A stretch of DNA of 64,000 nucleotides from Chloroflexota bacterium (lineage in GTDB: Bacteria; Chloroflexota; Anaerolineae; DTLA01), in assembly GCA_014360805.1 (NCBI GenBank), contig JACIWU010000004.1, positions 1 through 64,000 on the forward strand. The letters run 5' to 3'. The notes under the pieces were generated by a model that did no database searches, had not been told where the DNA came from, and worked only from the letters and a program-made list of their open reading frames with translations. Numbering within the stretch: the first letter of the stretch is position 1; every line of letters begins with the position of its first letter. Position numbers and translations under genes: made by a program. Below are positions 1-64,000 of this stretch, piece by piece.

Positions 1-616
1 GCATTCCGCCCACGATGGTGTAGAGGTAGCGGATGCCCGTCACGTTGACACCCATGGCGTCGGCGGTCTGGGGGTTCTCGCCGACCGCCCGCAAGTGCAA
101 CCCAGGGCGCGTCCGATTGAGGAAGAACCACAGGAGCGGCACCAGAAGGTACGTGGCGTAGGTCAGGATGTCCTGATTGAAGACCGACTTGCCCAGCAGC
201 GGCACGTCGGCCAGGGCCGACAGGGGCACGGGCGTGAACTTGGGGCCGACCATGCCGACGAGGGGCGCGCCGCCTGGCCCCAGCCGCTGGCCCAGGTAGT
301 TGGCCAGGCCCGTGCCGAAGATGGTGAGCGCCAGGCCGCTGACCACCTGCTCGGCGCGCAGGCTCACCGACAGGAAGGCGTGGATGGACGCCATGGCCGC
401 GCCCGCCAGCATCGCCACCCCCACGCCCACCCACACCTGTTTGGTGTGGAAGGCGGCGGCGAACCCCGTAACCGCGCCGACGATCATGATGCCTTCCACG
501 CCCAGGTTGAGGATACCGGCCCGCTCCGTGAGGATTTCGCCGACGGTGGCGTACAGCAGCGAGGTGCCGGCGCGGATGGTAACCCACAGGATGGAGGTGA
601 TGAGCGCAAGGGTCAT
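1..616 (-). CDS. ABC transporter permease, NupQ/YufQ type (cut by window edge)
   Basis: Inner-membrane permease of a BmpA-family nucleoside or simple-sugar ABC importer (BPD_transp_2 family). It starts at the ATG at 616-614, which overlaps the stop of the upstream permease in an ATGA arrangement, the usual NupP-NupQ coupling. About 205 residues are visible, with several hydrophobic segments and the family signature ending AVGENPQTADAMGVNV followed by GIRYLYTIVGGM at the window edge. The rest of this protein is found instead on the plus strand at 1376-1753. Joining the two gives about 318 residues, the normal family length. The real gene is therefore probably intact in the genome and disturbed here by an inverted junction. 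Substrate is not determinable from the permease alone. Confidence 0.85.
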   Translation of the reverse strand, partial: MTLALITSILWVTIRAGTSLLYATVGEILTERAGILNLGVEGIMIVGAVTGFAAAFHTKQVWVGVGVAMLAGAAMASIHAFLSVSLRAEQVVSGLALTIFGTGLANYLGQRLGPGGAPLVGMVGPKFTPVPLSALADVPLLGKSVFNQDILTYATYLLVPLLWFFLNRTRPGLHLRAVGENPQTADAMGVNVTGIRYLYTIVGGM

Positions 617-1380
617 GATTCGCCTCCTGAGACGGCAGGGGGAGCAGCGGGCTTCGCAGCCCTGCGGCGCGGCCCCCAGTCCACCCTCAGCCGATACTGG
701 TTGAACAACACGCCTCCGAGCATGAAGAAGAGGATGGCTCCCTGGAGCACCAGGGCCACCGCCGCGGGCAGTCGCATGGTGATCTGTATCTGGTCGCCGC
801 CCACCAGCAGGCCGGCCAGCAAGATCCCCACCAGCACCACGCCCCACGGGTTCAGTTGCCCCATCCACGCTACGATGATGGCCGTGTAGCCGTAGCCCAC
901 CGTCAGGCCCTTCTGCAGGCGGTGGGAGATGCCCGCCACCTCGCCCACGCCGGCCAATCCGGCCAGCCCGCCGCTGATGAGCATCACCAGCAGGACGTTG
1001 CGCCACAGGCTGATGCCCGCGTATCGGGCCGCCCTGGGGTTCTCGCCGATGACGCGCACCTCGTAGCCCCATCGCGTGCGCGTGAGCACCAGCCACAGCG
1101 CCACCGCCGCCACGAGGCCGAACACCAGCCCCAGGTGCACGCGCGTGCCCGGATAGCGCGCCAACCACGCTTCTTGCGGGAACGGCGCGGTGCCCGGAAA
1201 GCCGTATCCTTTCGGGTCGCGCCAGGGGCCGTAGAACAGGTACTCAATCCACAGGATGGCAATGTAGTTCATCATCAAGGTCGTGATGACCTCGTTGACG
1301 CCGAGGAAAGCGCGCAGGAAGGCGGGGATGAGGCCCCAGAGGGCCCCCGCCAGGAACCCTGCCACGATCATGAGGGGCAT
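613..1380 (-). pseudogene. ABC transporter permease, NupP/YufP type, N-terminus missing
   Basis: Second permease of the same importer, upstream of and overlapping the NupQ-like gene by 4 bases. The 255 visible residues start inside the family domain: PLMIVAGFLAGALWG is normally preceded by about 100 residues with the first membrane segments. Motifs GVNEVITTLMMNYIA and VIGENPRAARYAGI are typical. The sequence upstream of 1380 on this strand is the reverse complement of NupQ coding DNA, so the N-terminus was removed by the inverted junction at 1374/1375 and not by gradual decay. The ATG at 1380 is an internal Met. If the junction is an assembly artefact, the gene is whole in the organism. Confidence 0.8.
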
Positions 1381-1412
1381 CCGCTACCTCTACACCATCG
1401 TGGGCGGAATGC
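1375..1412. repeat. Right arm of a 38-bp inverted repeat at an inversion junction
   Basis: Bases 1375-1412 are the exact reverse complement of bases 1-38. Both copies encode the same NupQ stretch (GIRYLYTIVGGM), one on each strand. The base inside the match on the right arm (1374) differs from its counterpart, so homology ends there. The left arm may extend beyond the window edge. This is the footprint of an inversion or fold-back joining two places in one operon. Confidence 0.85.
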
Positions 1413-1753
1413 TCATCGCGCTGGGTGGCGCGCACCTGTCGCTGGCCTACACGCCCGGCTGGACCGAGGGCCTCACGGCGGGGCGCGGCTGGATCGCCGT
1501 CGCCCTGGTCATCTTCGCCACATGGGACCCGGTGCGCGCCGTGGTGGGCGCCATCCTGTTCGGCGGCATCAACGCCGTCCAGTTCCGCATGCAGGCGGCA
1601 GGCACGACCATCCCGGCGGCGTTTCTCAACATGCTGCCCTACGCCTTCACCATCGTAGTACTGGTGTTCGTTACATGGTGGGAAGGCATCCGCAAGCGCG
1701 TGGGCGCGCCCGCTGCCCTGGGCTTGCCCTACGCCCGCGAGGAGAAACGCTGA
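1376..1753 (+). pseudogene. C-terminal fragment of the NupQ-like permease
   Basis: The frame reads GIRYLYTIVGGM, then LIALGGAHLSLAYTPGWTEG and further hydrophobic segments, to a TGA at 1753. It is the missing C-terminal third (about 125 residues) of the permease encoded on the minus strand at 1-616. It has no start codon or ribosome-binding site of its own: in-frame codons upstream of 1376 are antisense to the other permease. The hydrophobic segments, the conserved TPGWTEG loop and the terminal RKRVGAP stretch fit the end of YufQ-like proteins. The downstream lipoprotein gene lies in normal context on the same strand, which suggests the right side of the junction is the undisturbed one. Confidence 0.82.
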
Positions 1754-1855
1754 TTCGGGAACCCGAAGCGTGCTCCGAGCGTCCTTTGGGTGGAAGCGGC
1801 TCGCGCAACGGCGGGAGAGTCCGTGCACCACAGCCGCATCCGAAGGATGGAAAAG

Positions 1856-2341
1856 ATGAAGACACGCTTGGTGCTATGGGGGTTGCTGATAGTGCTCCTT
1901 GCGGCGTGCGCGGCGAAGAGGCCCGCCACGCTGACCGTGGACTTGAACGGCGGCGCGGCGATTCGGGAGATGATGTCGCTGGAACAACTGGCCCGCGACG
2001 CCGACCGAATCGTGGTAGGCACGGTGGTCTCGTCCGAGAGCGCGTGGAACGCCGACCGAACCGCCATTTTCACCACGGTGCGCCTGCGCGTGAGCGAGGC
2101 GGTGAAGGGCGCCAAGCCGCGCGAGGTCGTGCTGCGCATGGAGGGGGGCCAGGTGGGAGACATCGCCCAGGCGGTGAGCGGCGGCGTGTCGCTTGAGGAT
2201 GGCCAGCAGGTGGTGCTGTTCCTGAAAGGTGCCGCGGTGCTCGGTGGGCCGCAGGGCGTGTACGCGGTGGAGGACGGCACAATCGGCGACATGTCGTTGG
2301 CGGCGTTTCTGGACGCGGTCCGCGCCGCCGCCCGCCCGTAG
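1856..2341 (+). CDS. Predicted lipoprotein, function unknown
   Basis: A 161-residue protein with a lipoprotein signal: MKTR, a hydrophobic stretch, and lipobox LLAAC with the acceptor Cys at residue 18. It should be lipid-anchored outside the cytoplasmic membrane. The mature part (SLEQLARDADRIVVGTVVSS, then a basic strand region ending in VEDGTIGDM) looks like a small beta-rich domain of the kind often left as hypothetical in Chloroflexota. The ATG at 1856 is preferred because AAGG at 1843-1846 sits 9 bases upstream and this start gives a standard signal. An in-frame ATG at 1847 overlaps the ribosome-binding site. It stands about 100 bases downstream of the permease fragment and may or may not be part of the same transcript. 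Confidence 0.65.
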   Translation: MKTRLVLWGLLIVLLAACAAKRPATLTVDLNGGAAIREMMSLEQLARDADRIVVGTVVSSESAWNADRTAIFTTVRLRVSEAVKGAKPREVVLRMEGGQVGDIAQAVSGGVSLEDGQQVVLFLKGAAVLGGPQGVYAVEDGTIGDMSLAAFLDAVRAAARP

Positions 2342-2393
2342 GAGTGCAACGGCGCGGTTCCGAAGTCCGCCGCCTGCCCATGCGAAGGACAGC

Positions 2394-2518
2394 CCGTCCC
2401 CTCGCGCCGCTCGCGGGGAGAGGGTTCGGGTGAGGGGTGGTCAGCATGCGTAGGGCGGCTTTCCATAGCCGCCCGTCCCCTCGCCCCGCCCGCGGGGAGA
2501 GGGTTAGGGTGAGGGGCC
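2394..2518. repeat. Dispersed repeats: two GC-rich hairpin copies around a palindrome
   Basis: Two near-identical copies (about 2394-2440 and 2472-2518) of a unit with CGCGGGGAGAGGGTT and GGTGAGGGG flank one copy of a palindrome, GTAGGGCGGCTTTCC followed by ATAGCCGCC, at 2450-2473. Variants of the palindrome recur at about 10648, 10732, 17830, 20160 and 57840-58020. The gap lies between a plus-strand gene and a minus-strand gene that converge, and holds no gene. Confidence 0.75.
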
Positions 2519-2540
2519 ACCCCTGCCCCACAAGCACCCC

Positions 2541-4229
2541 CTACGCGATAAACCCCTTGCTGCGCAGAAGCGCCTCAACCCGCCGCCGATGCGCCTCGGG
2601 CACGCGCACGCACGACGGCCCGACAGTCTGGCCCAACAGCGGCCCGATCTCCGGGTCGGCGCGAATCTCCGCCAGAATCTCTGCCGAGTCCGCCTCCAGG
2701 AGCACGGCGCGGGACAACCGCGCTCGGCCCCTGCGCATCGCCCACTCGCGAATGCGCGCCAGGATGCCCTCGGGGGCCTGCCCCGCGCTCGCCTGCGCGA
2801 TAAACTTCACCACCGCGTCCACGTTCACGCCCTGGCTCAGAATCCGCGCCAGCGACACGGGCTTGATCTCGTACACTGCGCCGTCGCCGTCGCTCACCCA
2901 CGTGGCAAAGCGCTCCAACTGGAAGCGGTGCAGGAGATTCCCGTCGGCGGGCCAGCGCACCCGCCCGTCGTCCCCAACCGTGATCGGCGCGAACTCCGCC
3001 GCTGGCTCCACCTCGCCGCCATGCAGCCACGCCCATCCCCACTCGGTGAGCGCGAAGAGCACGTCGCCCGTCTGAGCATCGCGGCCCAGGTCCGCCGCGC
3101 CCACGTAGTGCATCGCCCCTGCGACAATTTGCGCAATCAGGCGGCCCTCCACCTCATCCCAGTGCTCAAACCCCCTGAGGTACTGGCCCGTTTTCACATC
3201 CCGAATGTACCAGGATTCGTAGTCGCCGCCCGTGCGCTGAAAGTCAGGCGCGTACTCGCGGATCGTCTGCGCCACCTGCTTGAGCGAATACCAAGTTCCA
3301 GCCTCGCACCCCTTCAGCAAGTCCAGAAGCCGCTGGCGCGTGCGCACGGGGTCGTGGCTCCAGCCGCTCCCTTCGCAGCGAATCTCCGCGATGCGCCGCA
3401 ATTCATCCCAGCCTTCGTCGGCCACCCACGCCGACCACATTTGACTTTGCCGTGTGGGTGTGGGCGCGCTCAACCAGGCTCGCGCCGCATCCGACGCCGG
3501 CCTGATTCGGTCGCCTGCCCTGCGCACCAACTTCAGCCGCCCGACGACGCGAAGCAGCCACTGCGCACGCATAGGCACGAACGTCGCGAACGGGGGCGGG
3601 GACATGGGCCGCCAAACCCAGCGCCGCCGCCACGCCGACTCATCCTGGGGCGAAAGCCCGCGCCCGCGCACGTAGCGAGGCTGGTGGTTCTGCACGTAGG
3701 CCAGGAACGTGCACACGTCCACCGATGCCGTATCCAGCGCTCGCCATACCTGTGCAGGCGGGTCGCGCGGCTCAAACGGCAAGCCCGCCTGCGCCCTGGG
3801 CGGCGGCAGCAGAGGCAGCACGTCCGAGGGGATGAACAAAAACGCCACGCGCTCGTCCGCATAGTCGGCGAACGCCTTGAAGAGAAATCCCAGGAACCAC
3901 AGCCGCTCGGTGGCGCTGACAGGCGCAAGCCAGGGTTGTTCCAGCATCAGCCTGCCGTCGCCCATGGGGCGAATCTCCCCGAATCGCCGCATGAACGGGT
4001 CGGCCCGCACCCTGCCCCCCGCCGCCTGCACCGTCTCCAGCGCCTCGCGCTCCTGGGGGTTCAGGATTTCCAGCGCCTCGGCCACGGATTCAGGGCGCAG
4101 CATCTGGTCGGCCAGGAAGCGCGCCGCCTGCACCCGATTGTTGGTGGGCAGGTCTATGCCCCGCGCCGCCGCCAGTGCGCGCAGCCGCGCCACCGAGTAG
4201 TCCAACAAGCATTCCGCCAGTTCTCGCAT
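2541..4229 (-). CDS. Helicase-associated protein with XPB/Ssl2-like N-terminal domain
   Basis: A 562-residue soluble protein without Walker motifs. The C-terminal third (from about residue 400: GDDGRVRWPADGNLLHRFQL, ATWVSDGDGAVYEIKPVSLA) matches the domain found at the N-terminus of bacterial XPB helicases (PF13625 type). The N-terminal part, LDYSVARLRALAAARGIDLP followed by a helical region rich in Arg and Glu, resembles the SAP-like start of many such actinobacterial and chloroflexotal proteins. A role in DNA repair or transcription-coupled remodelling is inferred from the family only. It is monocistronic, with a promoter at 4262-4290. The N-terminus was taken at the ATG at 4229, 33 bases from the predicted -10 box. 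Confidence 0.7.
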   Translation of the reverse strand: MRELAECLLDYSVARLRALAAARGIDLPTNNRVQAARFLADQMLRPESVAEALEILNPQEREALETVQAAGGRVRADPFMRRFGEIRPMGDGRLMLEQPWLAPVSATERLWFLGFLFKAFADYADERVAFLFIPSDVLPLLPPPRAQAGLPFEPRDPPAQVWRALDTASVDVCTFLAYVQNHQPRYVRGRGLSPQDESAWRRRWVWRPMSPPPFATFVPMRAQWLLRVVGRLKLVRRAGDRIRPASDAARAWLSAPTPTRQSQMWSAWVADEGWDELRRIAEIRCEGSGWSHDPVRTRQRLLDLLKGCEAGTWYSLKQVAQTIREYAPDFQRTGGDYESWYIRDVKTGQYLRGFEHWDEVEGRLIAQIVAGAMHYVGAADLGRDAQTGDVLFALTEWGWAWLHGGEVEPAAEFAPITVGDDGRVRWPADGNLLHRFQLERFATWVSDGDGAVYEIKPVSLARILSQGVNVDAVVKFIAQASAGQAPEGILARIREWAMRRGRARLSRAVLLEADSAEILAEIRADPEIGPLLGQTVGPSCVRVPEAHRRRVEALLRSKGFIA

Positions 4230-4261
4230 CGCGGCCCTCGTGGGATGGAATCTTCGGCGGT

Positions 4262-4290
4262 ATTATACGTGCCGCGCCGCGCGCCGACAA
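4262..4290 (-). promoter_or_regulatory. Predicted sigma-70-type promoter for the helicase-associated gene
   Basis: On the minus strand TTGTCG (4290-4285), a 17-base spacer and TATAAT (4267-4262). The -10 box lies 32 bases before the start codon at 4229. Confidence 0.7.
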
Positions 4291-4343
4291 CCGCACTCTC
4301 TTCGCGACCTGGCTCCAAACCCTGTTGGTCGCGGCATGGGTCC

Positions 4344-4377
4344 AGGTGCGACGCACTTCCGAAAGTGCGTCGCACCT
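4344..4377. repeat. Perfect 15-bp hairpin, GTGCGACGCAC family
   Basis: Arms AGGTGCGACGCACTT (4344-4358) and its exact complement (4363-4377) enclose a CCGA loop. Related hairpins stand at 10534-10563 and 20233-20263, always between genes, so this is a dispersed palindromic element and not a gene-specific terminator. Confidence 0.8.
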
Positions 4378-4414
4378 TATAGAACCGCACCTTGTCGCGC
4401 CCTTGCGCCCGATG

Positions 4415-4442
4415 TTGCGCGCCGCACGGAAACGACTATACT
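4415..4442 (+). promoter_or_regulatory. Predicted promoter for the YkvA-like gene
   Basis: TTGCGC (4415-4420), 16-base spacer, TATACT (4437-4442). It ends 23 bases before the start codon at 4466, with the ribosome-binding site in between. Confidence 0.55.
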
Positions 4443-4465
4443 GGATGCGCATGGAGGTGATCGGC

Positions 4466-4819
4466 ATGTCCGAATACGCGCCCAAGAACAAGGTCGGATT
4501 CGTAACCGCGCTCTGGAATCGGGTGCGGCTCGCGTGGAGGCTGTTCCGCGACCCGCGCGTGCCTCTGTGGCCCAAAATCGTGGTTCCCACTGTCGCGCTC
4601 GCCTACGTGATCTTCCCGCTGGACATCCTGCCCGATCTCACGCCCTTCGTGGGCCAACTGGACGACCTGACGCTCCTGGCCCTGGGCCTGCAGGCCTTCA
4701 TCTCCCTCTGCCCCAGGGACGTGGCCGCCGAGCACATGGCGCGCCTGCGGGGCGCCTCTGTGAAGCCTGCCCCCGAAGGCGAAGTGGTGGAAGGCGAGTA
4801 CACCGTCCACCAGGATTGA
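4466..4819 (+). CDS. YkvA-like membrane-associated protein (DUF1232)
   Basis: A 117-residue protein. The ATG at 4466 follows GGAGGTGA (4453-4460) by 5 bases. The core (residues about 15-85) has the DUF1232/YkvA pattern: an amphipathic helix, DPRVPLWPKIVV, a hydrophobic stretch and the hallmark YVIFPLDILPDLTPFVGQLDD followed by a second hydrophobic helix. Members are widespread and small; their molecular role is not established. The C-terminal 30 residues are acidic and probably disordered. It converges with iorB, with a shared hairpin between them. Nothing nearby suggests a partner. Confidence 0.85.
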   Translation: MSEYAPKNKVGFVTALWNRVRLAWRLFRDPRVPLWPKIVVPTVALAYVIFPLDILPDLTPFVGQLDDLTLLALGLQAFISLCPRDVAAEHMARLRGASVKPAPEGEVVEGEYTVHQD

Positions 4820-4832
4820 TCGCCAAACGAAA

Positions 4833-4876
4833 GCGCCCGAAGCAGGGCGCCGAAGTAGCGCCTGGGCTTCGGGCGC
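4833..4876. terminator. Hairpin between convergent genes
   Basis: GCGCCCGAAGC (4833-4843) pairs with GCTTCGGGCGC (4866-4876) across a 22-base loop between the converging YkvA-like gene and iorB. No T-run follows on either side, so it may act as a weak bidirectional or Rho-assisted terminator. Confidence 0.45.
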
Positions 4877-4896
4877 GACGCCACACGAGGAAGGCC

Positions 4897-5481
4897 CTAC
4901 TTGATCAGGGTGCGCCCCCGATCAAAGGCCCGCAGGTTCATCTCCACGTACTTGGGCGGCACCCGCTCCTCTATCGCGGCGCGCCACACCGCCGCGTCCA
5001 CATCCAGCAGCGTCGACAGCGCCCCCAGCATCACCACGTTGTTCACGCGGGCGCTTCCAACCTCCTGGGCCACCTTCAGGCTGGGAATAAGGTAGAGCCT
5101 ATCGGTAACCGCCTTGAACGCGGCCAGAAACCGCTCGTCCGACGGGTACTCGGCCCCGCCTGAACTCACCGCCACCGGCGGAATCTCCTGATCGTTGACC
5201 AGCGCCACGCCGCCAGGCTTCAGCCAATCCACGTGGCGCAGCGCCTCCAGTTTCTCAAACGCCACAAGGAAATCGGCCTCGCCCTTGCCGATGAGCGGGG
5301 AATACACCTTCTCGCTCCAGCGCACGTGGCTGATGACGCTGCCGCCCCGCTGGGCCATCCCGTGCACTTCCGACTTCTTGGCTTCCAGGCCAGCCTCAAG
5401 CCCAACCTGCGCGATCACGTCGCTGGCAAGGAGCGTGCCCTGACCGCCCACACCGACGACAGTGAAATCTACGCTCTTCAT
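4897..5481 (-). CDS. iorB: Indolepyruvate:ferredoxin oxidoreductase, beta subunit
   Basis: A 194-residue gamma-type domain of the 2-oxoacid:ferredoxin oxidoreductase superfamily (Pfam POR). It partners IorA in oxidative decarboxylation of aryl pyruvates from aromatic amino acids, yielding the aryl-acetyl-CoA and reduced ferredoxin in the cytoplasm. Seen: the N-terminal nucleotide-type loop VVGVGGQGTLLASDVIAQ, then SEVHGMAQRGGSVISHVRW, and ARVNNVVMLGALS. Length matches IorB. It lies 174 bases downstream of iorA on the same strand, the usual order. The gap carries a palindromic repeat, which may lower readthrough. Assignment to IorB over other POR gamma subunits rests on the neighbouring IorA with its fused ferredoxin domain. 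Confidence 0.9.
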   Translation of the reverse strand: MKSVDFTVVGVGGQGTLLASDVIAQVGLEAGLEAKKSEVHGMAQRGGSVISHVRWSEKVYSPLIGKGEADFLVAFEKLEALRHVDWLKPGGVALVNDQEIPPVAVSSGGAEYPSDERFLAAFKAVTDRLYLIPSLKVAQEVGSARVNNVVMLGALSTLLDVDAAVWRAAIEERVPPKYVEMNLRAFDRGRTLIK

Positions 5482-5572
5482 AGTCCTTCCTCCCTGATTG
5501 GATCACCTGCAACTGCTTGCGATTTCCCACCCCTCTGTCCGCCTGCCGCACCTCGCCCCCAGCCTTCGGCCG

Positions 5573-5655
5573 TCCCCCTCTCCGCCGGCGGAGAGGGGGA
5601 TTGAGGGGGTGAGGTCAGACCCCCCGCCCGCCTTCGGGGGATTGAGGGGGTGAGG
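5573..5655. repeat. 28-bp perfect palindrome plus direct repeats between iorA and iorB
   Basis: TCCCCCTCTCCGCC (5573-5586) and its exact complement (5587-5600) form an uninterrupted palindrome. It is followed by two direct copies of GGGGGATTGAGGGGGTGAGG (about 5595 and 5636). A similar element appears near 10440-10490. It is intergenic and noncoding. Confidence 0.75.
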
Positions 5656-7437
5656 TCAAGCCTCCGACTGCTCCAGAACCTGCGCCCGGAACAGGATGGC
5701 CTTGCGCCCGCACACCTGCGCGCACACCTCGCACCCCGTGCACAGCAGCGCATCAATGGACGCCTTACCGTCGGGGCGCTTCACGATGGCCGGGCAGCCG
5801 ACCCGGAAGCACAGCCCGCACCCGTTGCACCGCTCCTCGTCCACCCGCAACGGCACGTACCGCTTGCGCGCCTCGGGCAGCAGTGCGCACTCGCCCCGAA
5901 CCACCAGCGCCGACGCCTCGTCCCGCTTCAGCGCCTCTCGCAGCGCCCGCTCCACCTCGCGCAGATCAAAGGCGTCCAGCGTCTGCACGTGATCCATCCC
6001 CAGCGCCCGCAGCAGCGGCTCAAACTCAATCTCCTTCGTCTCCTGGCCTTGGAGCGTGCGGCCGGTGCCCGGGTTGTCCTGGTGGCCGGTCATGGCCGTT
6101 ACGCGGTTGTCCAGCACGACGGTAATCGCCTTGCCTTTGTTGTAGGCCACGTTCAGCAGCGCCGGCATGCCCGTGTGGAAGAACGTGGAATCGCCCAGCA
6201 CAGCGATGTTGCGCTCGGGCGAACCGGCCTTGTCGGCGCCGTGGGCCACCCCGATGCTGGCCCCCATGCACCCGCACGTATCCGTGGAATTCAGCGGGGG
6301 CAGCGCGCCCAGCGTATAGCACCCGATGTCGCCGTTGATGGGCAGTTTCAGTTTCCGCGTGATGACGTAGAACCCCCGATGCGGGCACCCGGGACACAGC
6401 ACCGGCGGCCGTCCGGGCAGGCTCCCCACGTCGGGCACGATGTACGTCTTCCGCACCGACTCGGGCAGCAGGCCCGCTGCGACGGCCTGCTCGCGAACCG
6501 TGCGCGGATCCATCTCGCCAATGCCCGAGAAGATGGACTTTCCCTCCACCCAGATGCCCAGCAGTTTGATCTCGTTCTCCACGAAGGGATCCAATTCCTC
6601 CAGGACGATGGCCCGCTCCACCTGCCCCACGAACTCCCGCACCATCTTCGGCGGTATCGGGTAGGTCATCCCCAACTTCAGGATGGATGCCGTGGGGAAG
6701 ATTTCCTTGGCGTACTGATAGGCCACGCCGCACGTTACGATCCCCAGGCTTCGGTCGCCCCACTCAATGCGGTTGAACGGGAAAGTCTCCGCGAACTCCG
6801 TGAGTTTGCGGATGCGCTCCTCAATGACCGGATGCCGCTTGCGCGCGTTCACCGGCAGCATCACATACTTCTCAAACTTGCGCGGATAGGTCGGCAGCGG
6901 GGGCGGGCCTTCCCGACGCTCGCCCAGTTCCACCGGCGTGCTGGAATGGGCGATGCGTGTCGTGATGCGCAGCATGACCGGCGTGTCAAACCGCTCGCTG
7001 ATGTCCAGCGCCGCGCCCACCAAATCTTTCGCCTCCTGGCTGTCCACCGGCTCCACCACCGGCACGCGGGCGAACTTACCAAAGTTGCGGTTGTCCTGCT
7101 CGTTCTGCGAACTGTGCATGGACGGATCGTCGGCAGACACGATGACCAGCCCGCCTTCTATGCCTGTCATGGACGCGTAGAAGAACGCATCGGCGGCCAC
7201 GTTCAGGCCCACGTGCTTCATGGTGGACATGGCGCGCCGGCCCGCATACGCCGCCCCGATGGCTACGTCCAGCGCCACCTTCTCGTTGGTGGCCCACTCG
7301 GCGTACACGTTGGGGTAACGCGCAAACTCCTCCAGAATCTCGGTACTCGGTGTCCCCGGATAGGCCGACGCCACGGCCACGCCGTACTCCCACGCGCCGC
7401 GCGCGATCGCCTCATTTCCCGACAGCAATTTTCGCAT
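5656..7437 (-). CDS. iorA: Indolepyruvate:ferredoxin oxidoreductase, alpha subunit
   Basis: A 593-residue thiamine-diphosphate enzyme that with IorB converts indolepyruvate and other aryl pyruvates plus CoA to acyl-CoA, CO2 and reduced ferredoxin. Domain order: POR-N pyrimidine-binding part (ASAYPGTPSTEILEE, residues about 23-37), domain II, the TPP/Mg-binding part with CPGCPHRGFY and GDSTFFHTGMPALLNVAYNK, and a C-terminal ferredoxin region with two cluster motifs, CNGCGLCFRVGCP and CTGCEVCAQVCG. The total matches IorA. The start at 7437 is kept because it begins MRKLLSGNEAIARGAWE, as in relatives. It sits just after the peptidase gene (29-base gap) and may be cotranscribed. It points to anaerobic amino-acid fermentation. 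Confidence 0.93.
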   Translation of the reverse strand: MRKLLSGNEAIARGAWEYGVAVASAYPGTPSTEILEEFARYPNVYAEWATNEKVALDVAIGAAYAGRRAMSTMKHVGLNVAADAFFYASMTGIEGGLVIVSADDPSMHSSQNEQDNRNFGKFARVPVVEPVDSQEAKDLVGAALDISERFDTPVMLRITTRIAHSSTPVELGERREGPPPLPTYPRKFEKYVMLPVNARKRHPVIEERIRKLTEFAETFPFNRIEWGDRSLGIVTCGVAYQYAKEIFPTASILKLGMTYPIPPKMVREFVGQVERAIVLEELDPFVENEIKLLGIWVEGKSIFSGIGEMDPRTVREQAVAAGLLPESVRKTYIVPDVGSLPGRPPVLCPGCPHRGFYVITRKLKLPINGDIGCYTLGALPPLNSTDTCGCMGASIGVAHGADKAGSPERNIAVLGDSTFFHTGMPALLNVAYNKGKAITVVLDNRVTAMTGHQDNPGTGRTLQGQETKEIEFEPLLRALGMDHVQTLDAFDLREVERALREALKRDEASALVVRGECALLPEARKRYVPLRVDEERCNGCGLCFRVGCPAIVKRPDGKASIDALLCTGCEVCAQVCGRKAILFRAQVLEQSEA

Positions 7438-7466
7438 TCCACACCTCCCTGTGGTAATCGGTGCCT

Positions 7467-9446
7467 CTATCCATCTCCTCGGCGGCGGAGTTCTACACCT
7501 CCCACCCGCGCCAGGAGTTCAAAGTACTGAACCAGCGCCTGGGTCTGCCGCGATCCCGTCTCGGCCTCCAAGAGGTCGGCGATGTCCGATAGCGACCGCT
7601 CGCCGTCCGCCCAGTACAGCGCCAGGACGGGCATCGTCCGCCCGAATGCCTCATGCTCTTTGCTGAAACGGTGGAAGGCCTCGCGGTCGCCCGGCTTGAT
7701 GAGCAGATCGCCCACCGACAGCGGCCCCCGGAACCGCCGCACGGGAATCAGGCTGGCGGCCTTTTCCTCCCACTCGCCCGACGGCGGCGCGCCAGGCTCC
7801 CCCGCCTCCTCGCCCAGGAACGAGGCCGCGCGTCGCAACTCGCCGTCCGCGAACGCCGCGCATTCCGCCTGGAACGGCGCTACATCCACAGGAGCCAGGC
7901 GGCGCAAGGTGGCCAGCGCCTCGGATTGCCGCGCCGTGGCAAATGCCACCTCTCGCCGCAATTTCGCCACGCTGCCCTTGCTGCTCCCTGCTGCCATCGC
8001 CGCCTGGGCGCGCCGCAGGATGTCCACCTTGAACCGAGCCGTCATCTCGTGGGCAAGCCACTCGGCTTCCTTCGGCCCCGCGTTCGCAACCCAATACCCG
8101 TAGGCCGCCGCGAGCGCCGCCACCGTCCCCATCATCTTGGGGCTGACTTTGTCCAGCGTGTCCTCGCTCGTGTGGTAATACCGGTCGGGCCACTGGATGA
8201 TCATCGGCGTCGGCACGCCCACGCTGGGATCCGACAGAATGTAATGATCGCTCCCGCCCGAAAAAGGCGTGTCGGCGTACCGGTACAGCGGAAACTCGCC
8301 CTGGCCCGCGTGGCTCTTGGCGTCGCCCAGCAGCAGGTCGCGGATATGCCGCGCCACGGTCGGCGCGAAACTGCTCATGGACGCCGGCGGCGACTCCACC
8401 AGGAGCGAACTGCCGCACTGGTCCTGATCCTCACCCACCATGTCCAGGTTCAGCCCCGCAACCATGAGGGGAATATCCTGCTCGCGCGACGCCAGATACG
8501 CATACGTGCCCGACATCTCCGGCACCCACAGGAACCGCAGCGTGCGTCGCGGCTTGGCCAGCCGCCCGTCGGCCACGCAGGCGGCCAGGGCCCGCGCCAC
8601 TTCCATCAGCGCCCCCGCCCCCGACGCGTTGTCGTTGGCCGATGGCTGCGGGTGGCACAGGTGCGCGACGAGCAGCACTTCCTCGGCGGTCTCCCCGCGA
8701 ATGACCGCTTCCACCACCTCCATCTGGCCCGCGTAGCGCGACGAATCCACGTGGACCCGCACGCGGACCGCCTTGCCTTCGGCGCGGGCCTTGCGGCATC
8801 GTTCTCGCAGCGTGTCGCCCTGGCGCGGCGTCAGCACGAATCCGAAGACCGACAGGTGCTCGCCGCCGCGGAACCAGAACGACGTGTACTGGCGGGCGTC
8901 GGGCAAATCAATGCGCTCGCGCACGGGTGGCGTCTTCATCATCCCGTCAAACAGCACGCCCGCCGCCCCGCGCTCCCGAACCGCCAAATCCATGATGCGG
9001 TCCATGGGTGCGCGCGCCAGCACCACCTTGCCCTCCAGGTCCAGGCCCTCGTAGTCGGCACGCTCCTCGCCCCCCTCCAGCGCCACAACTTCAAAATCCC
9101 CGTCCGCGGGCGCGCTCCGCTGGATCACCGAAATCTTCTCGTCACGATAGTCCGCCAGTTTCTCCGTCGGCTGACCGTCTTCCCCCAGCAGGTGGAGCGT
9201 CGCCGCCTTGCAATCCCATTCCAGGAACGTGCGCATGGACCAGAAGGCCGTTGCGCCGTCGGCAGGATACGACAGAACGCGCACCTCCAGGCCCGCGTCC
9301 CTGAGCGTCTCCGCGACGTGCTGCGCCGCCGCGCGGAATCCGGGGCTGGCCTGAATGCGATGGTAGCGGGTAATCTCGGCCACGTGGTTTTTCGCCGCCG
9401 CCCCCGAAATCTCCTTGCGAAGCGTTGCCATCAATGAGTCAAACAT
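7467..9446 (-). CDS. M28-type metallo-aminopeptidase with PA-like insert
   Basis: A 659-residue protein starting at the ATG at 9446, preceded by AAGGAGGG. The N-terminal part contains a protease-associated-like segment (GLDLEGKVVLARAPMDRIMD, about residues 140-160). The catalytic M28/DUF4910-like domain shows the two-zinc set: His in AHLCHPQPS (residue 262), Asp in ANDNASGAGALMEVA, Glu in PEMSGTYAYL, Asp in NLDMVGED and His in GGSDHYILSDP. A C-terminal region of about 200 residues resembles a winged-helix or PqqD-like end (ERSLSDIADLLEAETG). No signal peptide is visible, so it is probably cytoplasmic. It could supply amino acids to iorAB downstream. The same frame stays open upstream to 10304, but that part is antisense-like and overlaps the prepilin peptidase. 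Confidence 0.8.
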   Translation of the reverse strand: MFDSLMATLRKEISGAAAKNHVAEITRYHRIQASPGFRAAAQHVAETLRDAGLEVRVLSYPADGATAFWSMRTFLEWDCKAATLHLLGEDGQPTEKLADYRDEKISVIQRSAPADGDFEVVALEGGEERADYEGLDLEGKVVLARAPMDRIMDLAVRERGAAGVLFDGMMKTPPVRERIDLPDARQYTSFWFRGGEHLSVFGFVLTPRQGDTLRERCRKARAEGKAVRVRVHVDSSRYAGQMEVVEAVIRGETAEEVLLVAHLCHPQPSANDNASGAGALMEVARALAACVADGRLAKPRRTLRFLWVPEMSGTYAYLASREQDIPLMVAGLNLDMVGEDQDQCGSSLLVESPPASMSSFAPTVARHIRDLLLGDAKSHAGQGEFPLYRYADTPFSGGSDHYILSDPSVGVPTPMIIQWPDRYYHTSEDTLDKVSPKMMGTVAALAAAYGYWVANAGPKEAEWLAHEMTARFKVDILRRAQAAMAAGSSKGSVAKLRREVAFATARQSEALATLRRLAPVDVAPFQAECAAFADGELRRAASFLGEEAGEPGAPPSGEWEEKAASLIPVRRFRGPLSVGDLLIKPGDREAFHRFSKEHEAFGRTMPVLALYWADGERSLSDIADLLEAETGSRQTQALVQYFELLARVGGVELRRRGDG

Positions 9447-9463
9447 GCATTCCCTCCTTGCGC

Positions 9464-10219
9464 CTAGCGCGCATAGGGTGCCAGATACCACAGGATGAAC
9501 TCGCGCCCGTACAGGAGCGCGAATGCGGCCCCCAGCACCAGGTACGGGCCATAGGCGATGGCGCTCTTGCGACCCACGCGGCGCAGGGCCAACATCACCC
9601 CTGCTCCAACCCCGCCGAGCAAGATGCCCACCAGGATCGCCACCAGCACCACCGGGAACCCCGTCGCCAGGCCCACAAACCCCATGAGCGTAACGTCGCC
9701 ACCGCCCAGCCCGCCCCGGGCGATCACGGCCAGCACAAAGAACAACCCGAAACCAATGGCCCCGCCAATGAGCGCCTTTACCGGCGTCATGTGAGGCATG
9801 AAGAAACTCGCCACCAGCGCCAGCCCCATGGCCGGATAGGTAACCACGTCCAAAATCAGGCGGTGCTCCAGGTCCGTAACGGTAACCAGGACAAGCACCG
9901 CGAAGTAGAGGGCCAGGAAGACAAACTGCACCCCAACCCCGTATCGCCAGGCCAAGAAGCCGAAGATGGCAGCAGTTGCCAGTTCCACGATGGGCGCGCG
10001 CAGCCCTCGCCCCGCACCGCACTGCGGACAGCGACTCCACCCGGCCCAATCCGCGATCACCCCCGCCAGGCTCAACGGACGCCGAGCCGCGCCGCACGCA
10101 GAACATCGGGGAAACTGAAAGGGAGATTGCCGAGGTTCGGCGGGAAGAAAATCGGCGCACAGGTTCAGGAACACGCCGACGCAGTATCCAAGTAGCGCTG
10201 CTGCGACTATCATCCCCAT
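9464..10219 (-). CDS. Prepilin peptidase (A24 family)
   Basis: A 251-residue polytopic membrane aspartic protease that cleaves, and often N-methylates, type IV prepilins. Seen: an N-terminal hydrophobic helix, then a cytoplasmic loop with the paired zinc-type motifs CSAC and CPQC, then about six membrane segments. Catalytic Asp residues are in VTVTDLEHRLILD and GGGDVTLMGFVG, both conserved in PilD/ComC. The start at 10219 is 30 bases from a good -10 box; an ATG two codons later is possible. No pilin gene lies nearby, so it probably serves unlinked loci. It lies 17 bases upstream of the peptidase gene and is likely cotranscribed. Confidence 0.92.
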   Translation of the reverse strand: MGMIVAAALLGYCVGVFLNLCADFLPAEPRQSPFQFPRCSACGAARRPLSLAGVIADWAGWSRCPQCGAGRGLRAPIVELATAAIFGFLAWRYGVGVQFVFLALYFAVLVLVTVTDLEHRLILDVVTYPAMGLALVASFFMPHMTPVKALIGGAIGFGLFFVLAVIARGGLGGGDVTLMGFVGLATGFPVVLVAILVGILLGGVGAGVMLALRRVGRKSAIAYGPYLVLGAAFALLYGREFILWYLAPYAR

Positions 10220-10248
10220 ACTCTCTGCGCAATCTGGCCTGTCGCCGC

Positions 10249-10276
10249 ATTATACCACGGTTGGCCTCAATCACAA
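10249..10276 (-). promoter_or_regulatory. Predicted promoter for prepilin peptidase and downstream genes
   Basis: Minus strand TTGTGA (10276-10271), 16-base spacer, TATAAT (10254-10249), 30 bases before the start at 10219. Confidence 0.65.
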
Positions 10277-10285
10277 ACCGCGAGA

Positions 10286-10760
10286 GCGTGGAGCACATTG
10301 CCAATTTGCTCCACGCGGGCGGGGGTGAATCGCCGCATGGTCGCGCGGAGTTGAGCCCCCGCGCTGAGAGAAAAAAACCTTTCGGGCTGGCCCTTCAGCA
10401 GGGTGGGCGCAGCGCACCTGCACACCGCACCCCTGCGCTTTCGGCCTCCCCCTCTCACCGCCCGCGTAGAGGGGGAAACGAGGGGGTGCAGTCCGGCGCG
10501 ATTGCTTCGCTCGCAATGACAAGAGGGCACAACGTGCGGCGCACTTTCGGAATTGCGTCGCACCCATGCCCATGGCGCGGGGCGAAGTCCCAAGACAGTC
10601 CCCTGCTCTCCATTCGCGTGGATTCGCGTGATTCGCGGTTACAGTTCGTAGCGCGGCTTTCCGTAGCCGCCGGAGGTAGGGGCAAGTACGGAAACCTGCC
10701 CTACGCTCGCCACCCTACGGTGTGCGGACTCGTAGGGCGGCTTTCCACAGCCGCCGGTGG
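10286..10760. repeat. Repeat-filled intergenic region
   Basis: No gene is seen between 10277 and 10820. It holds a hairpin with arms GCGTGGAGCA (10286-10295) and TGCTCCACGC (10307-10316); a CCCCTCTC-type element near 10445-10490; an imperfect GTGCGGCGCAC hairpin (10534-10563); a block of TTCGCG repeats (about 10613-10640); and three members of the GTAGGG palindrome family (about 10648-10671, 10676-10703 and 10732-10755). Confidence 0.7.
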
Positions 10761-10822
10761 TGCCCCTGCGCTTCTGTGCCGTGTTGGATTCGCGAGCCGC
10801 CGCGCACCGAAACACCCCCGCT

Positions 10823-10851
10823 TTGCAGGTACCCGCCCACCCTGCTATACT
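10823..10851 (+). promoter_or_regulatory. Predicted promoter for the esterase-acetyltransferase gene
   Basis: TTGCAG (10823-10828), 17-base spacer, TATACT (10846-10851), 35 bases before the start at 10887. Confidence 0.65.
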
Positions 10852-10886
10852 TGCCCCTGACCTTACGGAGTCCGACGAGTACAAAC

Positions 10887-12140
10887 ATGGCGCGCAACCC
10901 ACTGCGAGGCAATCGTGTATTCCCCGTGCCCCTCCCGCCGCGCTGCCGCTGGGAGTGGGTTCGCGTTGGGCCGCTGCGCCGCGAGCGCGTGCTGGTTTGC
11001 CCGCCCGAAGCCACGGGCCGCCCGCCCACGCGTGCTCTCGTCATCTACTTCCTGCACGGCGCGGGACATTCGCCGGCCTCTTTCTTCACTGACCTGCCCA
11101 CGGCGCGTCTGCTGCCGATGGCGGCGGACGCCTGCCTGGTGTTCGTGGACGGGGGCAAACGCTGGTACCTGGACAGCCCGGTGGACCCGCGCAGCCGAGG
11201 CGAAACTGCGTTCCTGGCCACCCTGCGCACCGTGGAGGCCCGACACCCCGTAGGAGGCTCACGCGACCGCCGCACCATCTGCGGCTTCAGCATGGGCGGG
11301 TTCGGCGCCATGTACCTGGCCGCTCGCCATCCCGACCTGTTCGCCAGCGCGTCGTCCATCCTCGGCCCGCTGGACATTGAGCCGCTCTGCCCCGACTACC
11401 CTGGCCTGCGAGCGCTCCTCGGCGACGACTGCGCGACCTGGCGCAAGCACAACCCCGCTGCCCTGGCGCACGCCCTGCGCGACGTGCGCCTGCTGGTAAC
11501 CACCGGCGACGCCGCCTGGGATCGGCCCCTGGGCAAACGGTTCGTGGAAGCCTGCCGCGCCCAGGGCATCCTGGCCCAATACCGACAGCGTCCAGGCGCG
11601 CACGACGTGCGGTTCGTGGCCGCGCAATTGGAACATCACCTGGCGTTCCACCTGAACCCTGGGCCTGCGTGGCGCATCCGCCGCGCCGAACCCGACGACG
11701 CCGACGCGCTTGCGCGCAATTGTTTGCCCGCATCGCCCCCCGACGATGTCGCTCGGCATCTGGAGTGGAGCCTGGCCGAGAGCGCGCGGGGCCGCAGGGT
11801 GCACCTGGTCGTGGACGCGGGCGAGGCCGTGGCCAGCGGGGAACTCAGCATCACGGGCGACCGCGCCGAAATCGCCAACTTGGCGGTGGAGGCATCGCTC
11901 CAGGGGCGGGGACTGGGCACGGCGCTCATCCGCGCCCTGGCCGACGAGGCTTCGGCGCGCGACATCGCAACGCTGGAAATCGGCGTGCGCTCCGACGACA
12001 GCCGCGTGCGCGCCCTGTACGAACGCGAGGGCTTCACCGCCTACCGCGAGACGACGGTCTCGCTGAACGGCCAACCCACGCGCGTAACCTACCTGCGCAA
12101 GCGCCTGCCCCCGCGCGCCTCGCACCTGGGAGGGGAATAG
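10887..12140 (+). CDS. Esterase (alpha/beta hydrolase) fused to a GNAT acetyltransferase
   Basis: A 417-residue two-domain protein. Residues 1-255: an esterase-D/S-formylglutathione-hydrolase-like alpha/beta hydrolase with oxyanion region FLHGAGHSPASFFT, nucleophile motif GFSMGGFGAMYLA (Ser135) and a His in PGAHDVRF. The acid may be in TTGDAAWDR. Residues about 260-410: a GNAT N-acyltransferase with the acetyl-CoA loop in LAVEASLQGRGLGTALI and the late beta-strand motif RALYEREGF. The ATG at 10887 is chosen because it follows the promoter and MARNPLRGNR begins plausible folded sequence; open sequence upstream is repeat DNA. It sits 3 bases from the EamA transporter and is surely cotranscribed. 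The fusion could deacylate and reacylate one small substrate, but this is a guess. Confidence 0.8.
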   Translation: MARNPLRGNRVFPVPLPPRCRWEWVRVGPLRRERVLVCPPEATGRPPTRALVIYFLHGAGHSPASFFTDLPTARLLPMAADACLVFVDGGKRWYLDSPVDPRSRGETAFLATLRTVEARHPVGGSRDRRTICGFSMGGFGAMYLAARHPDLFASASSILGPLDIEPLCPDYPGLRALLGDDCATWRKHNPAALAHALRDVRLLVTTGDAAWDRPLGKRFVEACRAQGILAQYRQRPGAHDVRFVAAQLEHHLAFHLNPGPAWRIRRAEPDDADALARNCLPASPPDDVARHLEWSLAESARGRRVHLVVDAGEAVASGELSITGDRAEIANLAVEASLQGRGLGTALIRALADEASARDIATLEIGVRSDDSRVRALYEREGFTAYRETTVSLNGQPTRVTYLRKRLPPRASHLGGE

Positions 12141-12143
12141 GGC

Positions 12144-13007
12144 ATGTCCGAGAGCCGAAAGGGACTGCTGTACGTGGCGTTGGGCACGCTGATGTTTTCC
12201 ACGTCGCCCGTGCTCATCCGCTGGGCAGCGCCCCTGTCGCCCTATGTCATCACCTGGGCGCGGCTGGCCATCGCCGCGCTCACCGTCGCCACGCTGGCCC
12301 TGGCGTCGCGGCAGCGCGTGCGGCTGGTGCGCGGCGACATCCCGCGGTTCCTGCTCTTCGGCGGCATCACCGCCGCGCACTTCTTCTGCTACATCGCATC
12401 CCTGAGTTACACGACCATCGCCCACTCCCTCACCCTCACCTACACCGCGCCGATCTTCGTAACCTTGTTCTCGGCGCTGTTCCTGCGTGAGTCCATCGCC
12501 CGCTGGAAGTACCTGGGCGTGATCGTGGCCGTGGCGGGCGTTGCGATCCTGGCAGGTTTTGAACCGCAGTTCAGCCGCGCCATGCTCATCGGCGATGCCC
12601 TGGCCCTCGGCTCGGCCATCGCCTTCGGGTTCTACTCCGTGGCGGGCCGCTCCCAGCGCGACCGGTATCCGCTATTCACCTACGCCCTGACCACCTACGG
12701 CGCGGCCGCGCTATGGCTGACGCCTGTGGCGGTGCCCCTGGCGGGCACGGGCTGGGGGTGGCCGCAGGCCCTGTCGGTGCTGGCGCTGGGCATATTCCCG
12801 CTCGGCCTGGGCCACACCCTGTACAACGCGGCCCTGCGCAGAACCCATGCAACGTACGTCAATCTCGTCGCAACCCAAGAGGTTACCGGCGGCATCCTGC
12901 TGGGCTGGCTTCTGCTGGGCGAAGCCCCAACGTGGAACGCGGCGCTCGGCGCGGCCATCACGCTCCTGGGCGTTGCCCTCGTGATCATCCAGGGGCCGCG
13001 GAGATGA
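12144..13007 (+). CDS. EamA/DMT-family transporter
   Basis: A 287-residue polytopic membrane protein with ten predicted hydrophobic segments arranged as two EamA repeats. Repeat 1 runs from LYVALGTLMFSTSPVLIRWA to about residue 140; repeat 2 begins near LALGSAIAFGFYSVAGRSQR. The conserved EamA end motifs are visible: YTAPIFVTLFSALFLRE in repeat 1 and LVATQEVTGGILLGWLLLGE in repeat 2. Such proteins usually export metabolites. The substrate cannot be read from sequence. It starts 3 bases after the esterase-acetyltransferase stop, so the exported compound might be a product of that enzyme. Confidence 0.88.
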   Translation: MSESRKGLLYVALGTLMFSTSPVLIRWAAPLSPYVITWARLAIAALTVATLALASRQRVRLVRGDIPRFLLFGGITAAHFFCYIASLSYTTIAHSLTLTYTAPIFVTLFSALFLRESIARWKYLGVIVAVAGVAILAGFEPQFSRAMLIGDALALGSAIAFGFYSVAGRSQRDRYPLFTYALTTYGAAALWLTPVAVPLAGTGWGWPQALSVLALGIFPLGLGHTLYNAALRRTHATYVNLVATQEVTGGILLGWLLLGEAPTWNAALGAAITLLGVALVIIQGPRR

Positions 13008-13018
13008 AAATGTCCCCA

Positions 13019-13090
13019 CCACGGCGCGCGCGGAGGTCGCAGAGATTCCTCGTGCATTCTCTGCGTTCTCTGTGTTCTCTGCGGTGAATC
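13019..13090. repeat. CTCTGCG/TTCTCTG dispersed repeat
   Basis: A block with GGTCGCAGAGATTCCTC and CTCTGCGTTCTCTGTGTTCT followed by CTGCGGTGAA. A divergent copy lies at about 20340-20400. Elements of this type are widely scattered in environmental genomes. It fills the space between the EamA gene and the mannosidase gene. Confidence 0.6.
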
Positions 13091-13133
13091 GCGAGGCTTG
13101 TTCCCATAAGTCAAGCATCGGGAGGCGAACACA

Positions 13134-15977
13134 ATGACACACAAGGCGTTCATCATCTCGCACACGCACTGGGACAGGGAATGGTACCAGCCGTTCCAGG
13201 AGTTCCGCCTGCGCCTGGTCAAGTTGGTGGATGGCCTGATGGACATCATGACCTCGGATCCCGAATACCGCTTCTTCATGCTGGACGGCCAGACCGTGGT
13301 GCTGGAGGACTACCTGGAGATGCGGCCCGAACGCGAGGCCGAAATCCGCGCGCTGGTGCAGTCGGGCCGCCTGCTCATCGGCCCGTGGTTCATCCTGCCC
13401 GACGAGTTCCTCGTCAGTCCCGAGGCCATCGTGCGCAACCTCCTGCTGGGCGACCGCATCGCGCGGCGGTTCGGCGCCAAGATGAACGTGGGCTACGTTC
13501 CCGACCAGTTCGGCCACATCTCCCAACTGCCGCACATCCTGCGCGGCTTCGGCATGAGCGAGGCAGTCCTGTGGCGCGGGCTAGATGATCACCCGTTTGA
13601 ATTGCGGTGGCGCGGAGCGGGAAGCGATGAGGTGCTGCTCCTCTACCTGCGCGGCGGCTACGGCAACGCGGCTCACCTGCCCGCCACCAACCCCGATGCG
13701 TTCGTCGCCGCCGTGGAGGCCCTCGTAGCCGACATGACCGCCCACTCCCGTAGCGGGTGCCTGCCGCTCATGAACGGCACCGACCACATGGAGCCTCACC
13801 CGAGCCTGCCCGCCTCCATCCGCCGCGCATCCGAGCAACTGCCGTCGCTGGACATCCAGCACAGCACCCTGCCCGCCTACATCCAGGCCGTCCGCGAAGC
13901 CCTCGGCCCGTCGGGGTTGGAGGCGCTCCCCGTCGTTCAGGGCGAACTCCGCTCCTGCAAGACCCAGCATCTCCTGCCGGGCGTCCTGTCTGCCCGCATG
14001 TGGATCAAGCAGCGCAATGCCGCCCTCCAGACCCTGCTGGAGCGGTGGGCGGAACCCTGGGCCGCCTTCGCCGAACAACTCGCGGAGCAGGCCGGCGCGC
14101 CCCACGTGCCCCTTGCGCCCACTCGCCCGATTGTGCAGCGCGCCTGGTGCTACCTGCTGGAGAATCAGCCCCACGATTCCATCTGCGGGTGCAGCGTGGA
14201 TCAGGTGCACCGCGAGATGCGCACCCGCTACGACTGGGCGGAGCAAATCGGCGAGACCGTCGTCCAGCAGAGCCTGGACGCCATCGCGCGCGCCACAACA
14301 CACCCCGGCGACACGCCCGCCCTCGTGATCTTCAACCCGCTGGCAGGCCCGCGAACGGACGCGCTGGAAGCCACCCTGGAACTCCCCCAGAGCCTGGAGG
14401 ATTTCGTCATCGTGGACGAAGACGGGCGGCCGGTGCCCTGCCAGATTCTGGAGCGGGAGCAGCAGGAATTCTTCGGCGGCACGTTCGCGCGCGAGCAATT
14501 GCTCCTCGTCGCGGGAGCCGTGCAGGACGGGAAGGTGCAGGACAGGCCCATCCGCGAGGTGGTGGTGCGCAAGGAAGGCGGTCGTGCGCAGTTGGACGTA
14601 ACGCTGGGCGAGAGCGGCGCGCCCGACCCCGCCGTTCTCCGCAACTGGGCAGCGCTGTCCCAGAGCCTGCTGGAGGACGAGACCGTGCGCGAAGTGCAGG
14701 TGCGGGTGCGAAGCCCCTTGCGGTGCCGCGTCGCCCTGGCCGCGCCCGACATCCCCGGGTTTGGCTATCGCGCGTTTGCCCTGCGTCCGGGTAGGCCCGT
14801 CGGCCATACTGCGACCGTCAGCGCATCGGCCCTGCGCCTGGAAAACGAATTCCTGTCGGTGCAGGTGGAGCCGCGCGACGGCACCCTGTCCATCCTGCAC
14901 AAGCCCACGGGCATGCGGCTTTCGGGCGTCAACCGTTTCGTGGACGGCGGCGACCGCGGCGATGAGTACAACTACTGTCCGCCGGAACGCGACACGGTCG
15001 TGGATGCTCCCTGCGAGAAGCCCGTCATACGCCTGGTGGAGACCGGCCCCGCCCGCGCGGCGCTGGAGATTGACCTGCTCTACCGCCTGCCCGAGGCCCT
15101 GTCGCCCGACCGCGCCTCGCGTTCACCCCACCACGTCGTCATCCCCATCACGACGCGCGTCTCCCTTGCCGCTGGCGTGCCGCGGTGCGACATCCAGACC
15201 ACCGTCGCCAACACCGCGCGCGACCACCGTCTCCGCGTCCTGGTGCCGACGCCCATCCAGACCGACCACTCGTTTGCCGAGGGGCACTACGACGTGGTGC
15301 GCCGCCCCCTGGCCATCCCCACAGACACCGCCGACTGGATAGAGCAGCCCCAGCCCACCTTCCCACAGCGCGCCTTCTGCGACGTGAACGACGGCGAGAA
15401 GGGCGTCATGGTGGCCGTCCGCGGCCTGCCCGAGGGCGAGGTCATCCCGGGCGCAGACGGCGCAACCATCGCCGTAACACTGCTGCGGTGCGTCGGATGG
15501 CTATCCCGCGACGACCTGGCCACGCGCAAGTGGGGCGCGGGGCCGGGCCGTCCCACGCCCGAGGCGCAGGAAATCGGCGAGCACACCTTCGCCTACGCCA
15601 TCATCCCCCACGCGGGCGGCTGGGAGCAGGCCTTCCGCCGCGCCCACGCCTTTGAGACGCCCATGCGCGCCGTACTGGTCGCGCCGTCGGCGGGAGGGCC
15701 GCTCCCTGCCGCGGCATCGGTCCTGTCGGCGCAGCCCGACTCTGTCGTCGTAACGGCCATCAAGGCGCCCGAAGAAGGCGATGGCCTCATCGTGCGCGTG
15801 TGCAACTACGCGGCGCGCGCCGTGGACGCGGAACTGACATTCGCCTGGCCCATCCGCCGCGCCGAGCGCGTGAACCTCGCCGAGCAGGCACCGCAGCCGC
15901 TGACCATCGCGGACGGGCGCAGGGTGCGCGTGTCCTGCGGGCCGTGGGCAACCGCCACCGTGCGCGTCGGGTCGTAG
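13134..15977 (+). CDS. GH38 family alpha-mannosidase
   Basis: A 947-residue retaining alpha-mannosidase-like enzyme. Order: the N-terminal GH38 catalytic barrel with the zinc/substrate motif HTHWDREW (residues 10-17), GPWFILPDEF, and the nucleophile region YVPDQFGHISQLP (Asp124, zinc ligand and nucleophile in relatives) plus NGTDHMEPH; the three-helix mid domain (RAWCYLLENQPHDSICGCSV); and a long C-terminal beta-sandwich. The family cleaves mannose from glycans or mannosylglycerate. Length and the SICGCSVDQVHREM motif fit the bacterial MngB-like branch. No signal peptide is seen, so it acts on imported sugar. It starts after GGGAGG, and convergent argG follows. The specific substrate is not determined. 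Confidence 0.92.
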   Translation: MTHKAFIISHTHWDREWYQPFQEFRLRLVKLVDGLMDIMTSDPEYRFFMLDGQTVVLEDYLEMRPEREAEIRALVQSGRLLIGPWFILPDEFLVSPEAIVRNLLLGDRIARRFGAKMNVGYVPDQFGHISQLPHILRGFGMSEAVLWRGLDDHPFELRWRGAGSDEVLLLYLRGGYGNAAHLPATNPDAFVAAVEALVADMTAHSRSGCLPLMNGTDHMEPHPSLPASIRRASEQLPSLDIQHSTLPAYIQAVREALGPSGLEALPVVQGELRSCKTQHLLPGVLSARMWIKQRNAALQTLLERWAEPWAAFAEQLAEQAGAPHVPLAPTRPIVQRAWCYLLENQPHDSICGCSVDQVHREMRTRYDWAEQIGETVVQQSLDAIARATTHPGDTPALVIFNPLAGPRTDALEATLELPQSLEDFVIVDEDGRPVPCQILEREQQEFFGGTFAREQLLLVAGAVQDGKVQDRPIREVVVRKEGGRAQLDVTLGESGAPDPAVLRNWAALSQSLLEDETVREVQVRVRSPLRCRVALAAPDIPGFGYRAFALRPGRPVGHTATVSASALRLENEFLSVQVEPRDGTLSILHKPTGMRLSGVNRFVDGGDRGDEYNYCPPERDTVVDAPCEKPVIRLVETGPARAALEIDLLYRLPEALSPDRASRSPHHVVIPITTRVSLAAGVPRCDIQTTVANTARDHRLRVLVPTPIQTDHSFAEGHYDVVRRPLAIPTDTADWIEQPQPTFPQRAFCDVNDGEKGVMVAVRGLPEGEVIPGADGATIAVTLLRCVGWLSRDDLATRKWGAGPGRPTPEAQEIGEHTFAYAIIPHAGGWEQAFRRAHAFETPMRAVLVAPSAGGPLPAAASVLSAQPDSVVVTAIKAPEEGDGLIVRVCNYAARAVDAELTFAWPIRRAERVNLAEQAPQPLTIADGRRVRVSCGPWATATVRVGS

Positions 15978-15999
15978 GGGCAGACCTTCGCGTCTGCCC
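15978..15999. terminator. Hairpin between convergent mannosidase and argG
   Basis: GGGCAGAC (15978-15985) pairs with GTCTGCCC (15992-15999) directly after the mannosidase stop; a further GTCTGCCCC copy at 16008 gives an alternative pairing. There is no T-run, so function as a terminator is inferred from position. Confidence 0.4.
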
Positions 16000-16025
16000 G
16001 ACCCCGTGTCTGCCCCTGCCCTGGC

Positions 16026-17291
16026 CTAGTCCCGCTTGAAGCGGCTGTAGTCGGGGCGCTCCAGGCCGCTCGCCCAGCCGTTTTCCATATCCAGCAGCGC
16101 CTTCACCTTCATCGGCAGGCCGAACAGGTTGATGAACCCCTGCGCGTCGCTCTGGTCGTACACGTCGTCCTTGCCGAAGGTGGCGAAATCCTCGCGGTAC
16201 AGGCTGAATGGCGACTTGCGCCCCACCACCGTGCACGATCCCTTGTACAGTTTGACGCGCACGCTGCCCGTAACGCGCTCCTGGGTCTTGTCCACGAAAG
16301 CGTCCAGGGCTTCGCGCAGCGGGGTGAACCACTGGCCGTAGTACACCAGTTCGGCGTAGCGATGCCCGACCAGTTCCTTGTAATGCAGCGTCTCGCGATC
16401 CAGGCAAATCTGCTCCAGTCCCTGATGAGCCGCGTAGAGGATGGTGCCGCCTGGCGTCTCGTACACGCCCCGCGACTTCATCCCGACCAGGCGGTTCTCC
16501 ACCAGGTCCACCCGCCCCACGCCGTGAGCGCCGCCGACGTCGTTGAGCCGCTCCAGAATCTGCACCGGCCCCATCGCCTCGCCGTCCAGCGCCACCGGAT
16601 ACCCGTGCTCAAACTTCAGCGTGAGATACTGTGGCGTGTCTGGGGCCGCCTCGGGCGCGACGGTGAGCATAAACATGGACTCTTCGGGTTCGGCCCAGGG
16701 ATCTTCCAGCACGCCGCCCTCGTGGCTGATGTGCCACAGGTTGCGGTCGCGGCTGTAGATGGACTTCTCGGTAACGGCCACGGGGACATTGTGGGCGCGG
16801 GCGTAGGCCAGGGCGTCCTCGCGCGACCGAATCTCCCACTCGCGCCACGGCGCAATGACCTTCAGGTGCGGGTTCAGCGCCTTGACCGACAGTTCAAACC
16901 GCACCTGGTCGTTGCCCTTGCCCGTGCACCCGTGGGCCACGGCATCGGCGCCTTCCTGCTCGGCGATCTTCACCAGATGCTTGGCGGTAACGGGGCGCGC
17001 GAACGAGGTCCCCAGCAGGTACAGCCGCTCGTAGATGGCGCCGGCCCTCATGGTGCGAAAAGCGTACTCCATCAGGAACTCCTCGCGCAGGTCCACGATG
17101 TACGCCTTCTTCGCCCCGCTGGCCAGCGCCTTCTGCTCCAGGCCGGCCAATTCGCCTGCCCCCTGGCCCAGGTCCGCGGTGAACGTAATCACCTCGCAGC
17201 CGTAGTTCTCCTTGAGCCAGGGCACGATGCACGACGTGTCCAGCCCTCCCGAATACGCCAAAACCACCTTCTTGAACTGCTGCCGTTTCAT
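16026..17291 (-). CDS. argG: Argininosuccinate synthase
   Basis: A 421-residue enzyme that joins citrulline and aspartate with ATP to give argininosuccinate in arginine synthesis. N-terminal PP-loop [10 protein letters not shown] (about residues 12-21), [12 protein letters not shown], the citrulline/aspartate region [14 protein letters not shown] and [16 protein letters not shown] are all present, followed by the multimerisation C-terminus. Length is slightly above the usual 400. The start at 17291 follows a GAGGAGGAGG ribosome-binding site. It stands alone; argH and other arg genes are not in the window. A leader of about 230 nt with two terminator-like hairpins precedes it, so expression is probably attenuated, perhaps in response to arginine or its tRNA. 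Confidence 0.96.
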
Positions 17292-17341
17292 CTTGCCTCC
17301 TCCTCATGGTATGGGAATCTTACAGCCGTGGGTATGCAAAA

Positions 17342-17365
17342 GCGCGACGGGTATCCCCATCGCGC
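17342..17365 (-). terminator. Second terminator-like hairpin in the argG leader
   Basis: Minus strand GCGCGATGGG (17365-17356... start of arm at 17364) pairs with CCCGTCGCGC (17351-17342), with one G-U pair and a GATA loop, and is followed by TTTT. It lies about 50 bases before argG. Confidence 0.5.
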
Positions 17366-17374
17366 CAAAAAGAA

Positions 17375-17403
17375 AGGCCAGCCCCCTGTCTGGAGGCCGG
17401 CCT
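17375..17403 (-). terminator. Intrinsic terminator inside the argG leader (attenuator)
   Basis: Minus strand AGGCCGGCC (17403-17395) pairs with GGCTGGCCT (17383-17375), nine pairs with one G-U, followed by TTTCTTTTT (17375-17367). It lies 84 bases before the argG start and downstream of the promoter at 17531-17559. The loop side contains CCAGAC-A-GGGG, which can instead pair with CCCC-GC-GTCTGG about 50 bases upstream, a possible anti-terminator. Confidence 0.65.
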
Positions 17404-17530
17404 CGTGTATGCTAACGCAAGCCGAGCGGGACTATCCAGACGCGGGGTCTGACCTTTCGTCCGCTCGTCGTCGGATTTCCACTGCCGGCATGACGTTCAT
17501 TACCTACAAGTCTCACGCTAGGCTGGAACA

Positions 17531-17559
17531 AATATATGCCCAAAGGCCAGACTTGTCAA
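17531..17559 (-). promoter_or_regulatory. argG: Strong sigma-70-type promoter for argG
   Basis: Minus strand TTGACA (17559-17554), exactly 17 bases, then TATATT (17536-17531). It predicts a transcript start near 17524 and a leader of about 232 nt. Confidence 0.78.
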
Positions 17560-17695
17560 TTTTCGTCGGCCGCTGCGAAAAGGCAGACCCTATTGGCGCT
17601 CGCTTTTTCGCAGGAACGCACGATGTGGTAGCATAGTGCCAGGAGACCTATCGGGCGATCGCACGTTCGGTTGGCGCTGCTCGCGCGGCGGTCAT

Positions 17696-17724
17696 CGTAG
17701 GGCAAATTGGCAATTTGCCCTACG
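17696..17724. repeat. Perfect 13-bp hairpin, GTAGGGCAAATT type
   Basis: CGTAGGGCAAATT (17696-17708) and its exact complement (17712-17724) with a GGC loop. A GTAGGGCGGCTTTCC-family copy follows at 17830-17853. The stretch 17560-17960 holds no gene. Confidence 0.75.
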
Positions 17725-17967
17725 TCCGGCGCGTTCCCTATCCCGCCAGGCCCCAATGGAGATGCGAGCGTTCTTAGGGGCTTCGCGGCCCCCGCCTGGC
17801 CGGGCAGGGAACAGGCGGGGAGACTATCCCTAGGGCGGCTTTCCATAGTCGCCAGACGCAGGGGACAGGTATGGGAAGCTGCCCATATGCTCTATGCGTT
17901 TCATCCTGCCGCGCATCGGCCTGACCAATTCTCACCGAAGTATATCACTACCTGGCCAGGGGTGCTT

Positions 17968-17996
17968 TTGACGCCCGCGCCGGCCTGTGGTATACT
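17968..17996 (+). promoter_or_regulatory. Promoter of tRNA-Lys
   Basis: TTGACG (17968-17973), 17-base spacer, TATACT (17991-17996). The tRNA begins 9 bases after the -10 box. Confidence 0.75.
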
Positions 17997-18004
17997 GAAG
18001 CCGT

Positions 18005-18078
18005 GGGCCGTTAGCTCAGCATGGCAGAGCACCTGCCTTTTAAGCAGGGTGTCGCGCGTTCGAGTCGCGCACGGCTCA
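18005..18078 (+). tRNA. tRNA-Lys (anticodon TTT)
   Basis: A full cloverleaf can be drawn by eye: acceptor GGGCCGT pairs with ACGGCTC (one G-U), D arm GCTC/GAGC, anticodon arm CCTGC/GCAGG with loop CTTTTAA (anticodon TTT), and T arm GCGCG/CGCGC around TTCGAGT. The discriminator is A at 18078. CCA is not fully encoded, since CCT follows. A run of five T at 18081-18085 may aid termination. Confidence 0.95.
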
Positions 18079-18217
18079 CCTTTTTGTCCCATTCTTCATC
18101 ACACCTTCAGCCCCTCTTCATAATCCCTTCACACTCCTGTGGTATCCTGTCCGCGGAAGGATGAGAGACACACGGACCTTCCCAAATCAAACGAAACTCA
18201 CACAGGAGGATTTCAAC

Positions 18218-18655
18218 ATGAAACGGACAGTGGTAATCGGTGTAGCAGTTGTGCTGGCGCTCGCGCTGGCCATGGTGGTCGCCACGGCGGCCTTCGCCCA
18301 GGGGCCCGCGGGAACCCGCGACGGCATCCGCGACCTGTCGGGCAACGGCAACGGGCACGCCTACGGGTTCGTGGACGCGGACGGCGACGGCGTGTGCGAC
18401 AACGTCGGCCAGGGCCTCGGGCATGCCTGGGGCTTCGTTGACGAGAACGGCGACGGCGTGAACGACCGCTTCGTGGACGCTGACGGCGATGGGGTCTGCG
18501 ACAACGCGGGCCAGGGCCTGGGCTACGGGCGCACGGCCCGCACCGCCTCCAACGGCCAGGGCGCGGGCATGGCCCGGCGCGGCTACGGGGCGCGCGGCGC
18601 CAACTTCGTGGACGCCGACGGCAACGGCATCTGCGACCTGCTGGAACAGCAATAG
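18218..18655 (+). CDS. Exported protein with DxDGDGxCD calcium-loop repeats
   Basis: A 145-residue protein. The ATG at 18218 follows AGGAGG. Residues 1-28 are a signal peptide with a long hydrophobic core and an ATAAFA-Q cleavage site. The mature part has four FVDxDGDGVCD-type loops (about residues 51-61, 73-83, 85-95 and 130-140), joined by GQGLG-rich spacers. The loops match the Asp-rich calcium loops of dockerin, thrombospondin type 3 or EF-hand-like repeats, and three of them carry a Cys. Calcium binding is inferred. There is no enzymatic domain and no sortase or lipid anchor. It is monocistronic and ends at a strong terminator. Confidence 0.78.
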   Translation: MKRTVVIGVAVVLALALAMVVATAAFAQGPAGTRDGIRDLSGNGNGHAYGFVDADGDGVCDNVGQGLGHAWGFVDENGDGVNDRFVDADGDGVCDNAGQGLGYGRTARTASNGQGAGMARRGYGARGANFVDADGNGICDLLEQQ

Positions 18656-18680
18656 ACCCCGCTACAACCGAATACGACCA

Positions 18681-18716
18681 GGCGGTGGGAGAGACCTCTC
18701 CCACCGCCTTTTCTTT
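18681..18716 (+). terminator. Intrinsic terminator
   Basis: GGCGGTGGGAGAG (18681-18693) pairs with CTCTCCCACCGCC (18696-18708), followed by TTTTCTTT. It ends the calcium-loop protein gene. Confidence 0.9.
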
Positions 18717-18844
18717 GCCCCGCGCGTGCTTCTGATGTACAATGCGACGGACATTTGCGCTTCCCGCACCGAAATGTCTCCATACGCGTTTCAACCTGGG
18801 GCGCGGGCCATGGCGAGCCATACGGACGCCCGCCCTCTGTGAGG

Positions 18845-20110
18845 ATGCAGCCTTTGGAACCGACGCTCTCAACCTACGCAAATCGGCGGAACCTGCTCGC
18901 CTCGCTGTTGTTGGCGGCGGCGACCATGCTCATCACGCTCCTGGCGCTCCAGCGGCCTTTCGCGTCGCCCGGCTCGCCCCACCCGCCCACACCGACGCCG
19001 ACCGCGACCGCGACGCCAACCCCCACGCCCACGCCGACGCCCACCAGGACGCCAACCCCCACGCCCACCCCGACCGCCACGCCCACGCCGACGCCCACGG
19101 CCACGCCCACCCGCACACCGACGCCGACGCCAGTGCCGCCAGGCGTCCGAACGTCCATCATGAACACCCACACCATCGTAGCCTTCTACGGCAGGGCTTT
19201 CTCGCCCCACGATCACATGGACAAGGTCGCCATCCTGGGAAGACTCGGTTACTACGACAACTTTGACCACTTCTACACCGAGGTCATCTCCTACTGCGCC
19301 GAGGTGGATGCCGCCAACGGCGATCTAGGCGTCATCCCTGCCATGGACATCATCTTCCAACTGGCGTCGGGAACCAAAGAGAACGGCGGCGGCACCTTCC
19401 TCATCAGCGTGCAGGAGTATCTGGACGCCACCGGCGGAGGGTCATTTGAGGAAGATTATGTCAAACCCGCTGCCGATAAGGGCGTGCTCGTGTTCCTGGA
19501 CAACCAGTTGGGCCTGTCAACCGTCCTGAGCCAGACCGAGGCCATGCTCCCCTACCTGGAGAAGTACGACAACGTACACTTCTTCTTTGACCCGGAATTC
19601 CACGTCTACCCGGAGCAGTACGAATCGGGCGAGGTAACCATCCCTGGCAGGCCACTGCCCGGGCGGATTGACGCCGCCGACGTGAACGCCGCCCTGCGGC
19701 GCATCCACGAGTTCATGCAGCAGAAGGGCATCCGCCGCGAGGTCATCGTGGGCCTGCACCAGTTTGAGGACCTCAACGTGCCCTCGGACAAGCGCACCAT
19801 GATCGTGGACAAGGCCGATATCGTGATTCCCCCTGGCATCACCCTTGTCTTTGACGCCGATGGCTTCAGTCCCAGCGAGAACAGCCAGGAGGTCAAACTG
19901 TCCAAATACCGAGGCATCACGGACCCGAGGGCGTACCCGTTCTTCGGCAAGGGCGCGTACCCCGCCATCAAGATCTTCCCGCCCAACGACTATGTCAGCG
20001 TAACCCGCTACGACTACGACCCGCTCACGCCGCGCCAATTGTTCGGCCTGGCTCCCATCCGCAACGGACGCTTCTTCAGCCCGCCCCCGGCGCTGCTTAT
20101 CCTCAACTGA
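18845..20110 (+). CDS. Membrane-anchored protein with Pro/Thr linker, function unknown
   Basis: A 421-residue protein with one N-terminal membrane helix (about residues 16-36), a linker of almost pure Pro-Thr repeats with some Ala and Arg (residues 48-99), and an extracellular domain of about 320 residues. The domain has features of a TIM-barrel hydrolase: a [14 protein letters not shown] strand, [35 protein letters not shown] and [12 protein letters not shown] at regular spacing. I do not recognise a named family; a glycoside-hydrolase-like fold is a guess. The start is uncertain: GAGG abuts the ATG at 18845, and a GTG lies two codons earlier. Such linkers are typical of cell-surface proteins and may be glycosylated. 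Confidence 0.7.
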
Positions 20111-20157
20111 CCCTTGGCGACGCAGTAGGACTCGTTTCCCTACCTGCCCCCGGCCTC

Positions 20158-20410
20158 TGACGGCTATGGAAAGCCGCCCTACGTGTCTGCGGACAACGGG
20201 TCTGCGAGACCCTTGGGGCCTTCACACTCAAACCTGCGACGCACCTTGGAGGTGCGTCGCAGGCGGGCCGCACAGCGAGCGCAGGGCAGGTCTTCATACC
20301 TGCCCTGGACGGGACGGCCAGGCATCGCCGCCCCGCAAGACTCACCGCCGAGCACGGAGAGACCGCAGAGATTTCTCTTGTATTCTGTGTGGTCTCCGCT
20401 CGCACGTGGC
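20158..20410. repeat. Cluster of dispersed palindromic repeats
   Basis: The 356-base gap 20111-20466 has no gene. It holds a GTAGGGCGGCTTTCC-family copy (reverse orientation, about 20160-20182), a perfect hairpin with arms CCTGCGACGCACCT (20233-20246) and its complement (20250-20263), a GCAGGGCAGGTCTTC/ATACCTGCCC element (about 20280-20305), and a divergent CTCTGCG-type element (about 20340-20400). Confidence 0.7.
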
Positions 20411-20466
20411 AAAGCAAAAGCGGCGGGGCTCCCGCCGCTTTTCGCACGCATGGCACCGGCAGAGGG

Positions 20467-21132
20467 TTATTCCTCGGCCTCTTCCTCTTCCTCTTCCTCT
20501 TCCTTCTTGCCCTTCTTGACGACCTCTACCTCGCCGGGTTCCACCGGAGCCTCTTCAGCCTCCAGCACTTCCTCGGCCACCGGGCTGACCATCGCTACCA
20601 GTTCATCCGGCTCGTCCAGCACCTCAATCCCCGGGGGCAGCACCAGGTCCTTGACGTAGATGGCGTCATCAAACGTCTGGAGCGCGCTCACGTCCACCGC
20701 GATGTGCGGCACCAGGTCCTTGGGCAAGCACTCCACCTCCACCTCTTCCTTCTGCTGGAGGAGGACTCCCTGGAACTTCTGGAGCACGGGCGGCTCGCCT
20801 TCCAGAACCAGCGGGATGCGGACGCGGATGGTTTCCGTCATGACGACGGCGTAGAAATCCACGTGCGTGATGACTTGCGTCAGGGCATCGCGCTGCTGAT
20901 CGCGCACCAGCACCGTGAGCGGCTCGGCGCGATGGGCCACGCGCAGCGAGATCAGCGTGGACTCGCCCGCCTTGCTCAGTACCATTTCCAGCGGACGCCG
21001 CGGCACCTGGACGGGAATAGGCGCGGTGGCCTTGCCGTACACGACCGCCGGCACCAGCCCCTGGCGGCGCAACTGGTTTACATGCTTCCCCTTGATGGTC
21101 CGGGGTTCTGCTTCCAATACAAGTTGATCCAT
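20467..21132 (-). CDS. rplY: Ribosomal protein L25, long (CTC) form
   Basis: A 5S-rRNA-binding ribosomal protein of about 221 residues. The N-terminal L25 domain (LVLEAEPRTIKGKHVNQLRR, VPAVVYGKATAPIPVQV, ITHVDFYAV) is followed by the C-terminal TL5/CTC beta-domain (RIPLVLEGEPPVLQ, VEVECLPKDLVPHI, GIEVLDEPDELVAMV) and a poly-Glu tail. The ATG at 21132 is preferred: it gives MDQLVLEAE and has GGAAGGAG 11 bases upstream. GTG 21144 and TTG 21141 lie too close to that site. It is monocistronic with its own strong promoter. Confidence 0.95.
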   Translation of the reverse strand: MDQLVLEAEPRTIKGKHVNQLRRQGLVPAVVYGKATAPIPVQVPRRPLEMVLSKAGESTLISLRVAHRAEPLTVLVRDQQRDALTQVITHVDFYAVVMTETIRVRIPLVLEGEPPVLQKFQGVLLQQKEEVEVECLPKDLVPHIAVDVSALQTFDDAIYVKDLVLPPGIEVLDEPDELVAMVSPVAEEVLEAEEAPVEPGEVEVVKKGKKEEEEEEEEAEE

Positions 21133-21167
21133 ATATGCCAACACTCCTTCCCGAATTGCAGCAGCGC

Positions 21168-21196
21168 ATTATATGCTCAAAGGCCCCTGGCGTCAA
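21168..21196 (-). promoter_or_regulatory. rplY: Promoter of rplY
   Basis: Minus strand TTGACG (21196-21191), 17-base spacer, TATAAT (21173-21168), 35 bases before the start at 21132. Confidence 0.78.
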
Positions 21197-21216
21197 AAAC
21201 GCACTTGACACGACAA

Positions 21217-21453
21217 ACACTAAGAGTTCACACCATGGGGTCAGCCTATGCCGAGTTCGCGGAGGATCGCAAGGGATCCATTGAGCCTGGCAAATTCGCA
21301 GACCTCGTTGTGTGGAGCCACGATCTGTACTCCGTTACCGACCCCGAAGAACTGGAAGACCTCACGGCGCTCATGACCATCGTTGGTGGGAAAATCGTGG
21401 CGCACAGCAAAGATCACGTCGTCTACATGCCGTCGGTGCAAGTGGGACAATAG
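21217..21453 (+). pseudogene. C-terminal remnant of a YtcJ-like amidohydrolase
   Basis: The frame TLRVHTMGSAYAEF, then RKGSIEPGKFADLVVWSHDL and MTIVGGKIVAHS, to a TAG at 21453, is the last 75-80 residues of amidohydrolase family 3 (YtcJ) enzymes, the part that closes the composite beta-domain. The metal-binding barrel that should precede it is absent; upstream DNA belongs to rplY and its promoter. An ATG at 21235 is an internal Met with no ribosome-binding site. It is read as the leftover of a deletion, not a working gene. Confidence 0.75.
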
Positions 21454-21640
21454 GGCTTTCGTACCTGCGAAGTCCGCACAATGACGAGTATCTGAACCCG
21501 CCAACGGCCAGCGATCACCGCGCCAGGACTCGCGGCGCTCCCTACGAGCATCCCGCCGGCTGTGGGCAGTTCGCTGCTGCATGCGGGATGGCCGGATGCT
21601 CATGCCTGCCGCACGAGCATCCCGGTCGTTTATGCGCGCC

Positions 21641-21781
21641 CTACTTGCCCTCCTTCCCCGCCTTCAGCACACGCACGCTGTTGCTGCGGCACTTGGGGCA
21701 CATCCGCTCCTTCTCCGGATCGTATTCCGCCTCCCACTCGTGCCCACAGCGCATGCACCTGAACCGCGCCTTCTCTGCCAT
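21641..21781 (-). CDS. Small zinc-ribbon / rubredoxin-like protein (46 aa)
   Basis: A 46-residue protein: MAEKARFRCMRCGHEWEA, a short acidic-basic linker, then MCPKCRSNSVRVL and a Lys-rich end. Two CxxC pairs about 18 residues apart form a rubredoxin-type or zinc-ribbon knuckle. The start at 21781 is supported by GGAGGTG 4-5 bases upstream. It is the last gene of the long minus-strand hdr/kor group, 140 bases after hdrA-mvhD. Binding of zinc or iron cannot be told by eye; a rubredoxin would usually have CPxCG in both knuckles, so a regulatory or structural zinc ribbon is more likely. A role with Hdr electron transfer is speculation. Confidence 0.75.
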   Translation of the reverse strand: MAEKARFRCMRCGHEWEAEYDPEKERMCPKCRSNSVRVLKAGKEGK

Positions 21782-21792
21782 CGCCACCTCCA

Positions 21793-21920
21793 CAGCGAGC
21801 ACCCGCGAATCGCGCAAATAACCGCGAGGGATTTTGTATCTCCCCGCTCAACTCGCGTGGATTCGTGCTATTCGCGGTTAACTCTTTCATCCAATTCGCG
21901 TAGATTCGTGTTATTCGCGG
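21793..21920. repeat. ATTCGCG-type dispersed repeats
   Basis: Two tandem copies of a unit with CGCGTGGATTCGTG and TATTCGCGGTTA (about 21847-21880 and 21896-21924, the second with CGCGTAGATTCGTG) and a decayed third near 21793. Related blocks occur at about 10613-10640 and 58040-58062. The second copy reaches the 3' end of hdrA-mvhD. Confidence 0.65.
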
Positions 21921-24317
21921 TTACCCCTTCAAGACCTCCATCGTGTACCGAATCTCCTCCGGCGTAACCGACGCGCGCAATTCCTCCATCTCGCGCATCG
22001 TCTTGGCCCACTTCTGCCCTTCTGCCGCGCTCACCCACTCCAACTGCAGCCGCTCCGGACGAATCCCCAGCTTCTCCAGTTTGTCCCACAGCCGATCCAC
22101 CCGCCGCACCGTATTGCGGTTGGCATTGATATAATGGCAGTCGGCGTAGTGGCAGCCCGACACCAGCACCACCGGCGCGCCCTTGCGGAACGCGTACAGC
22201 ACGAAGTCCTCGTCCACCCGCCCGCTGCACATGGTGCGGATGACGCGCGCGTTCGGCGGGTAAGTCATGCGGCCGGTGCCGGCGGTGTCGGCGCCCGCAT
22301 ACGAGCACCAGTTGCACGCAAACGTTACGATCTTGTTCTCCGGCCGCTCCTCCAGGATGGCGTCTATCATCGCGTAGATGGCCTGATCCGAGAAGTGGCG
22401 CATCTGAATCGCGTTGAACTTGCACTCGGCCGCGCACGTGCCGCACCCCGCGCAGGCCGCCGTAATGACGCACGCCGGCGTCTTCGCCTTCACGTCCACG
22501 GTGATCGCGCCGTAGGGACACACCCGGGCGCACACGCCGCAGAACTTGCACTTGTCGGGATCCACCACCGCCGTGATGGCCTCCACGGCAACGTTGCTCT
22601 TGTTCAGCAGCACCTGCGCCCGCGCCGCCGCCGCGCTCGCCTGGGTTACGCTGTCCTTGATGTCCTTGGGCGACTCCACGCACCCAGCCAGGTACACGCC
22701 CTTCGTCGGCGTATCCACCGGCTTCAACTTCGGGTGCGACTCCATCAGGAACCCGTCGCTCGTCCGCGACAGGGTCAGCAACTGCCGCACCAGTTCGGTG
22801 TCGCCGCTGGGCACCGCGCCGATGGACAGCACAATCAGGTCGTGCTCGTGCTCCTCAATGCGGTTCGCCGTCGTGTTCTCCACCACCACCCGCAGCGTTC
22901 CGGTCGCAGGGTCGCGGGCTACCTCGCCCGGCAGCCCGCGGATGTAGCGCACGCCCGTAGCCTTGCTCCGCTTGTACAAATCCTCAAACCCCTTGCCGAA
23001 AGCCCGAATGTCCATGTAGTACACCGTCAACTCCACGTCGGGATAATGATCCTTCAGCAGCAGCGTGTCCTTGACGGTGTTCATGCAGCAAATGTTGGAG
23101 CAGTACGGGTTGCCCTTCTTATCCGAGCGCGAACCCACGCACTGGATGAACGCGATGCGCCGGGGATGCTTGCGGTCGCTCGGCCGCACCAGGTGGCCCT
23201 CCGTCGGTCCCCCCGCCGAGATGAGCCGCTCAAACTCCATGCTCGTGATCACGTCTTCGTACCGCGTGTAGCCGTACTCGTCCAGTTCGGTCGGATCGTA
23301 AGGCTCCATGCCCGTCGCAACGATAATCGCGCCCACGTTGAGGGTGAGGATTTCGTCGCGCATGTCAAAGTCAATGCACTTCTTCTCGCACTTCTCAATG
23401 CACTTGCCGCAAGCGATGGGCACATCGCCCAGGCACTCCTGGATGTTGATGACATACGCCGAGGGCACCGCCTGGGGAAACGGGATGTAGATGGCGCGGC
23501 GCGTGGACAGCCCCGCCTCAAACTCGTTCGGCACGACCACAGGGCAGACTTTCGCGCAGTCGCCGCAGGCCGTGCACTCGTCCTCGCGCACGTACCGCGC
23601 CTTCTTCCGCACCTTCACCTTGAAGTTGCCAACGTACCCCGAAACGTCCTCAATCTCGCTGTAGGCCAGCAGTTTGATCTTGGGATGTCGACCGACATCC
23701 ATCATCTTCGGCCCGAGAATTCATATGGAACAGTCCATGGTGGGATAGGTCTTGTCCAACTGCGCCATGATCCCACCGATGGACGGCTTCTTCTCCACAA
23801 GATAGACCTGATGTCCCGCGTCGGCCAAATCCAGCGCCGCCTGAATCCCCGCCACGCCCCCGCCGATGACCAGGGCCGCGTCGGTTACGGGGATGCGCTC
23901 CTCGTCCTGGGGGTAGAGCCAGCGCGCCCGCGCCACGGCTGCCTTCACGATGTCCTTCGCCTTCTCGGTGGCCAGATCCGGCTCGCGGAAGTGCACCCAC
24001 GAGCAGTGCTCGCGGATGTTCGCCATCTCCAGCAGGTACGGGTTCAGGCCCACCGCCTGGACGCAGGCGCGGAACGTGGGCTCGTGCAGGCGGGGCGAGC
24101 ACGACGCCACCACCACGCGGTTCAGGTTGTGCTCCACCACCAGCCGCTTGATTTCCTGCTGGCCGGGATCGGAGCACGTGTACTTGTTGCGCGCCGCCAC
24201 CACCACATTGTGAAGCCCCGCGGCAAACGCCCGCACCTGCTCCGTGTCCACGCTCCTCGCGATGTTCGTGCCGCAGTCGCACACGAAGACCCCGATACGC
24301 AATTCCTCTCCTGGCAT
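21921..24317 (-). CDS. hdrA: HdrA-MvhD fusion, predicted selenoprotein (Sec at UGA 23723-23721)
   Basis: Flavin-based electron-bifurcating HdrA subunit fused to MvhD, 798 residues if the in-frame UGA is read as Sec199. The ATG at 24317 follows AAAGGAGG. Order: N-terminal Cys-containing domain ([16 protein letters not shown]); FAD Rossmann motif [17 protein letters not shown] (about 152-168); [15 protein letters not shown], then UGA, then [13 protein letters not shown]; ferredoxin motif [12 protein letters not shown] (Cys248-258); a second Cys-rich stretch [11 protein letters not shown]; rest of the thioredoxin-reductase-like fold; two C-terminal 4Fe-4S motifs ([23 protein letters not shown]); and MvhD ([24 protein letters not shown]). 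Cys-form relatives read DCSxC at the UGA position, a cluster ligand; methanococcal HdrA carries Sec there. There is no frameshift, and sequence on both sides is fully conserved. A hairpin with a GGTC loop follows the UGA. A nonsense mutation is the alternative. Confidence 0.85.
23683..23723 (-). promoter_or_regulatory. Sec UGA codon and SECIS-like hairpin in hdrA
   Basis: Minus strand: UGA at 23723-23721; then a perfect 7-bp stem GGATGTC (23700-23694) / GACATCC (23689-23683) with tetraloop GGTC (23693-23690). The loop begins 28 nt after the UGA, inside the spacing known for bacterial SECIS elements, and contains the GGU-type apex seen in E. coli fdhF. Codons in the hairpin (GGT, CGA, CAT) are unusual choices for this GC-rich genome, as if selected for RNA structure. 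Confidence 0.78.
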
Positions 24318-24379
24318 GTACGGCCTCCTTTGGCTCCAAACTTCGCCCTGTCCCGGCACGCAGGACGCGCCAGGCGCGC

Positions 24380-25366
24380 CTACAGCCATCTCACCAGCCC
24401 GCCCACGAGCAGGCACAACGTTGCGAAAAGTTCCAGCGCGAAATGCACCTTGAACGTGTTGAGCGTCAACTCGTTGATGCCATCGCCTTCGTACCCGCGC
24501 CGCGCCATCTTGCGGAAATTGTCCACCGCCGTCGGGAGCGCGAACCCCAGTGGAATCAGTGCCGCATATATCGGTATCCCCCACAGCCATGCCGTCGCCA
24601 TCGCCGCCAGCGAAATCACGACGTTCACGCGGTACAACTGCGACGCCCTTTCCGGCCCCAACACCACCAGCCACGTCCGCTTGCCCGATGCCGCGTCCGT
24701 CCGCCTGTCGGCAAACTCGTTGGCCAAGATGACGTTGAGGATGGAGAATGCCAGGGCCATGCTCAACGGCACCAGGCCAGGGGAGAATCGCCCCGCTTGC
24801 AGATAGTACCCCGCGATCACCGTCAGCGCGCCCGAGCAGGTGGCGATGACCAGTTCCCCCATGCTATGGTACACCAGCATCAGAGGCTTGCCCGTGTAGA
24901 ACCAGCCCGCCAGCGCGCCGAACACCCCCAGTGGGATCGTCCACGGGCCGGTGTGCAGCAGGAACCGAAGCGACAGGCCCAGCGGAAGCGCGGCCACCAG
25001 CAACCCCACCGCGAAGTACAGCGCCCGCTTGCGGTTGGTGATCTTGTTCTCCACCAGCAGGCGGATGCCACCCGAATAGGCGCTGAACTCCCAGTTGTTC
25101 AAATCCGTCTCGTAGTCAAAGTACGTGTTGCCGGCGTTCACCGCCCCCACGATCAGGAAGACCGTTACCGATGACACGATGAAGACCGGCCAGTTGAACT
25201 GACCCGTCTCAAAATAGGCCAGCACCGCGCCCAACGTGAACGGCAGCGAGGCCGAAAGCAAGATGAACCGCGCCACCATGATCTCGTAGAACGCCCTGGC
25301 GCTGTCGGGCTCAATCGCATCCATGCGTTGCTTGTAGTATCGGTGAACTTCCTCAAAGGTCGGCAT
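24380..25366 (-). CDS. UbiA-family prenyltransferase (MenA-like)
   Basis: A 328-residue polytopic prenyltransferase. The two Asp-rich Mg-diphosphate motifs are visible as [12 protein letters not shown] (about residues 78-89) and [15 protein letters not shown] (about 215-229), with eight to nine hydrophobic segments. The NxxxDxxxD form and [10 protein letters not shown] are like 1,4-dihydroxy-2-naphthoate octaprenyltransferase and its archaeal relatives, so menaquinone synthesis is the likeliest role. Other UbiA products (lipids, tocopherol-like) are possible. It is 27 bases downstream of the radical SAM gene and 62 upstream of hdrA-mvhD on the same strand. The N-terminal cytoplasmic helix begins [13 protein letters not shown]. 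Confidence 0.85.
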
Positions 25367-25392
25367 AGCCGCTTCTCCACGCGATAGTTATG

Positions 25393-26313
25393 TCAAGCAA
25401 CGATGCGGAACAGGCGAAAGGCGTCCAGAATGGCGGATAGCGAGCCGTTGTAGATCGCCTGCACTTCCGCCATCACCCCGTAGCCGCAGTGCTCGCAGAT
25501 GCGCGGATCCACCAACCTCGCCCCGCACCCTTCCACCACCATCCCGTTGGGGTGCGCCAGGTGAATCAGCCAGTGGGTCTTATTCCACCCGGGCTTGAGC
25601 ATCAGGCGGAAGGACGTTTCGGAATTGAGTATCGGGAAGCCCTGGCGCTTCAGCGCCACGATCCGCTCCACGGCAGCCGCCCGCTGCGGATAGTCCAGCG
25701 TGTGCGCCTCCACGCCCGGATAGGGAATCTGGAAGTTGACCGAGATGCCCTTGATCCTCGGCATCGCCTCCACGATGTTGCGCACGTTGGCTTCCAGGTC
25801 GTGTACGTTGATCTTGGACAGCGTGATGTTTGCGTACATGTTCGGGTTGCGGCTCTCGGCCACGTTCCGCACCATTTTCTCATAACTGCCCGCGCCCCTC
25901 ACCTGGTCGTGCACTTCCGGCGAGCCGTCCACGCTCACCCACACCAGGTCGCATGGGTTGTCAATCGGCAGGATGGCATTCGTTACGCAGGCCACCTTGT
26001 AGAACCGCTTCTTGGTATCCCGCACGAGATCGTTGAATCGGTAGTCGCCATCGTGCCACAGGGTCGGCTCGCCGCCCTGCAGGAACAGGATGCGCACGCC
26101 CCGATCCAGAAACGACTGCATCATCTGCTCCAACTGCGCCCGCGTCAGGTGTTCGCGCGGGACATCCGAACCCACATACGGGCAATGCACGCAGGCCAGG
26201 TTGCAGTACGATGTGATGTTGATTCCGCCTACCAGCGGGGCTCTTCTGCCCAGAACGCGCGTGCGGACGAAGTAACCCGCATAGTAGCCCAGTTGCCTGA
26301 TTTGAACGCTCAC
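25393..26313 (-). CDS. Radical SAM protein, function unknown
   Basis: A 306-residue radical S-adenosylmethionine enzyme. The 4Fe-4S/SAM motif is ITSYCNLACVHCPY (CxxxCxxC, about residues 37-44), followed by LFLQGGEPTLW (the GGE motif) and SVDGSPEVHDQVRGAG. A C-terminal Cys set, GCGARLVDPRICEHCGYG, could bind a second cluster. The overall pattern resembles HpnH-like and SPASM-related proteins. Its start is a GTG at 26313 after GGAGGA. The substrate is unknown; the adjacent UbiA gene suggests quinone or isoprenoid-lipid modification, but this is inference from neighbourhood only. Confidence 0.8.
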   Translation of the reverse strand: MSVQIRQLGYYAGYFVRTRVLGRRAPLVGGINITSYCNLACVHCPYVGSDVPREHLTRAQLEQMMQSFLDRGVRILFLQGGEPTLWHDGDYRFNDLVRDTKKRFYKVACVTNAILPIDNPCDLVWVSVDGSPEVHDQVRGAGSYEKMVRNVAESRNPNMYANITLSKINVHDLEANVRNIVEAMPRIKGISVNFQIPYPGVEAHTLDYPQRAAAVERIVALKRQGFPILNSETSFRLMLKPGWNKTHWLIHLAHPNGMVVEGCGARLVDPRICEHCGYGVMAEVQAIYNGSLSAILDAFRLFRIVA

Positions 26314-26381
26314 CCCAAGTCCTCCGTGTGTATAATGGCATTGCTAGGGTAGGCTCCCACATCGCAAGTCTCAACGGCCGA

Positions 26382-27521
26382 TTACTCTCCCACGAGCGCA
26401 TCGGCCAGCACGCCGGTCAAATCGCGGACGGCCACACGCGGCCCCGACGCCTCGCCCGCGCCGCTCATGGCGCACGTGAAGTGAATCTGGCACTTCGGGC
26501 AGGCCGTAACCATGACCTCGGCATCGGCGGCCAGGGCCTCGCCGATGCGCTCGTCCTGGATGGCCTTCGCCACCTGCCCGCACTGCGTCCACACGCTGGT
26601 GCCGCAGCACAGCGCCCGTTCTCGCTCGTGCTCCATCTCGCGCAACTCGGCAGCCGCCGCCAGGAGCGTGCGCGGCGCGTCGTATTCGCCCCCGTGCCGC
26701 CCCAGACGGCAGGGGTCATGAAACGCAACTCGCAGCGCGCTCCTGCGCAGCGCCAGCGACCCCGCGGCAAGGGACTGGGCGAGCACCTGGGAGATGTGCA
26801 GCACCTCCACCTTGAGGCCGCACGCCGATGGGTAGTCCATCTTCAAGGTACGGTAGCACTCGGCGCAGGACGTAACGATGCGCCGAATCCCCGCCTGCGC
26901 AAAGAGCGTTGCGTTGAGGTGAGCCAGAGCGCGGAACCCCTCCACGTCGCCGGCCCACAGCAAATCGTGCCCGCAGCATCGCTCGTCGGGCAGCACGCGA
27001 GGCGCGATGCCGACGCGGTTGAGCAAGTGAACGGTGTTCTGCGCAATCGCGACGCCCTCAAACCCCTGGCCTCGGAACATCGCGTCGTAGTGCGGCAAGC
27101 AACCCACGAAGTACAGCGTGTCGCCATCCTCGGACACCTGCAAATCGTCCGTGATCCAGCCCAGGCGATTCTGACGCAGGTTTGGATCCTGCATCAGGCG
27201 CATCCACGTGAAAATCGCGTCGCCGTGCGTGCAGGCCCCCGTACTCCCGTGCTCCCGGGCCAGCGCGCGCAGGTCGCGGGCGAACTCGGAGAACCGCACG
27301 TCGCCCGGGCACAGCGCGCTGCACCGCAGACATGTCAGGCACTTCCAGAGATCCTCGCCGCCCAGCCAGCTGGCCGGGTCGTCATTCACGGCGCGCTCCA
27401 CCGTGCGGCGCGGCGAAAAGCCGGCGTCCTTGCGGGCCACCGGGCACACGGCCGTACATTTGCCGCAACTCAGGCACAGGTAGGCGCGATTCTCTCGGAG
27501 TGCTGTCTCCAGTGCGTCCAT
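26382..27521 (-). CDS. HdrC-HdrB type fusion (HdrD-like) iron-sulfur protein
   Basis: A 379-residue protein with an HdrC-like N-terminus carrying two 4Fe-4S motifs (CLSCGKCTAVCP, CLTCLRCSALCP, residues about 16-80) and an HdrB-like C-terminus with two CCG domains (DERCCGHDLLW with SCAECYR, and ALCCGTSVWTQCG with ACPKCQ). In the family these CCG domains bind the noncubane 4Fe-4S clusters that reduce disulfides, as in HdrB/HdrD, or serve lactate- or glycolate-type oxidations. The gene begins 1 base after the short mvhD stop, so it is translationally coupled to the Hdr/Kor set. It is the likely terminal electron acceptor subunit. The actual disulfide or other substrate is unknown. Confidence 0.85.
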   Translation of the reverse strand: MDALETALRENRAYLCLSCGKCTAVCPVARKDAGFSPRRTVERAVNDDPASWLGGEDLWKCLTCLRCSALCPGDVRFSEFARDLRALAREHGSTGACTHGDAIFTWMRLMQDPNLRQNRLGWITDDLQVSEDGDTLYFVGCLPHYDAMFRGQGFEGVAIAQNTVHLLNRVGIAPRVLPDERCCGHDLLWAGDVEGFRALAHLNATLFAQAGIRRIVTSCAECYRTLKMDYPSACGLKVEVLHISQVLAQSLAAGSLALRRSALRVAFHDPCRLGRHGGEYDAPRTLLAAAAELREMEHERERALCCGTSVWTQCGQVAKAIQDERIGEALAADAEVMVTACPKCQIHFTCAMSGAGEASGPRVAVRDLTGVLADALVGE

Positions 27522-27522
27522 G

Positions 27523-27927
27523 CTACGCCCTCCGACCGTCCGTAAGCCCGCGCGCGAAGGATGCTATCCGTTCGGCGCAAGCGGTCGCGCTCCCCTCCGG
27601 AACCGAATCCACCGCCAGGCGCGTCGGCGCGATGCCGAGCAGGTGCAGCAGTTCCGACGCCTGCCGCGTGAGGGCCTGGGCATGTTCCCCGCCCACGCCG
27701 AAATGGCAGCGGTCGGGCGAGCAGCCCAAGGCCAGAACCCCTTCCGCGCCCGCCTGGAACGCCTTGAGGATCAGCCCCGGGTGCAATCGCGCCAGGCACG
27801 GAAGCCGCACGACGCGCACCTGGACTCCCACCCCAAGCCGCGCCCGGCCCAGTTCCTCCAGCCCGCGATACCCTTCCCAGTTGCACGCAAACACGACGAC
27901 TCGCGGGCAGGTGTCCATTTCCGCCAT
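27523..27927 (-). CDS. MvhD/FlpD-like hydrogenase iron-sulfur subunit, altered motif
   Basis: A 134-residue 2Fe-2S protein that in known complexes hands electrons to HdrA. Core: VVVFACNWEGYRGLEELGRA, VRLPCLARLHPGLILKAFQA, GVLALGCSPDRCHFGVGG. The usual start of the domain is [10 protein letters not shown]; here the second Cys is Glu (CNWEGY), while the remaining Cys residues (FAC, LPC, GC, DRC) are kept. The ATG at 27927 lies 1 base after the upstream TAG. The HdrA-MvhD fusion at 21921-24317 keeps all Cys, so this locus has one classical and one altered MvhD. Partner is probably the 1069-residue flavoprotein just upstream. Confidence 0.85.
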   Translation of the reverse strand: MAEMDTCPRVVVFACNWEGYRGLEELGRARLGVGVQVRVVRLPCLARLHPGLILKAFQAGAEGVLALGCSPDRCHFGVGGEHAQALTRQASELLHLLGIAPTRLAVDSVPEGSATACAERIASFARGLTDGRRA

Positions 27928-27928
27928 C

Positions 27929-30900
27929 CTACTTCCACCCCCGGCACAGCAGTTCCAGCGCCAGCGACACGTCCCTGTCCGAATAGGCGCCCTGCACCAT
28001 CGCCCCCGACGGACACCGCGCCACGCACAGCCCGCACCCCTGGCATCGGCCCGCGTCCACCACGGCGGCCCGTCGTCCGCCGGTCTCGCGCACCTCCACC
28101 GCCCCGAACGGGCACACCTCCGCGCACGTGCCACACGCCCGGCACAGCGCCTCGCGCACCGTTGCGCCGCTCCCATCCCGGCGGATCACGTTCCGCCCCA
28201 ACAGCGCGCTTATCTTCGCCGCCATTGCCTCCAGCGCCTGCTTGGATGCCGCGGGGTGCACTGTGTACAAGCCCGGAACGCGACGGTCGGGCTCCTGGCC
28301 CACCAGCACCACCGCGCCGCACGTCGCCGACATCTCGCCGCGCTCTCCGCGCAGCGTAACGCGGAAGTCGCCCATCGCGCCCTCCACGCGCTCAAGGCTG
28401 GCCGCAGGCAGCACCTGCACCCCGTTCGGCGCGTCCTCGTGCCGCTCGCCGCCCGCCGGCCTCGCCCACGACGTGGTGATGCCCACGCGCGACAGAAGCC
28501 TTGCCATCTCCGGCGCCGCCCTGCCCTGCCCCACCACCAGCGCCGCCGGCATGACGGGATACTCGGCAAACGGCATGTCGGCCCCGCCCGCTCTCGCTCG
28601 CGCCACTCCCAGGGCCATCAGGCTCTCCGCCACGACGTTCGCCTCGTCCCCCTCGTACAGCCACGCGCACTGCTCGCGGATGTTCACGAACTCCAGCCAC
28701 GTGCCCGCCTCGTTCAAGGGCAGCAACTGACCCTTGCACCGAAGCCGCTGCGTCGTGCACGAATAGCACACCTGATCCAGCGCGCAGCAGGAGCACGCCG
28801 CCACCACCACGCGGTTGAGGTCGTGGCGAGCCACCGCCTCGGCCAAGCGCGCCCCTGCATCTGGCGCGCAGGCTTGCTCCACCACCTCGGCCCACACCAC
28901 ATCTTGCAGTGCCGCCGCGCGCTGGACGATGACATCCAGCGGCAGGCGCTCGGAAATCTGCCCCTGGCAGGCGCACACCCACACGCCGATTCGCGGGCTT
29001 GCCGCTGCCGCTCGCCTGCGCCAAGCGGCCACCGTCTGGCGAGGCCGCCCGGCCGCCAGCGCCAGGAGTCGCGCCGCGGCCGCCGACGCCCCGATGCGGT
29101 CGTCCGCCGCGACGTGAAGCGTCCGCCGGCTCGGCGCAACGTCAAGCCCAGGCCGCTCCTCCGCCACGATGACCCCTGCCACCGTCAGCGTCCGCTCTTC
29201 CTCAACCCAGTCGTGGCGAATCGCACCAGGCTCGCATACGCGCACACACGCCAGACACTCGGAACAGGGGCCGCAGGCCAGGCATCGGCTCGCCTCGGCC
29301 ACGGCCTGTTCCTCGTCAAACCCCAGTTCCACCTCCTTGAACGTGGACAGACGCTCATCCATGGGGATTGTGGGCACAGGGACACGTGGGCGCACCTGGC
29401 GCTGGGCTTCCGCCAGTTCCCGCCGCGCCACGGGCACGTCCGCCCTCTCATCCGCCAGCGGCACGCCCCGAAGATATGCATCCATCGCCGCCGCAGCGCG
29501 CTTGGCCGAAGCAATCGCGTGAATCACCGACACCGGCTGCGTGATCGCGTCGCCCGCCGCGAAAATGCCCGGCCGGTTGGTCATGTACGTGCGACGGTCT
29601 ACGTGGAACGTGCCTTGAGGCGTGATCGCCAACCCGTGCCCGGCCCCCAGGAACGACAGGTCTGGCGACTGCCCGATGGCCGGCACAACCACGTCCACGT
29701 CCAGGCGGAACTCGCTGCCGGGAATCGGAACGGGACGGGGACGGCCGGAAGCATCCGGCTCGCCCAGCCGCATGCGGACGCAGTCCAGGCCCGCCACGCG
29801 CCCGTCGCGCTCCACAACCCGCACCGGCGCCACCAGGAACTGGAACGGAATCCCCTCTCGCTCGGCTTCTTCCACTTCCTCTGGAATCGCGGGCATCTCC
29901 TCGCGCGACCGACGGTAGAGCACCGTAACGTCCTTGACCCCCAGCCGTCGGAGCGACCGCGACACATCCATCGCCGTGTTCCCGCCGCCGATAACGGCCA
30001 CGCGCGTGTCGGCGCCGCGCACCAAAACCCGCGCCAACGCCTGCTTCCACTGCGGGTCGTCCACCTGTTGCGACAGGTTCAGCATCTTGAGCAGTCGCGC
30101 GCCGTGGACGACGCCCTCCAGGTGTTCGCCGGGGATGCCCAGTTCGGTGCTACGATGCGCGCCGACGCCGATAAAGATGGCCTCGTACCCCTGCGCGAAC
30201 AGCCCGTCCAGCCCGCCGTCGCCCAGCCTCACGGGCGAATTCAGGCGAATCTCAACTCCCAGCGCCTCAACAGCCTCTATCTCCAGGCGCAGGATATCCT
30301 TGGGCAGCCGGTAGGGTGGGATGCCCACGGCCAGCATGCCGCCCGCGACGGGCAGCGCCTCAAAGACGGTAACCTGGTACCCCATGAGCGCCAGTTCCGC
30401 CGCAACCGTCAGCCCGGCAGGCCCGGAGCCGATGACCGCCACCTTGCGCCCTTGGCCCACATCGGCCACCCGCCCCTTGCGGCCCAGGAGCGACGGGCGG
30501 CGCTCCGCGCGCAATTCGTAATCCGCGACGAACCGTTTGAGGGCGCGGGTGGACACCGCCCTGTCCACCTCGTTGCGCCGGCAATTGGCCTCGCATGGGT
30601 GATCGCACACGCGCCCGCAAATCGCCGGAAGGGGAATGGCCTCGCGGATGAGTTCCAGCGCCTCCTCAAAGCGCCGCTGGGCGATGAGCGCTACATAGCC
30701 CTGCACGTGGATGCCCCCCGGACACGTGTCGGAGCAAGGGGGCCGCCCGCTCCGCTCAATGGCGTACACATCGGGGACGGCGTTTGCGGGCCGCCAAATG
30801 GCGTGGCGCGTTATGTCCACCACCACCGGGCACACCTGCTCGCACTCGCCGCAGCCGGTGCAGCGTTCCACGTCCACGAAACGGCTACGCACGCGGACAA

Positions 30901-31138
30901 GGGCCTTGTACGCCGCGCCCTCCTTGCTCAGCCCCGCCACCGACGCCGGCGCGAGAAACCGAATGTTCGGGTGGCGCGAAGTCTGCAACAGCCACGCCCG
31001 AACGTCTAGGTCGCCCTCGGGCGCCGCAAACCATGGGTTTTCGCTCACCAGGTGGACTCGCGCCCCCGCCTCGGCCAGATCCCAGGCCGCCTGCGCTCCT
31101 GCCAGAGTCCCACCGATGACCAGGAACCCGTCCATCAC
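27929..31138 (-). CDS. HdrA-like / GltD (NfnB)-like fusion flavoprotein
   Basis: A 1069-residue multi-cluster flavoprotein. Order: an FAD-binding start (GFLVIGGTLAGAQAAWDL), ferredoxin motif CTGCGECEQVCP (about 93-104), a GltD/NfnB-type block (DTCPGGIHVQGY, ICGRVCDHPCEANCRR, VAVIGSGPAGLTVAAEL, NADPH motif VAVIGGGNTAMDVSRSL, FAAGDAITQP), a Cys-rich set (CLACGPCSECLACVRVCEP), an HdrA N-terminal-like block (GVWVCACQGQISERLPL to NIREQCAWLYEGD), and two C-terminal 4Fe-4S motifs (CRACGTCAEVCP, CQGCGLCVARCP). It overlaps korC by 4 bases. The NAD(P)H module joined to HdrA parts suggests electron transfer or bifurcation between NAD(P)H, ferredoxin from Kor and the HdrB-like protein. I know no standard name for this architecture. 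Confidence 0.8.
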   Translation of the reverse strand: MMDGFLVIGGTLAGAQAAWDLAEAGARVHLVSENPWFAAPEGDLDVRAWLLQTSRHPNIRFLAPASVAGLSKEGAAYKALVRVRSRFVDVERCTGCGECEQVCPVVVDITRHAIWRPANAVPDVYAIERSGRPPCSDTCPGGIHVQGYVALIAQRRFEEALELIREAIPLPAICGRVCDHPCEANCRRNEVDRAVSTRALKRFVADYELRAERRPSLLGRKGRVADVGQGRKVAVIGSGPAGLTVAAELALMGYQVTVFEALPVAGGMLAVGIPPYRLPKDILRLEIEAVEALGVEIRLNSPVRLGDGGLDGLFAQGYEAIFIGVGAHRSTELGIPGEHLEGVVHGARLLKMLNLSQQVDDPQWKQALARVLVRGADTRVAVIGGGNTAMDVSRSLRRLGVKDVTVLYRRSREEMPAIPEEVEEAEREGIPFQFLVAPVRVVERDGRVAGLDCVRMRLGEPDASGRPRPVPIPGSEFRLDVDVVVPAIGQSPDLSFLGAGHGLAITPQGTFHVDRRTYMTNRPGIFAAGDAITQPVSVIHAIASAKRAAAAMDAYLRGVPLADERADVPVARRELAEAQRQVRPRVPVPTIPMDERLSTFKEVELGFDEEQAVAEASRCLACGPCSECLACVRVCEPGAIRHDWVEEERTLTVAGVIVAEERPGLDVAPSRRTLHVAADDRIGASAAAARLLALAAGRPRQTVAAWRRRAAAASPRIGVWVCACQGQISERLPLDVIVQRAAALQDVVWAEVVEQACAPDAGARLAEAVARHDLNRVVVAACSCCALDQVCYSCTTQRLRCKGQLLPLNEAGTWLEFVNIREQCAWLYEGDEANVVAESLMALGVARARAGGADMPFAEYPVMPAALVVGQGRAAPEMARLLSRVGITTSWARPAGGERHEDAPNGVQVLPAASLERVEGAMGDFRVTLRGERGEMSATCGAVVLVGQEPDRRVPGLYTVHPAASKQALEAMAAKISALLGRNVIRRDGSGATVREALCRACGTCAEVCPFGAVEVRETGGRRAAVVDAGRCQGCGLCVARCPSGAMVQGAYSDRDVSLALELLCRGWK

Positions 31139-31704
31139 GCGGCGCTCCCCACGACTTGCCTGCCATAGTCCAGCCCGGCCTGAAAAGCCTTGAGATTGAG
31201 TTCCTCCGTGCCCTTGGGCACCGATTCGCTCACGGCCCGTCGCATGGACTCCTCGGACACCACGCCCGACACCGCCGTCAGAAAGCCCAGCATGACGATG
31301 TTGGCGACCAACTTGCGGCCCACCTCCGACTCGGCAATGCGCGTCGCCGGAATGGCGTACACCTTCACCCCCTCCGGCAGCGGGCCCAACACCACCAAAT
31401 CCTCATCCACCAGGAGCAAGTTCCCGTCGTGCAGCGAAGGCGCGTACTTGTTGTACGCCTCCTGAGACATGATGACGACGATGGATGGGTCAATGAGGTG
31501 CGGGTACTGCACGGGCGCATCGGACAGCACAACCTGCGCCGCGCACGCGCCTCCCCGCGACTCGGGGCCGTAACTCTGGGTGAAGGTCGCATACTTGCCA
31601 TCGTAGAGGGCGGCCGCCTTGCCCAGGATGTACCCGGCCAGGATAATGCCTTGCCCCCCGAATCCCGTAAGCCGTATCTCCGTCCGCGACATGGCGCCCT
31701 CCAT
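31135..31704 (-). CDS. korC: 2-Oxoacid:ferredoxin oxidoreductase, gamma subunit
   Basis: A 189-residue POR gamma-type subunit. Motifs: LTGFGGQGIILAGYILGKAA at the N-terminus, TQSYGPESRGGACAAQVVL and NIVMLGFLTAVSGV. With KorA, KorB and KorD it forms the 2-oxoglutarate:ferredoxin oxidoreductase, which converts 2-oxoglutarate and CoA to succinyl-CoA and CO2 with reduction of ferredoxin. The stop overlaps the start of the HdrA/GltD fusion gene (ATGA), so the two are translationally coupled, direct evidence that the oxidoreductase and the flavoprotein are made together. The 2-oxoglutarate specificity is inferred from the DABC order and the sucCD neighbours. Confidence 0.92.
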   Translation of the reverse strand: MEGAMSRTEIRLTGFGGQGIILAGYILGKAAALYDGKYATFTQSYGPESRGGACAAQVVLSDAPVQYPHLIDPSIVVIMSQEAYNKYAPSLHDGNLLLVDEDLVVLGPLPEGVKVYAIPATRIAESEVGRKLVANIVMLGFLTAVSGVVSEESMRRAVSESVPKGTEELNLKAFQAGLDYGRQVVGSAA

Positions 31705-31720
31705 CCGTTGGCACTACAGC

Positions 31721-32545
31721 CTACTGCGTATCGCCCCAGACGGGCTTTTCAATGTCCACAAATTTGCCCACGATGATGTCCCCGCTCAGTTCAATGTCCA
31801 CATCACGCGGGTCAGCGCCGTGGACAATGCGGCTGCGCTCGCGGTAGTAGCGCAGATGCTCCAGCCCTTCGCGCAGTTTGTTCATCCGGCCGTACAGCGT
31901 CGGGCACGGCGAGATAACCTCCACAAAACTGAACCCCCGCTTCACAAGCGCCTCGCCGATGGCCTTCTCCAAGCGCCGCACGTGGAGGACCGTCCACCGC
32001 GCCACGTACACGGCCCCGCTCCCCGCCGCCAGGTAGGGCAGGTTGAAGGGATGCTCCTGATTCCCGCGCGGCGACGTGGACGTGCGGGCATGCAAGGGGG
32101 TCGTCGGAGCCAGTTGCCCGCCGGTCATCCCGTAGTTGAAGTTGTTCACGCAGATGACCGTCATGTCCACATTGCGGCGCGCCGCGTGGATGAGGTGATT
32201 GCCGCCGATGCCCGCCAAATCCCCGTCCCCGCTGAACACCACCACCTTCAGTTCCGGGTTGCCCAATTTCAGCCCCGTGGCGAACGGGATGGCCCGCCCG
32301 TGTGTCGTGTGGAACGAATCCAGCCGCACATACCCGGCCACCCGCCCCGTGCACCCGATGCCCGACACCACCACCACCTTGTCCAAGTCCAGGCCCGACT
32401 TCACCAGGGCGCTGACGAAGCAAGTGAGGGCCGTTCCCAGCCCGCACCCCGGGCACCAGATGTGCGGCAGTCGGTCTTGCCGCAGCACCGCGTCCATAGG
32501 GTGCGATTCCGCCATCTCCAGTTCCTGTGGCACCGTCTCAATCAT
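31721..32545 (-). CDS. korB: 2-Oxoacid:ferredoxin oxidoreductase, beta subunit (TPP)
   Basis: A 274-residue TPP-binding subunit. CPGCGLGTALTC supplies a Cys near the proximal part, GIGCTGRVAGY follows, and the Mg-TPP motif is FSGDGDLAGIGGNHLIHAAR then VNNFNYGMTGGQ. The substrate-side segment ends in SPCPTLYGRMNKL, as in 2-oxoglutarate enzymes; pyruvate enzymes differ here. There is no ferredoxin domain, which is on the separate korD. Spacing to korA is 13 bases and to korC 16 bases. The start at 32545 is the first in-frame ATG in context, MIETVPQELEMAES. Confidence 0.93.
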   Translation of the reverse strand: MIETVPQELEMAESHPMDAVLRQDRLPHIWCPGCGLGTALTCFVSALVKSGLDLDKVVVVSGIGCTGRVAGYVRLDSFHTTHGRAIPFATGLKLGNPELKVVVFSGDGDLAGIGGNHLIHAARRNVDMTVICVNNFNYGMTGGQLAPTTPLHARTSTSPRGNQEHPFNLPYLAAGSGAVYVARWTVLHVRRLEKAIGEALVKRGFSFVEVISPCPTLYGRMNKLREGLEHLRYYRERSRIVHGADPRDVDIELSGDIIVGKFVDIEKPVWGDTQ

Positions 32546-32558
32546 CTACACCTCCCCG

Positions 32559-33725
32559 TTACCGACCCGCAGCCTCGCGTATGAGCGACAGGATGTCGTG
32601 GGGGTCGTGCAAGTCCCCGCCGGCATGCCCCGCCAGGTACACCGCTGCCTTCCCGGCCGCGCACCGCTCCACCTCATACACCATCTGCCCCAGGTTGATC
32701 TCCACCACCACAAACGCCCGCACCCGCCCCGCAAGGGCACGTATCTTCTCCTCCGGGAACGGCCACAGCGTGATGAGGCGCAGCATCCCCACCTTGATGC
32801 CTTCCTGGCGCGCCTGCTCTATGGGCCAGTGCGCCGTGCGGGCCGAGATGCCGTAGGTAACCACCACCACCTCGGCATCGTCCAGGGCTTGCGCCTCCAC
32901 GTCAATCATCCGATGGCGGTTCCGGCGTATCTTCTCCACCAGGCGCGTGATCATCCGCTGCTGCGTAACGGCGTCCACCATGGGGTAGCCGCGCTCGTCG
33001 TGGGTGAGGCCGGTGATGTGAATCCGATACCCCTCGCCGGCGTTCACCATGGCCGGCACCAGGTCTTCGCCGACCTCAAAGGGCTTGTACGCATCCGGCC
33101 CCACGGACGGCTTGCGGCGGGGGTAGATGGGAATCTGCTCCTCCGGCGGGATGACGACTTTCTCCGTCATGTGCCCCACCTCGGCGTCGGTCATCACCAG
33201 CACGGGCGTGCGGAACTCCTCCGCCAGGTTGAAGGCGCGGATGGTGAGGTCAAACAACTCCTGCGGCGAACTGGGGCACAGCGCGATGATCTCGTAGCAG
33301 CCGTGGGAACCCCATCGCGCCTGCATCACGTCCCCCTGGCCCACCAGCGTCGGCAGGCCCGTGGACGGCCCGCCGCGCTGCACGTTCACGAGCACACACG
33401 GCGTCTCCGTCATGATGCCCAGGCCCAGGTTCTCCATCATCAGACTGAAGCCCGGGCCAGAGGTCGCCGTCATGGCCCGCCGCCCTGCCCAGGATGCACC
33501 TAGCACCGCGTTCATGGAGGCCAGTTCGTCCTCCATCTGGATGTAGACGCCGCCCACCTCGGGTAGTCGGGCCGCCATCCGCTCCGCGATTTCCGTTGCC
33601 GGCGTGATGGGGTATCCCGCGAAGAAGCGGCAACCGGCGCAGATGGCCGCCTCGGCGCAGGCATCGTCGCCGCTCATAAAGTACTCGCCGCACAGGAGCC
33701 GAGGCTCTCGCTTGGACTCGCTCAT
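32559..33725 (-). CDS. korA: 2-Oxoacid:ferredoxin oxidoreductase, alpha subunit
   Basis: A 388-residue POR-N plus domain II subunit. Visible signatures: [69 protein letters not shown]. These form the CoA and TPP pyrimidine side of the active site. Its ATG overlaps the korD stop by 4 bases. KorA binds KorB to make the catalytic centre, and electrons leave through KorD to ferredoxin or, in this operon, possibly directly to the Hdr-like proteins. Confidence 0.94.
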
Positions 33726-33991
33726 GGGGCCACCTCCACCGCTTCACTCACGTGGATGGCGAATTCGGGGCACAGCATCTCGCAGAGGCCGCACGCGACG
33801 CACTGTTCGGGGTGCAGGGCATAGGGAGGATGGTAGCCCTTCTGGTTGAAGGTCTCGGAGATCGCCAGCACGTTGCGGGGGCAGAACTCCACGCAGAACC
33901 CGCACCCCTTGCACCGCTCCACCAGAACGGAGATTCTGCCCCGCGGCACCACAACCTGGCCGGCATCCAGAGGACGACGCCAAAGTTTCAC
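33722..33991 (-). CDS. korD: 2-Oxoacid:ferredoxin oxidoreductase, delta subunit (2[4Fe-4S])
   Basis: An 89-residue ferredoxin with motifs [16 protein letters not shown] and [16 protein letters not shown]. The start is a GTG at 33991, giving [12 protein letters not shown] after an AGGAGGGG site 4 bases away; open sequence farther upstream is leader. It is the first gene of the korDABC-hdr operon. It carries electrons out of the KorAB active site. Its stop overlaps korA. Confidence 0.92.
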
Positions 33992-34141
33992 GCTGCCCCT
34001 CCTGTCGGTTCTTCGCGAAAACGCGGGCGCTCCATTGCAGACTCCTGAGCGAATGGAGCGCCCTCGGTGATAGCCAGCGTTCCACACCCCGCCCAAGCGC
34101 CCTTGCTTACGCGCGTGCGGCGTCCATGTCCTGTCAAATTC

Positions 34142-34169
34142 AGTATACCGATAGCCCTGCCGCTGTCAA
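34142..34169 (-). promoter_or_regulatory. Promoter of the korDABC-hdr operon
   Basis: Minus strand TTGACA (34169-34164), 16-base spacer, TATACT (34147-34142). The leader to korD is about 145 nt; no clear riboswitch is seen in it. It marks korD as the start of a transcript separate from sucC-HIT-sucD. Confidence 0.75.
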
Positions 34170-34243
34170 GGAGGCTACGCCACAACACGTCCCAAAGTTG
34201 GCCGCGCCATGGGCATCGGTCGCCAACACACAACGGAGCCGAA

Positions 34244-35110
34244 TCACGCCATCTCGGCGACGAGGTCGGCCACCTCCACCGGATGGCGGGCAATGCGCAC
34301 GCCTGCCTCGCGCAGGGTGGCAATCTTCTCCGCCGCGGTGCCCGTGCCGCCCGAGATGATCGCGCCGGCGTGGCCCATGCGCTTGCCCGGAGGAGCCGTC
34401 TGCCCCGCGATGAACGCGGTAACCGGCTTGGTCATGTGCGTGGCGATGTATTCCGCGGCGCGCTCCTCGTCGGTGCCCCCGATCTCGCCGATGAGCACCA
34501 CCTGCTCGGTCAGCGGATCGTCCTGGAACAGTTTCAGCGCGTCAATGAACGTCGTCCCGATAATCGGATCGCCGCCGATTCCGATGCAGGTGGACTGCCC
34601 AATGCCCTTCTGCGTCAGGGCGTACACCACCTCGTAGGTCAGCGTCCCGCTGCGCGACACCACCCCGACTTTCCCCGGCATGTGGATATGCCCGGGCATG
34701 ATGCCGACTTTCGCCTCGCCGGGCGTAATCAGGCCGGGGCAATTGGGACCGATCAGCCGCGTGGACGTGTGCTGCAGGTACTCGCACACCTTCACCATGT
34801 CCAGCACAGGGATGCCCTCGGTGATGCACACGACGAGTTCAATCCCCGCGTCCGCCGCCTCCAGGATGGCATCCGGCGCGAAGCGGGCGGGCACGTAGAT
34901 GATGGACGTGTTGGCGCCCGTCGCGTTCACCGCTTCCTTCACGGTGTCAAAGACCGGCACGCCGGCCGCCCACTCGCCGCCCTTGCCCGGCGACGTCCCG
35001 CCGACGACCTTCGTGCCGTAGGCGATCATCTGCAGGGTGTGGAATTCCCCCTCACGCCCCGTAATCCCCTGAACCAACAGACGGGTGTCTTTGTTGACCA
35101 AAACGCTCAT
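34244..35110 (-). CDS. sucD: Succinyl-CoA ligase (ADP/GDP-forming), alpha subunit
   Basis: A 288-residue subunit that carries the phosphohistidine. CoA-binding Rossmann start [66 protein letters not shown]; active-site His in [15 protein letters not shown] near the C-terminus. It joins SucC in making ATP or GTP from succinyl-CoA, the step after KorABCD. Start ATG 35110 after GGGG. It is the last gene of sucC-HIT-sucD. Confidence 0.96.
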
Positions 35111-35133
35111 CGCATCCCCTTCTTATGTAAACT

Positions 35134-35553
35134 TCAGGATTTTGACCCGATGGTTTGTCGGATTCGCTCGGCTGCCCGCTGCAAATCGCTGTCTCCGGCG
35201 AAGTATTCGCGACGCAAGGCGATGGAACGATCGCCCGCCCAGCGCGGGAGCACGTGGATGTGAAAATGGAAAACGGTCTGCCCCGCGGCAGGGCCGTTGC
35301 TCTGAAAGATGTTGACCCCGTCGCATCCGAACGCGGCTTTCACCGCGCGGGCCACCTTCACCGCCGTGCGCATCGCCGCCGCCGCATCCTCCGGATTTAC
35401 CTCAAAGACATCGGCCGCATGGGTCTTGGGCACCACCAGCGTGTGCCCCTCGTGAATCGGCGCGATGTCCATGAAAGCCAGCGTCGCCTCGTCCTCGTAC
35501 ACGATGTGCGCCGGAACGCGCCTGGCCACGATGTCGCAGAACACGCATCCCAT
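35134..35553 (-). CDS. HIT family hydrolase
   Basis: A 139-residue histidine-triad protein. CVFCDIVARRVPAHIVYEDE, then LVVPKTHAADVF, and the triad FHFHIHVLPRW near residue 98. HINT-branch proteins hydrolyse purine nucleoside phosphoramidates. The zinc-type CxxC at the N-terminus (VFCDI with an upstream Cys) is partial. The start follows AAAGGAGG. It lies between sucC and sucD, an unusual insertion, with short gaps on both sides, so it is cotranscribed. No functional link to the TCA cycle is known. Confidence 0.93.
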   Translation of the reverse strand: MGCVFCDIVARRVPAHIVYEDEATLAFMDIAPIHEGHTLVVPKTHAADVFEVNPEDAAAAMRTAVKVARAVKAAFGCDGVNIFQSNGPAAGQTVFHFHIHVLPRWAGDRSIALRREYFAGDSDLQRAAERIRQTIGSKS

Positions 35554-35569
35554 GCCGGCCCCTCCTTTA

Positions 35570-36709
35570 CTACGCCTCGCCGCGAGCCGCCGCCACCGCC
35601 AGTTGCGCCGCCTCCACCAGCGACGTCGTGGCGCGCATGTTCGCGCTGGCCAGCAGCCGCCGCCCTTCCTCCTCGTTGGTGCCCACCAGACGCACCACCA
35701 TCGGCACGTTCGGCTTGACCTCCTCCAGCGCCGCCAGGATGCCCTTCGCCACCTCGTCGCAGCGCGTGATGCCGCCGAAGATGTTGAACAGCACCGACTT
35801 CACGTTCGGATCCGACAGAATCATGCGCAGGGCCGCCGCCACCTTGTCGGCCTTCGCCCCCCCGCCGATGTCCAGGAAGTTCGCCGGCGCGCCGCCAAAC
35901 AGTTTGATGACATCCATGGACGCCATCGCCAGCCCCGCGCCGTTCACCATGCACCCCACGTTGCCGTCCAGTTTCACGTAACTCAGCCCATACTTGCGCG
36001 CCTCGGTCTCGGCAGGCGCTTCCTCGTCCAGGTCGCGCATCTCGGCCAGGTCGGGGTGGCGGAACAGCCCGTTGTCGTCCAGGACGATCTTCCCGTCCAC
36101 CGCCAGCAACTTGTGCTCATCGGTAACGACCAGCGGGTTGATCTCCGCCAGCGACGCGTCGGTGCTGACAAACGCCTGGTACAGCCCCTGGGCAATCGCG
36201 GCAAAAGACCCCACCAAGTCCTTGTCCAGGCCGATGCCGAAGGCGATCTCACGCGCCTGGAACGGCTGCAACCCCAGGAAAGGATTGATGCTCACCTTGT
36301 AAATCTTCTCGGGCGAGACGCGCGCCACCTCTTCTATCTCCACGCCGCCCTCCGCCGAAGCCATCATGACGGCGCGCTTGCTGGCCCGATCCACCACAAC
36401 CCCCAGGTAGATTTCCTTCTGAATTCGCGCCGCCTCGTCCACCAGGACCTTCTTCACCTTTAGGCCCTTGATGTCCATGCCGAGAATCTGCCCGGCCACC
36501 CGCTCGGCCTCGGCAGGATCGCGCGCCAGTTTGATGCCCCCTGCCTTGCCGCGGCCCCCGACCAGCACCTGCGACTTCACGACCACAGGCTTGCCCAGGC
36601 GCGCCGCAATAGCACCCGCCTCCACAGGCGTAGTCGCCACATCCCCTTCTGGAATAGGGATGCCATAACGCGCAAAGATGCGCTTGGATTGGTACTCATG
36701 CAGTTTCAC
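35570..36709 (-). CDS. sucC: Succinyl-CoA ligase (ADP/GDP-forming), beta subunit
   Basis: A 379-residue ATP-grasp subunit. [17 protein letters not shown] at the start, [19 protein letters not shown] in the ATP-grasp, [18 protein letters not shown] and [16 protein letters not shown] toward the C-terminus. The start is the GTG at 36709, 5 bases after GAGGAGG, giving MKLHEYQ; a GTG one codon earlier and open sequence upstream are less likely. A TATAGT at 36739-36734 may be the -10 box of the operon, but no good -35 box is seen. Confidence 0.95.
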
Positions 36710-36785
36710 CACAACCTCCTCGCAACAAAACAGACTATACCCACGGCCGTCGCATTCTCCCGCGCAGCCGAGATTCCACTGTGCC

Positions 36786-39700
36786 TCACGGCCCGAAAGG
36801 CGCAAATACCATAATGCGATGATTCCCAGAATCCGCCACGATCAGCCGCCCGCTCCCATCCACCGCCAAACCCACAGGCAGGCTGAACCGACTCTCATCC
36901 ACCCCATACTCCCCATACGCCGCCACAAACTCCCCGCCCACCGTCCACTCCAACACCCGATGCCCCTCCGGATCGCTCGCATACACGTGCCCTCGCCCAT
37001 CCACCGCCACATACGGCTTGTTCAACACCGACTCCCCTGCCCACGTCTTCACCCCCCACTCCCTCACATACCTCATCTCCCGATCCAACACCTGCACACG
37101 CCGATTCCACGTGTCCGCCACATACACGTTCCCCTCTCCGTCCACCGCCAACCCCACAGGCTCCCAGAACTGCCCCGGCCCCGCCCCAAACCCACCGTAC
37201 CCAGCAATGAACTGACCTTCCGCAGTGAACCGCTGAATCCGCTCGTTCCCCGTGTCCATCACCAACACGCTCCCATCCCACGCCATCGCCACCGCGCGCG
37301 GCCCGTAGAACGCACCAGGCAACGACGCCGCGTCGCCGCCCGTGTCCCCGCTCTCCCCCCACATCGTCACAAACTTCCCCGTGCCGTCAAACTTCTGCAC
37401 GCGATAGTTCCACGTGTCCGCCACGTACACGTTCCCCGCGCCGTCCACCGCAATCCCCCACGGCTCGTTGAACTCCCCTGGCCCGCTCCCGTACCGACCC
37501 CATCCCCGCAGATACCGCCCGTTCGCGTCAAACACCTGCACCCGATGGTTCCCCGTGTCCGCCACGTAGATGTTCCCCGCCGCGTCCACCGCCACCCCGC
37601 GCGGGTCCTGGAACTCCCCTGGCCCTTGCCCCTGCCGCCCAAACGTCAGCGCCGCCGGCACCAGCACCTTCTTCGCCTGATACGGATCCTCGGTAACGAC
37701 CACAGGCGGCTGCGGCGCTGCGGCTGCGGTCAGAGCGCCATACTGCCAGAGTTGCGCCGTGATGTCCTTGCGGATGTAGAGGATCATCTCCTCGCGGTAC
37801 GGCCAGTCCTTGAGCGCGTAGGGATACGTGCGCGACCACAGGATGCCCCAGATTTCAGCGCGCTTGGCTGGATCCCGCAGCATGGCCCACAGGCGCGCGG
37901 GCGTCAGCCCCTTGTAGTCCTCCACGGGCCACCACATGACCAGGCGCGGGAAACGGTCGTAATTCGCCAGAATCGGGCGCACCTTGGCGTCGTTCCAGCC
38001 GTGCACGATGACGATGGGCGAGTCCAGCGCCTCTCGGCTGGGGCTTTCGCCGGAGAACGAAACGGCGTTCGGGAAGTCCCGCAAGTACCAGTTGGCGAAG
38101 GGGAACCCCGTGCGAGAATCATATGCCACCTTGATGCGGTTGTCCCCGACGGTTCGGCGCGAGATGTCCAGAATCTCGTTCAGCGTTACCTTCGCGTCCT
38201 GGGTTCCATGCGCATAGACGATGAGTTCCTTGGCGTTGTCGTAGTTCACGAAACTCGCCACCCAACTGACCCGCACGGTCAGCAGAAGCAGGACGGCGAA
38301 GGCCGACGCCGCGCACGCCCGAAGCGCCATGGCCTTGCCCAGGCGCTGGCCCAGCCGCGCCAGCGCCCACGCCAGGCCCGCCGCCACGCCCAGCGTTGCA
38401 AGCCAAACCATCGTCTGATTCAGTTGCGCCTGCGAAAGCCCCGCAAAGGGCCGGATGGACAGCAGCCGGATCACCGAGTACCCGGCGGCGGGCAGCAGCG
38501 CGAAGAACGCAACGAACTCGCGCCGACGCTCCTGGTCTCCGTTCCCATCTCCCAGCCAATCCTGGAGCAGACGCCCCGTCAGCAGAATCATCGGCAGCAC
38601 CAGGTACACCGTGTGCTGCGGCATCTTCTCGCCCGTCCAACTGTGGATGGCCATGGCCGCAATCGCCCAGAAGATGACGAACGGCACAAAGGGCACCGCG
38701 TCGCGTTCCGGATGCGGCCGCCTCCGAAAGGCCGCGTAGTACACAATCGCCGCAACCGCGCCCAGGAGCGGCAGAAACTCGTACATGGGCGCCAGCACCA
38801 GCAGGAAGTAGTACCACGGCTGGCCGCCCCGCGCCTCACCGTGTTGCCCGAACCAGTAGGATAGTTGGCTAATGGGGCCGGTCAAGCCCCTGGGGTTGGT
38901 AAAGAACGTGGTGTACAACAACACCACCACCCCCAGGCCGATGCCGACCATCGCCCAGAAGTGCGCCCCGCGGATGGCCCCCAGGGCGCGGGCCACCGGC
39001 CGCTCCTTTCCGCCGGGGTACGCCCAACCGGCTAGCACCGCCGCCCCCAGCAGGCAGACCGCCACCACGAGCACCGGCAGGAGTCCGCTCCGCGCGACCC
39101 CCGCCGGCTGGGGCCGATTGGTGAGCCACACCAGCAGCGCGAGCCCCCCTGCGCTCACGGCCAGCCCCACGCCCCGCGCCGTCCGCGCCGCCTGCGCCGA
39201 CAGTCGCTCCCACACCAGCGCCACCACCACGAAGGCCACGACGATGAACCCCATGATGTACGCCACGGCCTTGGTGCACAGGTAGAACCCCACCGCCGCG
39301 CCGAACAGGTACAGATACTTCGGCTTCCGCTCGTCCACGTAGCGCAGGAAGCCGATGGCCATCAGCATGGTCCAGACCGCGCCGTAGATTTCGTGGAGGT
39401 TGTCCCGCGAGTAGAACAGCAGGAACGGCGACACAGTCAGCATCACCGCCGCCGCCAGCGCCCCGCCGCGCCCCAGGTACTTGCGCAAGAAGTACGGCAA
39501 GAGCGCCAGCGCCGTGCCGAAAAACGCCGACGCCAACCGCGATGTGTAGTCGCTCACGCCGAACAGCGTGTACATCAGCGTGTTCGCCAGGAACAGGAAC
39601 GGCCCGTGCGTGATCGGCCCGGTAACGGGGTCAAACTTGAAGATGGAGCCGACAGAATAGGGCTGCCACGAGAAATACAGGTGCTGGCACTCGTCAAAAC

Positions 39701-39866
39701 TCACGGCGCGCGCCCCCAGCGCCCACAGGCGCAGCGCCAGCGCCACAACCGCAATCCCGATGTACGCGGCCTTCTCCCGCGTCAGGTTCTGCAGGCTATG
39801 CAGGACCGGCGTCTCCCACCAGTCCTTGCCGTCCGAAACCGCTCCGACTTGAGCCATCCGTCCCAT
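36786..39866 (-). CDS. Agl23-type membrane protein (TIGR03663) with six-bladed NHL propeller
   Basis: About 1026 residues. N-terminal two thirds: a GT39/PMT-like polytopic domain with 11-13 hydrophobic segments. The first outer loop holds the acidic pair in [17 protein letters not shown] and the region before the second helix reads [18 protein letters not shown]. Then an outer domain (about 600-735) of the kind that follows such membranes. The C-terminus (about 740-1026) is six NHL repeats, each ending like [14 protein letters not shown], enough for a closed propeller. TIGR03663 members occur with TIGR03662 (YYY) proteins, as here. Function in surface glycan assembly is inferred. The start is uncertain: ATG 39866 or 39857, right after the upstream stop. 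Confidence 0.82.
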
Positions 39867-39871
39867 CACTC

Positions 39872-41593
39872 TCACGAGGTTTGAATCCACAGCACCGCGC
39901 GGCTCTCCGACGCCGCGGGAAGCGCGCGCCACAAGGCCCAACGCCACCAATCCCTGGCCGGCAGCGCTCGCCATCGGAAGTCCCGTGTCAACTCGTAGGG
40001 CTGGCCGACATACGATCCTTGCGCCGCCGGTTGCACGCCCTCAAGCGTAATGAGGGCCTCGGCGCTCACAGGCGCTGCCGTGCCCACGAGGACTTGCAGA
40101 TGGCGAAACTCCCGCAGGTACCACTGCATCACGGTGGGATTCGGCAGCACCACCGCGACCGACATCTCGCGCGCGTCGCCCATGCGGCGCAGTGACCACG
40201 TCGCCACATCGGCCGCCAGCGCCCGCGCCTGCGGCGAGGTCGGCGTAGGCTCCAGAATCTCGGCGCGCCCTTGCCCCGCATCGTACGCCGAGCCAAGCGC
40301 CGCCGACAGCGTGATGACCAGCGTCAGCGCCGCGCCCGCCAGCCCCAGATTCCGCAGCGCGTTTCCCACGCCGTACAGAACGCCCTGGCCCGTCGTCAGC
40401 ACGATGAACAGCGCCGTGCCCACCCATGCGAGAATGGCGAAGACCGAATCGCCGCGCTCCGCGAAGCCTGCCAACTGGAGGTACACATAGGCCACCAGAA
40501 TGGCGAATACGGCCACGTACACCCCGTCGCGCAGGCCGCGCCAATCGGCCCGTGCGTCGCGCAGCAACGCGGCGATTTGTCTGCCCGCCAGCAGCGTCAG
40601 CGGTGCCAACACCAGGAGCATGTCCCCCGATGTCCGCGCCGGCCACGCCATCAGCATGACCGAGATTCCCAAAGCGCACCCCAGCAGGCTACTGCCCAGC
40701 AAATCCCGCTCGCGCACGGCGCGAATCCCGCCGACGATGCCGAACACGACCACCAGCGGCTCGTACAGCAGGGGCCACAGCAGCGGGCTGAACCAGGGCA
40801 TCGCGCCTGCCGCCCCGAAGCCACGCCACCACTCGCCCAGCACATCGCCCAGCCCGCGCAGGCCCGACACGTGGAAGAGCAACAGCGTGCCAACGCCCAC
40901 AGCCGTCCCCGAGAACACGAATCCGCCCGTGCGGAGTGTTGCGCGGCTTGCCAGCAGGCGCTCCTGGAACGAGGCGATAGCCGCATTCCCCCTGCGGCCC
41001 AGCGCCCACGCCGCCACCGCAACCGCAAGCAGCGCCAGCAACACGAAGTACGCGCCCGCCCCCGACGTGAGCAGCAGCCCCAGCGCCGCCGCGCCCGCGT
41101 ACAGATACCGCGGCGCGCCCGTATCCGCGAACCGCACCAGCGCCGTGGCCAGGCCCAGGCCCCATGCGGCGGCCAGCGCCTCTGGCCCGACGGAGCGCGA
41201 CGCGAACAGCGCCATGGGCGAGATGGCCAACAGCGCCGCCGCCAGGAGCGCCCCTTCCCGTCCCAGGCGCTCGCGCCAGAAGTAGGGCAGCAACACCATC
41301 AGCGCGCCAAACAGCGCAGGCAGCAGGCGCGCCGTGAAATCATTGGCTCCGAACAGGAAGAACACCACCGCCGTGCCGTTGGTGAGCAACGGGCTGCCCA
41401 CGAACGCCGGCTCGCGGCCCTGGGCCAGTTGCCATGCGCCCAGCGCCCGCGCCGCCTCCGCAGAACTCAACGGGCGCGCGTCCAGGTCCACCAGGCGGAG
41501 CGTGAGGGACACCAGGAGAAGGACGCCGTAGATCGCCATCTCTATCGTTATGCGGGCGAAGGGGCTGTTCTTGGCATCAGGCTTTTCGGTCAT
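39872..41593 (-). CDS. Agl23-type membrane protein (TIGR03663-like), no propeller
   Basis: A 573-residue paralogue of the previous protein. About 12 hydrophobic segments and the family loop LLTNGTAVVFFLFGANDFTA, followed by ALFGALMVLLPYFWRERLGR. The acidic pair of the first outer loop (SFDEC in the neighbour) is SSAEAARA here, so the Asp is Ala. This could be an inactive or scaffold partner. A short outer C-terminal domain follows the last helix. Its stop is 6 bases from the downstream start, and it is cotranscribed with the whole cluster. Confidence 0.75.
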   Translation of the reverse strand: MTEKPDAKNSPFARITIEMAIYGVLLLVSLTLRLVDLDARPLSSAEAARALGAWQLAQGREPAFVGSPLLTNGTAVVFFLFGANDFTARLLPALFGALMVLLPYFWRERLGREGALLAAALLAISPMALFASRSVGPEALAAAWGLGLATALVRFADTGAPRYLYAGAAALGLLLTSGAGAYFVLLALLAVAVAAWALGRRGNAAIASFQERLLASRATLRTGGFVFSGTAVGVGTLLLFHVSGLRGLGDVLGEWWRGFGAAGAMPWFSPLLWPLLYEPLVVVFGIVGGIRAVRERDLLGSSLLGCALGISVMLMAWPARTSGDMLLVLAPLTLLAGRQIAALLRDARADWRGLRDGVYVAVFAILVAYVYLQLAGFAERGDSVFAILAWVGTALFIVLTTGQGVLYGVGNALRNLGLAGAALTLVITLSAALGSAYDAGQGRAEILEPTPTSPQARALAADVATWSLRRMGDAREMSVAVVLPNPTVMQWYLREFRHLQVLVGTAAPVSAEALITLEGVQPAAQGSYVGQPYELTRDFRWRALPARDWWRWALWRALPAASESRAVLWIQTS

Positions 41594-41617
41594 CCCGATT
41601 TGCGGCTTCCTTGTCGG

Positions 41618-43993
41618 TCATCGTGGGGTTCGGGGCGCGTACCGGTAGATGCGCACGCCGCCGACATCGTACACGCGCACGGCAATCCGATCCCACCGGT
41701 CCACGACGGCCTCGCTCAAGCCGTACTTGCTGCGCTCCAAATCCCCTATGTAGATATAACTTATACCATAGGTGTCCAACAGCGTCAAAGATTCGGGGCT
41801 GTCAGGCGCACGGTACATCGTCTCTATGTCCATCGCGCGACTGCCCGCCGGATTCCGTTTTCCGCGCCATTGCTGTTCGTGGAAGTCCCACCCCAGCACC
41901 GTGGGCAGGCCCGTCCGCGCCGACACGCGCGCCGCCTCGGTGTAGGAGCCGCCCGTAGCCTCAAGGATCACCGGCGCGCCCTTGACGTTTGCATTGAGCC
42001 ACGCAATGGCATTGTACTCGGCTGGCGAGTACCGTTGGACGAAGGCCAGGCAGTTCAGGGTCGCCTGGCCCCGGAACCCGTTGGCCTTGGAGTAGCCTGC
42101 CGCGAACGTATAGACCAAACTCGCCGCGAGGAGCACGGCGAACGTTGCCGCGAAGAGGGCGCGCCCCGCGGCTGCCCATCGGCTACGGCCCGCCGCGCCC
42201 CGCCCGAAGATGGCCCACAGCGCATACGCGCCGCCCAACCCCAGCAGCACCCACGCCTGGTAGTAGAACTTGAACACGGTGTTCATCCGTGTGCCGAAGT
42301 AGTCGCGCAGGAACACGAACTCCACCGCGAAGGTCAGCAGGAATCCCACCATCATCATCAAGGACACGGTCGCGTCGGTCAGCGCATGTTCGTCTGCGGC
42401 GGGGTCCTGCGCCAGCCGCCGCGTCGCGGTAAGCGCCAGCACGCCCGCAAGCAGGATCGCGATGAGCGCCGTCCACTTGCCGGTTATGACCGATAGGAGC
42501 GCGAGAAGCCCCACAACCGCGGCGATGGCCCTCACGTCGCCCGTCGCGGCCCACTTGCGTTGCCGAAACGCCGCACGCGTCGCGTACACCGCGAACGCCA
42601 CGGCAGTAGCCAGGAACAGGCCAAACATCACAAAGTAGTGCCACGGGCGTGTCTTGTTGATGATCACCAGACCAATGCCGCTGGCCTGGGAACTAAAGGA
42701 GATGTAGAACGGCAGGAATAGCAGGACACCAAGGATCAGCGCCCTCCCCGCCCACAGCGCGACATCCAGCCAGTAAGCCATGTCCAGCCTGCGGCCTGCC
42801 ACATACCGGCCGGCAGCGTAGCACAACGTCGCGACGCCCCAGTAGATGGGGAAGTCCCACGTGTTCAGGAATCCGAGCGCGCCCAGGCACAATGCGATGA
42901 GCAGGGTGCGTTCCCAGTCCTGTGCCAGGTACGCCGGAAGCCAGGCGCTCACGCCGCCCTTCTTCGGCAGCGCGAGCGGCTTCTGCTCCGCCGCCCAGCG
43001 GATGACCTGCACCGCCAGGGCAATCGCCACCATCACGAACGGCAGCGCCAGCACGTGCGGGTGCATATCCCCCAGGATGAAACTGAAGTACGGGAACTCG
43101 TCAATGACTTCCTGGTGCTCCCCCAGCGCGCTCATATCATAGACTACGCGAGACGCCCGCCACCACCACCAGTGGTCTTGCGGAACCCACGAGCCGGTTA
43201 TCGGAGCGTCGGCAAGCCCCTTGATCTGCACCCATTTCCAAAACGCCGCCGAGCCGATGCCCCGCGAATGCAGCGCATCCAGCAGGCCCTCCAGATTGCC
43301 CACCAGCGCCACAAATAGCGTCCCGAACAGGCTGAACCCGAGCGCCCGCCCCTCGCTCGCCTCGCGCTTCCACGCGGCCAGTTCGTACACCACGCCGAAA
43401 CTCCCCGTGAGCGTCAGCGCGAACAGCAGCGCAATCCCCACGTTGAACGCCACGGCAGGTGGCGTGCCGGCCAGTTTCGTGAGTGCGGCGATAATCACAT
43501 AGCCGAAGTAGTAGTAACTGATGGCGTAGCCCGACAGCCACGGGTCGTGCGGCGGGAAAGTGTCGCTCCGCAGAATCGCGTTGAGGAACGCGAATTCCAT
43601 CGGCTTCTCGGTGCCCACCAGGTCGGGGTCAAAGGCGCGGAAGGCCGCCCAGCCCACAAGGCCGATCAGGAAGATCGCTTCCGTGGCCACGATGTAGCGC
43701 CACCGCTCGCGGATGAAGGCCCGCAGTTCGTCCAGGCTCCCCCCGCCGCGCCGATAGAACCACACCGACAGCCCCAGCACCACCGCCCACGCGATGAGAA
43801 TCCCGCCCACGTCGTTGCGCAGCAGTTTCAGCGAGCACAGCAGCCAGAAGACGTAGCCGATGAGAAGCAGCCCCAGCGCCTTCGCCAGCGCATAGCCCCG
43901 CCCCGGCAGCCGATTGAACAGCCGCAGGGCGACGGGAAGAACCGTCCAGCCTGCCAGGGTAACCAGCAGCCACCACGCCAGAACCGAACCCAT
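41618..43993 (-). CDS. YYY-domain membrane protein (TIGR03662)
   Basis: A 791-residue polytopic protein, with at least 14 hydrophobic segments and a C-terminal outer region. The namesake motif is in SGYAISYYYFGYVIIAAL (about residues 150-167), preceded by TEKPMEFAFLNAILRSDTF. Other blocks: HPHVLALPFVMVAIALAVQV, NTWDFPIYW and FKFYYQAWVLLGLGGAYALW. TIGR03662 proteins are found in Chloroflexota and Archaea and are large, uncharacterised, GT39-like. A role in lipid-linked sugar transfer is plausible. Its C-terminal region with ILEATGGSYTEAARVSARTG and YRMYDVGGVRIYRY-like strands resembles that of the adjoining fusion protein. Confidence 0.85.
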   Translation of the reverse strand: MGSVLAWWLLVTLAGWTVLPVALRLFNRLPGRGYALAKALGLLLIGYVFWLLCSLKLLRNDVGGILIAWAVVLGLSVWFYRRGGGSLDELRAFIRERWRYIVATEAIFLIGLVGWAAFRAFDPDLVGTEKPMEFAFLNAILRSDTFPPHDPWLSGYAISYYYFGYVIIAALTKLAGTPPAVAFNVGIALLFALTLTGSFGVVYELAAWKREASEGRALGFSLFGTLFVALVGNLEGLLDALHSRGIGSAAFWKWVQIKGLADAPITGSWVPQDHWWWWRASRVVYDMSALGEHQEVIDEFPYFSFILGDMHPHVLALPFVMVAIALAVQVIRWAAEQKPLALPKKGGVSAWLPAYLAQDWERTLLIALCLGALGFLNTWDFPIYWGVATLCYAAGRYVAGRRLDMAYWLDVALWAGRALILGVLLFLPFYISFSSQASGIGLVIINKTRPWHYFVMFGLFLATAVAFAVYATRAAFRQRKWAATGDVRAIAAVVGLLALLSVITGKWTALIAILLAGVLALTATRRLAQDPAADEHALTDATVSLMMMVGFLLTFAVEFVFLRDYFGTRMNTVFKFYYQAWVLLGLGGAYALWAIFGRGAAGRSRWAAAGRALFAATFAVLLAASLVYTFAAGYSKANGFRGQATLNCLAFVQRYSPAEYNAIAWLNANVKGAPVILEATGGSYTEAARVSARTGLPTVLGWDFHEQQWRGKRNPAGSRAMDIETMYRAPDSPESLTLLDTYGISYIYIGDLERSKYGLSEAVVDRWDRIAVRVYDVGGVRIYRYAPRTPR

Positions 43994-44000
43994 ACGCCAC

Positions 44001-47000
44001 CTACTTCACCATGCGGTATATCTTCACTTCCTGGCTGGAGAACGCCAATTCCAGGATACCCTGCTCCGCCCACCGGTCAAACTTCGCCGGGCCTTCCTCG
44101 CCGTACAGCGCCCGCTCCAACTGGCCGACGTAGATGAACGACACGCCGTACTTCCTCAGCAGCGCCAATGCCATCTCATCGTCCGCCGTTGTGTAGATGG
44201 TGCGAACATCATCCACGCGCCCTTCTACCGTGCCGCCTGGCATCAGCATGCGCTGTTGCACCTGATGCCATCGCCAGCCAACAACGTTCGGCAGGCCCGT
44301 ATAGATAGACACGCGCGAACCCCAACGGTATTCGCCCGTCTGGCCCTCCAGGATCACCGGAGAACCTTCCGCGTTCGCCAACAGCCAGAGGATGCCTTCC
44401 TTGTCCCACTTGAGGTCTAGAACCCGCTCGTTCTCCCAGTACTGCGCCTTCGGCGAGTCCATGTACGCCATGCCATCCAGCGAAGGGCCTAGGCTCGCGT
44501 CGTAGCGCAGGCCGATGCGCGCTGGCGTCGCGGTTACCGTGTACAGCAGCGACATGGCGACAAGGAACGCCACGCCGCCCCGGAAGAACCTCTGCCAGCC
44601 GCGCGCCCAGTTGCGGCTGCGCTCGGCCAGATGCGCCAGCGCCACGGCAGCGGCGATGGCCCACATGACCCAAACCTGCAAGTAGAACTTGAACACGGTG
44701 TTCATCCGCCCGATGTCGCCTTTGAGCACCACGATCTCCACAGCCATGCTCAACGCAAGGCCGCCCAGGATGAGCAGCGCCACGAACCGCTCTTCCGGCG
44801 ACGCGCGCCTCCGGAAGAATAGCGCCATCGCGATAATGAACGGCACCAGGAGAAACGCCACCACCGGATACTTCAATTGCACCAGCAGGTAGGCCCCCAT
44901 CGCCAGCGCCACGACGGTCATCACCAGCCCTGTCCACCACCCCGCGAACGTCGGACTCAACGCCTGAGTAAGCGACCACCGTCTGGCGGCCTGACTCCGA
45001 CGGACGGACATGCGCCCGATCCAGCCCATCACGCCGCCCGCGCCCCTGCCGAGGCCCTTGTCCAGCAGATACGCCAACAGGATGAAGAGCCACAGCCCCG
45101 ATATGGTCAGGAATTCCAAGAGCCGTGTCCGCTGCCCCTTCCACAACTCCACGCTCGTGTAGTAACTGCCATAGTAGGCGTGGAACGGATAGAACAGCGC
45201 CACCGCCAGGGCCGCCACGAACACCGCCTGGGCCGCCACCTTCAGCAGCCACTGCCAGGCGATTCGGCCTTCGCGGGCATAGCCCCGAATCAGCAGCGCC
45301 CCCACGCCGACAACGAAGTAGGTCGGGAAATCCCACGTGTTCGTCGGCCACAACGCCCCCAACACCAACGCCAGCCCCATCAGAACGCCCAGGTCCCAGT
45401 CCCGCGCCAGGCCCGCCAGCCGCGCCAGAATGGACGCATTCGGCGCAGGACGCGAGGCTTCTGTCCCCGCGCGCGCCCCGCGCACGATGTTCACCGCCAT
45501 CCCCAGCGCCAACAGCGTGAACGGAAGCGCGATGAGGTGCGCGTGCAAATCGGCGAACAAGAACGTGAAGAACGGGAACTCGTTCACCGTGTCCGGAATC
45601 GTGCGGGTGGCGTTCCAGAACCACCACTCCCTTGCGAACCCCAGCGACGCCCCCGAAAGTACCTTCCACAACCCCGTGAGCGCCCGCACAACAGGAACCA
45701 GCCCGGGAACGCTGCTCTTGAACTCGGGCACACCTTGCCGAATCAAGCCCCCGACGATGAGGTTCATGTTCCCCAGATTGCCGAAGAACACGACGAATGC
45801 GACGCCCACAAGCCCGTACAGCCACCCCTGGACGCGCGTGCCCAGTGCGCCCCGGACGCGCTCCGGCAGCAGGTGGTAGGTAACGGTGAACGCGCCCATC
45901 CCCGTCAGCGCCGCCAGCAGGGGCACCGCCAGGTTGAACCCCACCCACGGCACGATGCCCGTGAACTTGATGAGCGTGGCCACAATCACCTGGCCCCAGT
46001 AGTAGTAATTCAGGTATCCGCCCGCGAACCACGGGTCATACGGCGGGAACGTGGTGCTCTTGATGACCGCGTTCAGGTAGGCGAACTCCATCGGCTTCTC
46101 GCCGCCGAGATAGTTGTGCCACAGGTCAGGGTTGCCCCAGCGGACCAGCAGCCAGGCGAAGAACAACACGAGGAAAAGTCCCTCTATCGCAGCCAGATGT
46201 CGCCACCGCTCCCGCAGGAACTGCCGCAGGGATCGCCGCTCCGCATACGCCACCGCCCCCGCCGCCAGAGCCAGCAGCACCAGCGCGATGCCGATGGTCA
46301 GCCGCGTGAACCAAGCAACCCGCAGCGCCACCAGAATCCAACTCACGAACACCAGCAGGAGTATGCCAAAGGTCTTGGCGAGCGCGTATCCGCGGTCCGT
46401 CATGCTGCGGAACAGCGGGAACCCGATGAGGAACCCGAGCACGCCGAGCAATTCCACGAGGAGCAACCACACCAGCGTCGGCACCCGATTCACCCAGGAG
46501 TCGGGGTTGAAGATCTCCCGCCATGTGCCGCCCTGTTGCTGGATGGACAAATCCTCTGGCGTGAGCAGGAGCGTCTTGTACCTGGATGCCTCGCGCGCCG
46601 TGTAGTGGGGAATCGCCCGCCAGTCCGCGGGGGCAATCGCCGCGGCGATCTGTTCCGCCGTGATCGGCTCCACCTTCTGGAACAACAAGACCTTGGCGTG
46701 ATCGTAAACCGTGAACGCTTCCTCCGACTTGTCGTCGTTGAACACCAGGCCGTCCAGTTGGGGATAGGACGTAAACTCGCCCACGAGTTTGAACCCCAAC
46801 TGGCCCGCGAACAGCAAGTCGTAGAACTTGGTGGCCATGGGGAAGCGCGCCGCCATTCGGGGGATAGACCCATATCCGCGCTGGCTCGTGAAGCAGATAT
46901 AGTCGGCCTGGGTCAGCATCTCCTGGAAGTGGCGCAGTTTATCGGGGCTCTCGTCATCGTACACCCGCAACTCGGGGATGTTGTAGTTGCGGAAGGGATC

Positions 47001-48803
47001 GCGCCCCACTTCGCTGAAGGGCACTTTGGGGTCGTCGTAGGTCTCCTGCAGAATCGTGCTGCTCTCGGCGATCAGCGACGCGCCCTCGGTAACCGAAAAC
47101 TTCGCCACGTAGCGCACGCCCGGCGCCATGGTCAGGCCGCGCATCTCAAGCCGATACGCCCGCCCTTTGCCGTCCGCGTCGGGCGCGAAGATGCCGCTCA
47201 ACTCCGCCGACACGAGGGTATCTTCCGGCCACATTTCGCGGGCCACCTCTACCCGCAGCGTGCTCGGCGCCGTCCCGTCGCTCCGCAGGTGATTCAGCGT
47301 AACGTCCACGATGTCGCCGGATTCGGGCAGGGAGAACGAGGCGAAGGCCGGCGACGACGGCGAGAGAATCTGGCCGTGCGGGATGCCCAACTGATACTGG
47401 CGGATTGTGCCGTCCGCCGTGCGGTAGTGCAGCGTGGCCGCCATGGGCACGTTCTCGTAAATCCACGTGCTGGCCGCCATGCGCGGGTGCGGGCGCGTGT
47501 AGATGCCCGCGAACGCCACGCCGTACACCGCCGTGCTGACCACCACCAGCACCGCCAGCAGCGCCGCCGCCCGCCTGGCCCATGCGCCGCGATTTCGGGC
47601 CTGGCGATATACCCAGGCGATTCCGAAGGCCGCCAGCAGCGCCATCGCCGGATAGATGGGGATGAAGTAGCGCATGGACTTCACGAACTGCCCGCCCTGA
47701 TACACGAACAGCAGCGTAACCCATGCCCACGGCAGCAGGTGCGCCATCCGCTTCTTGGACAGCATCTCCCAGCCGCCCGCAGCCCACCCCACAAAGGCCG
47801 CCAGCGCCATGGGCACGCCCATCCCAAACAGCACCATGTTGTACAGTGGGAAAATGTACGGCGTGCGGTTGGCCCACTGGAACCCCCATGGCGGGTCGGC
47901 CTTGCCAGTCTGGTACATTTGGGCTTCCTTCATGTTCGCCAAGAAGTCCGGCGACAGGGTAAAGTTCAGGAAACTCGGCCCCGAGAAGGCGTAGGGCTGG
48001 AACACTCGGAACGCCAGCAGCACCCCCAGGCCCAGCAGCCCCAGCCGAAGGATCGTGCGCTCGGCCCAGACCTCATCGCGGTGCGTGCGGAGCGCGAACA
48101 TCAGCCAGGCCAGCCCCGCCACCGCGCCGAACAGCGCCATGCTGATCTTGGACGCCATCCCGGCCCCCACGACTACGCCTAGCACGAAGAACTGCCACCA
48201 GCGCCCCTGCTCCACCGCGTACACGGCGCACAGCAGGCCCAGCGTCGCGAAGAACGCCGCGAACGTGTCCACGGCGAAGAAGTGCGACAGTTGGATATCC
48301 AGCACGGTGAACGCCAGCAGCCCCGCGGCCACCAGCCCCACCTTCTTGGAGTACAACCGCTTGCCCAGAAGATAGATGACGATCACCGACCCCACGTCTA
48401 TCAGCGCCGACGCCGCGCGCCCCACCAGGTGAATCTGCCCGTACCCCGACTTGTGCAGCAGGTCGCCAAGCCGATGCACCAGGAACAGCGGCAACTCGCC
48501 GTAGACCCAGAACGTGAAGTTCTTGTTGCGCGGGTTCAGCGGCGACTGGGCCGTGTTGAAGTACTCCGCAATGGACTTGGGCCAGCGGATGTCGTTCAGC
48601 ACCATGCGTAGGAAACGCTCATCGGGGTGGATGCCGTGGCCCTTGTCCCAGTCCAGCCCTATCAGGCGCAGCGCCAACGCCGCCGCAAGAATCGCGGCCA
48701 GCACGATAGCGCTGTTGCTCGGGTGAAGCAGCCACCGCACCGCGATGCCCAATGCCTGCGCCCCACGTGCGGCCCATTGTTTCACCAGCGACACCGACTT
48801 CAT
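44001..48803 (-). CDS. Giant membrane protein: GT39-like glycosyltransferase fused to a YYY domain
   Basis: About 1600 residues. Residues about 1-480: a PMT/GT39-like transferase with the acidic pair in GHGIHPDERFLRMVL, ten-odd hydrophobic segments and FFAVDTFAAFFATLGLLC. About 480-800: an outer domain with beta-rich signal-like strands and TSQRGYGSIPRMAARFP. About 800 to the end: a complete YYY domain (GGEKPMEFAYLNAVIKSTTF, GGYLNYYYWGQVIVATL, FADLHAHLIALPFTLLALGM, NTWDFPTYF, FKFYLQVWVMWAIAAAVAL). The start is uncertain. ATG 48803 has AGAGG at a good distance; ATG 48863 would add 20 residues. It is likely to attach a sugar chosen by the YYY part. No frameshift is seen at the join. Confidence 0.85.
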   Translation of the reverse strand: MKSVSLVKQWAARGAQALGIAVRWLLHPSNSAIVLAAILAAALALRLIGLDWDKGHGIHPDERFLRMVLNDIRWPKSIAEYFNTAQSPLNPRNKNFTFWVYGELPLFLVHRLGDLLHKSGYGQIHLVGRAASALIDVGSVIVIYLLGKRLYSKKVGLVAAGLLAFTVLDIQLSHFFAVDTFAAFFATLGLLCAVYAVEQGRWWQFFVLGVVVGAGMASKISMALFGAVAGLAWLMFALRTHRDEVWAERTILRLGLLGLGVLLAFRVFQPYAFSGPSFLNFTLSPDFLANMKEAQMYQTGKADPPWGFQWANRTPYIFPLYNMVLFGMGVPMALAAFVGWAAGGWEMLSKKRMAHLLPWAWVTLLFVYQGGQFVKSMRYFIPIYPAMALLAAFGIAWVYRQARNRGAWARRAAALLAVLVVVSTAVYGVAFAGIYTRPHPRMAASTWIYENVPMAATLHYRTADGTIRQYQLGIPHGQILSPSSPAFASFSLPESGDIVDVTLNHLRSDGTAPSTLRVEVAREMWPEDTLVSAELSGIFAPDADGKGRAYRLEMRGLTMAPGVRYVAKFSVTEGASLIAESSTILQETYDDPKVPFSEVGRDPFRNYNIPELRVYDDESPDKLRHFQEMLTQADYICFTSQRGYGSIPRMAARFPMATKFYDLLFAGQLGFKLVGEFTSYPQLDGLVFNDDKSEEAFTVYDHAKVLLFQKVEPITAEQIAAAIAPADWRAIPHYTAREASRYKTLLLTPEDLSIQQQGGTWREIFNPDSWVNRVPTLVWLLLVELLGVLGFLIGFPLFRSMTDRGYALAKTFGILLLVFVSWILVALRVAWFTRLTIGIALVLLALAAGAVAYAERRSLRQFLRERWRHLAAIEGLFLVLFFAWLLVRWGNPDLWHNYLGGEKPMEFAYLNAVIKSTTFPPYDPWFAGGYLNYYYWGQVIVATLIKFTGIVPWVGFNLAVPLLAALTGMGAFTVTYHLLPERVRGALGTRVQGWLYGLVGVAFVVFFGNLGNMNLIVGGLIRQGVPEFKSSVPGLVPVVRALTGLWKVLSGASLGFAREWWFWNATRTIPDTVNEFPFFTFLFADLHAHLIALPFTLLALGMAVNIVRGARAGTEASRPAPNASILARLAGLARDWDLGVLMGLALVLGALWPTNTWDFPTYFVVGVGALLIRGYAREGRIAWQWLLKVAAQAVFVAALAVALFYPFHAYYGSYYTSVELWKGQRTRLLEFLTISGLWLFILLAYLLDKGLGRGAGGVMGWIGRMSVRRSQAARRWSLTQALSPTFAGWWTGLVMTVVALAMGAYLLVQLKYPVVAFLLVPFIIAMALFFRRRASPEERFVALLILGGLALSMAVEIVVLKGDIGRMNTVFKFYLQVWVMWAIAAAVALAHLAERSRNWARGWQRFFRGGVAFLVAMSLLYTVTATPARIGLRYDASLGPSLDGMAYMDSPKAQYWENERVLDLKWDKEGILWLLANAEGSPVILEGQTGEYRWGSRVSIYTGLPNVVGWRWHQVQQRMLMPGGTVEGRVDDVRTIYTTADDEMALALLRKYGVSFIYVGQLERALYGEEGPAKFDRWAEQGILELAFSSQEVKIYRMVK

Positions 48804-48896
48804 GTTCCAAATCCTCTGTACGGTTTCCCTCGCCGTGCGACGCGCAAACAAGTTGTCCTCCATGTTGCAGCCTGCAAGGTACATGCCCATCCGCCC

Positions 48897-50894
48897 CTAC
48901 GGGTTGGCCGCCGCCTCCACCACACTGCGCGGCACCACATATGCCGTGAACAGCAAATCCTGCGACTTGGCATGGGCGAAGTCCCGAATCTTGCCTCCGG
49001 GGTACTTCTCCTTCACGAAGTTCCACTCCCACAGGCGCTCCGGCAAGAACACGAACACGGCCCCCTTATCCGGCAGCACGAAGTCGGGCGCGCCCGACAG
49101 CGGCTGGAGCACGTCCACCCCCTCCACGCCGCGGGCGATAAACGGGATGGTGGCGAACCCGTAGTACATCCGCCCTGGCCCGAAGAAGTAGCAGCGATAG
49201 TCGGGCCCCAGGTCTCGCAGGTAGTAGCCCATCTCCGTCGCCACTTCGCCGTTGAGGCTCCCGTACAACCGCTTGGGCATCAGCCTGTGGAAATAGTACA
49301 CCGTCCCGATGAGGGCCAGGCACACCAGCGAGACGGCGATGACCCGGTCGCTCCAGGCGCGCGCCTTGCCCAGCGCCGCGCCGAACATGTCCCACGTCCG
49401 CGTGAGCGCCAGCGCCACGAACAGGCTGGCCGACGGCGCCAGGGTGATGAGCCGCTGACTGCTGGGCGGGCTTTCGGTCATCATGCCGCCCAGGATGAGG
49501 CCAAGCCAGAACCATACCAGGAACGGCAGGTAGGGCTCGCGGCGCCAGCGGAACGTCGCCAACACAAGCCCCAGCAGGAAGAATATGGACGACGCGAAAT
49601 CCATGAGGGGGATAGTCGCGCCGTACCACACCGTGCGGTCGTGATAGTAATTGAACGCGAAGAAGGCCCGCTGGAACTGATCGGCCAGGATGCGCACCAT
49701 GGGACGCCCCGTGATTTGCACCTCGCGCTCCAGCCAGCCCGACTGGATGATGCCCACCATGTTCAGCCGCGCGTTGAAATCGTCGGGGTGCTTGTAGTAG
49801 AAGTAGCCCAGCGGCAGCGCCACCACGAAAGCCGCGCCCGCCAGCACCAGCAGATTGGACGCCTGCCCCTGGAGTTTGCGCTCATCCAGCAGGGCTACCA
49901 TCACCAGGTACGCCGCCACCACCACGAAGGTCAACCGAGCGCCCGCGTAGAAGTAGATGCTCCCGCCGAGGAACACCCCCGCCAGCGCGAAATCCAGCGG
50001 CTGCCGCGTGGACAGCCCGCGCGTGAGGAAGTACAGCACCAGCGCCATGAACAGCGCGTCGGCCACCTGGTTAGACCCCAGGCGGCTGTAGTGAATGTGA
50101 TAGTGGTATGCGGTCAGGAAGAACCCGCTCACCAGCGCCAGCCGCTTCCCGAAAAGGCGACGCACCAGCAGGTAGAACACCAGAATCGTAACCGTACCCA
50201 CGAAGGCCCAGGGCAGGCGCAGGGTCGTAACGCTGATGCCGAAGACCTTGAACCATGCCGCCTGCCACAGGAACGACATGGTCGGCACACCCAGCCAGCC
50301 GGTTTCAAACATGTTGGTCTTCGCGCCCGTCAGGAAGTCTATGGCCTCCAGCCCCTGCGACCCCTCGTCTCCGCCCACGTTGGCCGGGATGCCAGCCAGG
50401 TTCACGCCGCGCAGCAAAGCCCCCGCAATCAACATCAGGGCCACCGCCGCGATCTCCCAGCGGTTCGCGTAGGCCCTGCGCTTGAGGTCGGCCCAGGTAG
50501 GCCACGCCGGTCGGTGCACGTAGGCCACGACAAACAAGATGATGGCCACGAGCCACAGGTACAGCGCCGTCCAGTACGTGGCGGGGCGGCCGATGATGAT
50601 CCGAAGGCACAGGCCTGCAGCCAGCAGCGAAGCGGCCACCAGCCCAATCCGCACGGGCCTGGCCCACAGCAACGGGCGCGCCGCCTGTTGCGGTTGAGGG
50701 GGTGCTTCGCCGATGCCCGCGCGCTCGGCCATGCGGTTCAGCACCAGGAACAGCACGGCGCTGATGGCGTACAACACCACCCCGTCGGCGAACGCCGGTC
50801 TCTGCCGCGCAAGCAGGTACTGCCCCCACAGCGCCAGGGCCAGGCAGACCGCAACCCCCAGTCCGAGCCATCGTCGCTGGATTCCCTGCGTCAT
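48897..50894 (-). CDS. GT39-like membrane glycosyltransferase
   Basis: A 665-residue polytopic transferase of the PMT/ArnT superfamily (GT39/GT83-like). The first outer loop reads NVGGDEGSQGLEAIDFLTG, with the catalytic-type acidic pair; about 12 hydrophobic segments follow, with HYHIHYSRLGSNQVADALF in a conserved outer loop. The C-terminal 170 residues are outside the membrane and end in a strand-rich domain. The ATG at 50894, with GGGAGC upstream, starts MTQGIQRRWLG. It probably transfers a sugar from a polyprenyl-phosphate donor to lipid or glycan outside the cytoplasm. It is 13 bases downstream of the methyltransferase gene. Confidence 0.85.
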   Translation of the reverse strand: MTQGIQRRWLGLGVAVCLALALWGQYLLARQRPAFADGVVLYAISAVLFLVLNRMAERAGIGEAPPQPQQAARPLLWARPVRIGLVAASLLAAGLCLRIIIGRPATYWTALYLWLVAIILFVVAYVHRPAWPTWADLKRRAYANRWEIAAVALMLIAGALLRGVNLAGIPANVGGDEGSQGLEAIDFLTGAKTNMFETGWLGVPTMSFLWQAAWFKVFGISVTTLRLPWAFVGTVTILVFYLLVRRLFGKRLALVSGFFLTAYHYHIHYSRLGSNQVADALFMALVLYFLTRGLSTRQPLDFALAGVFLGGSIYFYAGARLTFVVVAAYLVMVALLDERKLQGQASNLLVLAGAAFVVALPLGYFYYKHPDDFNARLNMVGIIQSGWLEREVQITGRPMVRILADQFQRAFFAFNYYHDRTVWYGATIPLMDFASSIFFLLGLVLATFRWRREPYLPFLVWFWLGLILGGMMTESPPSSQRLITLAPSASLFVALALTRTWDMFGAALGKARAWSDRVIAVSLVCLALIGTVYYFHRLMPKRLYGSLNGEVATEMGYYLRDLGPDYRCYFFGPGRMYYGFATIPFIARGVEGVDVLQPLSGAPDFVLPDKGAVFVFLPERLWEWNFVKEKYPGGKIRDFAHAKSQDLLFTAYVVPRSVVEAAANP

Positions 50895-50907
50895 CGCCTT
50901 GCTCCCA

Positions 50908-51741
50908 TCACTCCAGAACGCGCGCCTTTGTAGCCACAAGGAAGATATATCCCCCCGGGTTCGGCGCAGGCTCCTCGTAGTACCGCCGCAGCCACAGGTT
51001 GGGAACCACATAGTTCCACTTGCCCCGGGCGATATTCCACCTGCCAAGGACTTTGTTCCACACCAGGGAAGGCACGCCGTAGTAGTGCGCCAGGTCAATG
51101 GCCTGCAGCGCCGCGTGCGACAGGTAGTACTGCCAGCGCTCCACCGCGAACCCTGCGTCAGCCAAGCGCGCAACCCATGTCTGGGGTGGGTCGCAGTGGT
51201 AGTGCCGCGCCTTTCGGTTGAACCATTCGCCATAGGCGCGCGCGAGGCGCCGCAACCCCAGGCGCCGGCAGGCGGTGCTCCCGAACAGCATCTCCGCGAA
51301 CCGATGACTGGGCACGGTGAGCGCGAATCGCCCGCCCACGGCCAACACGCGATTCGCCTCGCGCAGCACTGCGTCCACGTCGGGGATGTGCTCCAGCACG
51401 CAGTTGCTCACCACGGTTCGGAACGCGCCGTCGGCAAACGGCAGGCGCGTGCCGCTGGCGATCAGCGCATACCGGTAGGCCCGACGCGCACGGGCCTGGC
51501 GCACGCCTTCGGCCCACGTGTCAACCCCCGCCAGCCACCGCCCGCCGGCCAGAATCTGCGCGAAAATGCCATCGCCACAGCCGATGTCCAGCACAGGCTC
51601 CGGCATCTCCACCTCGGCCAGCAGCCGACACTCCACGGCGCGAATCAGCGCGCGAAAGGCCGGCACCTCCGGCAGATGCAGCCCGAAGTAGTCCGGCCTA
51701 CCCTGCGCGCTTGGCGGTGAGGCGTTCAAAGAGTTCTTCAT
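50908..51741 (-). CDS. Class I SAM-dependent methyltransferase
   Basis: A 277-residue Rossmann methyltransferase of the Methyltransf_11 type. SAM motif I is EPVLDIGCGDGIFAQIL, followed by GVDTWAEGVRQARAR, SNCVLEHIPDVDAVLREANR and VLAVGGRFALTVPSHRFAEM. The rest holds an extended region (RRLARAYGEWFNRKARHYHC) of a kind seen in sugar or lipid methyltransferases of surface-glycan loci. The ATG at 51741 overlaps the glycosyltransferase gene by 44 bases; it has a poor ribosome-binding site, so a different start is possible. Presumably modifies a sugar made by this cluster. Confidence 0.8.
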   Translation of the reverse strand: MKNSLNASPPSAQGRPDYFGLHLPEVPAFRALIRAVECRLLAEVEMPEPVLDIGCGDGIFAQILAGGRWLAGVDTWAEGVRQARARRAYRYALIASGTRLPFADGAFRTVVSNCVLEHIPDVDAVLREANRVLAVGGRFALTVPSHRFAEMLFGSTACRRLGLRRLARAYGEWFNRKARHYHCDPPQTWVARLADAGFAVERWQYYLSHAALQAIDLAHYYGVPSLVWNKVLGRWNIARGKWNYVVPNLWLRRYYEEPAPNPGGYIFLVATKARVLE

Positions 51742-52852
51742 AGAGTTTCTGCGTCGTCTCCAGGCTGAAGGCGCGCTCAATCTCCTCGCGCGGGCGCACG
51801 TACTGCTCGCGGTTGCGGATGACGCGGACAATCGCCTCGGCCAGGGCCACCTCGTTGCGAATCGGCACCGTCTCGCCCATGCCCGTTACGCGGGTCGGCA
51901 CACGCACGCCCGGCAGGTTGCTCGCCACCACCGGCGTCCCGCACAGCATCGCCTCCACCTGCACCAGGCCGAACGATTCGGTGGAGTTGATGCTTGGCAG
52001 CACCACCACATCGCACACCGAGAAGAAATCGGCCATCCTCTGCGGCGACAGAACCCCCAAGAACGCCAAGTACTCGGCATACTCGTCCATGGTCGGCTTC
52101 AGGCGCTCGTACACCCGCTCGCCGATGACGTTCTGGTACTCGCCCGCAAACAGAATCTTGATGTTCGGGATTTCCGTCAGGATGTAGGGAATCGCGCCCA
52201 GCAGGTACTCTACGCCCTTCTCGGCGGCGAAGCGGGCCGCAAACCCGATGACCTTCTTGCCTTCCAGCCCATGCTCCTGGCGCAGGGCCTCGCATCCGCC
52301 AGCGTCCGCCGGCGGCATGATCACGGGCGGGGGAATCACGCACCGCTTGCGGGCAAACTTGCGCAGGTACCGCGAGTTCTCGGCGTAGTCCTCGGTATAG
52401 GCCACAACCGAATTGGCCAGCAGGCCCGCGATGTAGTTGCTCACGAACACTACCTGATCCACAAATCGGTTGAACAGGCCAGGCGGCAACTGCAAATCGC
52501 AGTGGTACGTCAGCACCGCAGGTCGGCCCGCCAGCCGCGCAAGGCCGGCCAGCACGCTCGCCTCAAACTGGGGCAGGTGGATGCTCACCACATCGTGCCG
52601 CCGAATCTCGCGCCAGGCGTACCAGGGGAACGACGGCATCACCACGCCCTTGCTGATGCGCCAGGCCACCGGCACCCGAACGACGCGCACGCCGTCGTCG
52701 TCCTCTTCGGCGGGCAGGTCTTTGCTGTACTGCGACGTGAGCACCGTTACCTGGTGCCCCCGCGCGGCCATCACGTGGGCCAGCCGTTGCACGTAGATGG
52801 TGAGGCCCGAAACGTGGGGCCTGTAGTACGTCAGGGCAAACAGGATTCTCAC
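51698..52852 (-). CDS. GT4-family glycosyltransferase
   Basis: A 384-residue GT-B enzyme. N-terminal GALTYYRPHVSGLT-type donor loop (LTYYRPHVSGLTIYVQRLAH), the middle linker VIGFAARFAAEKGVEYLL, and the C-terminal EX7E motif in STESFGLVQVEAMLCGTPVV. It is cytosolic and probably membrane-associated, using a nucleotide sugar. The start at 52852 is 14 bases from the epimerase stop. It is the likely initiating or extending step on the lipid carrier, with the GT39 and YYY proteins acting outside. Confidence 0.92.
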   Translation of the reverse strand: MRILFALTYYRPHVSGLTIYVQRLAHVMAARGHQVTVLTSQYSKDLPAEEDDDGVRVVRVPVAWRISKGVVMPSFPWYAWREIRRHDVVSIHLPQFEASVLAGLARLAGRPAVLTYHCDLQLPPGLFNRFVDQVVFVSNYIAGLLANSVVAYTEDYAENSRYLRKFARKRCVIPPPVIMPPADAGGCEALRQEHGLEGKKVIGFAARFAAEKGVEYLLGAIPYILTEIPNIKILFAGEYQNVIGERVYERLKPTMDEYAEYLAFLGVLSPQRMADFFSVCDVVVLPSINSTESFGLVQVEAMLCGTPVVASNLPGVRVPTRVTGMGETVPIRNEVALAEAIVRVIRNREQYVRPREEIERAFSLETTQKLYEELFERLTAKRAG

Positions 52853-52865
52853 CTACAACCCCCGT

Positions 52866-53903
52866 CTACATGGAGTCAAAAAGCCCCGGATTGTCCCGCA
52901 CCCAGTGCCACAGGCGCGCGATGCCCTCCTCTTTGCTAACCCGAGGCTCCCACCCGAAAGCCTGCTTTGCTTTCGCGCAGTTGCTCACGTACACCAGTTG
53001 GTCGCCGGGCCGCCACGGCCCCCACCCCGCCGCCTCAACCGGCTTGCCGGCCAGGCGCGCCAGAATCTCCTTGAACTCGGCCCAGATGGAGATGGTGTTG
53101 GCCGCGCCGCCCCCGATGTTGAACACCTGCCCCGCCGTGCGGTCAAGGTGCTCGGGAGCCATCCGCAGCGCCCGCACCAGGTCGTCGGCAAACAGGATGT
53201 CGCGCACCTGCTTGCCGTCCCCGTAGATGGTAATGGGCCGATTGCGCACGGCCGAAATCACGAAGTGGGCCACCCACCCCTGGTCTTCCACGCCGAACTG
53301 CCGCGTGCCGTAGATGCAACTCATACGGAAAACGATGGTTGGAATCCCGTAGATGCGGTAGTAGTCGCGGACATACTGGTCGGCCGCGCCTTTGGAGCAG
53401 CCGTAGGGCGAGTGGAAATCCAGGGGCCGCGTCTCGTCTATGCCGTCTGGGAAATCCCGATACGCATAGCGGGTCGCCGATTCCACGATGACCACATCCT
53501 CCATGCCCCCGTACACCTTGTTCGTAGACGTGAACAGGACGACGGGATGATCGGCCACCGTGCGGGCGGCCTCCAGTACGTTGAACGTGCCCAGGGCGTT
53601 GACCTCAAAGTCCTCGCGTGGGTCCTGCACCGAGGTGGTAACCGCCACCTGCGCGGCGAAATGGTAGATGCGGTCCTTGCCCCGTGCCGCCTCGGCCACG
53701 GCCCGAAAATCCCGCACATCCCCCTCAATCAGGCGAAATGCCTTGCCGTGCACAGAGGCCAACCAAGCCGCGTTGAGTTTGGAACCGGCCCGCGAGAGAT
53801 TGTCAAAAACCGTAACGTCATAGCCATCGGAGAGAAGCGAGTGGACCAGGTTGGAGCCGATGAAACCGGCGCCCCCTGTTACCAGTATCCTCGGTCCGGC
53901 CAC
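52866..53903 (-). CDS. NAD-dependent sugar epimerase/dehydratase, CDP-paratose 2-epimerase-like
   Basis: A 345-residue extended SDR. NAD motif VTGGAGFIGSNLVHSLL, DNLSRAGSKLNAAWL (this Asn-Trp form is typical of CDP-paratose/CDP-tyvelose epimerases), TSTNKVYGG, and the YxxxK catalytic pair in SPYGCSKGAADQYV. It makes a nucleotide sugar for the downstream transferases. The start is a GTG at 53903 with GAGGAGGG upstream. It is the first gene after the promoter at 53936-53964. Because SDRs with different sugars look alike, the specific product is not certain. Confidence 0.85.
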   Translation of the reverse strand: MAGPRILVTGGAGFIGSNLVHSLLSDGYDVTVFDNLSRAGSKLNAAWLASVHGKAFRLIEGDVRDFRAVAEAARGKDRIYHFAAQVAVTTSVQDPREDFEVNALGTFNVLEAARTVADHPVVLFTSTNKVYGGMEDVVIVESATRYAYRDFPDGIDETRPLDFHSPYGCSKGAADQYVRDYYRIYGIPTIVFRMSCIYGTRQFGVEDQGWVAHFVISAVRNRPITIYGDGKQVRDILFADDLVRALRMAPEHLDRTAGQVFNIGGGAANTISIWAEFKEILARLAGKPVEAAGWGPWRPGDQLVYVSNCAKAKQAFGWEPRVSKEEGIARLWHWVRDNPGLFDSM

Positions 53904-53935
53904 AATGCCCTCCTCATATCCCTAGTCGGTGTGCC

Positions 53936-53964
53936 ATTATAATCCCTTGCCAAATCTTGGACAA
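53936..53964 (-). promoter_or_regulatory. Promoter of the epimerase-glycosyltransferase operon
   Basis: Minus strand TTGTCC (53964-53959), 17-base spacer, TATAAT (53941-53936). It drives the epimerase and probably the genes down to the 36.8-kb end of the glycan cluster. Confidence 0.7.
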
Positions 53965-53985
53965 AACAGGCCGCCAGCCCCCACG

Positions 53986-55773
53986 CTATGGCCCCGCCGA
54001 CTGCAGCGCCGCCTCAATGTCCTGCGCGCTGAGCCGGCCCTCGTTGCGGAATACCATCACCAGCGGGCGATCGTACACCGTCCACGACTCGTCGGCCCCC
54101 GGCAGTAGCAACGCGCGCCCGTCCTGCCAGGTACGCAGGACGGCTTCGGGCACGGGCAGCCCCGCCCGCGCGAAGGGGTTCTCCACAACGCGCACGCCCA
54201 GAACCCGCATGTCCGTGCCCTCCCAGTGAGCCAGGCGAAAACCCAACCGCTCCTGGAACAGGAGCGTATAGAAGCGCGACGTGATGGGATACAGTTCGCG
54301 CAGCAGGCCCACCGGCCCATACACCCGCTGCGACGCCACAACATAGTAGTCCGTGGCCGCAAGCGCCTTCGCCAAACCCTCCCATTTCTCCGGCGTGTCC
54401 GCATCGTACAGGCTCAACTCGGTCAGGCGGTAGTTGCCCCGGTCGCGCGGCTGGCCCTCCACCACAAGGGGCAGCGGCAGGGCCATGTCCCAGTACTCGG
54501 TGGCCACCGCAGCGCCTTTCGGGATGCGCTCGTACATCCACCGCGACATCCGCACCCACGGGTGCTCCTGGCCGAAGATGCCGTCCAGGCCGACCGCGTA
54601 CAGGCACGTGGTGGCGACGAGAATCAAGACCCCCAGCGCGATTCCCACTCGCTGACCACACGCCCCGAAGCGCCGCCAGGCATCCGCCAACATCCCCGCC
54701 GCCAACACGCACAGCAGCGGCATCATCGGCAGAAGATAGCGCGGAAACTTGGCATGCCACCCGCCCACCACGACGAAGAACGCGAGCGCCCACGCCGCCA
54801 GCACCGCCCAACCGTCGGGACGGCGAACCCGAAGCACCGCCCGCGCGCCTCTCCAAATCAGGCCGCCCCACGCCAGAAGCCCTGCTCCGACGCCCCAGCC
54901 CCGCGTCAGATTCTGCCACAACGGGTAAAGGTACACGACCGTATAGTAGAATTGGAGTGTGTACGGGAAGCGGGGATCGCCCCGCGCCATCAGGGCTTGG
55001 TTGGCCGCCTCGCCCCAAAAGGCCCGTGCATCCACAATCGCGTAAGGGTCGGCGAGGGCGAAGACCGCCAAAGCCACGCCCGCAGCCGCCGCCATCGGCC
55101 CGACCGCCTGCACAAGGCCCTTGCGGCTCCACCGCCCGCCCCCCGCCACTCGCGCGGCAAGCGCCAGGAACGCCAACAAGATGACCGCGGCTCCGATGAG
55201 TTTCGTCGCGGCGGCCAACCCCGAGACCGCGCCCACTGCCAGCGCCCATCGCCGCCTGCCCGTCGCGGCCAACCGCAAGGCGAAATACGCCCCCAGCGCC
55301 GTCCAGAACGCAAGCACCGTGTCCACGGTATAGTAGTGCGCCAACTGAACGTGGATGGGCGACACGGCGAGCAAAAACGCTGCCAGCACGCCCCACCATG
55401 CCCCGGCCAGGGACGCCGCCAGCGCATAGACGAGCAGCACCGTCCCGCAGTCAAAGGCCACCGACAGCGCCCGCGCCAGAATGTGCAGAGGCAGCCGGCC
55501 GCCCGCCATCAATTGCAGGGCCTTGAGCAGGTACAGCGGGAACGAACCGTAGGCGTGGAACGCCGGATTCAGCGGGCTTTCGGGCGTCAGGAGAAGCGGC
55601 AGTTGCTCGGGCGTCGGGACCGACAGTCGATTGCTCACCACCATCAGGATCATGCGCTCGTCGGGGTGAATCCACTGTCCGCCATCCCAGTTCAGCCCGT
55701 AGAGGCGCAGCGCCAGGGCGACCGCCACGACGAGGACCAGGCCGACGCGCGGGCCGAGGACGTTACGCCGCAC
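53986..55773 (-). CDS. GT39-like membrane glycosyltransferase
   Basis: A 595-residue polytopic PMT-like transferase, similar to the N-terminal part of the 1600-residue fusion: GGQWIHPDERMILMVVSNRL (acidic pair), LAHYYTVDTVLAFWTALGAY, then an outer C-terminal domain (TDYYVVASQRVYGPVGLLRE). The start is a GTG at 55773, seven bases after AGGAGG, giving MRRNVLGPRVGL; an open extension to 55800 is judged not translated. Its start overlaps the MFS gene by 11 bases. It lies before the epimerase promoter, so it may be read from the MFS or tlyA side. Confidence 0.83.
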   Translation of the reverse strand: MRRNVLGPRVGLVLVVAVALALRLYGLNWDGGQWIHPDERMILMVVSNRLSVPTPEQLPLLLTPESPLNPAFHAYGSFPLYLLKALQLMAGGRLPLHILARALSVAFDCGTVLLVYALAASLAGAWWGVLAAFLLAVSPIHVQLAHYYTVDTVLAFWTALGAYFALRLAATGRRRWALAVGAVSGLAAATKLIGAAVILLAFLALAARVAGGGRWSRKGLVQAVGPMAAAAGVALAVFALADPYAIVDARAFWGEAANQALMARGDPRFPYTLQFYYTVVYLYPLWQNLTRGWGVGAGLLAWGGLIWRGARAVLRVRRPDGWAVLAAWALAFFVVVGGWHAKFPRYLLPMMPLLCVLAAGMLADAWRRFGACGQRVGIALGVLILVATTCLYAVGLDGIFGQEHPWVRMSRWMYERIPKGAAVATEYWDMALPLPLVVEGQPRDRGNYRLTELSLYDADTPEKWEGLAKALAATDYYVVASQRVYGPVGLLRELYPITSRFYTLLFQERLGFRLAHWEGTDMRVLGVRVVENPFARAGLPVPEAVLRTWQDGRALLLPGADESWTVYDRPLVMVFRNEGRLSAQDIEAALQSAGP

Positions 55774-56932
55774 GCCCGTTCCTCCTGTGAAGAAATACAA
55801 ACGTCAGCAGCCCGGCGAGGACCAGCCCCGACATGGCCACGAACATGTTGCCGTAGCCCAACGCATCGGCCACGGCCCCAAGCCCAAGCGAACCCAAACC
55901 AATGCCCGCGTCAAACACGGCGAACTCCAGGCTTACAACCGCCCCGCGCCCCTCCACAGGCACCGAATCCACGCAGAAGGCGTCCAGGGAAATCTTCGCC
56001 GCGCCGAACAGCAGCCCAATCACAGGTGCCAGCACGAGCAATGGGACCAGGCTGCTCACCCGCGACACCAGCACCAGCGCCACCGCGACGCCCAGCATCC
56101 CCGGCACGATAAGGCGCGCCCGGCCGTAGCGGTCCGACAGGCCGCCCACCGAGTAACTCGCCGCAACCTGCGCCAAGCCGTAGCCCAGGAAGAAGTAACT
56201 GCCCCCCGCGATGCCGCGCGATTCGGCGAAGAGGGGCAAGAAGGCCAGCAGCGCGCCCCAGGCCAGCGCCAGCGCCGCCACCGCCGCCAGCGCCGCCCAC
56301 AGCCGCCGTATGCCCAGCACGGAGCGAAAGGAGACCGGCCTGACCCCCGACTGCCCGCTGTAGTTCCCGCGCGGCAGAACCAGGCTCACCGAAAGGGCCA
56401 TTGCCGCCACCACACACGAAGCAACGAACAGCACCGCAAACCCGTAGTGCTCCTGCACGGCAGCGCCCACGCGCGGCATGATCATCAGCGACAGCGGCAT
56501 GGTGATGGACGCCAGCCCGATCGCCTCGCCGCGCCTGGACGGCTGCGTGATGTCCGGGATCAACGCACCGTAGCCGGTGGTGAACAGACATATCCCCGCG
56601 CCCTGAATGAGCCGCCCAACCGCCAGCAGAGGAAGGGACCCGCCCGCAAGGTAGAACAGCGGGGCGATGCCCGTGGCCACAGCCCCTGCGACGAGGAGCA
56701 CCTTGCGTCCGTAGCGGTCGGCCCAGGCCCCCGCCCAGGGCCGCAACAGCACCGCGGAAACCGCCATCAGGCCGATGATCAGCCCCACTTCCGTCGCGCT
56801 CGGGAACTTCAAGGATATGTACAGAGGCAACGTCCACATGAGCAGGTGGATGCTGGCGAAGAACACAAACTGGGCGAGCATAGCCAGGAAGAACATGCGG
56901 GAGTAGCGGTCTCGCGAGTTGACTTTGGCCAC
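55763..56932 (-). CDS. MFS transporter
   Basis: A 389-residue major-facilitator protein with 12 predicted membrane segments in two six-helix halves. Motif A is ADRYGRKVLLVAGAV after helix 2, and a second copy, LSDRYGRARLIVPGML, lies in the middle loop. No substrate-binding signature is recognised; sugar-phosphate or drug efflux families are both possible. It is 27 bases downstream of tlyA and overlaps the downstream glycosyltransferase, so it is likely in one transcript. Its link to glycan export is inferred from position. Confidence 0.87.
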   Translation of the reverse strand: MAKVNSRDRYSRMFFLAMLAQFVFFASIHLLMWTLPLYISLKFPSATEVGLIIGLMAVSAVLLRPWAGAWADRYGRKVLLVAGAVATGIAPLFYLAGGSLPLLAVGRLIQGAGICLFTTGYGALIPDITQPSRRGEAIGLASITMPLSLMIMPRVGAAVQEHYGFAVLFVASCVVAAMALSVSLVLPRGNYSGQSGVRPVSFRSVLGIRRLWAALAAVAALALAWGALLAFLPLFAESRGIAGGSYFFLGYGLAQVAASYSVGGLSDRYGRARLIVPGMLGVAVALVLVSRVSSLVPLLVLAPVIGLLFGAAKISLDAFCVDSVPVEGRGAVVSLEFAVFDAGIGLGSLGLGAVADALGYGNMFVAMSGLVLAGLLTFVFLHRRNGRAA

Positions 56933-56959
56933 AGTGCGTTGCTCCGTCTTCGGATTCGT

Positions 56960-57757
56960 CTATGAGTTCGGCGAGGCTGCCGCCAATGCCGCTTCCAGGA
57001 TGGAATCCCAGTTCGGCTCCTCGCCGGCCAGCGCCAGGTGCATCAGAAACTCCACGTTGCCCGCGGGGCCGGTGACGGGCGAGCGAATCAGCCCGCGCAC
57101 CCGAAACCCGAGCGCGCGGGCGGTGTCCCGCACCCGTTCCAGCACCTCGCGGTGAACGGCGGGATCCTTGACAACGCCCCCCTTGCCCACCTTGTTCCTG
57201 CCCGCTTCAAACTGGGGCTTCACCAGCGCCACCACCTGGCCCGACTCGGGCTTGAGCACGCGCAGCGCGGCGGGCAGCACCAGGCCCAGAGAGATGAAAG
57301 ACACGTCTATCGTAACGATGTCCACGGCTTCGGGCAACGCTTCCAGATAGCGCACGTTCACCCGATCCATGACGACCACGCGGGGGTCATCGCGCAGGGG
57401 CCAGGCCAGTTGCCCGTACCCCACGTCCAGAGCGTACACACGCCTGGCGCCGCGCTGGAGCAGGCAGTCGGTGAACCCGCCCGTGGACGCGCCAAAGTCG
57501 GCGGCCACCGCTCCCCCCACGGCGACGCCAAAGGCATCCAGCGCCGCCGCCAATTTCAGGCCGCCGCGACTGACGAAGGGCAGCCCCTCGCGCACGCGCA
57601 CGTCGGCGTCGCGGGGCACGGCCATCCCCGGCTTGTCCGCGGTGCGCCCGTCCACCTCCACCTGCCCGGCCAGCGTCAGCCGCCGCGCCTTTTCCCGCGT
57701 CTCGGCCAGCCCCCGCTCTACCAGAAGCACGTCCAGGCGAACCTTGTCCTTGCTCAC
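56960..57757 (-). CDS. tlyA: TlyA-family rRNA 2'-O-methyltransferase
   Basis: A 265-residue protein. N-terminal S4 RNA-binding domain ([28 protein letters not shown]), then an FtsJ/RrmJ-like methyltransferase: [20 protein letters not shown] (SAM motif), [12 protein letters not shown], and [19 protein letters not shown]. Family members methylate 16S and 23S rRNA ribose and can also be called hemolysin A. The start is a GTG at 57757; no ribosome-binding site is present, but a promoter ends 7 bases upstream, so the mRNA is probably leaderless. Open sequence upstream of the GTG comes from repeats. Confidence 0.92.
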
Positions 57758-57763
57758 GGATGC

Positions 57764-57792
57764 AGGATACCCGCACCTGCGCGAAACGTCAA
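57764..57792 (-). promoter_or_regulatory. tlyA: Promoter of tlyA, predicting a leaderless mRNA
   Basis: Minus strand TTGACG (57792-57787), 17-base spacer, TATCCT (57769-57764). The GTG start begins at 57757, about 7 bases from the -10 box, where transcription would start. Confidence 0.7.
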
Positions 57793-57836
57793 GAACGCGC
57801 CCGTCGTCGCGGGGCGGCAGGCCAGGCATCGGGGGA

Positions 57837-58095
57837 ACAGCGGCCATGGAAAGCCGCCTACGAGACGGCACACCGTAGGGTAGCGAGGCGTAGGGCAGGT
57901 TCCCATACCTGCCCCGGCCCTCGGCGGCCATGGAAAGCCGCCCTACGAGACCGCACACCGTAGGGCAGGCGCCCATACCTGCCCGGCCCTCGGCGGCTAT
58001 GGAAAGCCGCCCTACGTGTCTACATTCGTTCTCCATCGGTGTGGATTCGTGTTATTCGTGGATAGCGATCGTAGGGCGGGTTTCCCATACCTGCC
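57837..58095. repeat. Tandem 70-bp array of palindromic GTAGGG repeats
   Basis: The gap 57793-58116 holds no gene. Two units about 70 bases long (57889-57958 and 57959-58022) each pair a CGTAGGGCAGG...CATACCTGCCC half with a CGGC(C/T)ATGGAAAGCCGCC half. A truncated unit precedes them (57837-57888), and an ATTCGTG block (58040-58062) and a last CGTAGGGCGGG...ATACCTGCC copy (about 58070-58095) follow. Confidence 0.75.
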
Positions 58096-58116
58096 GCTCG
58101 CAGCCTCCGCCCCAAG

Positions 58117-58145
58117 TTGACGCTCCAGCCAATCTCCGATATCAT
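58117..58145 (+). promoter_or_regulatory. Promoter of the decaprenyl-phosphate phosphoribosyltransferase-like gene
   Basis: TTGACG (58117-58122), 17-base spacer, TATCAT (58140-58145), 35 bases before the start at 58181. Confidence 0.7.
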
Positions 58146-58180
58146 GTGTCGGCTACTCTACCCAACCGAGGAGAAACAGC

Positions 58181-59053
58181 GTGCTGCGCCTGCTCATCAA
58201 AAGCATGCGGCCCAAGCAGTGGACGAAAAACGTCTTCGTGTGGGCCGCCCTGGTCTTTGACCGCAAACTGTTCCAAACCGAGTACCTGCTCCTAACGCTG
58301 GCGGGGTTCATCATCTTCTGCCTACTGTCCAGCGCCGTCTACCTCATCAACGACCTGGTGGACATTGAGCGGGACCGGCTGCATCCGGTGAAGCGCAACC
58401 GCCCGCTGGCCTCTGGCCAGTTGCCCAAGAGCGCCGCCGTCATCGCTGCCGCCCTCATCGTGGCCATCTTCGTGCCGGCGGCTTTTGCCCTGAACGCCGC
58501 GTTCGGGGTCATCAGCCTGGCCTATCTCCTGCTCATGATCGCCTACTCGTTCTACCTCAAGAACCACGTCATTCTGGACGTGATGACCATCGCCGCGGGG
58601 TTCGTGCTGCGTGTAGCGGGGGGCGTCGTGCTGGTGAACGTGGAGCGCTTCTCGCCGTGGCTGTACATCTGCATGACGTTGCTCGCCCTGTTCCTGGGCT
58701 TCAGCAAGCGGCGGCATGAACTGGCGCTGCTGGCGGAAGATGCCAACAACCACCGCGCCATCCTGGACCAGTACAGCCTGCGGTTCCTGGACGAGATGAT
58801 CAACGTCGTGGCGTCCAGCACGGTCATCGCCTACTCGCTGTACACGTTCTTCGCGCCCAACGTGCCCGCCAACCACACCATGATGCTCACCATCCCGTTT
58901 GTCCTCTACGGCATCTTTCGCTACCTGTACCTGATCCACATCAAGCAGCAGGGCGGCAGCCCCGAAGAACTGCTCCTGAAAGACAAGCCCTTCTTCCTCA
59001 ACGTGCTCCTCTTTGGGATAGCCGTTATCATCATCATGTACTTCACCCACTAG
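58181..59053 (+). CDS. UbiA-family decaprenyl-phosphate phosphoribosyltransferase-like protein
   Basis: A 290-residue polytopic UbiA protein. N-terminal SMRPKQWTKNVFVWAALVF is typical of the DPPR synthase branch (Rv3806c type). The Mg-binding motifs are LINDLVDIERDRLHPVKRNR and the second set SKRRHELALLAED; RPLASGQL follows the first. In mycobacteria this enzyme makes the decaprenyl-phosphoryl-ribose that feeds arabinose donors; here it would supply a polyprenyl-linked pentose to the GT39-like transferases, an inference. GTG start at 58181 after GAGGAG. It is monocistronic and ends at a terminator. Confidence 0.88.
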   Translation: MLRLLIKSMRPKQWTKNVFVWAALVFDRKLFQTEYLLLTLAGFIIFCLLSSAVYLINDLVDIERDRLHPVKRNRPLASGQLPKSAAVIAAALIVAIFVPAAFALNAAFGVISLAYLLLMIAYSFYLKNHVILDVMTIAAGFVLRVAGGVVLVNVERFSPWLYICMTLLALFLGFSKRRHELALLAEDANNHRAILDQYSLRFLDEMINVVASSTVIAYSLYTFFAPNVPANHTMMLTIPFVLYGIFRYLYLIHIKQQGGSPEELLLKDKPFFLNVLLFGIAVIIIMYFTH

Positions 59054-59067
59054 CGCCAGCAGCACAA

Positions 59068-59104
59068 AGAGGGTGCACGGGACGTTCCTGTGCACCCTCT
59101 TTTG
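59068..59104. terminator. Bidirectional terminator between the UbiA-like gene and rpsI
   Basis: AGAGGGTGCAC (59068-59078) pairs with GTGCACCCTCT (59090-59100), followed by TTTGTT on the plus strand and by an A-rich stretch (T-rich for the minus strand) on the other side. It serves converging genes. Confidence 0.82.
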
Positions 59105-59149
59105 TTGTCTTGCGTCCGAGCGTGCCCCGTAAACGAGGCCGCGCCTGGG

Positions 59150-59542
59150 CTAACGCTTGGTGTACTGCGGCGCCTTGCGTGCGCGCTTGAGGCCGGGCTT
59201 CTTGCGCTCTTTGGCGCGCGGGTCGCGGGTAAGCAACCCCGCCTTGCGAAGTGGAAGGCGCATCTCCGGGTCCACCTTCAGCAGGGCGCGCGCGATGCCA
59301 TGGCGCACCGCATCCAACTGGCCGGAAACGCCCCCGCCCTTCACCAGAACCGTGATGTCCCACTTGCCTTCGCTCTCCGTAACCCGCAGAGGCTCCAGCA
59401 ACTGGATCATGTCGCCCTCGCGGGGGAAGTATTCCTCCACCGGGCGGTTGTTCACCACAATCTTGCCCGAACCGGCGAAGAGACGCACCCTTGCGCTGGC
59501 CTCTTTGCGCCGACCCACTGCCTCATAGTACTGAACTGACAT
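59150..59542 (-). CDS. rpsI: Ribosomal protein S9
   Basis: A 130-residue small-subunit protein. [20 protein letters not shown] at the N-terminus, [20 protein letters not shown] in the centre and the C-terminal basic tail [17 protein letters not shown] ending in KR, the P-site tRNA contact. ATG after AGGAGG. Last gene of the rplM-rpsI pair. Confidence 0.97.
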
Positions 59543-59555
59543 GCGTCCTCCTAAC

Positions 59556-59984
59556 CTACAAATCTAACGGTTTCGGCTGCTGCGCCGCGTGTGGATGATC
59601 GGGCGAAGCGTACACTTTCAGTTTCTTCAGCATCACTCGCCCCAACTTGTTCTTGGGCAGCATGTTGCGCACCGCCGCCCAGATGACACGGTCAGGATGA
59701 GTCTCCAACTGCCTGCGAAGCGTTACGCTCTTCAGCCCGCTGGGATAGCCCGAATAGCGGTAGTACATCTTCTGGTCCAACTTGCGGCCGGTAACGCGAA
59801 TCTTGTCCGCATTGACCACGACCACAAAATCGCCGGTATCCAAATGCGGGGTGTAGTACGGCTTGTGCTTGCCCATCAGAATGCGGGCGATTTGGGAAGC
59901 CAGACGCCCCAGCGTCTTCCCTTCCGCGTCCACCACGTACCACTCTCGCTTGATTTCGCCTTCTTTGACTACGTATGTCTTCAC
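59556..59984 (-). CDS. rplM: Ribosomal protein L13
   Basis: A 142-residue large-subunit protein. [55 protein letters not shown] and [18 protein letters not shown] are all canonical. GTG start at 59984 with AAGGAG 8 bases upstream. It lies 13 bases upstream of rpsI and 12 bases after truA. Confidence 0.97.
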
Positions 59985-59996
59985 CTGGATAACTCC

Positions 59997-60812
59997 TTAC
60001 TCAGAGATGCTGCATGCCCCACGTCCGTAGAGCACTTCCATCAGACACAGCCCGGATGCCGGAGCCGGCGGCGCGACTCGGCTGCGATCCGGCTGGCGAA
60101 ACAAGTCCGCCAGCGCCTCCAGCGTCATGCGCCCCGTGCCCACCCAGACCATGGTGCTCACCAGAGTCCGCACCATGCTTCGCAGGAACGCGTTGGCCTC
60201 CACATCCCACAGCAGGAAGTCCTCGCACCTGCTCCAGCGGGCCCGGCGGATGCACCGCACCGTAGAGTCGCCCCACGGCGCTTCCCCGAAGGCCCCGAAG
60301 TCCTTCTCGCCCACCACCAGCGCGCTGGCCTGCGCCAGGCTCTCCCAGTCGGGTTCTTCGGCCAACCGCCATGCGTACCGTTCCCGCAGCGGCGACCGCA
60401 CCGGCGACACGAACAGCGTGTACCGGTAGCGCCGCGCCACAGCGCTGAAGCGGGCATGGAACCCCTCGGGCATCGCCGCCACCTCGCGCACGGCGATGTC
60501 GGCGGGCAGGTGCGCGTTCATGGCCCGGCCCAGTTCCTCGGGCGAGTGCTTCCATGTGGCCCGGAAACTGATGACCTGCCCCAGGGCATGCACGCCCGCG
60601 TCTGTGCGTCCTCCGCCCACGATACGGACAGGCCCGCCCAGCACCTTCGCCAGCGCCGCCTCCAGTTCGCCCTGGATGGTCGGGGCTTTCGGCTGTATTT
60701 GAAATCCAAAGTACTGTGTGCCGTCGTATTCCACAACGGCCTTGTAAATCTGACCTTCCGCCTCTACGGCGAGACCAGGCGATTGCGCCGTTTCTGCTGC
60801 CGCGCGATTCAC
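59997..60812 (-). CDS. truA: tRNA pseudouridine(38-40) synthase
   Basis: A 271-residue TruA enzyme that makes pseudouridine in the anticodon arm. AVVEYDGTQYFGFQIQP, the catalytic-Asp motif GGGRTDAGVHALGQV (Asp71), ARRYRYTLF and RSMVRTLVSTMVWVG. GTG start at 60812 (MNRAAAE) is 14 bases from rplQ; the first 20 residues are less conserved. TruA in this place, between rplQ and rplM, is common in Gram-positive-type ribosomal operons. Confidence 0.95.
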   Translation of the reverse strand: MNRAAAETAQSPGLAVEAEGQIYKAVVEYDGTQYFGFQIQPKAPTIQGELEAALAKVLGGPVRIVGGGRTDAGVHALGQVISFRATWKHSPEELGRAMNAHLPADIAVREVAAMPEGFHARFSAVARRYRYTLFVSPVRSPLRERYAWRLAEEPDWESLAQASALVVGEKDFGAFGEAPWGDSTVRCIRRARWSRCEDFLLWDVEANAFLRSMVRTLVSTMVWVGTGRMTLEALADLFRQPDRSRVAPPAPASGLCLMEVLYGRGACSISE

Positions 60813-60826
60813 CTCGTCCGTCAGTC

Positions 60827-61183
60827 CTACTCTTCCACCAACTCCAGGAGCACCATCGGTGCGCCGTCGCCCTGGCGCTGCCCCAACTTCAGCATGCGGG
60901 TGTACCCGCCCGCGCGATCCTGATACTTCGGCCCGATGGTCTCAAACAACTTCTGAACCACCTTGGGGTCGTTCAACTGCGCAGCCGCCAGCCTGCGCGC
61001 GTGCAAGTCCCCGCGCTTCGCCAGCGTAATCATGCGCTCGGCCTGGCCGCGAATGGCCCTGGCCTTCGCCTCGGTCGTTTGTATCTTGCCGTGATCCAGA
61101 AACTGTGTTACCAGCGTCCGGAACAGCGCCTTGCGCTGCCCGGTGGAACGTCCCAGTTTTCGGCCTGCTACCTTGTGTCGCAT
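60827..61183 (-). CDS. rplQ: Ribosomal protein L17
   Basis: A 118-residue large-subunit protein: [40 protein letters not shown], and the C-terminal [19 protein letters not shown]. The ATG at 61183 is preferred to the one two codons earlier because MRHK is the family start. Confidence 0.97.
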
Positions 61184-61243
61184 ATCCAATCCCTCGTTGA
61201 ATCAAGTCTCCGGTGCAGGGATGCCGCAGGAACCGCGCGAACG

Positions 61244-62176
61244 CTACTCCTGCAGGAACCCCTTGGCCCGCAACTTCTCCAGCAACTCGTCCAGCGACTT
61301 GCGGCCGAAATTGCGGATGCTCAGAATCTCGTCTTCGCCCTTCTCCAGGCGCGCGAGGACCTCGCCCACTTTCGTGATGCCCGCGCGCTTCAGGCAATTG
61401 TAGGCGCGGACGGTCAGTTCCAGGTCCTCAATGGGCGCAGAGCGAACCCAATCGGGAACGCTGATCTCGGTGGGCACCTCGGCCTCCATCACCTCCACAT
61501 CGCTCACGCCGGCGATGAGGGCGAAATGCTTCACCAGAATCTGCGCGCTCTGACGTAGCGCCTCGCTCGGCCGGATGGTGCCGTCGGTCCACACTTCCAT
61601 AATCAGGCGGTTGAAGTCGGTCATCTGGCCCACGCGCTCGCGCTCCACGCGGAAGTTCGCCTTGCGCACCGGGCTGAACACCGCATCCACCGGAATCTCG
61701 CCGATGGGCAATTCGCCGCGCTCCTCCGCCGGCGAGTAGCCGTATCCGGTCTGCACCACCATCTCAATGTCCAGGTCTGCCTCGGGCGAGTCGGCGGTCA
61801 GCAGGTGCTGATCGGGGTTGACGATCTCCACGTGCGCCGGGCACACCAGGTCGGCTCCTGTGATCACGCCCTCGCCTTTGACTTCCACATGCAGCCGCGC
61901 GGTCTCGCCCTGCGGCATGATGAACCGCAACTGCTTGGCGTTGAGGATCAGCGTGATCATGTCTTCTTTGCAGTGGGGGATGTCCGAGAACTCGTGGAAC
62001 ACCCCGCTCACCCGAATGGACGTTACCGCGGCGCCCGGCAGCGAGGACAGGAGCACTCGCCGCAGCGCGTTCCCCAACGTTACCCCGTAGCCGCCCGGCA
62101 AGGGGCCGATGCTGAACCGACCGTACTTCTGGGAGCCTGCCTGGGTTTCTATTTTCATTAGCACTTGATCAAACAA
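61244..62176 (-). CDS. rpoA: RNA polymerase alpha subunit
   Basis: About 310 residues. N-terminal assembly domain: YGRFSIGPLPGGYGVTLGNA, RRVLLSSLPGAAVTSIRVSG, LDIEMVVQTGYGYSPAEERG; C-terminal DNA-binding domain with helix-hairpin-helix AYNCLKRAGITKVGEVL and FGRKSLDELLEKL. The first codon is uncertain: TTG at 62176 is 8 bases from AAGGAAGG; GTG 62185 and a later ATG (KIETQ) are alternatives. Slightly shorter than E. coli. Confidence 0.96.
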   Translation of the reverse strand: MFDQVLMKIETQAGSQKYGRFSIGPLPGGYGVTLGNALRRVLLSSLPGAAVTSIRVSGVFHEFSDIPHCKEDMITLILNAKQLRFIMPQGETARLHVEVKGEGVITGADLVCPAHVEIVNPDQHLLTADSPEADLDIEMVVQTGYGYSPAEERGELPIGEIPVDAVFSPVRKANFRVERERVGQMTDFNRLIMEVWTDGTIRPSEALRQSAQILVKHFALIAGVSDVEVMEAEVPTEISVPDWVRSAPIEDLELTVRAYNCLKRAGITKVGEVLARLEKGEDEILSIRNFGRKSLDELLEKLRAKGFLQE

Positions 62177-62218
62177 CGAAACCACCTTCCTTGTTCGCTA
62201 CAAAATGGCAGAGCAACA

Positions 62219-62854
62219 CTAGCGGCTGTAATACTCCACGATGAGTTGCTCTTGCAGCGGAACATCAATCTGCTCACGGGTCGGCATGCTCAAAACCTGT
62301 CCGGATAGCCGATTATCGTCGCGGCTGAGCCAATCCACCACCTTGCGCTCGGCCAGGAGTTCCCTAACGGTAGAGAAGTAGCCGTTGTTATAACTGCTCT
62401 GGCGCACTGCCACCACGTCGCCCGGGCGCAAGATCATGGACGGGACATTGGTCTTGCGGCCGTTCACCTCAAAGTGCCCGTGCCGCACCAACTGCCGCGC
62501 CTGCGCCCGCGATTCGGCAAACCCCAGGCGGTACACCACGTTGTCCAGCCGCCGCTCCAGGATGCTCAACAGCGTAACGCCGGTCATGCCGGGCCGTTTC
62601 AGGGCTTCGCTATAGTAGCGGCGGAACTGTTTTTCCAGGACGCCGTAGATGCGGCGTGCCTTCTGCTTTTCCCGCAGCCGCAGCCCATAGTCCGACACTT
62701 TGCGGCGGAACTGCCCTTTGCGCCCGTGCATCCCGGGGGCGTAACTGCGCCTCTCCAGGGCGCACTTGTCGCCAAAGCAGCGCTCGCCCTTCAAATAGAG
62801 TTTCTCTTCTTCGCGCCTGCACAGTTTGCAGACCGGACCTATGTATCTAGCCAT
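62219..62854 (-). CDS. rpsD: Ribosomal protein S4
   Basis: A 211-residue primary assembly protein. N-terminal zinc-type Cys cluster ([20 protein letters not shown], with a further FGDKC), S4 domain [19 protein letters not shown], and [20 protein letters not shown]. Four Cys form means a zinc-binding version. Follows rpsK with AGGAGG before the ATG. Confidence 0.97.
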
Positions 62855-62899
62855 CTTTCCTCCTGCAAGGATCCTGCTACTCTTGCAAAACCTGTAACT

Positions 62900-63295
62900 C
62901 TAGACTCGCCGCTTCTTGGGCGGGCGGCAACCGTTGTGCGGGATCGGCGTAACGTCCGAGATGGACCGCACCTTCAGGCCGGCGGCAGCCAGCGCACGGA
63001 TCGCCGCTTCGCGGCCCGGGCCGGGGCCCTTGATGAACACATCCACCTCTCGCACCCCGTGATCCATCGCCTGCTTCGCGGTCTGCTGGGCTGCCAGTTG
63101 GGCCGCGTAGGGAGTGCTTTTCTTGGACCCCTTGAACCCGGCCGAACCGGTGCTTCCCCACGTGATTACGTTGCCGTTTTGGTCGGTAACGGTAACAATC
63201 GTATTGTTGAATGTGGCCAGGATATGCGCCTGAGCGTAAGGAACGTTCTTGCGCTCAACCCTCGTCCCTCGCCGTCTTCCTTTTGTTCGCGCCAT
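62900..63295 (-). CDS. rpsK: Ribosomal protein S11
   Basis: A 131-residue small-subunit protein. [60 protein letters not shown] and the terminal [12 protein letters not shown]. It forms the platform with the neighbours. AGGAGG precedes the ATG. Confidence 0.98.
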
Positions 63296-63380
63296 GATTC
63301 CTCCTCAACTCCATTCCATGTCCATACACTCGCAAGGTGCGCCACCTGCACACGAGGGCCGCGCCACCCTTGCGCAGAGA

Positions 63381-63764
63381 CTACTTCTTGGCCCGCGATC
63401 GCTTCTTGCCCGGCACGGTCTTGCGCGCCCCGCGCTTGGTGCGTGCGTTCGTCCGTGTGCGCTGCCCGCGAACCGGCAGGTTCCGCCGATGCCGCAGCCC
63501 GCGGTAGCACCCAATCTCGGTGAGCCGCTTGATGTTCATGTTCACCTCGCGGCGCAGGTCGCCTTCCACCCGATAGTTCTTGTCAATGAACTCGCGGAGC
63601 GTCGCAATCTCCGACTCCGAGAGATCCTTGACCCGAATGTCCGGGTTGACTCCGGTACGCGCCAGAATCTCCCGACTGGTGGAAGGACCGATCCCGTAGA
63701 TGTACGTCAGTGCGACTTCCACGCGCTTGTCGCGAGGCAAGTCAACTCCAGCAATACGTGCCAT
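63381..63764 (-). CDS. rpsM: Ribosomal protein S13
   Basis: A 127-residue small-subunit protein. [52 protein letters not shown] and the basic C-terminal tail [16 protein letters not shown] that reaches the P site. It is the next gene after rpmJ. Confidence 0.98.
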
Positions 63765-63816
63765 GCCTTACTTTCCTCCTAGAATCGTAGCCCTCACGGC
63801 CGAACCCACGCAACGC

Positions 63817-63930
63817 CTAACCCTGGCGCTGCTTGTGCTTGGGATTGGTGCAAATCACGCGCACCACCCCGCGCCGTCGGATAATCTTGCATTTTTCGCA
63901 GCGTCGCTTCACAGAACCGCTGACCTTCAT
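63817..63930 (-). CDS. rpmJ: Ribosomal protein L36
   Basis: A 37-residue zinc-ribbon large-subunit protein: [37 protein letters not shown]. The CxxC-Cx4H set (CEKC, C...H) is the zinc-binding form. ATG at 63930; the stop is at 63819-63817. It is between the map fragment and rpsM. Confidence 0.97.
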
Positions 63931-63957
63931 GACCTATCGCCTCCCAATTCCTTTCTG

Positions 63958-64000
63958 CTACAAAACCGTGAGCACCTGCGGCTCCCCGTCGGTAACCGCA
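63958..64000 (-). CDS. map: Methionine aminopeptidase, C-terminal end (cut by window)
   Basis: The last 13 codons read AVTDGEPQVLTVL and stop at TAG (63960-63958). This is the usual C-terminus of type I methionine aminopeptidase, and map is the normal gene between adk and rpmJ. It removes N-terminal Met. Only 43 bases are in the window, so the identity leans on synteny. Confidence 0.7.
   Translation of the reverse strand, partial: AVTDGEPQVLTVL

Follow-up and report, generated by a model that had tools for sequence, protein, structure and literature searches.

ABC permease pairs of the nupPQ type (BPD_transp_2 family) are encoded downstream of genes for a binding protein and an ATPase. Likewise, two adjacent permease genes of this family (PF02653) are found at the start of the window, the 64,000-nucleotide stretch of DNA analysed here, which corresponds to C4:1-64000 in a 154-contig draft genome totalling 3.24 Mb. 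Unlike in the described pairs, the ATPase gene and the start of the first permease gene were not found in this assembly, and the remainder is misoriented. For such a misorientation, the closest described counterparts are the chimeras with inverted segments that form during multiple displacement amplification (Lasken and Stockwell 2007; PMC1855051). In that work, 406 of 475 chimeras were inverted joins; the segments were separated by less than 10 kb in 337 of these, and 2-21 complementary bases were found at over 70% of the junctions. The join in C4, with segments about 1.34 kb apart and probably about 4-5 shared bases, has this form in common with them, but here it is seen in assembled contigs only. 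Standard library construction can also yield chimeras of this kind. Another paper (PMC13265396) appears to deal with palindromic reads that amplification introduces into genome assembly. We consider it very likely that the split permease pair in C4 is a fold-back misassembly (an inverted chimera) at the end of a metagenome-type contig, and not a real feature of the genome.

Three open reading frames make up the split pair. The minus strand carries the N-terminal part of a nupQ-like permease (2-616, 205 aa) and the C-terminal part of a nupP-like permease (613-1380), the latter covering positions 56-269 of the 269 positions of the BPD_transp_2 profile, with its first codon or two falling at the false junction. 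The plus strand carries the C-terminal part of the nupQ-like permease (1376-1753). This arrangement had been described in the earlier note and the reading frames agree with it, as does its proposal that joining the pieces rebuilds a NupQ of 318 residues, given that flipping 1-1412 yields an uninterrupted 318-aa permease. Pfam analysis assigned the two longer pieces to BPD_transp_2 with 129.4 and 97.4 bits (cut-off 26.8), while 1376-1753 alone scored 19.2 bits, below the cut-off, and is placed by its reading frame and the order in relatives together with this sub-cut-off match. The nearest NCBIfam models are ABC_B6_perm_1 and ABC_B6_perm_2 (putative B6 transporter), at 129.5 and 148.5 bits; these scores are for gene fragments, not whole genes, and do not reach the equivalog cut-offs of 465 and 400. 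Because these models score far below their cut-offs on the fragments, NupPQ, a name kept from the earlier note, serves only as a label, a family-level guess.

Direct sequence comparison bore out that 1375-1412, read as its reverse complement, is identical to bases 1-38, with the first mismatch at base 39; when the repeat is extended to 1-42 and 1371-1412, 41 of 42 positions agree. The left arm (1-38, minus strand) is a contig-terminal copy of a 38-mer from the middle of the nupQ-like gene, as indicated by the comparison and the contig end, and the right arm (1375-1412, plus strand) is the second copy and occupies its true position within nupQ. A search of the own genome, in which 11 small contigs read as N, gave no other match to the 38-mer, and its first 24 bases occur at two places only within 1.67 Mb of the assembly. 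The 38-bp inverted repeat is not due to chance, since the genome search gave no further match and only three comparable single-copy pairs (at least 24 bp, on one contig) were found in that 1.67 Mb.

The order of the pieces was then compared with relatives. The search covered 60 genomes including the own one, of which 54 gave matches, and loci were taken for the best 29 relatives, one per genome. Among these 29, all 21 loci matching both 1-1375 and 1413-1753 show the rebuilt order, with the best matches to the two pieces on opposite strands, although some distant loci among the 21 rest on short matches. The segment 1-1379, annotated on the minus strand as nupP-like C-part plus nupQ-like N-part, thus runs in the same direction as 1413-1753 in 21/21 of these loci and is wrongly oriented in the window. 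The terminal 1.37 kb of C4 is inverted relative to the comparable relatives, and 38 bases of nupQ are doubled. In the two same-genus genomes, G001 and G002 (the sisters), window 1-1390 and 1375-1749 map to opposite strands as adjoining matches with an overlap of exactly 38 bases (8498-9881 and 9844-10218 on G001:C12; 29445-30828 and 30791-31165 on G002:C68). Once flipped, the sequence forms a single alignment with each of them (flipped base 23 to 1749, about 1,730 columns), with identities of 87% (G001) and 86% (G002).

To the right of the split pair lies a small plus-strand open reading frame (1790-2341), lipoprotein-like by eye and without a Pfam match. The right side of the junction, plus strand from 1375, is genuine, because the next gene (matched over 1833-2325) follows nupQ in G002 too. 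A further set of 15 loci from named relatives, fetched with the neighbouring gene 2541-4229 as query, gave no DNA match to 1-2340 in the fetched stretches, and these loci therefore have no bearing on the junction; two of the 15 match window 2545-6000.

The sisters also bear on how the join may have formed. At the position of the nupP breakpoint neither of them carries a copy of the 38-mer, and ordinary nupP coding sequence is found there instead. As judged from these two sequences, the own nupP N-part not having been found, only about 4-5 bases are common to nupP and antisense nupQ at the breakpoint (TGCC, perhaps TGCCC in this organism), which places a likely microhomology at the false junction (1375-1379, no strand assigned). 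A fold-back chimera at short microhomology fits these data and recombination between 38-bp repeats does not, because the sisters share only these few bases at the breakpoint. The 38 bases are a part of nupQ that is present twice in the contig, and not the homology behind the join; the doubling arises only because the contig runs into nupQ a second time at its end, in addition to the genuine copy. The perfect 38-bp inverted repeat flanking 1.3 kb would be in keeping with an inversion fixed in the chromosome, or with an invertible switch, bounded by these repeats, but either needs a pre-existing repeat at the nupP site, and recombination between such repeats was rejected given that the repeat is absent from this site in both sisters. 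Moreover, the nupP frame of the window runs into stop codons in the 38-mer copy, as read by hand, its open part beginning a single codon ahead of the ATG at 1380, and the inverted order was seen in 0/21 of the relative loci matching both pieces. We regard such an inversion as scarcely credible, the least probable of the readings considered here.

Window base 1 is base 1 of C4, which answers the check, proposed in the earlier note, of whether position 1 is a contig end. In G001 the cluster runs in one direction as binding protein, another open reading frame, ATPase, permease and permease, the binding protein and ATPase being named by eye. For the upstream region of this cluster (the nupP N-part and nupA, the ATPase gene), the readable part of the own assembly gave nothing near-identical; the best match to the ATPase gene there is a paralogue on C95 (about 67%). 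Therefore, a gap exists in the readable assembly at the site of the false end. A strong match (90%) to the binding-protein end of the same G001 cluster is located at C106:55-749, and base 61 of C106 corresponds to a position about 3.3 kb (G001) or about 2.1 kb (G002) before the nupP C-part. The readable assembly excludes 11 small contigs (C144-C154, 22 kb), read as N, which could hold the missing upstream part.

A second fold-back was found at C137 (G000:C137:1-507, locus L071), where bases 1-42 are the exact reverse complement of 466-507, again at the first base of the contig, and split a kinase-like gene. The minus-strand frame before the junction, a protein-kinase-like open reading frame by eye, reaches the residues with which the plus-strand frame starts at base 3, and flipping continues the reading frame. 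Both sisters show the rebuilt order at this locus as well, 470 onward matching one strand and 3-422 (G001) or 3-307 (G002) the other, with a 36-base overlap. To place these two cases in the assembly, 215 of 308 contig ends were read, the remainder being 22 ends of contigs that read as N and 71 unfetched ends. At 13 of the 215 ends, 16 or more exact bases form a terminal inverted match. Besides C4 and C137, the four ends with matches of 22-31 bp were checked (C67, C66, C50 and C46) and seven with 16 bp were left out. The matches at C67, C66 and C50 proved to be dispersed repeats and that at C46 a short terminal palindrome, and all four were rejected as fold-backs, so that only C4 and C137 are counted as such among the ends checked. 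A survey of exact inverted repeats of at least 24 bp with separate arms on one contig, over 1,673,478 bases of the assembly, gave 30 pairs, three of them single-copy: 42 bp at C137 1-42, 38 bp at C4 1-38 and 25 bp at an internal place in C124. Above 25 bp, this 1.67 Mb thus holds just two single-copy inverted repeats, and both begin at contig base 1. A constant overlap equal to the word size of the assembler was not found among these ends, the two fold-backs having 38 and 42 bases and other contig-end overlaps 53, 63, 99, 125 and more.

This survey also bears on a real snap-back in part of the population, in which template switching during replication would have produced an inverted duplication at short microhomology and the assembler would have taken the minority branch. 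The structure of its product is identical to that of the artefact, and a microhomology of 4-5 bases also fits replication-based template switching. Snap-backs would be expected inside contigs too, yet the 1.67 Mb searched holds no contig-internal single-copy pair above 25 bp; the two affected loci are unrelated, belong to one assembly and each sit at contig base 1, and the event in C4 would break both permease genes. We therefore consider a real snap-back highly unlikely. Still harder to accept is a subpopulation in which such an inverted duplication switches off the ABC permease pair, with the same type of event at C137; if true, it would suggest that the lineage is prone to template switching at microhomology.

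For the fold-back misassembly, a plausible course can be outlined. Chimeric molecules or reads may have linked nupQ in antisense to a sense stretch of nupP some 1.34 kb distant through a microhomology of about 5 bases. The assembler would have taken this chimeric link into nupP and continued forward through nupP and nupQ until it met the already-used 38-mer, where it would have halted, so that the final base of the 38-mer became the contig end. In the true locus, nupQ would then follow nupP in one direction, with an upstream gap that corresponds to about 2.1-3.3 kb in the sisters and holds the nupP N-part and nupA. The earlier note had offered either an inversion with short homology or a fold-back artefact, favouring the latter. 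The artefact is supported because the join lies at a contig end, the rebuilt order is seen in 21/21 loci, the 38-mer is absent from the nupP site of the sisters and a second fold-back exists; the 38 bases themselves do not stand as the joining homology, given that neither sister carries them at the nupP site. In practice, gene calls from C4 should be used only after its first 1.37 kb has been clipped or flipped, and C137 calls for the same treatment at its end. A single-copy inverted repeat of about 40 bp starting at contig base 1 may serve as a cheap flag for fold-back ends.

Several other features were observed in the window. Synteny breaks at a dispersed repeat in 2341-2540: in G002, C68 carries block 1-2340 and C8 carries block 2545-6000, and the corresponding contigs in G001 are C12/C46 and C5. 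The DNA that comes after the nup block in G002 has its counterpart at an internal position of C6 in this assembly, and for the DNA next to the 2541-4229 gene in L194, a named relative, the counterpart is at an internal position of C2. This break may be either a repeat-mediated rearrangement or a second misjoin. Dispersed short repeats at 2392-2437, 2471-2516 and 5550-5616 have copies on many contigs of the own genome and the sisters, several of them at contig ends, and are a possible cause of the fragmentation of the assembly. Further along, two neighbouring genes on the minus strand (4897-7437) are of the pyruvate/indolepyruvate ferredoxin oxidoreductase type, one with PF01558 and the other with PF02775 and PF01855 together with a 4Fe-4S domain.

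Follow-up and report, generated by a model that had tools for sequence, protein, structure and literature searches.

A predicted Hdr-GltD fusion protein with truncated HdrA flavin modules, encoded in a Kor-Hdr gene cluster of a Chloroflexota bacterium

Results

The window analysed here, a 64,000-nucleotide stretch from a Chloroflexota bacterium (assembly GCA_014360805.1, contig JACIWU010000004.1, positions 1 to 64,000), encodes a 1069-residue protein that joins HdrA segments to a GltD-type module. What appears to be new in this protein, from sequence comparison, is the loss of one and the same domain, including the K409/E356 region, from each of its two HdrA flavin modules, together with the loss of the Cys197 loop. 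The protein is probably an NADP(H)-reactive wire or docking subunit of a Kor-Hdr complex, with electron bifurcation located in a separate selenocysteine-containing HdrA2 (Sec-HdrA2).

Reading frame and integrity of the gene

The gene (P0001) occupies positions 27929-31138 of the minus strand as a single intact frame, with a GTG start at 31138 that overlaps the end of korG and a stop at 27929. The initial annotation was right that a 1069-residue frame lies here and missed that it is on the minus strand; the plus-strand frame over the same positions is antisense and of low complexity, and was dismissed as coding sequence. Each of the other two genomes of the genus contained an orthologue, one full-length and 84% identical (L041/L021), the other partial, at a contig edge, and 85% identical (L022). 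Full-length homologues with 48-50% identity were found in other families of the class. A fusion created by sequencing or assembly was therefore ruled out. The host genome (3.24 Mb) is 96% complete, and a plasmid collection returned only partial, GltD-type matches to the protein.

Module order and iron-sulfur motifs

All module coordinates are on the minus strand. The chain begins with the N-terminal half of a first HdrA (thioredoxin-reductase-like) flavin domain (residues 1-85, 30884-31138), placed by alignment with relatives of about 1500 residues and by the secondary structure of the model. The first [4Fe-4S] motif of the HdrA inserted ferredoxin follows (C93, C96, C99 and C103; residues 86-130, 30749-30883), assigned by domain search, motifs and conservation. 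A complete GltD/NfnL-type module was delimited by Pfam/NCBIfam, PDB sequence matches and Foldseek (residues 131-600, 29339-30748). Beyond it, residues 601-645 (29204-29338) carry RCLACG (C619, C622) and then the second inserted-ferredoxin [4Fe-4S] motif (C625, C628, C631 and C635), invariant in 16 of 16 homologues. With C93-103 before it and C625-635 after it, the GltD module is inserted in the inserted ferredoxin of HdrA. Alignment identified residues 646-700 (29039-29203) as the C-terminal remnant of the first flavin domain, at deletion 1. The HdrA N-terminal domain, whose cysteine set is new, comes next (residues 713-860, 28559-29002; HdrA models, trees and conservation), followed by a second HdrA flavin-domain remnant with GxGxxA, at deletion 2 (residues 861-985, 28184-28558; alignment and Foldseek). 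The chain ends in a ferredoxin pair (C999-C1009 and C1032-C1042; residues 986-1069, 27932-28183), recognised by domain search, motifs and conservation.

The module set that had been proposed from the letters alone was borne out by the Pfam/NCBIfam search, which returned Pyr_redox_2 (8e-40, residues 232-545), Fer4_20 (3e-22, 132-210), Fer4_7 (1e-15, 999-1046), Fer4 (88-105) and matches of HdrA models to residues 713-890. Four CxxCxxCxxxC motifs (at C93, C625, C999 and C1032) are accompanied by seven GltD ligand-type cysteines (C135, C139, C178, C182, C186, C619 and C622), in agreement with the earlier count of at least five iron-sulfur motifs in one chain; together they imply a predicted complement of about six [4Fe-4S] clusters. 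Thirty-four cysteines were kept in at least 13 of the 16 homologues. The structure model of the whole chain (pLDDT 73, pTM 0.50) contains no cofactors and is of low confidence around several clusters; the model of the C-terminal 370 residues is better (81.9/0.74).

The GltD module

A profile search placed a PRK12771-like core of GltD type at residues 130-642, with GltD-like as the best family match. Both nucleotide motifs are present, GSGPAG for the FAD site (237) and GGGNTA for the NAD(P)H site (384), and the seven cysteines of its two predicted [4Fe-4S] clusters are invariant in 16 of 16 homologues. PDB sequence matches included the NfnABC chains 9bov_A (1e-123) and 9n5u_A, Stn (8oh5_C), NfnL (5jca) and GltD itself, and Foldseek also retrieved 9bov_A (9e-51); among solved structures, the core is closest to the NADPH-side subunits of bifurcating transhydrogenases. 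A GxGxxA nucleotide motif goes with NADP rather than NAD (PMC12054007). The second motif of the module, GGGNTA, fits this pattern, from which we infer specificity for NADP.

HdrA parts and the lost flavin domains

Aligned with the forms of about 1500 residues, each HdrA flavin domain of the 1069-residue protein lacks roughly 220-260 residues. The missing piece is the NADPH-like domain with the CxxxCC cluster and the K409/E356 region; it is gone from both modules, here and in the aligned KOR-linked homologues. The Cys197 loop (DCxxC) is missing from the first flavin domain, and the middle G of the GxGxxG motif of that domain is replaced by T, N, S, D or similar. K409 and E356 have been proposed as the mark of a bifurcating HdrA, and every type III (GltD-containing) sequence in an archaeal set has both (PMC12054007). 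As neither module has this domain, the HdrA parts of the protein should not bifurcate.

These losses qualify several points of the initial annotation. Its FAD start does derive from an HdrA flavin domain and is a degenerate half-domain, with GGTLAG against GGGxxG in the complete forms. Of its two or more nucleotide sites, only the two in GltD are canonical; the HdrA-like motif at 870 is GxGxxA. Its HdrA N-terminal-like block is a genuine domain, in a chain whose HdrA flavin sites have been hollowed out. Foldseek aligned the predicted structure of residues 700-1069 end to end, across a gap, with the HdrA of Methanothermococcus (5odh_A).

Relative to the genus relatives, the GltD and Fe-S parts are strongly constrained (dN/dS 0.04-0.26): the middle clusters gave 0.04-0.06, GltD 0.11-0.12, the N-terminal domain about 0.15 and the C-terminal ferredoxin 0.18. 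The flavin remnants, at 0.19-0.58 (0.30 for residues 1-85 and 0.46-0.58 for residues 646-700), are retained but under looser constraint.

The HdrA N-terminal Fe-S domain has the cysteine set ACSCCxLDQxCYSCTxQRxRCK and carries ACSCCALDQVCYSCTTQRLRCK, differing from canonical HdrA at that place. Equivalents of C11, C13, C46, C71 and C103 of 5odc are kept and five new cysteines are added. Of these ten conserved cysteines, nine were found in all 15 homologues with the domain, and C801 in 13. The extra cysteines may allow the domain to complete its own cluster, in which case the Sec197 of a partner would not be needed. Proteins with the new motif formed one clade (100/98), even when the motif columns were left out. 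The GltD modules of the homologue set did not (AU p 2e-52; 1.5e-5 without the Zixibacteria sequence L036, with long branches present). A single origin of the whole architecture was accordingly rejected and no one tree can describe the whole protein; the simplest reading would be that the GltD module was swapped within the gene, or that the architecture was assembled more than once.

The Kor-Hdr gene cluster

The neighbouring genes are all on the minus strand; the korDABG-sucCD context and the selenocysteine HdrA among them had been overlooked in the initial annotation. Upstream of the protein lie korG (POR gamma; 31135-31704; PRK08537, 242.5 bits against a cut-off of 235), korB (TPP subunit; 31721-32545; Pfam/NCBIfam), korA (32559-33725; PRK08659, 577 bits, cut-off 411) and korD (ferredoxin subunit; 33722-33982; best model OGOR_delta, 76 bits, below the cut-off of 125). 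They are preceded by sucD and sucC, for succinyl-CoA ligase alpha (34244-35110) and beta (35570-36805 as the longest frame, the true start probably being near 36715), both over their NCBIfam cut-offs. All four Kor subunits (alpha, beta, gamma and delta) are thus encoded; KorB and KorD fall below cut-offs and match 2-oxoglutarate models best, and phenylglyoxylate dehydrogenase models are also among the Kor profile matches. The linkage to sucCD and the best profile models make 2-oxoglutarate a candidate substrate of Kor. Downstream lie an FlpD/MvhD-like [2Fe-2S] subunit (27523-27927; Pfam FlpD, 2.7e-29) and an HdrC-HdrB fusion whose sequence has two [4Fe-4S] motifs and two complete CCG motifs (26382-27521; Pfam CCG, 8e-23, and Fer4_8).

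This arrangement is widely kept. The korDABG genes stood directly upstream of the homologue in every locus whose contig extends that far (15 of 15, including loci with only part of korDABG on the contig), and sucCD usually stood ahead of them. FlpD followed in nearly all homologue loci, the HdrC-HdrB fusion in most of those extending far enough, and in 12 loci, the window included, the next gene was an HdrA interrupted by a stop and carrying an FlpD of its own. In one family (f44, L089-L091) the homologue and FlpD form one chain. An internal wire from NADPH to HdrB-like clusters, as first suggested, is in keeping with an NAD(P)H module and many clusters in one chain, although the HdrB clusters themselves lie two genes downstream; FlpD and the HdrC-HdrB fusion, as the next genes, and the FlpD fusion in f44 support them as the likely partners of the wire. 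Some loci differ: the contig of L042 lacks a downstream HdrCB and has another kind of HdrA, and that of L047 has no HdrA. The Zixibacteria locus L036 holds the same cluster with a 660-residue form consisting of GltD and ferredoxin clusters only, suggesting that these make up the functional minimum. No earlier description of a Kor-Hdr-GltD cluster was found in a literature search that covered few subscription journals.

The selenocysteine HdrA

The HdrA2 with a C-terminal FlpD (P0002; 21921-24317, minus strand; NCBIfam HdrA2, 1208 bits, cut-off 1100) is split by ordinary gene calls at an in-frame TGA (23721-23723), which aligns with Cys197 of 5odc_A. A SECIS-like hairpin, GGATGTC-GGTC-GACATCC, lies at 23683-23700. 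The Sec-site motif recurred in the window, in ten further linked loci and in L034 (12 loci in total), and the same hairpin stood 20 bases after it in all 12, L044 and L093 showing a compensatory change of a pair. The genome encodes selB; a scan of the surrounding 5.4 kb gave no tRNA-Sec. The in-frame TGA, the hairpin and selB together mark P0002 as a predicted selenoprotein, and Sec-HdrA proteins have long been known (PMC1794560, PMC2702500).

By alignment to 5odc_A, P0002 keeps the equivalents of E356 and K409 (E482 and K535). In HdrA the Cys197 loop ligates the N-terminal cluster of the partner protomer across the dimer (PMC9012536). The 1069-residue protein has an N-terminal domain and no Cys197 loop, and P0002 has Sec at 197; bifurcation would sit more plausibly in P0002 than in the fusion protein.

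Genome context of 2-oxoglutarate

Neither 2-oxoglutarate dehydrogenase E1 nor citrate synthase (Re-type outside the search) was detected in the genome, and an acetyl-CoA synthase domain was present, so 2-oxoglutarate is likely formed or consumed through Kor. Several other 2-oxoacid oxidoreductases are encoded, and the one weak match for succinate dehydrogenase (PF02910) contains a stop.

Discussion

In the proposed mechanism, the FAD of the GltD module would exchange hydride with NADP(H), and electrons would pass through the module's own clusters and the C-terminal ferredoxin pair to FlpD. From FlpD they would reach the flavin of the separate Sec-HdrA2 (21921-24317), where bifurcation or confurcation would take place between KorABDG on the low-potential side (2-oxoglutarate <-> succinyl-CoA + CO2) and the CCG clusters of HdrCB on the high-potential side. 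The relic HdrA parts still comprise a Rossmann half, the N-terminal domain and the inserted ferredoxin, and would most likely serve as a pseudo-HdrA protomer docked to the true HdrA. Since no citrate synthase or 2-oxoglutarate dehydrogenase was found, the direction could be either NADPH-driven synthesis of 2-oxoglutarate from succinate or the reverse in glutamate breakdown. We infer complex formation from synteny and from the one FlpD fusion, and the electron path, the site of bifurcation and the direction are to be read in the same conditional sense. Residual FAD binding by the half-domains is conceivable and counts against this reading, as do the mixed ancestry of the GltD modules, the extra cysteines of the N-terminal domain and the deviating loci L042 and L047.

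A more specific version, possible though decidedly less probable, is that the protein is a catalytically emptied HdrA that replaces one protomer beside Sec-HdrA, giving an asymmetric, NADPH-driven bifurcating complex wired to Kor that would supply low-potential electrons for reductive carboxylation without free ferredoxin. In either version, docking on the true HdrA is weakened by P0002, which has its own N-terminal domain and can pair with itself. The cluster might instead encode a simple 2-oxoglutarate:NADP+ oxidoreductase, with Kor electrons going straight to NADP+ and the Hdr genes serving elsewhere. Electron transfer from 2-oxoglutarate to NADP+ is energetically downhill, the start codon overlaps korG, and some known 2-oxoacid oxidoreductases depend on NADH through an additional subunit; models of one, phenylglyoxylate dehydrogenase, are among those that match Kor. 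This is nevertheless unlikely, given FlpD in nearly every locus and fused in one family, HdrCB in most, and a Sec-HdrA with intact bifurcation residues next in 12.

The other explanations are more remote. The recognisable HdrA segments and an overall order like that of Hdr-GltD fusions with conserved K409/E356 (PMC12054007) would suit a self-contained bifurcating type III HdrA (HdrL), taking NAD(P)H at GltD and using its own HdrA flavin, yet the E356/K409 domain is missing from both HdrA modules in the aligned KOR-linked homologues and the first GxGxxG is broken, which makes this improbable. A role in glutamate synthesis, as a fused small subunit of glutamate synthase, to which the GltD-like best family match and the clustering with 2-oxoglutarate-related genes might point, is rated lower still: the cluster contains no gltB, the best solved relatives are transhydrogenase NADPH subunits, and the partners are Hdr and FlpD. 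That the gene is degenerating, or is a chimera without coherent function, is hardly credible; two flavin domains have been lost and their remnants evolve faster, but full-length frames are open across families, the cysteines and the synteny are kept, and dN/dS is well below 1.

The combination of modules is not unique, since Hdr/GltD fusions have been described elsewhere (PMC12054007, PMC2702500), and by its predicted architecture the 1069-residue protein belongs among these fusions ("HdrL", "type III HdrA"). The closest order, by alignment, is that of the double-HdrA-plus-GltD proteins of about 1500 residues. Chloroflexota, Firmicutes (Carboxydocella, Symbiobacterium), Thermodesulfobacteriota and Lokiarchaeota contain relatives of about 1420-1575 residues. 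In most of these, GltD sits between the two ferredoxin clusters of a complete HdrA flavin domain, followed in order by an HdrA N-terminal domain, another complete flavin domain and a ferredoxin pair at the C-terminus. Those from Carboxydocella (L025), Symbiobacterium (L029), Lokiarchaeota (L030) and the genus itself (L040) share the order and 33-50% identity over the matched parts; they differ in that both flavin domains are complete and that they were not beside korDABG in the loci examined. Type III HdrA (nine archaeal sequences) likewise has GltD in the HdrA inserted ferredoxin, with a proposed NAD(P)H entry, and keeps the K409/E356 domain and a GxGxxG, NAD-type motif (PMC12054007), whereas the 1069-residue protein has gutted flavin modules, GxGxxA, a second HdrA unit and Kor as its genomic partner. 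The predicted HdrL proteins of Desulfobacterium autotrophicum are large Hdr-GltD fusions followed by MvhD/FlpD, some with Sec and one Dsr-linked, and the available part of PMC2702500 reports neither gutted flavin domains nor a Kor cluster for them.

The HdrABC-MvhADG complex of methanogens (5odc) shares the logic of MvhD/FlpD to HdrA to HdrBC, and the HdrA fold is found in residues 700-1069; in the Chloroflexota cluster an NADP(H) GltD module would stand in for the hydrogenase and Kor for the ferredoxin outlet. The NfnABC and StnABC transhydrogenases (9bov, 9n5u, 8oh5) share the GltD-like NADPH subunit (43-46% identity to NfnABC over the aligned core), and have no HdrA parts and other partner subunits. 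Should the wire or docking role of the 1069-residue protein hold, 2-oxoglutarate metabolism would join the processes served by electron bifurcation, NADP(H) being the mid-potential carrier, and the protein would exemplify a bifurcating subunit that lost its special flavin domain and was retained as a wire or dock. Both the K409/E356 rule and the rule of a cross-dimer Cys197 (here Sec) would become testable in this system. The KOR-type domain was found in about 16 of the 219 genomes sampled in the class, and a 251-genome sample of the phylum added two more.

Selenocysteine HdrA and adjacent genes

The reading frame of the HdrA2-FlpD selenoprotein (window positions 21921-24317, minus strand) was interrupted by an in-frame TGA at 23721-23723, which falls at the Cys197 cluster-ligand position of HdrA. 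The SECIS-like hairpin of this gene was conserved, with a compensatory change, in Chloroflexota and Zixibacteria. The stretch between HdrCB and Sec-HdrA (24380-26313, minus strand) encoded a radical SAM protein together with a UbiA prenyltransferase, an arrangement observed, among the loci mapped, only in the genus of the window.

Variant forms of the composite protein

At three loci of family f44 (L089, L090 and L091), the homologue carried FlpD fused at its C-terminus and lacked the second Rossmann remnant, and its GltD clustered with that of a 1575-aa long form (L028), not with the other Kor-linked GltDs. The 660-aa form of Zixibacteria (L036, 3264-5243) comprised GltD and ferredoxin clusters only; its gene cluster was again sucD-korDABG-FlpD-HdrCB-SecHdrA.

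Other genes of the window and genome

No Pfam match to citrate synthase or to 2-oxoglutarate dehydrogenase E1 was found in the genome holding the window, but this genome does encode an acetyl-CoA synthase domain as well as a protein of the COX1 family. At 5656-7437 (minus strand) lies a second protein resembling 2-oxoacid oxidoreductases, of indolepyruvate-type size and with POR_N and TPP domains. Several large membrane proteins, some with glycosyltransferase (PMT_2) matches, formed a row at 36786-55800 (minus strand); that at 36786-39974 ended in NHL-like repeats, as judged by eye.
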